Of a stretch of DNA of 35,757 bases, positions 1 to 35,757 are shown one piece after another. A program made the position numbers and the translations under genes. The stretch covers positions 11,779 to 47,535 of the forward strand of contig PLZN01000623.1 in NCBI GenBank assembly GCA_003152195.1, in the 5' to 3' direction. The first letter of the stretch is position 1. Each line of letters begins with the position of its first letter. Under the pieces are notes generated by a model. That model worked only from the letters and a program-made list of their open reading frames with translations. It was not told the origin of the DNA and did no database searches. This stretch comes from Acidobacteriaceae bacterium (GTDB taxonomy: Bacteria > Acidobacteriota > Terriglobia > Terriglobales > Acidobacteriaceae).

Positions 1-834
1 CCCAGTCACATCCTGGTCTGGAACGAGCGCTCGCGGCCACTGCGCGAGAGCTCTTTGAAGCTCCACAGCCGAGCGGCCACCTAAAGCCAGAAGGCGCCTC
101 TCAGTCTCGGTCCAATTTCCCTGGGCCGCAGCCATCAGGGCTTCTAGTTTCCAAGTCGAAGACGCATTTGGCTGTCGTTCCTGGGCTGTCTTGAGACTGG
201 CTTCCGCATCCGTGCGCATGCCAAGTTCCGCTTGAGCCATACCCAGCTCTCCCCAGATTCCACCCTGCTCTGGATCCGCTGCCGCGGCTTGCCGCAACAG
301 TGACTCCCGTGCCGGTGTGCCACTTGCCGTACCTTCCGCCTGCACCCTGAGCAATGCTGCTGTCCCTCGTTGTGAGCCGCGCAGCCAGAGCCCCAGTACC
401 CGGAATCGTTCCAAGCAGTAATCAGCCCAACCCACCAACGCCTGTTCAGAATTGGGTGACCGCACGACAGCTGCTTCGAACGCCTCCGCTGCGCGCGCAA
501 ACTCACCCTGCGCCTTCTCTGCTTCCCCCAGATATCCCTCTGCCGTTTCGTCATCGGCGCGCGCCTCCGCTGCTATCCGCAGCGGTGCCAGGGCACTTGA
601 CGGATGCCCACTTCGCAGCAAATCTTCTCCCAGGAGCAAGTTGGCTAAATAGTTCCGAGGCGCAAGCTGCCTTGCGCGCTGCAGTACTGGAATGGCATGT
701 GCATAATCTGCCTGCCGGCTCAGGGATGCGCCATCTTTCAAGAGACCGTCAAGCGACCCTGATTTTGCTTGCTGAGCCACCGCACCAACGGTAAGCAAGG
801 AGATCAGCCATCGCAATCCGTAGTGCGCCGACAT
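1..834 (-). CDS. Secreted TPR-repeat protein, partial (C-terminus beyond left edge)
   Basis: Translating the minus strand from the ATG at 834 gives an uninterrupted frame of 278 codons to base 1, with no stop, so the ORF track omits it. The N-terminus (MSAHYGLRWLISLLTVGAVAQ) looks like a signal peptide with a short hydrophobic core. The rest is Ala/Leu/Glu-rich helical sequence with tetratricopeptide-like repeats, for example a YAHAIPVLQRARQLAP segment, an ALAPLRIAAEARADDETAEGYLGEAEKAQGEFARAAEAFE-type pair of helices, and a later WGELGMAQAELGMRTDAEAS unit. TPR proteins serve as protein-protein scaffolds and no specific partner can be named. It points away from the glycosidase gene at 1267 and is probably not part of the sugar locus. 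No clear ribosome binding site precedes the ATG. The forward ORFs at 354-794 and 452-652 are its shadows. Confidence 0.85.
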   Translation of the reverse strand, partial: MSAHYGLRWLISLLTVGAVAQQAKSGSLDGLLKDGASLSRQADYAHAIPVLQRARQLAPRNYLANLLLGEDLLRSGHPSSALAPLRIAAEARADDETAEGYLGEAEKAQGEFARAAEAFEAAVVRSPNSEQALVGWADYCLERFRVLGLWLRGSQRGTAALLRVQAEGTASGTPARESLLRQAAAADPEQGGIWGELGMAQAELGMRTDAEASLKTAQERQPNASSTWKLEALMAAAQGNWTETERRLLALGGRSAVELQRALAQWPRALVPDQDVTG

Positions 835-1266
835 GCCGTGATGATAGCACCGTAGGTGCACGCGCGTTGCATTGTGAGGAAGTGAAAAACGCAGAGCAAA
901 GACGCGGGTCGCAGGGCTTGCGTTCGAGCAAGAGATCTTTGTCTATCGAAGTGCTATTTCGGCTTGACTCGAATTTTTCCCTGCTGGCCACGCGAGTGAA
1001 GTCGGTTAATCAGGGAAGCATGATATAAAAGCAGGTCCCGCCAAGCTGCATGCAACTGTTGTCCCTTGCTTATAAACCTAGGGCGCTTGTGGTCGACCGG
1101 GGGCTGCTAGCGTAGGATCAGTTGCTGTATTGTGTTTTGTGGCGGGAGCGCGAATGGACCTGCCGAGTCTTTACAAGTGCTGGCCGTCGCCAGGTCGTAG
1201 GTGCAAAGCTCCTGAATTTATAGGTTAACCAACGATGTTGCATCACGAGCAGGAGCGTAAGGTCCC
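835..1266. other. Divergent intergenic region, no gene seen
   Basis: This 432-base spacer separates the leftward TPR gene from the rightward glycosidase gene, so it should hold two promoters. A TATAAA at about 1023 and a TATCAT-like hexamer just upstream of the TPR start (minus strand) could be -10 elements, but neither has a convincing -35 at the right distance. GGTTAACC near 1222 and CAAC-GAT-GTTG near 1231 are short palindromes. An AGGAG at about 1251 is the likely ribosome binding site of the downstream gene. The ORFs in the track here are not credible genes. Confidence 0.5.
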
Positions 1267-3513
1267 ATGACTATCAGGAATCCAACCGGTTTTAGCCGAA
1301 GGTCTCTCACTGCCTTCAATCGACGATCCTTTCTCAAGGCTGGCGCGGCCACAACCGCATTGCAAATGATCGACCAATCCAAGCTTGGGGCAAGTAACAA
1401 AAGCGTTCTGCCGTGTCCCCCTACGCTCTCTTCTCTGGCAAGCGATCCCATTACTCATCTCTTTCGGGATCTTTACAGTGCGCCTGCCACACAAAATGAG
1501 TGGGGATACCTTAAAGCAACCAAATCCGTTTCAGGCATGACGGCAATCTCATTTCCTCCCTACGCATGCTGCGGCGTTCCCCAGACCGCATTTAGCCCAG
1601 GCTACCTGGCCACCTGCGAGATCTTTCTCAACGGCCGGATGCTTATGGGCTACCCTCCTCCGGCGACGCAGGTTACCTATACCTGGTATCCCCACCGGAT
1701 TGTTCGCGAAACGCTGGCGGACGGTCTTGAATTCACAACGCATACATTCATGCCGTCCCGGCTGCGAGCGGCGGCACAATCCATCGTAGTAAGAAACCCT
1801 GGGAGTGGAAGCCGCACAATCACCCTGGGCTTTGATTTGCGCGCCGGTGTAACTAAAAAGACCGACGCCTGGTTTGTAAACTCGCCGGCTGAAATCGACA
1901 ACCGGATTACTGCCATGCTGTCGCGAGGTTGTCTAAGTTTTGAATCGCAACACAGCCGGGCGGTGTCGGTGCAGGGCCTGCTACCCAAGCCGAATCGAGT
2001 AGAAGATTTGAGGATGCTGGCGCTTGACTTCAGCTTGGGCCCGGGCGAATCACGCGAGGTCCACTATGTGAACGCCATTGCCGAAGATACGGCTGCGGCA
2101 TTGGCGTCCTATGATCACTTGCAGGCAAATTTTGCTGCAATTCAGGACCAAAACGAGGAGGTAGTCGCCGGACTGCTGCGTAGCGCCTTCACACCGGGCA
2201 ACTCCGAATTCTCCGGCCACCTTCCCCAACTGATCACGCAGGATGAGTCGCTTTGGAAGCTTTACCATGCCGGCTTCACGAACTTGCTCTTTGCGCGCCG
2301 CAGTTCACCGGATTCTGTTTACGGTAATACCTACCTCACTCTGGGCGGACGCGTGCTGCCATCGTTGAGTTTTCCCTGGGATACATCGCTCACCTCGCTC
2401 AGTCTGGCACTGCTGGACCCGGATGCGCTACGCAGGCTCATAGAGCTTTGGCTTCTTGAGGATATGCATGCGCACTTGGCGACTGACTACGTGAGTGGTC
2501 ACGCAATTGGCCCGTGGTACGCCGTCAATGACATGGCGATTCTTCGTTGCGCGGAGAACTACCTACGCGTTACCGGTGACTTTGCCTGGCTTCAAAAGCC
2601 GATCGGCGAGAAGAAATGCCTGGAACATCTGACGGCTCATGCGCTCTATTGGAAGACGCTGGACAAGCAGGGGCGTGGGCTCGCCGACTACGGTCAAATG
2701 GATAATCTCCTCGAGGTCATCAGCACCTACGTTCACGAGGTCGCCGGCATGAACGCGGGGAATGTTTCCAGCATGCGCTTTGTCGCCGCATTGCTTGACC
2801 GGGCAGGAGATTCGATGCGAGCCGGCCAGCTCCGCTCCGAAGCAAGAGACTTGGCGAATAGGATCAATCAGCTGCTGTACGTACCAGGCAAGGGCTACTG
2901 GAAGGCGCGCCAGCCTGACGGAAGTTTTAATGAGGTTCGCCACTGCTACGATCTTCTCGCTGTTCTTGATAACATGTTCGAAGACTTAAGTGACCGCCAG
3001 AAAAAGGAGATGAGTCACTTCTTTTGGTCGGAGCTTCACGGCGCTGCTTGGATGCAGTCGCTTTCCTCGAGCGACGTCGACGCAACCTGGAACATTCGTC
3101 CAGATCATAGTTCGATCGGTGCGTACCCTGCTTGGCCGCCGATGACGGCCAAGGGACTCTATAAGATCGATCCGTCGAAGAACGTAACCAGCTGGGTCAA
3201 ACAGCTGGCGCGGGCAGGCAATCAAGGCCCCTTCGGCCAAGCACACTTTATCGAGACAATTTTCCCGCGGGAAAAGGGGGGAGCCTATAAGTCTCCGGAC
3301 GACGCGCCCTATCTCAACGATTGGTCCTGTCTCTCAGGAGGTAGCTTTGTTGACCTCGTCATCAACTCGATCTTCGGCGCCGATCTGACACTCTACGACG
3401 GTATTAAACTGACCTCTCGGGTAACCGATTTCGATGCCGGCGCCAAGTTGACCAATTTGAACTACCAAGGGCAGAACCATACCGTCTCTCGGGAAGGTGC
3501 CCACCGCGTCTGA
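1267..3513 (+). CDS. Tat-exported six-hairpin (alpha/alpha)6-barrel glycoside hydrolase-like protein
   Basis: This 748-residue protein has a twin-arginine signal, NRRSFLKAG, at about residues 18-26, so export of the folded protein is likely. The N-terminal half is beta-rich with domain-like sequence. From about residue 330 onward the sequence resembles (alpha/alpha)6-barrel glycosidases of the GH63/GH37/GH15 type: FPWDTSLTSLSLALLDPDALR, then the acidic stretch LADYGQMDNLLE, then NAGNVSSMRFVAALLDRAG and a C-terminal YKSPDDAPYLNDWSCLSGG. The overall plan matches the 24830-27082 gene (shared WDTS motif followed by a paired-helix barrel), so the two appear to be distant paralogues. The substrate cannot be read from sequence. 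AGGAG lies 11 bases before the ATG. It is followed by a cupin gene after a 388-base gap, so the two may be transcribed separately. Exact GH family is uncertain. Confidence 0.8.
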   Translation: MTIRNPTGFSRRSLTAFNRRSFLKAGAATTALQMIDQSKLGASNKSVLPCPPTLSSLASDPITHLFRDLYSAPATQNEWGYLKATKSVSGMTAISFPPYACCGVPQTAFSPGYLATCEIFLNGRMLMGYPPPATQVTYTWYPHRIVRETLADGLEFTTHTFMPSRLRAAAQSIVVRNPGSGSRTITLGFDLRAGVTKKTDAWFVNSPAEIDNRITAMLSRGCLSFESQHSRAVSVQGLLPKPNRVEDLRMLALDFSLGPGESREVHYVNAIAEDTAAALASYDHLQANFAAIQDQNEEVVAGLLRSAFTPGNSEFSGHLPQLITQDESLWKLYHAGFTNLLFARRSSPDSVYGNTYLTLGGRVLPSLSFPWDTSLTSLSLALLDPDALRRLIELWLLEDMHAHLATDYVSGHAIGPWYAVNDMAILRCAENYLRVTGDFAWLQKPIGEKKCLEHLTAHALYWKTLDKQGRGLADYGQMDNLLEVISTYVHEVAGMNAGNVSSMRFVAALLDRAGDSMRAGQLRSEARDLANRINQLLYVPGKGYWKARQPDGSFNEVRHCYDLLAVLDNMFEDLSDRQKKEMSHFFWSELHGAAWMQSLSSSDVDATWNIRPDHSSIGAYPAWPPMTAKGLYKIDPSKNVTSWVKQLARAGNQGPFGQAHFIETIFPREKGGAYKSPDDAPYLNDWSCLSGGSFVDLVINSIFGADLTLYDGIKLTSRVTDFDAGAKLTNLNYQGQNHTVSREGAHRV

Positions 3514-3901
3514 GGGATGCGACTCGGACCATACTGGAACGTCTGGAGAGGGAACGGGCGACTTCCCGCATACCGCTGTAACAATCTGTGTCTGCATTCT
3601 CGCGGCAAGCCTGACGTTTCCCGCGCAGGAGCCACTTTCCACTGTGTTCCTTTGAAAGAGCAGGCAGGAGGGGACTGCGCTCTGGACGTTGACGCAATCC
3701 GAAAGCACGTCATATGGTATGAAGTCATGAGTTTTTGAGTGATACGCCGCAAGTGTTTTTGGGGTGGAAAGTGGATCAAGCCGGCATCCACTAGAACCTT
3801 CGAGACCATTGATCCGGGTTTTGCCTCGTGTTGTTTGAGGCTTCATTTTCCCTGGAACGCCCGTTCCTCTCTAAGTGATGATGCGAAAAGGAGACTCGTC
3901 A
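3514..3901. other. Intergenic region with a 14-bp palindrome
   Basis: No credible gene lies in this spacer; the 73-aa ORF at 3517 and the minus-strand ORFs (3334-3846, 3404-3697, 3462-3809) have no protein-like character. GGAACG-CC-CGTTCC at 3854-3867 is a perfect dyad about 25 bases upstream of the cupin ribosome binding site and could be an operator. No good sigma-70 hexamer pair was found. Confidence 0.4.
3854..3867. promoter_or_regulatory. Inverted repeat GGAACG-N2-CGTTCC upstream of bicupin
   Basis: A perfect 6-bp dyad with a 2-base centre lies just before the cupin start region. Its half-site GGAACG resembles the GGAACA half-site of the dyad upstream of the IclR-family gene (5140-5156). 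An operator role is inference only. Confidence 0.3.
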
Positions 3902-4723
3902 ATGACCATTGAGAACTTAAAAGCGGATCTTCGGATGGAGTCCATTCACTCTGGCACCGGCGAGGTAACCTCTGCTGGCTCCGGCCTTTCGTTTCGGGAA
4001 CTCGTCAGCGGTGCTTGTACCGCAAAGGGGTTCAGCACGGGCACGGAGACAATCGAACCCGGGGCCGTCCTTTCCTACCATAAGCATTCTTTCTGCGAAG
4101 CCCTCACGCTCTTGAGTGGTGCGGCACAGGTCAAGGTGGAAGGTCGCTGCTACCGGCTCGATCAGTTCGATTGCATTTGTCTCCCCGCGGGAGTGGCTCA
4201 CGAGGTTACGAATGGCTCGCAGGAATCTCCGACGATGGCGCTGTTGGCATATGCGTCCCCGGTTCCATCCCAAGAACCCGTCAATGAGGTGTTTGCCGTC
4301 CAAGATCGAGGTCTGGCGAATCCCGGGAACGACAATCCTGAGACAATTGTTCGCTTTGTCCATGCCGAAGTCTACGAGCTATCGCCGGGCGCCGAGTTCC
4401 GCGATCTGTTTGCTGGAAGACTTGGTGCGGTCGGAATCTGCGGCGGGTACGGAAGGTTTCAACCTGGGGCGTCACTGCCTTGCCATGTCCACGAATTCGA
4501 TGAGTCGATCACGATTGTCGAAGGTCATGCACTCTGCCTGGTACAAGGCAATCGTTATAGAGTCAGTGGATACGATACCGCTTTCGTGCCCGAGGGTCGA
4601 CCTCATCGTTTTCTGAACCAATCGAACTCTCCCATGGCGATGATCTGGGTTTACGCTGGCAGTGAACCCGGGCGGACTTTAGTGGAGCCCGCATATTGTG
4701 ACGGAACGCTTGCATGGTCATAG
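3902..4723 (+). CDS. Bicupin (two cupin_2 domains)
   Basis: The track ORF opens with GTG-ATG-ATG at 3875, but the ATG at 3902 has AAAAGGAG directly upstream at good spacing, so I take that start (273 residues: MTIENLKAD...). Two conserved beta-barrel cupin domains are visible. The first carries YHKHSFCEALTLLSG and later LPAGVAHEVTN. The second carries CHVHEFDESITIVEG and later VPEGRPHRFLN. Each therefore shows the H-x-H...E...H pattern of a metal-binding cupin. There is no signal peptide, so it is cytoplasmic. Bicupins of this kind bind or isomerise sugar acids or small organic acids, or act as dioxygenases; the sequence does not decide which. It sits between a glycosidase and an IclR regulator, which fits a role in sugar-acid metabolism. 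Confidence 0.88.
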   Translation: MTIENLKADLRMESIHSGTGEVTSAGSGLSFRELVSGACTAKGFSTGTETIEPGAVLSYHKHSFCEALTLLSGAAQVKVEGRCYRLDQFDCICLPAGVAHEVTNGSQESPTMALLAYASPVPSQEPVNEVFAVQDRGLANPGNDNPETIVRFVHAEVYELSPGAEFRDLFAGRLGAVGICGGYGRFQPGASLPCHVHEFDESITIVEGHALCLVQGNRYRVSGYDTAFVPEGRPHRFLNQSNSPMAMIWVYAGSEPGRTLVEPAYCDGTLAWS

Positions 4724-4794
4724 AAGACCGGCTTCCGTCGAAATGAAGACCTGAAAACGGCAGTCGGGGAGTTGTGCCCCCGATCCAACGTCGC

Positions 4795-4822
4795 CTTCGC
4801 CCACCTTGAGAAGGTGACGAGG
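4795..4822 (+). terminator. Hairpin after bicupin, possible terminator
   Basis: CACCTT-GAG-AAGGTG forms a 6-bp stem with a 3-base loop, extended by CTTCG/CGAGG after a small internal loop. There is no T-run behind it, so intrinsic termination is uncertain; it could instead be a transcript-end stabilising hairpin. Confidence 0.3.
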
Positions 4823-5139
4823 CAAATTCGTGATCACATAGCGAAAACTGAAACTCCGTCCTGAAGCGGAACTTCGGTTCTCCCATCACTCGATAGAGGA
4901 GGGAAAAAAGCACCATGCGGAACCCCATTCGTCGCCTGGTTTTCGCTTAGCAGCCGACCTTCATGCAAAAATGAGCTGGCGGCTAGTTGCAGGAGCCTCT
5001 CAATCTGCGATCTGCAGCAGCTGCTGTAAACCGGACCGAGAGCTGGATATGCACGTCGCCGCTGCCGGACGACCCTTAGATGCCGGCAGCCGTACGGCAA
5101 CCGCGACGACCCAACGTGTCGAAATGATGAAAGCAATGG

Positions 5140-5156
5140 GGTGTTTTAGGAACACC
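5140..5156. promoter_or_regulatory. Inverted repeat GGTGTT-N5-AACACC, candidate IclR-family operator
   Basis: This is a perfect 6-bp dyad with a 5-base centre, 16 bases upstream of the likely -35 hexamer of the regulator gene. IclR-family proteins commonly bind short palindromes upstream of their own gene, so autoregulation is plausible but unproven. Confidence 0.4.
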
Positions 5157-5171
5157 AGGATCTGTTTTGAT

Positions 5172-5200
5172 TTGACGACCCCGTTTCTTGGTGCTAGTGT
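5172..5200 (+). promoter_or_regulatory. Sigma-70-like promoter of the IclR-family gene
   Basis: TTGACG (5172-5177) and TAGTGT (5195-5200) are separated by exactly 17 bases. The predicted transcription start would fall only 2-4 bases before the ATG at 5210, so the message would be essentially leaderless. No Shine-Dalgarno sequence is present, which agrees with that. Confidence 0.4.
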
Positions 5201-5209
5201 TACGCCGTC

Positions 5210-6025
5210 ATGGGTATAACGGCGATCAGGAACCCCGAAGTTCCAGAAGCGGGAGCACAACCGAAAAGTCAACACTCTAGACAGCCGGCTGTAGACCGCG
5301 CGATGAATCTCTTTGAGCTTTTGGCGAGTTCGCGCGGCGGCATGACTCTATCGGAGCTAAGTAGAAAGCTGAGCCTGCCGAAGAGTACCGCGCATTACCT
5401 CATCTACACGTTGGAGACGCGTGGTTACTTGCAGCGAACGAGAGATGGACGCCACGCGTTGGGTTTGCGTTTTGCCAAGCTCGCCGCCACGAGCACGGCT
5501 GAGCTAGATTTTGGCAGGTTGGCAAAACCGTACCTGAGACAAATCGCCGTAAGACTCGATCTCACAACGGCCCTAACGGCTCTCAGAGGGGCAGAGTCGG
5601 TTGTTATCGCTATAGCGGTCGCTGCTCAAGTTGGAGGCGGAGGAGCCTGGGTTGGTCGTCACGTCGATTTGCATTGCACCGCTCAAGGAAAAGCACTAAT
5701 CGCTGCTTTGTCAGATGACGAATTGGGCGAGATCTTCGGAGGACGCGAGTTTGCCCCGTTCACTTCCAAAACGATCTTATCGCTCTCCGCATTGAAAGCC
5801 GACTTGGCCGAAGTGAGAGCCTGCGGCTTTTCCATCAACGACGAAGAGTACTTCCAGGGTGTCCGGGCGGTCGCGGCTCCCGTCTTTGATCCTCTGGGCG
5901 TCGTCGTCGCCGCCGTTTCTGTCCGCGGTACGTCCAAGCAGATTCCAAGCTCTCGCTTGGCTCCGCTTGGCCAGGAAATGGTTCGTGCATCGCGGGATCT
6001 AGCGATGCAGCTAGCCATTCACTGA
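5210..6025 (+). CDS. IclR-family transcriptional regulator
   Basis: This 271-residue cytoplasmic regulator has the usual IclR length plus a polar N-terminal tail of about 25 residues. The winged helix-turn-helix covers roughly residues 28-85: RAMNLFELLASSRGGMTLSE, then LSRKLSLPKSTAHYLIYTLE, then RGYLQRTRDGRHALGLRF. The C-terminal IclR effector domain follows, with HVDLHCTAQGKALIAAL, the GFSINDEEYFQGVRAVAAPVF motif and VVVAAVSVRG. In this family the C-terminal domain binds a small ligand, often an aromatic acid, sugar acid or short carboxylate, and releases or recruits DNA binding. It lies directly upstream of the TonB receptor gene in the same direction and is the only regulator in the window. 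That makes it the best candidate for controlling the sugar locus. The ligand is unknown. Confidence 0.93.
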   Translation: MGITAIRNPEVPEAGAQPKSQHSRQPAVDRAMNLFELLASSRGGMTLSELSRKLSLPKSTAHYLIYTLETRGYLQRTRDGRHALGLRFAKLAATSTAELDFGRLAKPYLRQIAVRLDLTTALTALRGAESVVIAIAVAAQVGGGGAWVGRHVDLHCTAQGKALIAALSDDELGEIFGGREFAPFTSKTILSLSALKADLAEVRACGFSINDEEYFQGVRAVAAPVFDPLGVVVAAVSVRGTSKQIPSSRLAPLGQEMVRASRDLAMQLAIH

Positions 6026-6220
6026 CAAGTCACCCGCCCTAGTGGTGGACAAGCCTCGCCAAATGGCAATCGAACGCCTCCAGTAGCCCAAGATTCGCTT
6101 GTCGATTGCAGAGTGAACGAAGCTTGCAATGTGCCGCTGCTGCTGGCAACCGCATTGTGGAACGTTCGCATCGACATAAGACCACCAACCGAAACTTTCC
6201 TACTGAGCCGGGTTACCTTT

Positions 6221-6238
6221 CGTTCTATATGCTGAACA
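6221..6238. promoter_or_regulatory. Weaker copy of the TGTTCA-N6-TGAACA dyad
   Basis: CGTTCT-ATATGC-TGAACA matches 10 of the 12 dyad positions of the sites at 23826 and 27253, with the same 6-base spacing. It ends 4 bases before the likely -35 of the TonB receptor gene. The centre is not conserved. Confidence 0.4.
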
Positions 6239-6242
6239 AGCG

Positions 6243-6272
6243 TTGACTCTTGGCCGAAGCTCCGTGAATAAT
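6243..6272 (+). promoter_or_regulatory. Sigma-70-like promoter of the TonB receptor gene
   Basis: TTGACT (6243-6248) is followed after 18 bases by AATAAT (6267-6272). This is the best hexamer pair in the region and leaves a leader of roughly 90 bases before the ATG at 6370. Confidence 0.4.
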
Positions 6273-6369
6273 TCTCTCGGCTCTCATCAGAACGAACTTT
6301 CGTCATGAATCGACGAGGGCCCGAGCCGGCTATTCGGTCAGAAGACTTGTGTTTCTTTGGAGGCGGCAA

Positions 6370-9300
6370 ATGTATATCAGGCGATTGGGTATTCTAGCGT
6401 TTATTACTTCCCTTCTAGTCCTACAGTCACAGGGGCAATCGACGAATGGTCTATTAACTGGAGCAGTTACAGATTCCACTGGTGCCACTGTTGCTGGGGT
6501 CGAAGTGACTGTGACTAACCCAGCTACCGGCGTGGTCAGAACGGCCACGAGCAACGATGGGGGCACCTACATCGTTCCGCAATTGGCTCCTGGCAATTAC
6601 AGTATCTCCTTGGTAAAGCAGGGATTCGCCACAGAAAAGCGGGAAAATGTCCAGCTTGAAGTCAATCAAAGCGTTACGCTCGATTTCAAGCTTGGGGTCG
6701 CTTCCGCTGCCCAAACCGTCGAAGTGACCGGCATCGCCCCCAGCCTGAATACCACCTCATCTACGTTAACGGATGTTATAGGACACGACGAAACGGTGGA
6801 CCTGCCGCTCAACGGAAGAGAGTTTACGCAGCTCACGCTGCTGACCCCGGGAGCCGCACCGGTAACGACCGGTCAACAAAGCGCCTTCACCGTGGCCTTA
6901 GGCAAAGGGGGAATCAGTCCGTCAGTCAACGGCCAGAGGGGTCAACAGAACAACTTCACCATGGATGGCACTTTAAACAACGCCATCTTTACCAATGGAT
7001 GGTCCATTGCGCCGCCTCCGGATGCCTTACAGGAGTTCGCTGTCCAGTCGCACATCACAGACGCCCAATTCTCTATCAGTTCTGGAGCGAACATCAATGT
7101 CGTCACCCGTTCTGGCACGAATTCCTATCACGGGGCGCTGTGGGAGTTTTTCCGCAACGACGCGTTGGATGCGCAAACCTTTCCGGACACATTCCGCGCT
7201 CCCTATCACCAAAACCAGTACGGTCTCTACTTTGGCGGACCGTTCTACATACCGCATGTGATCGATACCAGGAATAACACATGGTTTTCCCTCTATTGGG
7301 AGGGATTCCGGTCGAGCCTGAGCGGCACAATCTTGTCTAGCACGTTGACTTCCGCTATGGACAAAGGTGATTTTTCCGGTGTATTGGGTGCTCAGGTTGG
7401 CACGGATAGTCTTGGCCGGCCGGAATACGCGAATGAGATCTACGATCCCCTCTCGAGCCGCGCCGATCCTGGAAATCCGGGGGCGTTTATTCGCGATCCT
7501 TTCCCTGGAAACATCATTCCGGCTAGCCGCCTGAATCCTTCCACTTTACTTATCATTCAGAGATATTACCCTCTGCCTAATCTAAACGTTGCTGAGGGCG
7601 TTCTTCCTAACTACCAATTCACTGGAGTTACCAGCACAAAGAGCGATGTCTTCGGAGGGAGGATCGACCACCAGTTCAACCAGAACAATACATTTTTCGT
7701 CCGATTCAATCGATCCAACCAGCACGTGGCGCGTCCGGAAAGCATCGAGTCATATTCCAACCTTCTCATCAACTATTCGCAACAGGCGGCAGCCGGCTTC
7801 ACGCATCTTTTTAATCCCACGACCATCCTCAACTTGCGCTTTGGATACACGTACACAAACTTCGACGTTACGGATCAACAAGCGGGGTTGGCCTTTAACA
7901 ACGCTATCAATTTCGAACAGGCTGTACCGACCAGGGCTGGCCTTTCCATGGGCCCCCAGGTTGGATTATCGAATGGTTACAACGGAGTTTCCCAATTCGC
8001 TATACCGCTTGGTCCGTTGGAGGGCGAAGATTATCACGCGGACTTATCCAAGGTTAAAGGGAATCACACCCTCGGCGTAGGGGCCATGTACTACCACATC
8101 AAGACCTACGACGACGGCTGGGGCTCCGGTACCGGTTTCACACAGAATGGGACCGCGCAGGATGCAACGGCCGGCCCAACCGGATTTGGTCCGGCCAGCT
8201 TTTTGCTCGGCGTTCTCAATACTTATTCTCCCTGGATCGGGAGCACTGGATCGGACCAGAGTGTTAATTGGTGGGGTTTTTACGGCCAGGACCAATGGCA
8301 GGCAACAAGGAAATTGGTTGTGACCGCTGGCTTGCGTTGGGATTATGTCGCGCCACCCAACTATCACAAGGTCGTTTCTGGACTTAACGTTCTGAACGGG
8401 CAATTCATCATCACGCAGCCATTTCTTCCCCTGTTCCCCAAGGCTACTGGATCGAAGGGCTTTTTTGCCCCGCAATATAATGGGTGGGAGCCCCGCTTGG
8501 GTTTGACCTATCAGGCTACGGATCGCACCGTGTTACACGGCGCCTTTGCCATCTTAGACGACCACAACAACAGCCTGGTTCAAGCAAATCAGGGTATAAG
8601 GCTTTCCTGGCCTACCGCTGTCTCGGCTAATTTCACCAGTCTCGATCTGGCTGTACCGACTACGTATTTGGATACCCTCCCTTCTTCACAATCGATCCTT
8701 GCGAGCCTCCAAACGACGCCTTATGCGACCTATGGCGCAAACCCCGATAATAAGATTCCGTACGCCATGCTGTTCAACGCCGGCGTCCAACAGCAGCTGA
8801 CCAACTCCATGGTGATGAAGCTCGATTATGTAGGCTCGCTCAGCCGCCACCAGTACATCAATATGTTGGCTAATACAGCGCTATATGGAGCCCCCGGACC
8901 CATATCAGATAGACAGCCATTCCCGCAATACGGAGGGCCATTCTCCTTCGAGTGGAATGAGGGGACTGGAAATTACCATGCACTCCAAGCAGAACTCACA
9001 AAGAAGCTCTCGTCTGGATTATTCTTCAGGCTTGCGTATACCTGGTCAAAGTCTATGGATATACAATCCGATCCCTATGGGAACGAGGCACCGAATTTCT
9101 ATAATTTTCACTCGGAGTACGGCCCGTCGGTTTACAGCCTAACGAACATGCTCGTCTTCAGCAGTGTCTACCAGATTCCGGTAGGCAAAGGAAAAGCGTT
9201 CTTGGCAAACCCAAATTGGTTGCTACAGACGGCCGCCGGCAACTGGAATTTGGGAACCATCGTCTCCCACAATTCAGGACAACCCTTTAATGCGCTCGTG

Positions 9301-9690
9301 GGTTCTGACTTGGCTAATACGGGAGGTCCAAATCAACGACCGGATAGGGTCGCTGGAGCAGCATTATATTCTGGCCTGCAGTCTGGTTCTTCAGGTAAGC
9401 AGTGGCTCAATGCGGCCGCATTACCGTTGCCGGCCACCTACACTTACGGCAACGAGGGCAGGAACGATCTGGTCGGCCCAGGGTACACAAATATCGATCT
9501 CAGTGCATATAAGAACTTTCCAATCCGCGAGAGCCTTTCGTTACAGTTTAGAGGAGAATTCTTTAACTTCTTGAATCACACCAATTATGCCTTGCCAAAC
9601 ACTACCGTTCAGTCTGGAACATTTGGACTTATCACATCTGCCGCTGGTCAGGGTAGGCAAGTCCAGTTCGCCTTGAAGGTGATCTTCTAA
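6370..9690 (+). CDS. TonB-dependent receptor with N-terminal carboxypeptidase-regulatory-like domain (Oar-like)
   Basis: The track start is a GTG at 6349, but the ATG at 6370 has GGAGG six bases upstream and begins a clean signal peptide (MYIRRLGILAFITSLLVLQSQG), so I use it (1106 residues). Residues ~25-110 form a carboxypeptidase-regulatory-like beta-sandwich (LLTGAVTDSTGATVAGVEVTV, GNYSISLVKQGF). A plug-like region follows (LPLNGREFTQLTLLTPG, SVNGQRGQQNNFTMDG, NVVTRSGTNSYHGALWEFFRN). The remainder is a long beta-barrel ending in VQFALKVIF, the terminal-aromatic signature of outer-membrane barrels. It should sit in the outer membrane and import a ligand too large for porins, probably oligosaccharides released by the neighbouring exported enzymes. 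No susD-like gene is nearby, as is usual for this acidobacterial receptor type. A terminator-like hairpin separates it from the GH38-like pair. Confidence 0.93.
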   Translation: MYIRRLGILAFITSLLVLQSQGQSTNGLLTGAVTDSTGATVAGVEVTVTNPATGVVRTATSNDGGTYIVPQLAPGNYSISLVKQGFATEKRENVQLEVNQSVTLDFKLGVASAAQTVEVTGIAPSLNTTSSTLTDVIGHDETVDLPLNGREFTQLTLLTPGAAPVTTGQQSAFTVALGKGGISPSVNGQRGQQNNFTMDGTLNNAIFTNGWSIAPPPDALQEFAVQSHITDAQFSISSGANINVVTRSGTNSYHGALWEFFRNDALDAQTFPDTFRAPYHQNQYGLYFGGPFYIPHVIDTRNNTWFSLYWEGFRSSLSGTILSSTLTSAMDKGDFSGVLGAQVGTDSLGRPEYANEIYDPLSSRADPGNPGAFIRDPFPGNIIPASRLNPSTLLIIQRYYPLPNLNVAEGVLPNYQFTGVTSTKSDVFGGRIDHQFNQNNTFFVRFNRSNQHVARPESIESYSNLLINYSQQAAAGFTHLFNPTTILNLRFGYTYTNFDVTDQQAGLAFNNAINFEQAVPTRAGLSMGPQVGLSNGYNGVSQFAIPLGPLEGEDYHADLSKVKGNHTLGVGAMYYHIKTYDDGWGSGTGFTQNGTAQDATAGPTGFGPASFLLGVLNTYSPWIGSTGSDQSVNWWGFYGQDQWQATRKLVVTAGLRWDYVAPPNYHKVVSGLNVLNGQFIITQPFLPLFPKATGSKGFFAPQYNGWEPRLGLTYQATDRTVLHGAFAILDDHNNSLVQANQGIRLSWPTAVSANFTSLDLAVPTTYLDTLPSSQSILASLQTTPYATYGANPDNKIPYAMLFNAGVQQQLTNSMVMKLDYVGSLSRHQYINMLANTALYGAPGPISDRQPFPQYGGPFSFEWNEGTGNYHALQAELTKKLSSGLFFRLAYTWSKSMDIQSDPYGNEAPNFYNFHSEYGPSVYSLTNMLVFSSVYQIPVGKGKAFLANPNWLLQTAAGNWNLGTIVSHNSGQPFNALVGSDLANTGGPNQRPDRVAGAALYSGLQSGSSGKQWLNAAALPLPATYTYGNEGRNDLVGPGYTNIDLSAYKNFPIRESLSLQFRGEFFNFLNHTNYALPNTTVQSGTFGLITSAAGQGRQVQFALKVIF

Positions 9691-9694
9691 ATGA

Positions 9695-9743
9695 TGTCAG
9701 GTCGGCTTGGGAGCCAGGGCGACCTGACACCCCATTCGTTTTT
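9695..9743 (+). terminator. Intrinsic terminator-like hairpin after the TonB receptor gene
   Basis: TGTCAGGTCG (9695-9704) and CGACCTGACA (9720-9729) form a perfect 10-bp stem. The loop contains a further GGCT-TGGG-AGCC mini-stem, and a TTTTT run follows at 9739-9743. It lies 4 bases after the receptor stop and 19 bases before the next ATG, so it could terminate or attenuate transcription into the glycosidases. Confidence 0.6.
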
Positions 9744-9761
9744 CCTACTGGATCTATGTAA

Positions 9762-12700
9762 ATGAGACTGAAAGCCACACTCGTCTGCGGGTGGATCGTT
9801 CTACTCGTAGCCGGAGTTAAGCTCTTTGCCGCCCCGGCGCCAAGCGGCCAGGACAATACGGTCTTTCGCCTCGGAATCTTCGACCGCTCTTCCGCGGAGT
9901 TTGCTGCGGACCAACCAACAAATCCGGTAAAGTTTGTAGTCAACAAAAGTGATCCTGCAAAAGATTGGCCGGCGACGCAGCCGGCCGACTTCCTTTCGGG
10001 CACGGGTGCGCCCGAGACAAACAAAGCCGCGGCTCCACGCGACATCACTTTTTCCCTCGATCAAGCGCCCGCAGCGGCTTACCAGCTCCGTATTTCCTTC
10101 CTGATAGAAAGTCCGAGCGTACCGGCGATACGGGTCAGCATTAACGGCAAGCACGGCATGCTTTACCTTCATCCCAAGCTGGATTACAGCATGGGAAACT
10201 TGATGAGCTCCTTTTATCCGGCCTATTCCAGCGCGGATGTTGTGTTCCCCTTCCCGGGTAGCATGCTTCAGCAGGGAGCGAACACGATCACGTTGCAGGT
10301 GATCGAGGGAGCAGAGAAGGTAATCCCCGATGCCAGTCTGACCTATGACGCCGTTGAACTTGTCAGAGATCCGGACCTAAAGAATATGGATACGTCCTCT
10401 GCGCAAATCCTGCCCAGTATCTTCTATAAGCAAGAGCAGGGGCGACTCGAAGAGATGGTCGATGTTGTTATCCGCTATGACCGGCCGGCCAAAGCGGGCG
10501 ATGGCGTGGATCTAGTCATCGCCGGGAAACACTACTATCAGGCGCTGCTTGGAAACCAGGATTTTGGGGAACAAAAGCTCCAGTTTGCTGTGACGGAATT
10601 TCCGGCAAAGACGCAAGCACAGCTGACGTGGACTAGCGAAGGTCACCGGCAACACAAAGAACAATCAATCGATCCTGGTAAGAAGTGGACCTTGCTCCTG
10701 GTACCACACATTCATCTCGATGTCGGATACACGGATTATCAGGCTAAGGTCGCAGCCATCCAAAGCCGGGTCATCGACGAAGCGATGGACCTGACGGCAC
10801 AGCATCCGGATTTCCGTTTCAGCGTAGACGGAGAATGGGATGTAGCCCAGTTCCTGAAGACACGCACTCCCCTGGAGCAGCAGCGCATGGTCACTGCTGT
10901 CCAAAAGCAACAGCTGTTCGTTCCCGCGCAATATGCGAGTTTGCTCACGGGCTTTTCCACGGCGGAGACCCTGATCCGTTCACTTTATGGCAGTGCAAAC
11001 TTCAGCCGGGTACACGGCACGCCCTTTAATTACGCCAACATTACAGATGTTCCGTCGTACTCGTGGTCCTATGCGTCGATCCTCGCATCGGCAGGAATCA
11101 AGTATTTTCTCGCAGGTAGCGATAACGTCCGGGCCCCCGTCTTGCTGCAAGGGCGTCTGAACGAAAACTCTCCGTTCTGGTGGGAAGGTCCGGACGGCCA
11201 GAAGGTTCTCTTGTGGTATTCGCGTCATTACATGCAAATGCAGCTTATGTTCGGCTTGCCGCCAGAGGTAGGGGCCGGCCACGAGACGATTCCGCTCTTT
11301 CTGCAGATGTACGAGCACCCGAATTACCGCGCCAATGCGACCATCATCTTCGGCACGCAAGTGGAGAATACCGATCTATTCCCCCAGCAGGCGGAGTTGG
11401 CCGGGCAGTGGAACAGCGTCTATGCATATCCGCGCATGCAATACTCAGGCTTTTACGACGCCCTGAAAAACATTGCGGATCAATTTGGAGACAGTATTCC
11501 CACCATTCGGGGAGATGGTGGGCCGTACTGGGAAGACGGGATGGCTGCGGATGCCTACTATTCGGCGATGGAGCGAGAGACTGAAAGCCGCGGCCCCTCG
11601 GCGGAAAAGCTTGAAACCCTGACGTCGCTGGTAAATCCGAACCTGGCTGCGGACAAATTTGCCCTTGATCAAATGTGGACGCACATGGTGTTGTGGGACG
11701 AGCATACCTGGACCGCTTCGAACAGTATTACCGATCCCACTAGCCTCGAAGTCGTCCATCAACTGGCCGTAAAAGACTCTCACGCGGTCGACGCGAAAGC
11801 GCTGGCAGCTTCGCTCACCCGCAACAGCATGGCGAGTATTGGGGCATCTATCTTTGCCGGCAGGGGTAGTCTCATCGTCTTCAACACCTTAGATTGGAAG
11901 CGCAACGGATCCGTTTCGGTCGACCTGGTTAAGGGCGACGAGGTCGTGGACCAGGTGACAGGTCAAGTCGTGCCGGTTGAAGACGTCCCGACCGGCAAGG
12001 TCTCTCATCATGTGGTGCCTCTTAAGATCATCGACAACGGCAGGAGCTTCAATCGTGTGCGGTTTTTCGCGGAGGATATCCCCGCACTTGGCTACAAGGT
12101 TTATCTCGTGCGCAAGGGCGGTCAACAGCAAGCAGCCTCGCAGTCGCTGAGCACTGGCAACCTGGAGAACGACTACTATCGCATCGAACTGGACCCTATC
12201 TCCGGCGCGGTGCGCAGCATCTATGACAAGCAGCTTCAGCGCGAACTCGTCAATAAGCAAAGTCCCTATCGATTTGGCCAATATCTCTATGTTTCCGGCG
12301 GCGATAAGCAGCCCAACACCCTGCTGCAGTTTCCCATGGTTGCGCCCAAGGCCGACCTACAGATCGATCCCGCGCACGATGGGCGACTAGTCTCAATCAA
12401 CCAGACACCCGACGGCTGGATTGCACGCATGGAAAGCATAAGTACGAACACGCCTACAATTGCAACCGAGATCCGGCTCTTCGACCATGAAAAGAAGATT
12501 GAGTTCACGGAAGACGTGGACAAGAAGGAGATCGATGACAAGGAAGCTGTCTACTTCGCCTTTCCCTTCGCGATGGAGCAGCCGCAGTTTCAATATGAAA
12601 TTCAGAATGGCGTTGTTGATCCATCGAAGGATATGTATGCCGGGGCAGGGCACGAATGGTTCTCTGTGCAACACTGGGTCTCTGCGCAACAAAATGGAAT

Positions 12701-13307
12701 GTCTGCCACGGTGATGCCGCTCGACGCGTCTTTGGTTACCCTGGGCGATATCAACCGCGGAGAATGGCCAACTGAATTTAGCAAGCGCCCCGGAACCATT
12801 TTCTCCTATGTCATGAACAACTATTGGTTCACCAACTACCGCGCGGGGCAGGGTGGGCATTTCCAGTTTCGCTATGTGGTCACCAGCGCGCCATCGACCG
12901 ATTCCACCCAGTTGAGCCGCATGGGCTGGGAAGAGATGACCCCGCTTGAAACAGACGAGGTCACCTCGCAAGACAAGGCACTAAACCAACCGCGACCGCT
13001 CGATGGAAAGCAAGGCAGCTTCCTCGATGTGAAGGATCCGAACCTGCTTCTGGAAACCTGGAAGCCAGCCGAGGACGGGAACGGCACGATTGTGCGCTTC
13101 CTCGACTTTGGCGGTACTACGCGTGCCGTAACCGTCCAAACCCCGTTACTGCAGATCGACCAGGCGTGGCAGACGGATGCTGTCGAGAGAAATGGGAAAC
13201 AACTACCGTTGGCGGGTAACGGTGGTTTTCAGTTTACTATCCACCCGCACGAAATTCTTACCATCCGACTCGTGAGCCATGACCTGCTGAAAGCACCCAC
13301 CATCTAG
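9762..13307 (+). CDS. Secreted GH38-like alpha-mannosidase family protein (copy 1 of tandem pair)
   Basis: This 1181-residue protein starts with a signal peptide (MRLKATLVCGWIVLLVAGVKLFA). Residues ~30-200 form a beta-sandwich resembling the polysaccharide-lyase-4 C-terminal or CBM-like domain (FRLGIFDRSSAEF, VSINGKHGMLYLHP, GANTITLQV). The GH38-like catalytic part starts near residue 310 with HIHLDVGYTD, the H-x-D metal motif. NITDVPSYSW near residue 428 carries the Asp expected as nucleophile, and EHTWTASNSI lies further on. The C-terminal half has the usual beta-sandwich domains of family 38 (FNTLDWKRNGSVSV, SIYDKQLQRELV, IEFTEDVDKKEI). GH38 enzymes are retaining, metal-dependent alpha-mannosidases. 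This subgroup is divergent, so the sugar may differ. It is periplasmic or secreted. No clear Shine-Dalgarno precedes the ATG. It is about half identical by eye to the next gene, 79 bases downstream, so the pair arose by duplication. Confidence 0.85.
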   Translation: MRLKATLVCGWIVLLVAGVKLFAAPAPSGQDNTVFRLGIFDRSSAEFAADQPTNPVKFVVNKSDPAKDWPATQPADFLSGTGAPETNKAAAPRDITFSLDQAPAAAYQLRISFLIESPSVPAIRVSINGKHGMLYLHPKLDYSMGNLMSSFYPAYSSADVVFPFPGSMLQQGANTITLQVIEGAEKVIPDASLTYDAVELVRDPDLKNMDTSSAQILPSIFYKQEQGRLEEMVDVVIRYDRPAKAGDGVDLVIAGKHYYQALLGNQDFGEQKLQFAVTEFPAKTQAQLTWTSEGHRQHKEQSIDPGKKWTLLLVPHIHLDVGYTDYQAKVAAIQSRVIDEAMDLTAQHPDFRFSVDGEWDVAQFLKTRTPLEQQRMVTAVQKQQLFVPAQYASLLTGFSTAETLIRSLYGSANFSRVHGTPFNYANITDVPSYSWSYASILASAGIKYFLAGSDNVRAPVLLQGRLNENSPFWWEGPDGQKVLLWYSRHYMQMQLMFGLPPEVGAGHETIPLFLQMYEHPNYRANATIIFGTQVENTDLFPQQAELAGQWNSVYAYPRMQYSGFYDALKNIADQFGDSIPTIRGDGGPYWEDGMAADAYYSAMERETESRGPSAEKLETLTSLVNPNLAADKFALDQMWTHMVLWDEHTWTASNSITDPTSLEVVHQLAVKDSHAVDAKALAASLTRNSMASIGASIFAGRGSLIVFNTLDWKRNGSVSVDLVKGDEVVDQVTGQVVPVEDVPTGKVSHHVVPLKIIDNGRSFNRVRFFAEDIPALGYKVYLVRKGGQQQAASQSLSTGNLENDYYRIELDPISGAVRSIYDKQLQRELVNKQSPYRFGQYLYVSGGDKQPNTLLQFPMVAPKADLQIDPAHDGRLVSINQTPDGWIARMESISTNTPTIATEIRLFDHEKKIEFTEDVDKKEIDDKEAVYFAFPFAMEQPQFQYEIQNGVVDPSKDMYAGAGHEWFSVQHWVSAQQNGMSATVMPLDASLVTLGDINRGEWPTEFSKRPGTIFSYVMNNYWFTNYRAGQGGHFQFRYVVTSAPSTDSTQLSRMGWEEMTPLETDEVTSQDKALNQPRPLDGKQGSFLDVKDPNLLLETWKPAEDGNGTIVRFLDFGGTTRAVTVQTPLLQIDQAWQTDAVERNGKQLPLAGNGGFQFTIHPHEILTIRLVSHDLLKAPTI

Positions 13308-13319
13308 CAGCGAAGTTCG

Positions 13320-13336
13320 TCGGAGAAAGGCTCCGA
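13320..13336 (+). repeat. Small hairpin between the tandem GH38-like genes
   Basis: TCGGAG-AAAGG-CTCCGA is a perfect 6-bp stem with a 5-base loop, 12 bases after the first gene. There is no T-run, so it is more likely an mRNA-stability element than a terminator. Confidence 0.35.
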
Positions 13337-13386
13337 TTGTCGATGAAGACTTCCAGCCTTCTCATCATGAAGGGCAAGGTCACTTC

Positions 13387-16300
13387 ATGAATCGCGTCGC
13401 ATACGTTGTGCTCCTTTGCCTGCTGGCGCTCGCCTCGGCTTCTGCCGAGGAAAAGACGGTCTGGCAAATCGGGAAATACGATCAATCTTCCCTGGAGTTT
13501 CCGTCGGCGCCGCGCGATCATGCCTTGTATCAGCCGGGCAAGAGCGATTGGACGAAGGATTGGCCTGGCGAGCAAAGGACAGGATCCGCCTACGAGATCC
13601 AGTTCACTCTTGAGGATGCCCCGCACGGCATATTTCTGCTCAAGATATCCACTCTGACCTATCTTCCGAGAATTCCCGCTCTACAGGTGCAAATCAATGG
13701 ACGCAAGGGAATTTACTATTTGCATCCAGAGATCAGTTACTACCTGGGAGATCAACGGTCTATTTTTGACCCGCATTATTCCTCCAGTGTCCTGACCGTA
13801 GAACTCTCATCAACCTTTCTCAAGCAGGGACAGAACAGTCTCATCCTGTCCTGCGTCAACACTCAGCCGCCCTACGCTGATCAGAGCGAGATTTCCGGCA
13901 TACATTACGATTTCATTTCCCTGATGAACGATTCCCGCCGTGTAGGCGCAAAGCACGCCGTCGATGCCTTGATAACGCCAACGGTGTTTTATCAGCAGAA
14001 AGCAGGCCACCTGGTTGAGATCGTGGAGGCATTTCTGCGATTCAATCAGGGCGTTACAACGGGTGCGGCTGTTCTTGTGATCAAGGGGCAACACTATGCA
14101 GCCAATGTCTCGGCAATCGATGATTTCGGTGAAGCGCGGCTGCGCTTCGAAGTTCCTGAATGGACGGGAACCATTCATGGGCGTCTCGAGGTCAAGGCCG
14201 GAAGACGGGCGGCTTTCGATGTGTCATTAACCGCAGCCCGCAAGTGGACCATATTCGTCGTACCGCACACCCACGTTGATATTGGCTACAGCGACTACCA
14301 GGGGAAGGTTGCCGAGGCACAATCGCGAACGTTCGACGAAGCAGCCGATCTCATCCACAAATATCCAGACTTTCGCTTTGCGACGGATGGTTCCTGGAAC
14401 ATTGAGCAATTCCTGGCGACTCGCTCCAAGGAGCGCCAGGAAGACATATTGGGCCTGATTCGCGAAAACAAGATTGGCGTTCCCGCGCAATACGTCAACG
14501 AACTTACCGGGTACGCGTCTCTGGAGACACTGTATCGCTCCCTGTACTATTCGAAGGAGCTATCGCGCAAATACAAGTTGCCTTTTGCTTATGCGAACAG
14601 CACCGATGTCCCCACGTACACCCAGGCGTACCCTTCGCTGCTGGCGAGTTCCGGTATCAAGTACTGGGTCGCAGGCGGCGACAATGATCGAGCGCCGTTC
14701 CTGTCGCATGAGCAGTGGAATGAGAAGTCACCCTTCTGGTGGGCAGGGCCGGACGGAAAGAAGGTCCTATTCTGGTACTCGCGTTGCTACGAGCAGACGA
14801 TGTTTCTGTTTGGCCTTCCACCGCAACAAACGGCTGTATATGAGTCTTTGCCCATATTTCTGCAAGCATATTCCAAGCCGGGTTACAAGTTGGACGTGGC
14901 GTTGATCTTTGGAACCCAACCTGAAAACACGGACCTATTTCCAGAAACGGCGCGGTTTGCCACTACTTGGAATCAGAGCTACGTATATCCCAAACTGCAC
15001 TATTCAACATTTACGGATTTCTTCCAATATCTGGACGAGCATTATGCCAACGATCTGCCAACCTACAAAGGGGACATGGGGCCGTATTGGGAAGATGGGA
15101 TGGGCGCGGACGCCTACTACACTGCGAAGGACCGGGAAAACCAGAGTCATGTGCTCTCGGCAGAGATTATGTCGACTGTCTCCCACAGCGTGAATCCCAA
15201 TGTGCACCCACCAAAGCTCGAGCTCGATGCGATATGGAAAAACATTGTGCTTTTCGCGGAGCATACCTGGACTGCTGGAAATTCGGTGTCGCAGCCCGAT
15301 AGCGAAGAGGCGGTGAAGCAACTCGCTGTAAAAGACAACAGGGCAACGGAAGCACAAATCCAGATCGAGGATATCACCAACAAGGCTATGAGCCAGTTGG
15401 TGAACGAGATCCATATTCCAGCCAAAACGCTGGTCGTCTTCAACGCTCTCAATTGGAAGCGGGACGCGTTCGTGGAAACCGATTTAGATGAGGATGCAGA
15501 ACTCGTAGATTTGACCAGCCACCAACTCGTACCATGGGAAGTGCTATTCCATAAACAGGGCTTCGTGCGTGCGCGCTTTATGGCCCGTGACGTGCCTGCG
15601 GTAGGCTACAAGTGTTTTCAAATTCGGTCGACCGGAAAACCTCTCTCTGTTGAGTCACAGAGGGAAAAGAACCCTGTGACGGAGAACCAGTACTACCGGA
15701 TCACAGTAGACGCTAAGACTGGAGCAATCCGAAGCATCTTCGACAAACAACTCCAGCGGGAACTGGTCGACCGGAACAGCCCATACAAATTCGGTCAGTA
15801 CCTATATGTGACCGGGGGCGATGGACAAACACGGATCATCAATCCATTTAAGGCGCTACCTCTTGCTCAGCTAACCGTCCACCCCGCAGAAAATGGCGAG
15901 TACCTGGGTGCACAGAAGACATCGTGGGGCTATTCCATTCGCACTCGCAACTCGGATCTGAATACGCCCGCGATCAATCTGGAGCTGCTCTTATTTGACG
16001 GTCAAAAAAGGATCGAGTTTCGTTACAGCGTGCAAAAAGACTATACGAATGCCAAAGAGGCAGTCTACTTTGCCTTTCCGATCGCAGTGTCGTCTCCGAA
16101 GTTTGCTTATGCGACCCAGCAGGGGTGGGTCGATCCGGCGCAAGATCTCTTCAAAGGCGCAAGTTTGGAATGGTTCAGCATCCAGAAGTGGATGGCGGCG
16201 GCAGATTCTCATCTTGCGGTAGGGATCGTTCCGGTTGATGCGCCTCTGGCTAGCTTTGGCGACATCAATCGGGGAGAATGGCCAGGAGAGTTTCATCCCA

Positions 16301-16791
16301 AAACCTCAACAATTTTCTCCTATGCAATGAACAACTATTGGGATACAAACTATCGGGCCGGGCAAGGCGGCGCCTTCACGTTCCGGTACTTGTTGACGAG
16401 CGCCAAGCAGCTTGATCCTGCTGGGCTCACGAGGATGGGGTGGGAGAGCATGCAAGGGGTTGGGCTGGACAGTGTGATAGACCAGGATAAGGTTGGCAAT
16501 CCGGATAAACCCTTGCCCTCTGAAGGGGCGAGCTTCCTTGAGATCAGCGGTGCGAACATCGTGTTGGTTACCTGGAAGCTCGCAGAAGATGGCAATGGAA
16601 CGATCTTTCGTCTCCAGGAAACCGGGGGCCAGGCGACAGAGACGACCATTTCCCTCCCACTCACGCCCCTGCGTTCTGCAAGTCTTTGCAATGGAGTTGA
16701 GGATGATTTGCGAAGTTTGGATGTGAGCGGGAAGAGCATTCAATTAAAGTTCCAACCCCATGAAGTACTAACGGTTCGTCTCGTGCCTTGA
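13387..16791 (+). CDS. Secreted GH38-like alpha-mannosidase family protein (copy 2 of tandem pair)
   Basis: This 1134-residue paralogue of the preceding gene has the same plan. A signal peptide (MNRVAYVVLLCLLALASASA) is followed by a PL4/CBM-like sandwich (WQIGKYDQSSLEF, VQINGRKGIYYLHP). The GH38-like domain has HTHVDIGYSD near residue 293 and NSTDVPTYTQ near residue 406, followed by beta domains (FNALNWKRDAFVE, SIFDKQLQRELVD). All putative metal and nucleophile positions of copy 1 are kept, so both copies look active. Shared blocks include PFWW-GPDG-KVL-WYSR, FGTQ-ENTDLFP and GPYWEDGM-ADAYY. Divergence outside these blocks is large, for example in the N-terminal sandwich and around residues 430-480, which argues for different substrate preference rather than a recent copy. 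It is probably co-transcribed with copy 1. The next gene follows after 105 bases. Confidence 0.85.
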   Translation: MNRVAYVVLLCLLALASASAEEKTVWQIGKYDQSSLEFPSAPRDHALYQPGKSDWTKDWPGEQRTGSAYEIQFTLEDAPHGIFLLKISTLTYLPRIPALQVQINGRKGIYYLHPEISYYLGDQRSIFDPHYSSSVLTVELSSTFLKQGQNSLILSCVNTQPPYADQSEISGIHYDFISLMNDSRRVGAKHAVDALITPTVFYQQKAGHLVEIVEAFLRFNQGVTTGAAVLVIKGQHYAANVSAIDDFGEARLRFEVPEWTGTIHGRLEVKAGRRAAFDVSLTAARKWTIFVVPHTHVDIGYSDYQGKVAEAQSRTFDEAADLIHKYPDFRFATDGSWNIEQFLATRSKERQEDILGLIRENKIGVPAQYVNELTGYASLETLYRSLYYSKELSRKYKLPFAYANSTDVPTYTQAYPSLLASSGIKYWVAGGDNDRAPFLSHEQWNEKSPFWWAGPDGKKVLFWYSRCYEQTMFLFGLPPQQTAVYESLPIFLQAYSKPGYKLDVALIFGTQPENTDLFPETARFATTWNQSYVYPKLHYSTFTDFFQYLDEHYANDLPTYKGDMGPYWEDGMGADAYYTAKDRENQSHVLSAEIMSTVSHSVNPNVHPPKLELDAIWKNIVLFAEHTWTAGNSVSQPDSEEAVKQLAVKDNRATEAQIQIEDITNKAMSQLVNEIHIPAKTLVVFNALNWKRDAFVETDLDEDAELVDLTSHQLVPWEVLFHKQGFVRARFMARDVPAVGYKCFQIRSTGKPLSVESQREKNPVTENQYYRITVDAKTGAIRSIFDKQLQRELVDRNSPYKFGQYLYVTGGDGQTRIINPFKALPLAQLTVHPAENGEYLGAQKTSWGYSIRTRNSDLNTPAINLELLLFDGQKRIEFRYSVQKDYTNAKEAVYFAFPIAVSSPKFAYATQQGWVDPAQDLFKGASLEWFSIQKWMAAADSHLAVGIVPVDAPLASFGDINRGEWPGEFHPKTSTIFSYAMNNYWDTNYRAGQGGAFTFRYLLTSAKQLDPAGLTRMGWESMQGVGLDSVIDQDKVGNPDKPLPSEGASFLEISGANIVLVTWKLAEDGNGTIFRLQETGGQATETTISLPLTPLRSASLCNGVEDDLRSLDVSGKSIQLKFQPHEVLTVRLVP

Positions 16792-16896
16792 AATCTGCAT
16801 GATTGCAGCGCGAGTGCGGCGCCCCGAGCTGCGAAGACAAAAGTACAGTATCCTCACCAGGTTACTCTCACAGTACACTCAAGAGCAGGAGATCAG

Positions 16897-17589
16897 ATGA
16901 GGCCATGGAATTCTGACGAGGAACTCTTCGTAATCGCAAAGCGAGAGCTCTTCACTTGTGTTGTAGGCGACGTAATGGATCGCCTGCATCTCGTCCATCA
17001 ATTCCTGCCGCCGCAGATCCGGCCTTTGCAGCAGGACATGGTCGTAATTGGCCGCGCAATGCCCGTTTTGTCCGGGGATGTGTTTGAGGAAAGAGTTGAA
17101 GGCACTGCAAACAAGTTAAGTGGAAAGCCCTTTGGCCTGATGCTTGAGGCTTTGGATGATCTTCGCCCCAACGAGATCTATGTGAATACCGGTTCCTCTC
17201 CGCGCAACGCCATGTGGGGAGAGCTTATGAGCACGCGCGCTCGTAGGCTAGGGGCGAGGGGCGCCGTAGTGAACGGCTATGTAAGAGACACCAGAGCAAT
17301 TCTGAACCTAAACTTTCCAACCTTTTCGTTCGGATCCTACGGCCAAGACGCTGGACCTCGTTACAAGGTCTACGACTTCCGCATCCCTATCGAAATAGGA
17401 GGTGTACGGGTGAACCCCGGCGACATTCTCTTTGGGGATATAGACGGAGTTGTGGTTGTTCCTGCCGATGTCGAGACCGAGGTGTTTACGAAGGCGCTTG
17501 AAAAGGCACGTGGGGAAAAGGTCGTCAAGAGCGAGCTCGAAGCTGGATCGAGCGCCGTTGCTGCTTTTCAAAAGCATGGGATCATGTAG
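16897..17589 (+). CDS. RraA-like / HMG-aldolase superfamily protein
   Basis: This 230-residue cytoplasmic protein contains the RraA/class II pyruvate aldolase signatures: TCVVGDVMDRLHL near the N-terminus, then GELMSTRARRLGARGAVVNG followed by YVRDTRAI. The GEL-x-x-x-A and R-D residues are those that bind metal and substrate in 4-hydroxy-4-methyl-2-oxoglutarate aldolases. PGDILFGDIDGVVVVP completes the family motif. Members with the R-D pair cleave or decarboxylate 4-hydroxy-2-oxo acids to pyruvate; true RraA binds RNase E and is shorter (about 160 residues). This protein is nearer the longer aldolase-like group. An AGGAG lies 7 bases before the ATG. The SDR gene follows after 15 bases, so both are surely one operon. 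Its likely job is the aldol cleavage step of a keto-sugar-acid pathway; the precise substrate is unknown. Confidence 0.88.
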   Translation: MRPWNSDEELFVIAKRELFTCVVGDVMDRLHLVHQFLPPQIRPLQQDMVVIGRAMPVLSGDVFEERVEGTANKLSGKPFGLMLEALDDLRPNEIYVNTGSSPRNAMWGELMSTRARRLGARGAVVNGYVRDTRAILNLNFPTFSFGSYGQDAGPRYKVYDFRIPIEIGGVRVNPGDILFGDIDGVVVVPADVETEVFTKALEKARGEKVVKSELEAGSSAVAAFQKHGIM

Positions 17590-17604
17590 GGAGTGACCAG
17601 AACC

Positions 17605-18426
17605 ATGAGTCTTCGATTCGACGGAAAAGTCGCTCTTATCACCGGCGGTGCGATGGGAATTGGTGCGGCGTCTGCGAAGAAGTTTTGCGAGCTAGGCGCT
17701 TCTGTCGCAATCCTGGACCGCGACGCAGAGGCTGGGCAGGCGACCGTCAATGCACTGTCAAAGGCAGGGCATACGGCAACCTTTCACATCTGTGACGTCA
17801 GTAGCGAATCCAGCGTAAGAGACGCAGTCAACGAAGCGGTACAGCTTCATGGCGCCGTTCATGTACTCGTAAGCAATGCGGGAATTCAGCGCTATGGAGA
17901 CGTGGTGAATACCAGTTCAAGTGTCTGGGACGAGATATTCGATGTCCACGTAAAGGGCTGCTTTTATGCAACAAAGTTTGCTATTCCAGCGATGATTCGA
18001 TCCGGCGGAGGGTCGATCGTCATCGTCGCATCTACGCAGAGTTTTACTGCGATTGTAAGTTCCGCCGCGTATGTCGCGGCGAAGCATGCACTGCTAGGCA
18101 TCACCCGTTCAATCGGACTGGATTATGCGCGCCAGAACATCCGTGCCAACTGTGTTTGTCCTGGGACCATCGATACGCCGATGTTACGCCAGGCGGCAGC
18201 CTTAGCGGCGGCGCCCAATGAGGTGATTGATATCTGCAGCCGAATGCACGCGATGGGAAGAATTGGAAACCCAGAGGAGGTCGCGAATGCAATCGCGTTC
18301 CTGGCGAGCGACTGGGCATCCTTCATTACGGGAACGTCTCTCATCGTCGATGGTGGCCTGCTAATTCCGACTGGCGGCATGGGCCTCCAGGAAAGTGGCA
18401 TCGCGACGACAGGAGATAGGAAATGA
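17605..18426 (+). CDS. SDR-family NAD(P)-dependent oxidoreductase
   Basis: The track starts at a GTG (17593) that overlaps the only Shine-Dalgarno (AGGGAG); the ATG at 17605 is the better start (273 residues, MSLRFDGKVALITGG). All classical SDR signatures are present: TGGAMGIG cofactor loop, an Asp after the second strand (ILDRDAEA) favouring NAD(H), NAGIQ, catalytic Ser in VASTQSF, and YVAAK as the Tyr-x-x-x-Lys pair. CPGTIDTPM and the C-terminal ITGTSLIVDGG close the fold. This classical 250-275-residue type oxidises or reduces sugars, polyols or sugar acids. With a UxuA-like dehydratase in the same operon, a fructuronate/mannonate or aldose dehydrogenase role is reasonable but not shown. 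Confidence 0.93.
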   Translation: MSLRFDGKVALITGGAMGIGAASAKKFCELGASVAILDRDAEAGQATVNALSKAGHTATFHICDVSSESSVRDAVNEAVQLHGAVHVLVSNAGIQRYGDVVNTSSSVWDEIFDVHVKGCFYATKFAIPAMIRSGGGSIVIVASTQSFTAIVSSAAYVAAKHALLGITRSIGLDYARQNIRANCVCPGTIDTPMLRQAAALAAAPNEVIDICSRMHAMGRIGNPEEVANAIAFLASDWASFITGTSLIVDGGLLIPTGGMGLQESGIATTGDRK

Positions 18427-18483
18427 TAGTTGGCAGATTGACAGACGATGTTGCACGTACTTCACGTTAAGGGAGAGATCGCT

Positions 18484-18516
18484 ATGAATCTCCGCCCTGA
18501 CGGTGACTACCTCTGA
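18484..18516 (+). other. Ten-codon mini-ORF with strong RBS, overlapping the next start (TGATG)
   Basis: AAGGGAGAG precedes an ATG at 18484 at ideal spacing. The frame encodes MNLRPDGDYL and ends in a TGA (18514-18516) whose A is the first base of the mutarotase-like ATG. It could be a translational-coupling leader, or the original N-terminus of that gene separated by a frameshift. Confidence 0.35.
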
Positions 18517-19721
18517 TGCCGGCTTCTGAATCCGTTCGTTGGAAGGGGCGCAATGCCACGCGGCTGACAAATGGCGTTGTCGAGCTGATCGCTCTGACGG
18601 GCGGTGGGCATCTTGCCGGGCTACGGTTTTTAGAGGCGGATGGGCGCTCGTCTCAGAACGTATTGTGGGAAGCGCCATGAGCAACATACGATCCGGTACC
18701 AGGTCCGTCGGAAGAACTGCTGCAGATGTATGGGCCCGCAAGTGTAAGTAAGTTCATGGCCGGGTATACCGGGCATTCTCTTTGTTTGGATTATTTCGGC
18801 GAGCCATCTGCCGAGGAAGCCGCCTCGGGTCTTGGCCTGCACGGGGAGACGCCTGTCGCCCAGTGGAACGTGACCAGCCCCACCCAGGTGGAAAGGCCCT
18901 ATTGCCGGTGGAATGTACGGTTGCCAGCAGCGCAACTGACGTTCGAAAGGGAAGTTCGGTTGGGAGAGGGAGAAAGCGTGGTCTACGTGCAGGAAACCGT
19001 CAGCAATGAGCGCGACGTCGACCACGCTTGCGATTGGGTTCAACATGCCACGTTTGGTCCACCATTCTTGAAGGAAGGTGAAAGTACCTTAATCGCTTCC
19101 GCACGACGTGGAATTACCTGGCCACTGGGCTATGAGAATGCTTCGCTGCTTGCGAATGATCGCGAATTCGTCTGGCCGTATGCACCGTGCGAGGGTGTCG
19201 AAGGGGCTACCGACCTCAGACAGCCATTCGGTACAAGAGGTCGCGGTTTTGTGGCCGGCGTCCAGCTTGATCCCGGACGAGAGATGGAATACTTGTTGGC
19301 TGTGAATTGGAAACTGCGGCTGGGCATGGGCTATTGTTTCCGTCGGCAAGACTTTCCCTGGATGACCGTTTGGGAGGAGAACTTTGCCCGGCAGGGCACC
19401 CCCTGGAACGGCAGAACGCAGGCGCGCGGGATGGAATTCGGCACGACACCGCTGCCACTGGGCCGCGAAGAGACTTTTCGCCGCGGACATGTATTCGATA
19501 TGCCGAGCTGGTGTGTCATCCCCGCAGGCGCCGAACGAACAGCTCGGTACGCAATCTTTCTCTTTGCCGTTCCTCCTCAAATTCACTCCATTCAAAATGT
19601 CGCAACGGAGGCCGACGCCGTGGTCCTCTTTGATGAGCATTCACAACCAGCCATCTCGATCCCGGCGCATGGATGTGAAAAGTTTCTATCGAAAAGCGAC
19701 TTTAAGTTTCCCACGGCCTGA
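18516..19721 (+). pseudogene. Galactose-mutarotase-like protein gene interrupted by in-frame TGA
   Basis: Reading from the ATG at 18516 gives MPASESVRWKGRNATRL... to VLWEAP and then a TGA at 18678-18680. The same frame continues without a break as ATYDPVPGPSEELLQ into the track ORF that starts at 18726. The upstream part contains LIALTGGGHLAGLRFLE, a typical start of this mutarotase-like family, and the downstream part has VQHATFGPPFL, GLTWPLGYEN-like (GITWPLGYEN) and WNGRTQARGMEFGT motifs. The family normally has Trp after LWE-x-P, so the TGA most simply arose from TGG. Restored length would be 401 residues. It could be a recent pseudogene, a sequencing error, or yield only the 331-residue product from the ATG at 18726. 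Intact members would be cytosolic beta-sandwich proteins that bind or epimerise aldoses. Confidence 0.75.
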
Positions 19722-19788
19722 TGCTTGGGGCCTGGACACCTTCGTTCCATCGAGACGTATGCAAGCCAAGAAAGGACTTGGGTAAATT

Positions 19789-20895
19789 ATGAAGATCGGC
19801 TTAGGTCTCTATCGTCATATGCTGTCGCGTGATTATTACGACTTCGCACGACAGGCTGGATGCACTCATACTGTGATCCATTTGGTGGATTACTTCCGGC
19901 AAAGCTCGACTAATCCTCGTAACAATCAGCCGACAGGTGGCAAATACGAGCCCTGGGGAGTGGCAGGCGATCCTGAAAGTTTGTGGACCACGAGCGAGCT
20001 ATTGAAGATACGTCGAGAGATCGAAGATGCCGGTCTGGTTTTGGCCGCGATCGAGAATATTGACCCAGCATTCTGGTACGACATTTTGCTGGATGGCCCC
20101 AAGCGCTCTAAGCAAATTGAGAATATAAAAAACATCGTTCGTCGCATGGGAGAAGCAGCCATCCCCGTTCTTGGCTATAACTTCAGCATCGGCGGGGTCT
20201 GTGGCCGTATATCCGGACCATTGGGACGGGGAGGGGCCATAACAGTTGGAATGGATGGTCCCGTTGACGATATGCCCATTCCGAATGGAACGGTGTGGAA
20301 TATGGTCTATGACCAACATGCTGCACCGGGCAGCTTACCGTCCATCACCCGTGAAGAACTTTGGCGCAGGCTGGAAGGGTTTCTGGAAGAGCTCGTCCCC
20401 GTGGCCGAACAAGCGGGAGTGCGGCTCGCTGCACATCCGGATGATCCACCCATGCCCACGATGCGGCAGCAGCCTCGGCTTGTCTATCAGCCCGGTATGT
20501 ATCAAAGGTTATTGGATATCGTGCCCAGCAAATCAAATCAGCTGGAGCTTTGCGTGGGCACGTTGGGTGAGATGACGGAAGGTGATGTCTATGATGCAGT
20601 AGACCAATACAGTAAACAGGGAAAGATTGCGTACATTCATCTCCGGAATGTTGTTGGGAAAGTTCCGTTTTACCGCGAAACCTTCATCGACGAGGGCGAC
20701 GTCGACATGATTCGCATTTTGTCTATCTTGAAAAACAATAACTTCGATGGGGTAATCCTTCCAGATCACACGCCCCAGATGACCTGTTCCGCCCCGTGGC
20801 ACGCGGGCATGGCGCACACAATCGGTTTCGTCGAGGCCGCCCTGGCAGGGCTTGGGAAGCAAACGGCAGCACGAGGGGTCGGGCAACATTCCTGA
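19789..20895 (+). CDS. UxuA-like mannonate dehydratase family protein
   Basis: This 368-residue TIM-barrel protein carries the metal-site motifs of mannonate dehydratase in order: LAAHPDDPP, ELCVGTLGEM (Cys ligand), YIHLRNV (His) and ILPDHTPQM (Asp/His). UxuA removes water from D-mannonate to give 2-keto-3-deoxygluconate in hexuronate breakdown, and E. coli UxuA is slightly longer (about 394 residues). The N-terminal part (KIGLGLYRHMLSRDYYDFARQAGCTHTVIH) is less like E. coli and nearer to sugar-isomerase-type barrels, so the substrate may be another aldonate. There is no signal peptide. AAAGGA lies 12 bases before the ATG. It is the last gene of the RraA-SDR-mutarotase operon and converges on the next GH38-like gene. 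The family call is firm; the specific substrate is not. Confidence 0.85.
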   Translation: MKIGLGLYRHMLSRDYYDFARQAGCTHTVIHLVDYFRQSSTNPRNNQPTGGKYEPWGVAGDPESLWTTSELLKIRREIEDAGLVLAAIENIDPAFWYDILLDGPKRSKQIENIKNIVRRMGEAAIPVLGYNFSIGGVCGRISGPLGRGGAITVGMDGPVDDMPIPNGTVWNMVYDQHAAPGSLPSITREELWRRLEGFLEELVPVAEQAGVRLAAHPDDPPMPTMRQQPRLVYQPGMYQRLLDIVPSKSNQLELCVGTLGEMTEGDVYDAVDQYSKQGKIAYIHLRNVVGKVPFYRETFIDEGDVDMIRILSILKNNNFDGVILPDHTPQMTCSAPWHAGMAHTIGFVEAALAGLGKQTAARGVGQHS

Positions 20896-20990
20896 CCGGT
20901 ATGCGGCCGCCAACACGGTGTTTGGCACGGTCGAGCTCATCGGGAGGCACCGGTTGAGCGGAAGTGCCATCACTCAGGCCTCGGCTTCGA

Positions 20991-23660
20991 TCAGAGAATC
21001 TCGAAGGTATTGGCCTTCCAAGGATGAAGCCCAAACTTCAATTTGTTGCCCGACGAAGAGACGTCCGCGACCTTTGTTCCCAGCAAGTTGGTTTCTGACG
21101 CACTGGCCACCGGAATGTCGAGCTGAACTGACGCCTCCCCGCCGCTGCCCCCGATTTCCAGCGTTCTGAGTTCGAAGCCCCCACTTTCTTTCTTGCGAAA
21201 GACCAGCAGATGTGCGCTTTCCGGAGTCACGTTGACGAAGCTTTTTTCCGGGGAAAGGCTCCCGCTCCTAGGCTGGTCCACAACCGTGACGAGCTTTTGG
21301 CTGAATTCATCGGCAGCCCGCGCTCGATCCGAATTGCTGAAACTATTGCCGTGAGGTCGCAATAGATGGCGATACTCGGAATAACGCGGCCAACCATATT
21401 CATGAGAGTAAAAGGACTCCCACTCCCGCATTACAAGGTTAGAGAACGTACCGTCACCATCGCGCTTGAAGTATTGGGTTCCAGGATGCAATACCAGGAG
21501 CCCGCTGTCTTTTCCTATCAAATCAACGAATGTGCGCCCCTGAAATACCTGCTGCTTGGTGGCTTCAATACCAAGGGGGAAATCGCGAATGACCGAGGTG
21601 GTTTGGAAGTTAGGCGCGAAAGTTAGCCAGTAACCTTCCTTGATCTCGACCGGGAAGTGATCCTTAGGGTCGTAGGCGTCAATGGCGGGCGGGATTTCTG
21701 CGAGTACTCTGCTGGTTACTTCCACCCAAGGTAAGTCTGCATACAGGGAGATCCACGTCTCGAAGGCCAGAAGAGGCCACTCGTGATGCGTTTTGAGCGT
21801 AGCGCGAAGCGGGCCTTTGTCGATCCAGGTGTAAGTGGCCTTCGACGTGGAGCTATCGTAAGACTTCGGAATGGGTATCTGGTGTTCCCATGGCGCCCCG
21901 GGCGCGTTGCCGAATAGGCAGTAGCCCTGATTGGGCGTTCCCTTGAAAAGTGGAAACGCACCGTTCCCGCTTCTCAACATCTCCTGACCTGTCCCCTTGT
22001 CGAACAGGCTGGCGATTGCGCCATGGTCCTGGTCCAACCTGATCTTCAAATGGCTGTTCTCGAGTGCGAATTGCTGCTCGTCGATCATGAGGTCCGTATT
22101 GGGTTCTTTAACAGCGTCGGACCCGAACACAAGATAGTAGGTGTCATATCCGAGGCTGGGAACTTTTTCGGCGACGAACGAAACTTCGGCAACCAGCAGG
22201 TCCCCCTGGCCATTCTTATGGCTCTCCATAATCTGGGAAAGCGCCACGCGGCCGGAGCGGTGCTTCACGACGATGTCTTTCACGTTTTCAGGTATCGGAT
22301 AGATTCGTCCCGTTGTTGCTATACCCGTCCGCTCCCACGCACATGGATTAAAGACGGTAACAGCGAGTTGACTCTGTTTGCCTTGTTCCGAGTTGATGCG
22401 ACGAGCAATGTGACGAATAGAGGCGTCCAGCACATCGCCTCCTTGCTTGTTCGATTGATCGAGGTGGTCATAGCCGATCGAACCCCAGGTCAAATTATGG
22501 TAGTCCTCGATACGATCGAGAGGCGCCATCCGGTCGCCCTGCCAGCGGGAGTATTCACAGAGTGCTACGTCGTGGCTCTGAGAAGTAAGCAGGTGTTTCC
22601 ATGCAGTCTCCATAGCCCGCGACTGGTTCGGCGCACCGAGACTGAAGGCAATCGCATCAAAGCGTTCCGCTGCTAGAAGAGTTGCTTCCACCTTGCGATC
22701 CATAATGCGCAGTTGATCGCCACCTAGTCCCCACGTGAGCAGCTTGCGCCATGCATCCATGTCGAAGTAAACGGCTTTGGTGGAGGAGGGGCCGTACTTG
22801 TCCAGATACTCTTTCAGAGTGACAAATTCGACTGGAGAATCCTCCGCCACCTTCGCATACTTTTTGGACGTCTCCAGGTAGGCGGGACTCTCAGGCCGAT
22901 CCCAGCCGAACTCTTCCCAGGTGAAGATGAGAGGCTTGCCCAACGCACGCAGTTTCTTAAACTCTTCAGAAGAGGCGAGGGTCTTGATATCGGGTGAATA
23001 GCCAAAAAGTCCGTTCCTGGGCGTGCTCGGAACCCTGCTCCCATCCATTCCTTGCCACTCAAAGGAATTGACTTCCAGGTGGGGGACGCCGGCCTTTCCC
23101 CACGTGTCTACTTGTGAGAGGCTGGCATAGCGATAGCCTGCTCCAAGTACGATCTGCGGAATCTGGGGATGAGAGAATTCCTCCTCGTCGAGGAAGGTGA
23201 CCATCTCATAATCAAGCGCTTTGAGGATCGTGCTACGTCCATAGACGATCTGACGAATGTTCGACTCGCCGCTGAACATCGTCCCTAATGGCTGGCCGTA
23301 GGTACCACCGATCAACTCAATTTTCCCCGCGGCAAGATACGGCTTTAACCGGTCGGCGATCTCGGGGAACTTTTCCGCCATGAATTCATAAGCCCGCGCG
23401 TCCCACTCGATGCATGTCTTGACATGGGGTGCGAGATCCGCCATTCCCATAGCGTCGATCGCCGAAAGGACGCACGACTCGATGCCCAACTGCCAGCCGA
23501 TGCCGGTATAGCTCCAGTGGTTACACAACGCGACGCAAAAGCTATCCGCGGTTTGAGTTGTCGCCGCCAAAAGGTGGTCGGGCAACTTAAGAAAGGCTGC
23601 ACTGGCACCACAAAGCAAACCAGTCTTGACGAAGTTTCTGCGATTTAGGCGATTGTTCAA
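20991..23660 (-). CDS. Tat-exported divergent GH38-like protein
   Basis: This 889-residue protein starts at a TTG (23660) preceded by GGAG at 9 bases. Its Tat signal is LNRRNFVKTG, followed by a hydrophobic stretch. GH38 features are recognisable: GKIELIGGTYGQPLGTMFSGE, then FLDEEEFSHPQIPQIVLGAGY, where family members have the D-x-FG-x-x-x-x-LPQIL nucleophile loop. TSQSHDVALCEYS near residue 362 corresponds to the metal-binding QFHD motif. Beta domains follow (FNPCAWERTGI, LGYDTYYLVF, GAIASLFDKGTG). At the N-terminus, where H-x-H/N-x-D is expected, the sequence reads CNHWSYTGIGW, so one metal ligand appears lost or moved. It lies opposite the rest of the operon and divergent from the PhyH gene, sharing an operator-like dyad with it. 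Catalytic activity is therefore uncertain. Confidence 0.8.
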   Translation of the reverse strand: MNNRLNRRNFVKTGLLCGASAAFLKLPDHLLAATTQTADSFCVALCNHWSYTGIGWQLGIESCVLSAIDAMGMADLAPHVKTCIEWDARAYEFMAEKFPEIADRLKPYLAAGKIELIGGTYGQPLGTMFSGESNIRQIVYGRSTILKALDYEMVTFLDEEEFSHPQIPQIVLGAGYRYASLSQVDTWGKAGVPHLEVNSFEWQGMDGSRVPSTPRNGLFGYSPDIKTLASSEEFKKLRALGKPLIFTWEEFGWDRPESPAYLETSKKYAKVAEDSPVEFVTLKEYLDKYGPSSTKAVYFDMDAWRKLLTWGLGGDQLRIMDRKVEATLLAAERFDAIAFSLGAPNQSRAMETAWKHLLTSQSHDVALCEYSRWQGDRMAPLDRIEDYHNLTWGSIGYDHLDQSNKQGGDVLDASIRHIARRINSEQGKQSQLAVTVFNPCAWERTGIATTGRIYPIPENVKDIVVKHRSGRVALSQIMESHKNGQGDLLVAEVSFVAEKVPSLGYDTYYLVFGSDAVKEPNTDLMIDEQQFALENSHLKIRLDQDHGAIASLFDKGTGQEMLRSGNGAFPLFKGTPNQGYCLFGNAPGAPWEHQIPIPKSYDSSTSKATYTWIDKGPLRATLKTHHEWPLLAFETWISLYADLPWVEVTSRVLAEIPPAIDAYDPKDHFPVEIKEGYWLTFAPNFQTTSVIRDFPLGIEATKQQVFQGRTFVDLIGKDSGLLVLHPGTQYFKRDGDGTFSNLVMREWESFYSHEYGWPRYSEYRHLLRPHGNSFSNSDRARAADEFSQKLVTVVDQPRSGSLSPEKSFVNVTPESAHLLVFRKKESGGFELRTLEIGGSGGEASVQLDIPVASASETNLLGTKVADVSSSGNKLKFGLHPWKANTFEIL

Positions 23661-23820
23661 GGGTGAAATCTCCAGTCTGATCCCAGGCTCCCCGCCGGAA
23701 GCCTGAGGCTACTTAACGCAGATGGACTTAGCGTTCGGACTTACAATCGATGAACAATGAGAAAGTCAAAAAATAAACTCTAACTAGATTCCAGCTTAGT
23801 CCGACCAAATCGGTTTCACG

Positions 23821-23836
23821 CCCAGTGTTCACTGGG
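23821..23836. repeat. Palindrome CCCAGTG-TT-CACTGGG
   Basis: This perfect 7-bp dyad with a 2-base centre overlaps the left half of the TGTTCA-N6-TGAACA site. It is not repeated at the 27253 site, so it may be a second protein-binding site or a hairpin unique to this promoter region. Confidence 0.45.
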
Positions 23837-23843
23837 TTGAACA
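23826..23843. promoter_or_regulatory. Operator-like dyad TGTTCA-N6-TGAACA in divergent promoter region
   Basis: TGTTCA-CTGGGT-TGAACA has perfect 6-bp arms. Its reverse complement differs from the site at 27253-27270 at one of 18 positions, including the central bases. It lies between the divergent GH38-like (minus) and PhyH (plus) genes, 89 bases upstream of the PhyH ATG. The match with the second divergent region strongly suggests a shared regulator. Confidence 0.6.
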
Positions 23844-23932
23844 TCGCGATGTGGGTCTCTGGAGGGATGTTAGTATAAAGAGTAGGACATTCCTTTGCGT
23901 GGCGTTGGGCAATTGACTTTGGGGGTTCTTTC

Positions 23933-24784
23933 ATGATCGAGAGCGCAACCAAGCTAAGCGCGCAACAGGCGCAATTCTACGACAAGAACGGGTATTTGTT
24001 TCCCATTCGCGTTTTTGACGATGCCGAGACGGCGGAGTTTCGCCAGCGGTTTGACGACTACACCCTGGAAAATCAAGAGCGCTTGAAGGGGTTAATCCCG
24101 CGTGAGCGGCGGGCCGTTTACGCTCTGACCCATCTGCTGCTTCCTTGGGTACACAAGATGGTGTCTCATCCGAGGGTGTTGGATGCGGTGGAAGGCGCCA
24201 TCGGTCCTAATATTCTCGTGTGGGAGTCTGCCTGGTTTGTTAAATTCGCCCGCGACCCAGCGTTCGTGTCCTGGCATCAGGACGGCGCATATTGGGGTTT
24301 GAAGCCACCAGAAGTGACGACTGCCTGGATAGCGCTTTCTGAAAGCACTCTGGGAAATGGCTGCATGCAGGTCATGCCGGGAACACAGAACCTACAGCTG
24401 TTGCAACACGACACCTACGATAAAGACAACGCATTGTCGCGTGGCCAGGAGATTGCTTTGGGTAATGTGGACGAGGCCAATGCCGTAAGCATGAGCCTCG
24501 CTGCCGGTGAAATGTCGCTGCACCATATCGGAATCGCACACGGTTCCAAGGCAAATACCTCAGATCGTCCCCGGATTGGCATCGCCATCCGCTACATTGC
24601 CCCAGAAGTTGTCCAGGATGGCTCTGAGCGCCAGATTGTTCAACTGGTGCGCGGCAAGGATGAACATGGCCACTTCGAAATAGTCGAGGCGCCGGCGGAG
24701 GGAATCAGCTCGATAGGGACGTGGGAGGAAGCCCGCAAAAGGATTATGAAGAACATTCTCGCAGGAGTGGTGCCAACCAACTGA
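23933..24784 (+). CDS. PhyH-family Fe(II)/2-oxoglutarate-dependent dioxygenase
   Basis: This 283-residue cytoplasmic protein is of normal PhyH length. The iron facial triad is visible: WHQDGAYW gives the H-x-D pair near residue 115 and HHIGIAHGS supplies the distal His near residue 203. The 2-oxoglutarate-binding Arg is in SDRPRIGIAIRY. N-terminal LSAQQAQFYDKNGYLFPIRVF is the typical opening. Such enzymes hydroxylate or demethylate small molecules. In a sugar locus it may open or demethylate a modified sugar, lipid or aromatic substituent, but nothing in the sequence fixes this. GGGGG lies before the ATG at 23933. It converges on the glycosidase gene at 24830 with only 45 bases between the stops. 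Confidence 0.9.
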   Translation: MIESATKLSAQQAQFYDKNGYLFPIRVFDDAETAEFRQRFDDYTLENQERLKGLIPRERRAVYALTHLLLPWVHKMVSHPRVLDAVEGAIGPNILVWESAWFVKFARDPAFVSWHQDGAYWGLKPPEVTTAWIALSESTLGNGCMQVMPGTQNLQLLQHDTYDKDNALSRGQEIALGNVDEANAVSMSLAAGEMSLHHIGIAHGSKANTSDRPRIGIAIRYIAPEVVQDGSERQIVQLVRGKDEHGHFEIVEAPAEGISSIGTWEEARKRIMKNILAGVVPTN

Positions 24785-24829
24785 ATCCTGAGACCGATCG
24801 CACGACATTCCGATATCCTCAAAACCTGA

Positions 24830-27082
24830 TCAGGACGCGGGAAAAATAGCCTCCGTTCCATATGCGTTCGTTGCTGCTAGCGTGCCATCGCGATAGACCT
24901 CATAGTTCCACGGTCCCATAACCACATCATACAGATGGCCTCGAAATCGATAGCCCGTCATCCGTGCCACCCCCAGTTCGTGGTGGTACGAGGGAAAGAT
25001 GTTCAGTGAATTATCTTGCTGAGGCCGCAGTCCAAACACTCCAAACAGGATCGCCTGAACACCGCTTCCCGCCGAAATTTCAAGGTCCATTTCGACCTGC
25101 GTATGACCGGGGAAGTCGGTAAACATGGATTGCGGAATATACGGCGAATACTCTGCCCAGCGTAGGCACCGGGAAAGAACGTTCCAGGCCAACTCGGATT
25201 TGCCGAGGTGATACAGAGACTCTGCAAGACGCAACGGCTCGCCGGCATACTGGCCCCCGCCGCCAAAGTCTGCGTCTTCGCGATCCCAGTGCGTTTGATC
25301 GGACTTGGAGATTGAGTACATCCCATAGGGACCAAGAAACTCGCCTTCCTTAATGTGATCGATCAAGCGCTGCTGCTCAGACGTGGAAAGCATCCCGGTA
25401 TCGAGCAGTTCGAATTGATGGTAGCTCCACACGAGGTGACGGGTTCCATCAGGGTAAAGGTTTAGGAACCAGCCATCCTTCTGATCCCAGAGCTCGTTGG
25501 CCATGGATTCCTGAATTTGGTCTGCCCATCGATCAAACTGCGCTGCTTCTGGGTCGTGGCGCTTGGCGCACCATGCGGCGACTTGTCGAAAATAGGCGAA
25601 GGCCAGTCCGTTGGTCGCTGCCACGGTATGTTGGTAGCCATCCGTCCGAATTTCGATCATCTTCTCGGAACCGGTCCCGAAGTCCAGCAGGCCGTCGGGG
25701 CGGCCAAACCGCTTTCGCAGTTCTACCCCAGTCCGCTTCATACTTTCAAAGACCGTCGTTCCTGCAACAGCCTGGTCCAGAAGGCCCTCGTCCCCGGTCT
25801 GAAGGAGATAATCCTGCAGAATCCGCATTGCAGCAAAGGGGGTTTGCGCGTACCAGTAGTCGTTTGCTATTCCATTCCAAGGTACGTAACTGCTTTTAAG
25901 CAGGCCGGCCTTGAGATAAAGCAGGAAGGTTTGACGTAGGCCGGTGGGATCCAGATAACTCAACATCTCGGAAGCATACGAAGTATCCCACGCTACCGAA
26001 TCGGTCCACGTTCCGACGGCGTAGAAGGGATCGGTGACGAAATTCTTGCTATTCCACCGCGCCTCCAGAACGCTCAAGATGCAGCGGCGATAGAAATCAT
26101 TAAATATGGGATCGTCGGACGATACCTCTGGAATGGTTTTAGCTGCCGATTCAAGGCGGCTCCTCCATGCCAGGTCGGCCTCTGTCATCCGCTGAGCGAT
26201 GTCGGGTGACAAAGCGGCCGTTGCGGGAGAGAAGGGCTGTTGAATCACGATGGCAAAGTAGGCAGTGCGACTCGACTTTCCCGGGATCTCCCATTTCCAA
26301 ACCTGTTGTGTTTGTTCTTTTTGACCGGGTAGGTCGCTTTCTACCGTGATAATTGGTTGCTTACGTGCAGCCGGGGAAGCGTTTGGATCGACGGCTTTCC
26401 CGGTAGGCTCACTCCCGCCATCGGGAGGAACGTGCTCGAGATTGGTCGTGCCTTGATTCGGAATAACGGTCAACGAAAGAGGTTCGGCCTGACGGTTCTC
26501 GATCTCTACCTCCAGGTATACCTCATCCGCTTTCGCCGAGACGCTGGCCTTGGTTGTAAGCCCAAAGGAAATCCAGTGCCCGTTAAACTCTTTGTGAAAG
26601 GTCCCGGTGCGAAACATTGCGTTCGGCTGCCAGTAGGCTCGCTGCCAGAGCAAAACATAAGGCGTTCCTGGAAGAAAATTCAAACCCAGTGGCGTCGTGC
26701 CCTTGCCTGTTTCGAGCAGACGCTTGAAGACGTCAGGGACTGTGTCTTGAATCAGCACGCCGGTCTTAGCTTCTCGAAACGCGAGTGAAAAATTGTAGTC
26801 AGGAATATCCACGGGAGGGAAAAGAAGTGTCTGCAAGCCTGTAACGCTTTTGTCGCGGAGAGAAACCGCGCCGCGTCCGTTGAATAGGCGTATCGGGGCA
26901 TCGCCGAAAAATATGCTGCTGCGTCGCATGCCCAATGTCTCAAGGCTGAGCCAGTTCGACGAGCCGCGTGCGTTGCCTTCCTTGGGGGGGCCCATCGGCA
27001 TTTCGATCTGGGCAGGCGCCAGGGAGAGGAGCGGAAAGCACACCAAAATCAGGCGAATTAAGGATCGCACGGTTGATCTCAT
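24830..27082 (-). CDS. Secreted six-hairpin glycoside hydrolase-like protein
   Basis: The track starts at 27097, but the ATG at 27082 has GGAG five bases upstream and begins a good signal peptide (MRSTVRSLIRLILVCFPLLSLAPAQ), giving 750 residues. The N-terminal beta-rich domain (to about residue 270) precedes an (alpha/alpha)6-barrel with WDTSYASEMLSYLDPTGLRQTFL, VPWNGIANDYWYAQTPFAAMRILQDYLLQTGD, GLLDFGTGSEKMIEIRTDGYQ and WDREDADFGGGGQYAGEPLRLAES. Acidic residues in the last blocks (DREDAD, FGTGSEKM) are candidates for the catalytic pair. The overall fold resembles GH63/GH37-type proteins. It shares its layout with the 1267-3513 gene but is clearly a different subgroup and uses a Sec rather than a Tat signal. 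It is divergent from the GH38-like gene at 27636. Confidence 0.8.
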   Translation of the reverse strand: MRSTVRSLIRLILVCFPLLSLAPAQIEMPMGPPKEGNARGSSNWLSLETLGMRRSSIFFGDAPIRLFNGRGAVSLRDKSVTGLQTLLFPPVDIPDYNFSLAFREAKTGVLIQDTVPDVFKRLLETGKGTTPLGLNFLPGTPYVLLWQRAYWQPNAMFRTGTFHKEFNGHWISFGLTTKASVSAKADEVYLEVEIENRQAEPLSLTVIPNQGTTNLEHVPPDGGSEPTGKAVDPNASPAARKQPIITVESDLPGQKEQTQQVWKWEIPGKSSRTAYFAIVIQQPFSPATAALSPDIAQRMTEADLAWRSRLESAAKTIPEVSSDDPIFNDFYRRCILSVLEARWNSKNFVTDPFYAVGTWTDSVAWDTSYASEMLSYLDPTGLRQTFLLYLKAGLLKSSYVPWNGIANDYWYAQTPFAAMRILQDYLLQTGDEGLLDQAVAGTTVFESMKRTGVELRKRFGRPDGLLDFGTGSEKMIEIRTDGYQHTVAATNGLAFAYFRQVAAWCAKRHDPEAAQFDRWADQIQESMANELWDQKDGWFLNLYPDGTRHLVWSYHQFELLDTGMLSTSEQQRLIDHIKEGEFLGPYGMYSISKSDQTHWDREDADFGGGGQYAGEPLRLAESLYHLGKSELAWNVLSRCLRWAEYSPYIPQSMFTDFPGHTQVEMDLEISAGSGVQAILFGVFGLRPQQDNSLNIFPSYHHELGVARMTGYRFRGHLYDVVMGPWNYEVYRDGTLAATNAYGTEAIFPAS

Positions 27083-27252
27083 TGGCTCTCCAAACATTGT
27101 TCATTATCCAAATGCCAAATCCCTCTTCCGGAGGGGCAGACCGGTGGCGAAAGGCTACCGTCCCCCCCAATTTGCATGAACGGAAGGTTACAGTTCGGAT
27201 AACGCAAGGGCGGAAACGAACCGTAAGAATATCACACCGACCAGAGTCTCAA

Positions 27253-27270
27253 TGTTCAGCCCAGTGAACA
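27253..27270. promoter_or_regulatory. Operator-like dyad TGTTCA-N6-TGAACA
   Basis: TGTTCA-GCCCAG-TGAACA has perfect 6-bp arms and matches 17 of 18 bases of the reverse complement of the 23826 site. Both lie in divergent intergenic regions of GH38-like genes. The same orientation-independent half-sites appear weakly at 6221. A common repressor or activator is inferred. Confidence 0.6.
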
Positions 27271-27345
27271 ATATCGGCAGGCCCTGACAGTCGCAAATAC
27301 ACTTCTTCCAATTAGGATTGTGGTTAACCTGTTGTTTTTTAATGA

Positions 27346-27361
27346 AAAGGTAAACCTTTTT
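27346..27361. promoter_or_regulatory. Palindrome AAAAGGT-AA-ACCTTTT
   Basis: A perfect 7-bp dyad with a 2-base centre lies in the AT-rich part of the spacer, followed by another T. It could be an operator or, in the plus direction, a weak hairpin. Confidence 0.4.
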
Positions 27362-27386
27362 CCAAGCCGAGTGTTTGTCAGCAATT

Positions 27387-27400
27387 GTTAGCGCTTCCTG
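27387..27400. promoter_or_regulatory. LacI/GalR-type operator candidate TGTTAGCGCTTCCT
   Basis: The sequence matches the general LacI-family pattern TGNNANCGNTNNCA at nine of the ten fixed positions (last A replaced by T). No LacI-family gene is in the window, so any cognate regulator would be elsewhere. Confidence 0.35.
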
Positions 27401-27635
27401 GTGTCGTGGAACCTGGTCTGACGAAATTAAGCATGAACAAAATAATAACCTCGAAGATGTTAAGAAAAGGTGGCGTGGTGTGCGGTGGCAGAGCCGTCTG
27501 TTCAAGGGTGGCTTCCTATGCCTTTTGGGATGCAGTCCAGCGCATAGGTGACGATTGTTCGCTCGCTTCGATGAGAGCGGCAGAAAAAGTTGTTCGATCG
27601 CAGTCGAAACCAACGTCTTAGCGGGTGACGAGTTT

Positions 27636-30600
27636 ATGGATCGGAGAGATTTCTTACAAAGCGCATTGGCGTGCGCAGTGTTTAGCTCAATTCCGGGCAT
27701 CGGACCAGCGTCGCGACTACTCGGGGCGGAACTCCAGGAAACTGAAGAGAACCCAAATTGGGCCAACCTGGCTCACAAGGCGAGCGTTCGGGCTTCCAGC
27801 CATGTAGCCGATCCTCCGTGGGGATATCCTCCAGTAAACGCGATCGGTGACGACCTGATGAACTCATGGGAAGCTGACGGGCAGGCGTCTGGCGCGTGGC
27901 TCGAGGTTGGATTTCCAGGAGCGCGCCCGGTAAGCGAAATCTGGGTTCTTCCTAAAGCTCTTCCCCGCGATGTCCTCGGTCAGGATGTGTACAACCTTGC
28001 CTACAGCCGCGTGCAGTGGTTCGAGGCGCCTCGTCACATCCGTCTTAGCTTCGCGGATGGCGATGCTGTGCATGCCGAACTTCGCCAAGCGGATTTTTTT
28101 CAGATCATTACACTTCCCCAAGCCAGGCAGACATCCACGGTCCGTCTCACCATCGAAGACGTATGGCCAAAGCCTGGAGGGAAAGAGACCGGAATTGGAA
28201 AAGTCCGCATCTTTCCCAGGAAACATCCGATCTCCTTCCAAATTGACACCTACAAAATGTATGACGCCGACGGGGGGCAGGCTGTTCAAGCTGCGACGCT
28301 GCACCTGATCAATCCGGGAAAAGAAATCAAGGGTGGTCAACTCGAAATTTCCCTCAGAGGAAAAGTCTTGAAGCAAATTGCGTTGAGTCCGATTCCATCA
28401 AGCGCGAACACGCAACAAGATGTGTGGATTCCTGCTCCATTCGAAGATGAGGAGATGGAGTTCGCAGTTGTGGCACCATCCGCCCAATTCTGCTGTAAGC
28501 GCAATCTACTTGTACCCACTTATCATCCGACTTACTTCGACGGCGGAACGTTCTCGTTGAACTGTACATGCCACAACGATCTCGGTTGGCTGAATACGCA
28601 GGCCAAGACGGCTGACTTTCGTTCGTCAGATATTATCGTGCCTGCGCTCGGCCTCCTCAAAGAGTTTCCAGAGTTCTTGTACTCGATGGAGTGTACGGCC
28701 TACCTGATGGAGTTTCTGAGCCTGCATCCCGAGCTACGTGACGAGATGGTCGCCAATATGCGCGGGCGACGCTTTACATGGGGGGCAAGCTACGTTGAGT
28801 GTCAGGAAGTGCATGTCGGACCTGAGAAGCTCGTGCGGCAATTCTATTTTGGCCGACTGTGGCTAAAGAATACCTTCCCTGGAATCGACACTTCCTTTTA
28901 TGTGAAAACGGATCCCCCGTCGATGACTCTCCAGATGCCGCAAATTCTTGCCAAAGCCGGTGTCAAATACTGTATCCAAGGCCGCATGCCTTATGGTTTC
29001 TACAACTGGGTCGGTCCCGACGGCTCCATCGTGCTGACCTACGGTTATCACTACGTGGATCCGATGCGATTGCTCGATCCCAAAGATAACCACGGATGGC
29101 TTCGTTATGCGGAACAGCGGGAAGAGTATTACAGCCAGCACGACCTTCCGCGCAAATTCATTTACGACTACACCAGCGACTACCTACCCCCTCAGCCCAG
29201 CTTGCCGCCTTATCTACGCCAACAAAACGAGGCGATGGGGAAGTTTGCCGCCATTTGGAACCAGCGTTTTAGCAGCGAACCCAGCCGCCAGGTTAACCCA
29301 CCTAGGATGCTATTCACTGCGCCGGAGCAGTTCTTGGAGGAGTTCACAAAATCCCCGCTGGACATTACCACGCTGTCCGGCGATTGGCCTTTTCCTTGGG
29401 CCTATTACGACGAACCAAGCAACCGTGAAGCACTTCTGTTAGGCCGGACCGCACATAACCAACTGCTTGCAGCAGAGCGGATCTATGCAGGGCTGAGCCT
29501 CAATCAGGGTTTTCAAAACTATCCAACCCAGAAGTTTGAAGATGCCTGGAAAGCGGATGTGTGGCCAGACCACGGTTGGGGCGGAAATCACGGCTTACTC
29601 ACTGATCAGGTCTATGCCGACTCCTACGCACGATCCAAGACGTTATCTGACCAGATTCTCGGTGAGGTCGCATCTGAAATGGCAAGCCGTGCCACAAAAG
29701 CATCGGCTAACCAGATCCCGATTATTGTCTTCAATCCTCTCTCCTGGGAGAGAACCGACCTGGTCGAGTGTCAATTCCGTATTCCGTCCGGCTGGACCAA
29801 TTTAACCGTACGTGACAGCACGGGCAAGGAGTTCCCGTACGAAATATTGGAAGGAGATCTCGAGGCGGGGACTACAAAAATGTTATTCCTCGCAAGGGAT
29901 GTGCCCTCGGTTGGTTACGAGACCTACTATCTGGCATCGTCATCGACACCGGCACAGGCTCCAACTATCCTCACGGGCGATACGGTTGAGAATAAATTCT
30001 ATCGGCTCACCTTCGGAGCGGGAGGTATCAAAAGCCTGTACGATAAGCGATCGAAGTGGGAAGTGCTGCGCGCGGACAAGTTTGACGGAGGTGAAGTAAT
30101 ACAATTTACTGCGCCTGGGCAGGCATGGGAGGATCCTGAGGTCGTCACAACCAAGGACTTTGATAAGACCTCAAACCACACATTTCCTTTCAAACAGTTC
30201 TCGAAGACCCCCTTACGTACGACCGCTGTCCGCGAGGCTCAGTTCAAGAACTTTACTCTGCGAGAATCTTTCCATCTCTATGAGCAACTCGATCGAGTGG
30301 ATATAGAGGTGGAGATCTTAAACTGGAACGGCACGAAGGAAAGAGAACTGCGGGTTGTTTTCCCCATCAACCTGGATGAAGCGAAGCTATGCTACGAGGT
30401 TCCTTTTGGCACCGTGGAGATAGGCAAGAATGAGATAGATTTCTCTCTCTTACCGCCCGACAACGATACGCAATTTACCCCGGCAATTTATGGGGGCCAG
30501 CATCCTTTGACTTTTCGCGAAGCTATCAACTGGATCGACGCTTCGTCGCCTGATTATCTCAGTACCGGATGTTTGGCCGCGTCAGACATCACGGTGCATC

Positions 30601-31121
30601 TGTTCCGCGATGAAACGACGAATCCGGTGAAGTATCCCGTGCTGCAGCATGTGCTCTTATCGGTTCGCAAGAGCCTGGCGTGGAATCCGGAATATTGGTT
30701 CACCCAAGCGGGAAGTCACCGTTATCGGATGTCTCTCTTGCCCCACGGTGGAAGCTGGCGCTTTCGTTACCGTGAGGCGATCGGGTTTAATCATCGCTTG
30801 ATCGCGTGTGTTGCCGATTCAGTGGAGCCGGCATCCGGAGCCACGCTTCCGGAATCTGCTAATTACCTGCGGTTGGATCCATCGAATCTTATTTTGACCG
30901 CGATGAAAAAGAGCGAAGGCAATGATTTCGTGACAATCCGATTTTACGAGGCAGAGGGAACTGCATGCACAGCTCAGGTTCATCTGGCTAAGAGCATTCG
31001 AGAGGCATGGAAGACCAACTTGATCGAAGAGAATGAGGAAGCTATAAAGCCCCGTAACGATGGGAGCTTGGAGCTGACAATTAAGCCTTGGGAGATTGTC
31101 ACAATTAAGGTGGCGGTGTGA
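27636..31121 (+). CDS. Tat-exported GH38-like alpha-mannosidase with discoidin-like N-terminal domain
   Basis: The track start (27555) is upstream; the ATG at 27636 opens a Tat signal (MDRRDFLQSALACAVFSS), giving 1161 residues, with only a weak GTGACGAG before it. Residues ~45-200 resemble an F5/8-type C (discoidin) carbohydrate-binding domain (NLAHKASVRASS, NSWEADGQASGAWLEVGFPG). The GH38 catalytic part has the canonical TCHNDLGWLNTQ metal motif near residue 313. The nucleophile Asp is in VKTDPPSMTLQMPQIL near residue 426. AHNQLLAAERIYA and DVWPDHGWGGNHG carry further metal-site residues. FNPLSWERTDLVE starts the C-terminal beta domains. It keeps more canonical GH38 motifs than the other three copies, so alpha-mannosidase-like hydrolysis is most likely here. 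It is divergent from the 24830 gene and followed by the CoA-transferase operon after 108 bases. Confidence 0.88.
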   Translation: MDRRDFLQSALACAVFSSIPGIGPASRLLGAELQETEENPNWANLAHKASVRASSHVADPPWGYPPVNAIGDDLMNSWEADGQASGAWLEVGFPGARPVSEIWVLPKALPRDVLGQDVYNLAYSRVQWFEAPRHIRLSFADGDAVHAELRQADFFQIITLPQARQTSTVRLTIEDVWPKPGGKETGIGKVRIFPRKHPISFQIDTYKMYDADGGQAVQAATLHLINPGKEIKGGQLEISLRGKVLKQIALSPIPSSANTQQDVWIPAPFEDEEMEFAVVAPSAQFCCKRNLLVPTYHPTYFDGGTFSLNCTCHNDLGWLNTQAKTADFRSSDIIVPALGLLKEFPEFLYSMECTAYLMEFLSLHPELRDEMVANMRGRRFTWGASYVECQEVHVGPEKLVRQFYFGRLWLKNTFPGIDTSFYVKTDPPSMTLQMPQILAKAGVKYCIQGRMPYGFYNWVGPDGSIVLTYGYHYVDPMRLLDPKDNHGWLRYAEQREEYYSQHDLPRKFIYDYTSDYLPPQPSLPPYLRQQNEAMGKFAAIWNQRFSSEPSRQVNPPRMLFTAPEQFLEEFTKSPLDITTLSGDWPFPWAYYDEPSNREALLLGRTAHNQLLAAERIYAGLSLNQGFQNYPTQKFEDAWKADVWPDHGWGGNHGLLTDQVYADSYARSKTLSDQILGEVASEMASRATKASANQIPIIVFNPLSWERTDLVECQFRIPSGWTNLTVRDSTGKEFPYEILEGDLEAGTTKMLFLARDVPSVGYETYYLASSSTPAQAPTILTGDTVENKFYRLTFGAGGIKSLYDKRSKWEVLRADKFDGGEVIQFTAPGQAWEDPEVVTTKDFDKTSNHTFPFKQFSKTPLRTTAVREAQFKNFTLRESFHLYEQLDRVDIEVEILNWNGTKERELRVVFPINLDEAKLCYEVPFGTVEIGKNEIDFSLLPPDNDTQFTPAIYGGQHPLTFREAINWIDASSPDYLSTGCLAASDITVHLFRDETTNPVKYPVLQHVLLSVRKSLAWNPEYWFTQAGSHRYRMSLLPHGGSWRFRYREAIGFNHRLIACVADSVEPASGATLPESANYLRLDPSNLILTAMKKSEGNDFVTIRFYEAEGTACTAQVHLAKSIREAWKTNLIEENEEAIKPRNDGSLELTIKPWEIVTIKVAV

Positions 31122-31229
31122 CGGAAGAGAGCCCGCAAATCACGTTGGCGGCGACCAAGCGATGGGCGGTGAAACTGTCCTGACTAACATATATCGGAGC
31201 TGACGTTTAGGCCCAAGGGTAAGAAGAGG

Positions 31230-32474
31230 ATGATGAAAAAGCCGACAGAGGAATCATTTGGACCGCTCAAGGGTTTAGTCGTGCTTGACTTTAGTCAGCT
31301 TGCCCAAGGCCCGTATGCAACCCAAATCCTCGGCGACCTCGGAGCGGAAATCATTAAGGTCGAGCCGCCGAAAGGCGACTGGATGCGTCATTGGAGCATG
31401 GCCAACCTTTACCTCAACGGCGAAGCCGCTTCCTATCTGTGCCTGAATCGGAACAAGCGCAGTATCGCCATCGACCTGAAGCAGAAAACGGGAGTTGAGG
31501 TGGCGAAGCGCCTGGCGGCTCGGGCCGACATAGTCATCGAAAACTTTCGCCCCGGCGTGATGGACCGGCTTGGTCTGGGATGGGAAACCTTATCGAAAAT
31601 AAATCCCCGCCTCGTGTACTGCTCCAGTTCGGGCTTTGGGCATAAGGGACCTTATGTAAAGCGTCCAGGGCAGGATCTTCTGATTCAGGCTGTTGCAGGT
31701 TTAGGCTTTATGTGCGGTCAGGCAGAAGACCCCCCAATGGGATTGCCGATTGGCGTCGCCGATTTTGTGGCCAGCCAGCACATCGTCTATGCGGTGTTAG
31801 CGGCGATTTACAGCCGCGAAAAGACGGGAGTCGGTCAGCGCGTTGATGTCAACCTGCTCAACTCGTTGCTCGCGATCATGATTCAGGAACTTACGGTATA
31901 CCTCAACGGCGGTGGTATGCCGCAACGAAGCGCTAGCCATATTCCCAGCCCATATCTGGGGGCTCCGTATGGATTCTATAAAACCGCGGATGGTTACATT
32001 GCGATCTCGATGAATCCGCTCGACAAACTGGCGCGATTGATCGGCGTGGAGGGCTATGAAGGCCGTTCCGAGTCTCAGGTGATCGAAGGCCGCGATGAAG
32101 TACGACGGGACTTTGCAAAGGGGTTCATCAAACGGACCACGAAAGAGTGGCTCGATCTTTTGTTCGAGGAAGATATCTGGTGCGCGCAGGTGAACGACTT
32201 TGCAGAAGTCGAAAAGGATCCTCAGATTGCAGAGAATGAGATGATAGTGTCTTGGGACCAGCCGAACGTCGGAACGGTGCGCAGCGTCGGGATCCCGGTG
32301 AAATTTCAGGATACGCCCGGAAAGATCAATCGTCCGGCGCCCTCCATCGGCGAACACTCGCTAGAGATTCTCCGTGAATTCGGTGGATACACGGAGGAGG
32401 AGATAAAAGCTATTCAAGACCAAGGCGCTGTCTGGATGGCTGGATCCCAAAAAACGGGGGGGTCCACCGAGTAG
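31230..32474 (+). CDS. CaiB/BaiF-type (family III) CoA-transferase
   Basis: This 414-residue cytoplasmic protein has normal family III length. Visible signatures: VLDFSQLAQGPYATQILGDLGAEIIKVE (CoA-site loop), LNRNKRSIAIDLK, ENFRPGVMDRLGL, CSSSGFG-KGP, and RPGQDLLIQA with the catalytic Asp near residue 149 that forms the acyl-enzyme intermediate. GVADFVASQHIVYAVLAAI and the C-terminal half complete the interlocked-dimer fold. These enzymes move CoA between carboxylic acids, activating a substrate without ATP. AAGAAGAGG stands directly before ATG-ATG. The next gene starts 39 bases on. In this setting it probably activates a carboxylate formed by the upstream sugar-acid steps, but the acid cannot be named. 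Confidence 0.93.
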   Translation: MMKKPTEESFGPLKGLVVLDFSQLAQGPYATQILGDLGAEIIKVEPPKGDWMRHWSMANLYLNGEAASYLCLNRNKRSIAIDLKQKTGVEVAKRLAARADIVIENFRPGVMDRLGLGWETLSKINPRLVYCSSSGFGHKGPYVKRPGQDLLIQAVAGLGFMCGQAEDPPMGLPIGVADFVASQHIVYAVLAAIYSREKTGVGQRVDVNLLNSLLAIMIQELTVYLNGGGMPQRSASHIPSPYLGAPYGFYKTADGYIAISMNPLDKLARLIGVEGYEGRSESQVIEGRDEVRRDFAKGFIKRTTKEWLDLLFEEDIWCAQVNDFAEVEKDPQIAENEMIVSWDQPNVGTVRSVGIPVKFQDTPGKINRPAPSIGEHSLEILREFGGYTEEEIKAIQDQGAVWMAGSQKTGGSTE

Positions 32475-32513
32475 CACTGGCAGCCGAGTGCTTAGGTGGA
32501 CAGGAGATGTGGA

Positions 32514-34304
32514 TTGGGAAAGATCGTCACAATTACCGAACTTGCTGACCCGATCTCTGGCGGAGTTGCCCTGGGCATCGGAGGTGTCCATTTTTCCAGG
32601 GTTCCCGTTGCACTCATCGAGACTCTTCTCTTTAGTGGCAAGAAAGACTTTACCTTCATCAGCTGGGGCGGCGGTGTTCCCTTGGAGATGTTCCTCGAAG
32701 CGGGGGCGGTGAAGAAGCTTGCCTTTGCGTTCTCCAGCCTGGATGTGTTCGGACTGGCGCCGCGCTTCCGCAAGGCACTCGAGGAGAATCGTATCGAGGT
32801 GCAGGAATGGACGGCTTTGGCGATGATCCAAGGTTTACACGCAGCATGGATGCGCCTCCCGGAAATGCCTTTTCAGGTGCCGGTCGGGTCCGACATGATG
32901 TCGCGTGGCGACTTCTGGAGAATCGAGGAGTCGCCTGTCTCAGGGACGCCTGTTGCGTATGCGCGGGCTCTTTCAATCGATAGTCTATTGCTGCATGCGC
33001 AGCGTGCGGACCGCGCCGGCAACATTGAAATTGAGGGTGCTCGTGGACTTGATGTATCAATGGCCGGTGCAGCGAAGCAGATCTTTGTCACCGTAGAAGA
33101 GATCGTTGAGACCGGCACCCTCGGATGCGCAAAGAACTCATTCGTTCTGCCTAAGGAGTTCGTTACGGCCGTTGCGTGTGTGCCATTCGGCGCATATCCA
33201 ACTTCGTGCCTGCCTTTCTACACGACCGACTACCGCCAACTGCAGCAGTTTGCGGAGCGATCGTCCGTGAAGGGAGGGGTGGGCACGGTTCCGGAACAGA
33301 ACTCTAAACCTGCACTTACCAAGTTTATCGCGAGCGAAGACCGTCGAGACCTGCTGGCCGCCGCGGTAAAGGTGAGTGTCGATAAGCTCACAGACGCAAC
33401 ATCCGGCAGGGAATTAGCAGCAACGTCGGGCGGAGACTGCACGCCTGAAGAATTTCTGGCTGTTTGCCTTTCACGCGAATACGACAGCAGCAGCATTTGT
33501 TCTGTGGGGTCAGTATCACCGTTGGCGGGGGTCTCCTATTTGCTTGCCAAGCGAACCCATGCTCCCGATCTGACGCTGATCGCGTTCAACGGTGGCTTCA
33601 TCGACGTAGATGCTCATCCGATCTCAATGTCACTTGGCGAGTCCCTCGACTTCCAAACCACGAAAGCGGTTTGGGGAGGCGACGACACCTATCACTGGTA
33701 TTACCAGCAGGGACGAATTACCCACGAGGTCATTCCCGTCGCGCAGGTTGATGTTCACGGCCGCACCAATAATGCCTGGATCGAGAGCGCTGGCAAACGT
33801 GTTCGGCTTCCGGGCCAGGGCGGTATGGCAGATGTCGCCAACCTCCATAAAAACTTCGTGCTGTACCTTACACGACATACGCCCGAGCGCTTTGCCGACT
33901 CGGTGAAATTCTGCAGTGCTTCGCGGGGACTTGCACGCGATGACGATCGACGCCGGGCCGGCTTGCAGCCAGGCCATACGCGATTGCTGACGAATCTCGG
34001 CATATTTGATTTGGATCTGGACGCAGGCCGGTTCCGCCTCGTGAGTATTCACCCCGGTGTATCCGTCGAACAGATTCGGGAGCAGACGGGTGGCGAGGTC
34101 CTGGTGCAAGACCCTCTGCCGGTTACTCCGATGCCCAATGCACAATATCTCCTCCTCATACGGCAGGAGATTGACCCGTTTGGTCTTAGGCGCCTCGAAT
34201 TCACCTCCGGGCGAATGCGGAATGAAATTCTGACTAGCATCCTTGATGCAGAAGAATCCACGATCAGACACATTTCTCCGGCGGTGGTGCGGACTCAAAA
34301 GTAA
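32514..34304 (+). CDS. Fused GctA/GctB-like CoA-transferase family I protein
   Basis: The track opens at a GTG (32496); I prefer the TTG at 32514 because AGGAG lies seven bases before it (596 residues, starting M-GKIVTITELADPI). Residues up to about 300 resemble the alpha subunit of glutaconate-type CoA-transferase (SGGVALGIGG, FISWGGGVPLEMFLEAGAVKKL, EIEGARGLDVSMAGAAKQIFVTVEEIVETG). From about residue 315 the beta-subunit-like half follows (EEFLAVCLSREYDSSSICSVGSVSPLAG, APDLTLIAFNGGFIDVDAHPISMSLG, GQGGMADVANL). Family beta subunits usually show a catalytic Glu in a Y-E-x-G block, where this protein reads FNGG. Loss of that Glu, if confirmed, would point to a hydrolase-like role, as in IpdAB. 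It shares its stop with the next gene's start (TAATG), so the two are coupled. Confidence 0.8.
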   Translation: MGKIVTITELADPISGGVALGIGGVHFSRVPVALIETLLFSGKKDFTFISWGGGVPLEMFLEAGAVKKLAFAFSSLDVFGLAPRFRKALEENRIEVQEWTALAMIQGLHAAWMRLPEMPFQVPVGSDMMSRGDFWRIEESPVSGTPVAYARALSIDSLLLHAQRADRAGNIEIEGARGLDVSMAGAAKQIFVTVEEIVETGTLGCAKNSFVLPKEFVTAVACVPFGAYPTSCLPFYTTDYRQLQQFAERSSVKGGVGTVPEQNSKPALTKFIASEDRRDLLAAAVKVSVDKLTDATSGRELAATSGGDCTPEEFLAVCLSREYDSSSICSVGSVSPLAGVSYLLAKRTHAPDLTLIAFNGGFIDVDAHPISMSLGESLDFQTTKAVWGGDDTYHWYYQQGRITHEVIPVAQVDVHGRTNNAWIESAGKRVRLPGQGGMADVANLHKNFVLYLTRHTPERFADSVKFCSASRGLARDDDRRRAGLQPGHTRLLTNLGIFDLDLDAGRFRLVSIHPGVSVEQIREQTGGEVLVQDPLPVTPMPNAQYLLLIRQEIDPFGLRRLEFTSGRMRNEILTSILDAEESTIRHISPAVVRTQK

Positions 34305-35503
34305 TGGGAGAACAAGTGAAAACGTTAAGAGGAATGACGTGGAATCATGACCGTGGATTGAAGCCAATGCTGGCTACCGCTGCATGGTTCGAGCAGCAAA
34401 ACCCAGGTGTCAGGATTTCGTGGGAGGCGCGGTCGCTCCAGGAGTTCGCCGACTTTCCGGTGGACGAATTGGCAAAGCGCTACGACCTCATTGTCCTCGA
34501 CCATCCACATATGGGTACCGCAGCCCGCGATGGATGCCTAGTTCCTTTGAACAAGCACATACATCCTTCGACACGTGCGGCACTGCAACAGGAGTCAGTC
34601 GGCAAATCGTACCAGAGCTACCTTTTCGACAACGAGCTTTGGGCGCTGCCTATCGATGCTGCTGCCCAGGTGGCGGCGTATCGTTCCGACCTGCTTGAAC
34701 GACTGCAGTATCCGGTTCCCCGAACGTGGGATGATGTCGTCGCGCTCGCACGGGTTCGTCCAGGGACGGTTTGTGTTCCGTTGATGCCAACGGACGCACT
34801 GATGGCTTTTTTCACATTGTGCGCGAACTCGGGCGAAGAGCCGTTCTCGGCCAGTCCACGGATTGTGGTGACAAACAAGACCGGTCTCGCCGCACTCAAG
34901 ATGCTCAGGCAACTGGCGTCGTATTCTATCCCGGAATCGCTCTCCTGGAACCCCGTGCAGATGTGGGAGTGGATGGCGAGTACGGACATCACCGCATATT
35001 GCCCACTTGGTTTCGGGTATTCGAGCTACGCGCGATCTGGATACCGTCCGAATATCTTAACATTTACGAACATTCCTGCAGGTCATGATGGATTACCATC
35101 GGGCTCGATCCTTGGTGGCACCGGTCTTGGAATCTCTTCGATGTCTCAACAAATCGACTTAGCCATCGAGTACGCTGTCTGGGTATCGCAAGCCGCGTGC
35201 CAGTCAACGATCTATTTCTCCGGCGGTGGGCAGCCTGCCAATCGTGTTGCCTGGACAAGCGACTTTGTAAACGGCGAGTCCAACGAGTTTTTTCGCGGAA
35301 CTATCCGAACCCTCGATCATGCCTACCTTCGTCCGAATTGGACTGGGTTTATCGACTTTCAAAACGCCGCTTTCGGATGCATGAAGTTATTCTTAAGCAA
35401 CCAAGCTGATTCCGATGCTACTCTTTCCGCATTGAATCACCTGGCAGCCAATTATCGGAGTAGCTTCTTGGAGAATCAAGGGGATATAGTGCAACAAGCT
35501 TAG
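34304..35503 (+). CDS. Solute-binding-protein-like protein without a signal peptide
   Basis: This 399-residue protein resembles family 1 extracellular solute-binding proteins: MTWNHDRGLKPMLATAAWFEQQNPGVRISWEARSLQEF, DLIVLDHPHMG, WALPIDAAAQVAAYRSDLL, PRTWDDVVALARV, and GSILGGTGLGISSMSQQIDLAIEYAVWVS. The N-terminus is MGEQVKTLRGMTW with no hydrophobic stretch, lipobox or twin arginine, so the protein appears cytoplasmic. Starting further upstream is not possible because the ATG overlaps the stop of the CoA-transferase gene (TAATG), a strong sign of translational coupling. No permease or ATPase gene follows; an IS21-family end lies 86 bases downstream. It may serve as a cytosolic sugar or ligand carrier for the two CoA-transferases, which would be new, or a transporter operon may have been split by the IS. 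Confidence 0.8.
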   Translation: MGEQVKTLRGMTWNHDRGLKPMLATAAWFEQQNPGVRISWEARSLQEFADFPVDELAKRYDLIVLDHPHMGTAARDGCLVPLNKHIHPSTRAALQQESVGKSYQSYLFDNELWALPIDAAAQVAAYRSDLLERLQYPVPRTWDDVVALARVRPGTVCVPLMPTDALMAFFTLCANSGEEPFSASPRIVVTNKTGLAALKMLRQLASYSIPESLSWNPVQMWEWMASTDITAYCPLGFGYSSYARSGYRPNILTFTNIPAGHDGLPSGSILGGTGLGISSMSQQIDLAIEYAVWVSQAACQSTIYFSGGGQPANRVAWTSDFVNGESNEFFRGTIRTLDHAYLRPNWTGFIDFQNAAFGCMKLFLSNQADSDATLSALNHLAANYRSSFLENQGDIVQQA

Positions 35504-35521
35504 CATGTGTTTTTCACCAAT

Positions 35522-35539
35522 CAGCACGAACGGGTGCTG
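35522..35539 (+). terminator. Hairpin after the CoA-transferase/SBP operon
   Basis: CAGCAC-GAACGG-GTGCTG is a perfect 6-bp stem with a 6-base loop, 18 bases after the stop. There is no T-run, so intrinsic termination is only possible. Confidence 0.35.
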
Positions 35540-35595
35540 GCCTTCTGCATTTGCCTGCAAACAGCGAGCCTGTAATAATTTCTCCTATGTGTCAA

Positions 35596-35617
35596 GGGTG
35601 GAGCAAAACTAGACCAG
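35596..35617. repeat. IS21 terminal repeat copy 1
   Basis: GGGTGGAGCAAAACTAGACCAG matches the second copy at 18 of 22 positions. Such short repeats at IS21 ends bind the IstA transposase. Confidence 0.75.
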
Positions 35618-35619
35618 TG

Positions 35620-35641
35620 GGGCGGAGTAAAAGTAGACCGG
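35620..35641. repeat. IS21 terminal repeat copy 2
   Basis: The repeat GGGCGGAGTAAAAGTAGACCGG lies 2 bases after copy 1 in the same orientation, with four mismatches. Confidence 0.75.
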
Positions 35642-35698
35642 TAGATAGCTGGGAAGGTATTGGATATGCGGGTTGTGCCAGGGTTGCTGGGGCGTCGG

Positions 35699-35757
35699 TT
35701 AGGGTTTGGCGGAGCCGCGTTTATGCTTGCTCTGCTTGAGGCGATAGCTGTCGCCGT
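35699..35757 (-). CDS. istB: IstB-like IS21 helper ATPase, C-terminal fragment
   Basis: Reading the minus strand from the right edge gives GDSYRLKQSKHKRGSAKP and a TAA stop at 35701-35699. GDSYR-L followed by a basic tail is the customary C-terminus of IstB, the AAA+ ATP-binding partner of the IS21 transposase. Only 18 codons are inside the window, so the remainder cannot be judged. The forward ORF at 35551-35739 overlaps it and is not a gene. Confidence 0.75.
   Translation of the reverse strand, partial: GDSYRLKQSKHKRGSAKP

Follow-up and report, generated by a model that had tools for sequence, protein, structure and literature searches.

Palindromic sites in a GH38-rich glycan island of an Acidobacteriaceae bacterium as predicted operators of an IclR-type regulator

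Comparative analysis indicates that the 18-bp palindromes (dyads) of the form TGTTCA-N6-TGAACA in a 35,757-nucleotide stretch of DNA from an Acidobacteriaceae bacterium, hereafter the window, are very probably operators of an IclR-type regulator, most likely that whose gene lies in the window itself. They appear to define a local regulon on a single contig, with at least four predicted sites (6221-6238, 23826-23843, 27253-27270 and contig position 2561), of which the IclR protein encoded at 5210-6025 is the probable regulator. We read the dyads as operators because they are nearly unique in the genome, lie outside coding regions, carry a motif that marks one clade of IclR proteins, and, at the TonB site and at 2561, occur in a promoter layout that matches that of orthologous loci. 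This is a sound sequence-based prediction of a known kind of system, and not of a novel system type. Acidobacteriota are abundant degraders in soil; no IclR regulon described for the phylum was found in the literature searched, within which the predicted regulon is the first of its kind for these bacteria. From it come a concrete operator and a candidate regulator for the GH38-rich glycan island, together with the promoters predicted as their targets.

The glycan island and its palindromic sites

The features of the island are collected in Table 1. Members of the IclR family combine an N-terminal HTH_IclR domain with a C-terminal IclR_C effector domain in a chain of about 250-270 aa; the window's IclR has 271 aa, with the former domain (PF09339, 5.6e-17) at its N-terminus and the latter (PF01614, 5.6e-35) at its C-terminus. 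The contig reaches 11.8 kb upstream of the window, where there are further GH38-like, SDR and lactonase-like genes.

Table 1. Genes, promoter elements and predicted operators of the window
Feature	Coordinates	Strand	Basis or remarks
IclR-family regulator (HTH_IclR + IclR_C), proposed cognate regulator	5210..6025	+	Pfam; dyad-associated IclR clade
Dyad 3, CGTTCTATATGCTGAACA, predicted IclR-type operator, TonB-receptor promoter	6221..6238	+	matrix score 19.6, rank 2 on contig; 4 nt before a -35, as in orthologous loci
-35 TTGACT, TonB-receptor promoter	6243..6248	+	
-10 AATAAT, TonB-receptor promoter (18-nt spacer)	6267..6272	+	
TonB-dependent receptor-type outer-membrane protein (CarboxypepD_reg + OMP barrel)	6349..9690	+	Pfam
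GH38-like glycosidase (a)	9762..13307	+	Pfam
GH38-like glycosidase (b), in tandem with its relative (a)	13387..16791	+	translation; a and b are both matched by related proteins
RraA-like aldolase	16897..17589	+	Pfam, NCBIfam
SDR dehydrogenase	17593..18426	+	Pfam, NCBIfam
DUF4432-like protein	18726..19721	+	Pfam, weak, slightly below cut-off
UxuA-like (mannonate dehydratase-related) TIM-barrel protein	19789..20895	+	Pfam, NCBIfam
GH38-like glycosidase (c), candidate leftward target at dyad 1	20991..23660	-	Pfam
Dyad 1, TGTTCACTGGGTTGAACA, predicted IclR-type operator	23826..23843	.	GH38c/PhyH divergent spacer; exact; best matrix score on contig, 21.7
PhyH-family dioxygenase, candidate rightward target at dyad 1	23933..24784	+	Pfam
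MGH1/GDE_C-like (GH63-type) glycosidase, candidate leftward target at dyad 2	24830..27097	-	Pfam, weak
Dyad 2, TGTTCAGCCCAGTGAACA, predicted IclR-type operator	27253..27270	.	GH63-like/GH38d divergent spacer; exact; matrix score 19.0, rank 3 on contig
GH38-like glycosidase (d), candidate rightward target at dyad 2	27555..31121	+	Pfam; likelier start is ATG at 27639
CoA-transferase family III, downstream of GH38d	31230..32474	+	Pfam
Coenzyme A transferase family protein, downstream of GH38d	32496..34304	+	Pfam
Extracellular solute-binding protein, downstream of GH38d	34304..35503	+	Pfam

An earlier note on this DNA had pointed out dyads 1 and 2, each in a divergent spacer beside a GH38-like gene. 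Both are present without a mismatch precisely where it had placed them, the first between GH38c (-) and PhyH (+), the second between the GH63-like gene (-) and GH38d (+). The reverse complement of dyad 1 (TGTTCAACCCAGTGAACA) is identical to dyad 2 (TGTTCAGCCCAGTGAACA) at 17 of 18 positions, as the note had counted; it had taken the central six bases to be part of this identity, whereas the single difference lies among them, leaving a core identity of 5/6. The likeness extends to 18/19 with the next flanking base, past which the two spacers are unrelated. The central six bases read CTGGGT and GCCCAG in the two GH38 dyads and ATATGC at the TonB site. This last site, which the note had described as a 10-of-12 copy next to the likely -35 of the receptor gene, indeed has two mismatches to TGTTCA-N6-TGAACA, and gains support from its matrix score and promoter geometry, described below.

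In the 6.8-Mb, 77%-complete assembly the exact dyad occurs twice, only in these two spacers, and exact half-sites at 16 other spacings in the range 0-16 yield five scattered matches altogether. With up to one mismatch there are 25 sites genome-wide, against three for a reversed control. Eighteen of them fall in ORFs and seven outside; of the latter, the window's contig has three, the locus of an IclR paralogue on contig C314 two, and contigs C258 and C294 one each. That the dyads are functionless chance palindromes is a notion to which two figures lend some colour: chance alone would put about 0.4 exact dyads into 6.8 Mb at equal base frequencies, and a loose scan of the window allowing three mismatches gave 15 matches where 12.5 were expected. 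Nevertheless, we consider it highly improbable, given that the sites share one contig, are non-coding, have a common core, and take the top ranks with a matrix trained elsewhere. The chance-level result of the loose scan does mean that weak copies are mostly noise, and the TonB copy therefore depends on its matrix score and promoter geometry, not on its mismatch count. Ranking of sites by mismatch count alone was dropped on account of the same chance-level numbers. Exact dyads with a GC-rich core in 201 relatives were mostly within ORFs, and matches to the CTGGG-core pattern in 399 genomes were mostly coding and unrelated.

Matrix scan and promoter geometry

The ten sites used to build a position matrix were taken from other IclR loci; eight belong to relatives and two to C314, and none is on the window's contig. 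Genome-wide occurrence was judged by the pattern searches above, and the matrix scan covered the 59.6-kb contig and the IclR loci. Across the whole contig, the four top sites are dyad 1, the TonB site, dyad 2 and contig position 2561 (14.0), the last of which precedes another GH38 gene by 256 nt and lies 9.2 kb outside the window on its upstream side. In 15 shuffled versions of the contig the maxima ranged from 8.7 to 16.9. The score of the 2561 site falls inside this range, so that it needs further support, for which it leans on its -35. Among sites scoring 13.5 or higher, the four on the window's contig are all non-coding, and the orthologue loci have 13 non-coding sites in 19 kb versus two coding sites in 187 kb; loci of distant IclR proteins have none in 145 kb.

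Three genomes contain orthologues that share 55-63% identity with the window's IclR: those of Acidobacteriales bacterium 59-55, of the cultivated Acidobacterium sp. S8 (NZ_LMUM01000015) and of the SZAS KAN-5 MAG. These orthologues were detected by an alignment-based search of genome contigs; a single-sequence query returned none. Two genomes of the same genus lack a close orthologue, their best match being 31% identical. Many intergenic dyads ring the orthologous iclR genes in the three genomes, and in this group the dyad often stands 3-4 nt before a perfect TTGACA, which is followed after 17-18 nt by a -10 element. The same geometry is seen at the TonB site (TTGACT, 4 nt) and at the 2561 site (TTGACT, 4 nt). 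Being common to the orthologue loci, it ties at least these two promoters to the group formed by the window's IclR and its orthologues. Matches to the composite pattern TTCA-N6-TGAA-N5/6-TTGAC lie within about 50 kb of an orthologous iclR in seven of eight cases in genome G096 and four of five in G439, and all four in G145 are near one of its two iclR genes; control patterns gave 0-1 per genome. At a RhaT-like promoter, the 18-bp site is identical between two genomes, the spacers of which otherwise align over 50 bp only, site and -35 included. The two perfect dyads of the GH38 spacers are without an adjoining -35 of this type, and a promoter scan of both spacers found nothing convincing next to them.

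Association of the dyad with one clade of IclR proteins

In the first genome set, the genes of the four best IclR relatives are each adjoined by two dyads that are perfect or nearly so. Class-wide across Terriglobia, 29 IclR loci contain 17 perfect and 16 one-mismatch dyads with a spacing of 6, and no perfect dyads at ten other spacings (2-5 and 7-12). A tree of 51 IclR proteins places every dyad-associated member in one well-supported clade with three subgroups. Subgroup A adjoins isocitrate lyase or malate synthase genes, B includes the window's IclR, and C includes the C314 paralogue. In A, the promoter that points from iclR to aceA/aceB has a dyad on either side, the two being 71-81 nt apart, and TTGAC lies 5-6 nt past the first dyad in 6 of 15 loci examined. 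Cores at related iclR loci include GCCTAT, CTCCAT and ACCCTT.

Since further families bind palindromes, the form of the dyads as such might suggest a regulator of another family, for example LexA, CRP/FNR or LacI. The textbook boxes of these families are unlike this dyad in half-site sequence and spacing. Moreover, in many genomes the dyad directly adjoins iclR genes, its spacing is strictly 6, and it fits the published IclR consensus (PMC8222616), all of which makes another family very unlikely.

A survey of IclR motifs defined, for its group 1 operators, half-sites GTYCR...YGRAC and an even-spaced subgroup, NGT-12-ACN (NGTYCRAW4TYGRACN), its taxonomic table not listing Acidobacteriota (PMC8222616). 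Both perfect dyads contain these half-sites, and the TonB site deviates at one base (T for R). The 18-bp register is likewise that of NGT-12-ACN, with a spacing of 6 between hexamers that is strict in the clade. Operators of this group 1 are, as here, found near iclR genes and in target promoters (PMC8222616). The A/T-rich core (W3-4) of group 1 is present at the TonB site but absent from the two GH38 dyads, in which the core is GC-rich; a further difference is the fixed distance of 3-4 nt to the -35 in the orthologue group. The departure of the GC-rich core (CCCAG) of the perfect dyads from the AT-rich published one was counted as evidence against the preferred reading.

The window's IclR scores below the cut-offs of three models within the family. 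It reaches 108.4 bits against the NCBIfam equivalog model of the glyoxylate-bypass IclR (cut-off 380), 102 bits against the KdgR model (cut-off 275), and 122.8 bits against the PcaR/PcaU/PobR model TIGR02431 (cut-off 284.75). The IclR of E. coli represses aceBAK, the acetate operon, through two operators. The sister-clade relatives resemble it in that isocitrate lyase or malate synthase genes adjoin theirs and the operators come in pairs, roughly 75 nt from each other; in contrast, the window's IclR is located in a glycan island and its operators are unlike the A/T-rich E. coli type. Its likeness to KdgR, one of the IclR-family sugar-acid regulators, lies in the family and the sugar-catabolic neighbourhood, whereas the operator type differs.

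Assignment of the regulator

From the dyads of two glycosidase promoter regions the earlier note had proposed a dedicated regulon. A local regulon is supported, but the dyad is not tied to the glycosidases: in 11 loci orthologous to the GH38 genes, from five other genomes, there is no non-coding dyad scoring 12 or more. The GH38 orthologues concerned are 42-62% identical and come from genomes of another family. Absent there and present round the regulator orthologues, the dyad has been kept alongside the regulator rather than the glycosidases. Lack of conservation at orthologous loci, which the note had named as evidence against its proposal, is thus encountered for the enzymes and contradicted for the regulator. 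The note had also offered either the window's IclR or an unlinked regulator. The family holds, the dyad marking an IclR clade and clustering round the orthologues, while as to the individual protein the sequences are compatible with the window's IclR or a paralogue (C314, C72) acting at the two perfect dyads; linkage favours the former.

The paralogues deserve consideration in that the two perfect GH38 dyads might serve one of them, with the window's IclR acting mainly at the promoters of the TonB receptor and of the GH38 gene at 2561. Two dyads belong to the C314 locus: one, TGTTCAACCCATTGAACG, sits at the start of iclR itself, where it overlaps the TTG codon with which the longest ORF of the gene begins, and the other is in the TonB spacer of that gene. 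Dyads 1 and 2 score higher with a C-group matrix (24.1 and 21.9) than with that of the window's B-group (19.0 and 17.3), and both half-sites are perfect in five of eight C-group sites versus one of 26 in the B-group, the -35 of which is missing at both dyads. C72, 68% identical to the window's IclR and with the gene order of the orthologues, has no recognisable dyad nearby despite this synteny, and so has no nearby sites of its own. Against this stand the clustering of B-group sites round their own iclR, the sharing of a contig by the perfect dyads and the window's iclR, the position of both dyads inside the leave-one-out range of B-group sites (they are outside that of the A-group), and the small C-group sample of eight sites. 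Overall, we regard service to a paralogue as unlikely, if well short of negligible, and prefer the window's IclR as the regulator of all four sites. The better C-group scores, the perfect dyads without an adjoining -35, the C72 locus without sites and the GH38 orthologues without a dyad were all entered as evidence against this preference.

Taken across the clade, these patterns illustrate how an old regulator-operator pair may be wired to differing catabolic islands. Tentatively, and with somewhat less than even confidence, we suggest that one Terriglobia IclR clade kept a single operator code, TGTTCA-N6-TGAACA, as its members shifted among widely differing programmes, namely the glyoxylate shunt, sugar-acid islands and GH38 glycan islands. 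Among the orthologues of the window's IclR, the operator would have become joined to the -35 at a fixed distance of 3-4 nt, giving a rigid module by which GH38 genes were recruited in this lineage.

Proposed mechanism

We envisage that a dimer or tetramer of the window's IclR would bind directly upstream of the -35 and repress transcription by blocking the -35 region. A glycan breakdown product, for which a sugar acid is a reasonable guess, might then release it and thereby open genes for uptake (the TonB receptor), glycosidases (GH38 and GH63-like) and oxidative sugar catabolism. The strict distance of 3-4 nt to the -35 could equally fit contact with RNA polymerase, that is, activation. Nevertheless, we lean modestly towards ligand-relieved repression, because the adjoining -35 elements are close to perfect, whereas activator-dependent promoters seldom have a strong one, and because the paired dyads of the sister clade flank the promoter directed towards aceA/aceB.

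IclR loci in relatives and in the same genome

At the iclR loci of sister-clade relatives among the Terriglobia (L068-L071 and L095-L111), iclR is adjoined by a gene for isocitrate lyase or malate synthase, and the promoter is flanked by a pair of TGTTCA-N6-TGAACA-type dyads, 71-81 nt apart, which probably represents an operator pair for a glyoxylate-shunt IclR.

The genome under study encodes two paralogues of the window's IclR on other contigs. The gene order around that on C72 (dapA-like, iclR, glycosidase) matches that of the orthologue loci, and its 46.8-kb contig contains no recognisable operator. The third iclR, on C314, has one dyad at its own start and another in the iclR-TonB spacer; it is surrounded by genes for a lactonase, an enolase-superfamily dehydratase, an SDR and RraA.

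IclR paralogues and operator-like sites outside the window
Feature	Position	Remark
IclR paralogue	C72 (L049):8114-8938	68% identical to the window's IclR
Dyads, third IclR	C314 (L048):15255 and 16216	
Fourth site, window's contig	L046:2561-2587	adjacent TTGACT; upstream of GH38 gene
GH38 gene	L046:2834-5547	ORFs 2834-4171 and 4168-5547

The GH38 gene downstream of the fourth site is broken at an ambiguous base, and its split into two ORFs is probably an assembly fault.

Repeats within the window

Dyad 1 is overlapped by a second inverted repeat, CCCAGTG-TT-CACTGGG (window 23820-23835), which is absent from dyad 2. The window also carries a tandem pair of GH38-like genes (9762-16791), apparently an old duplication.
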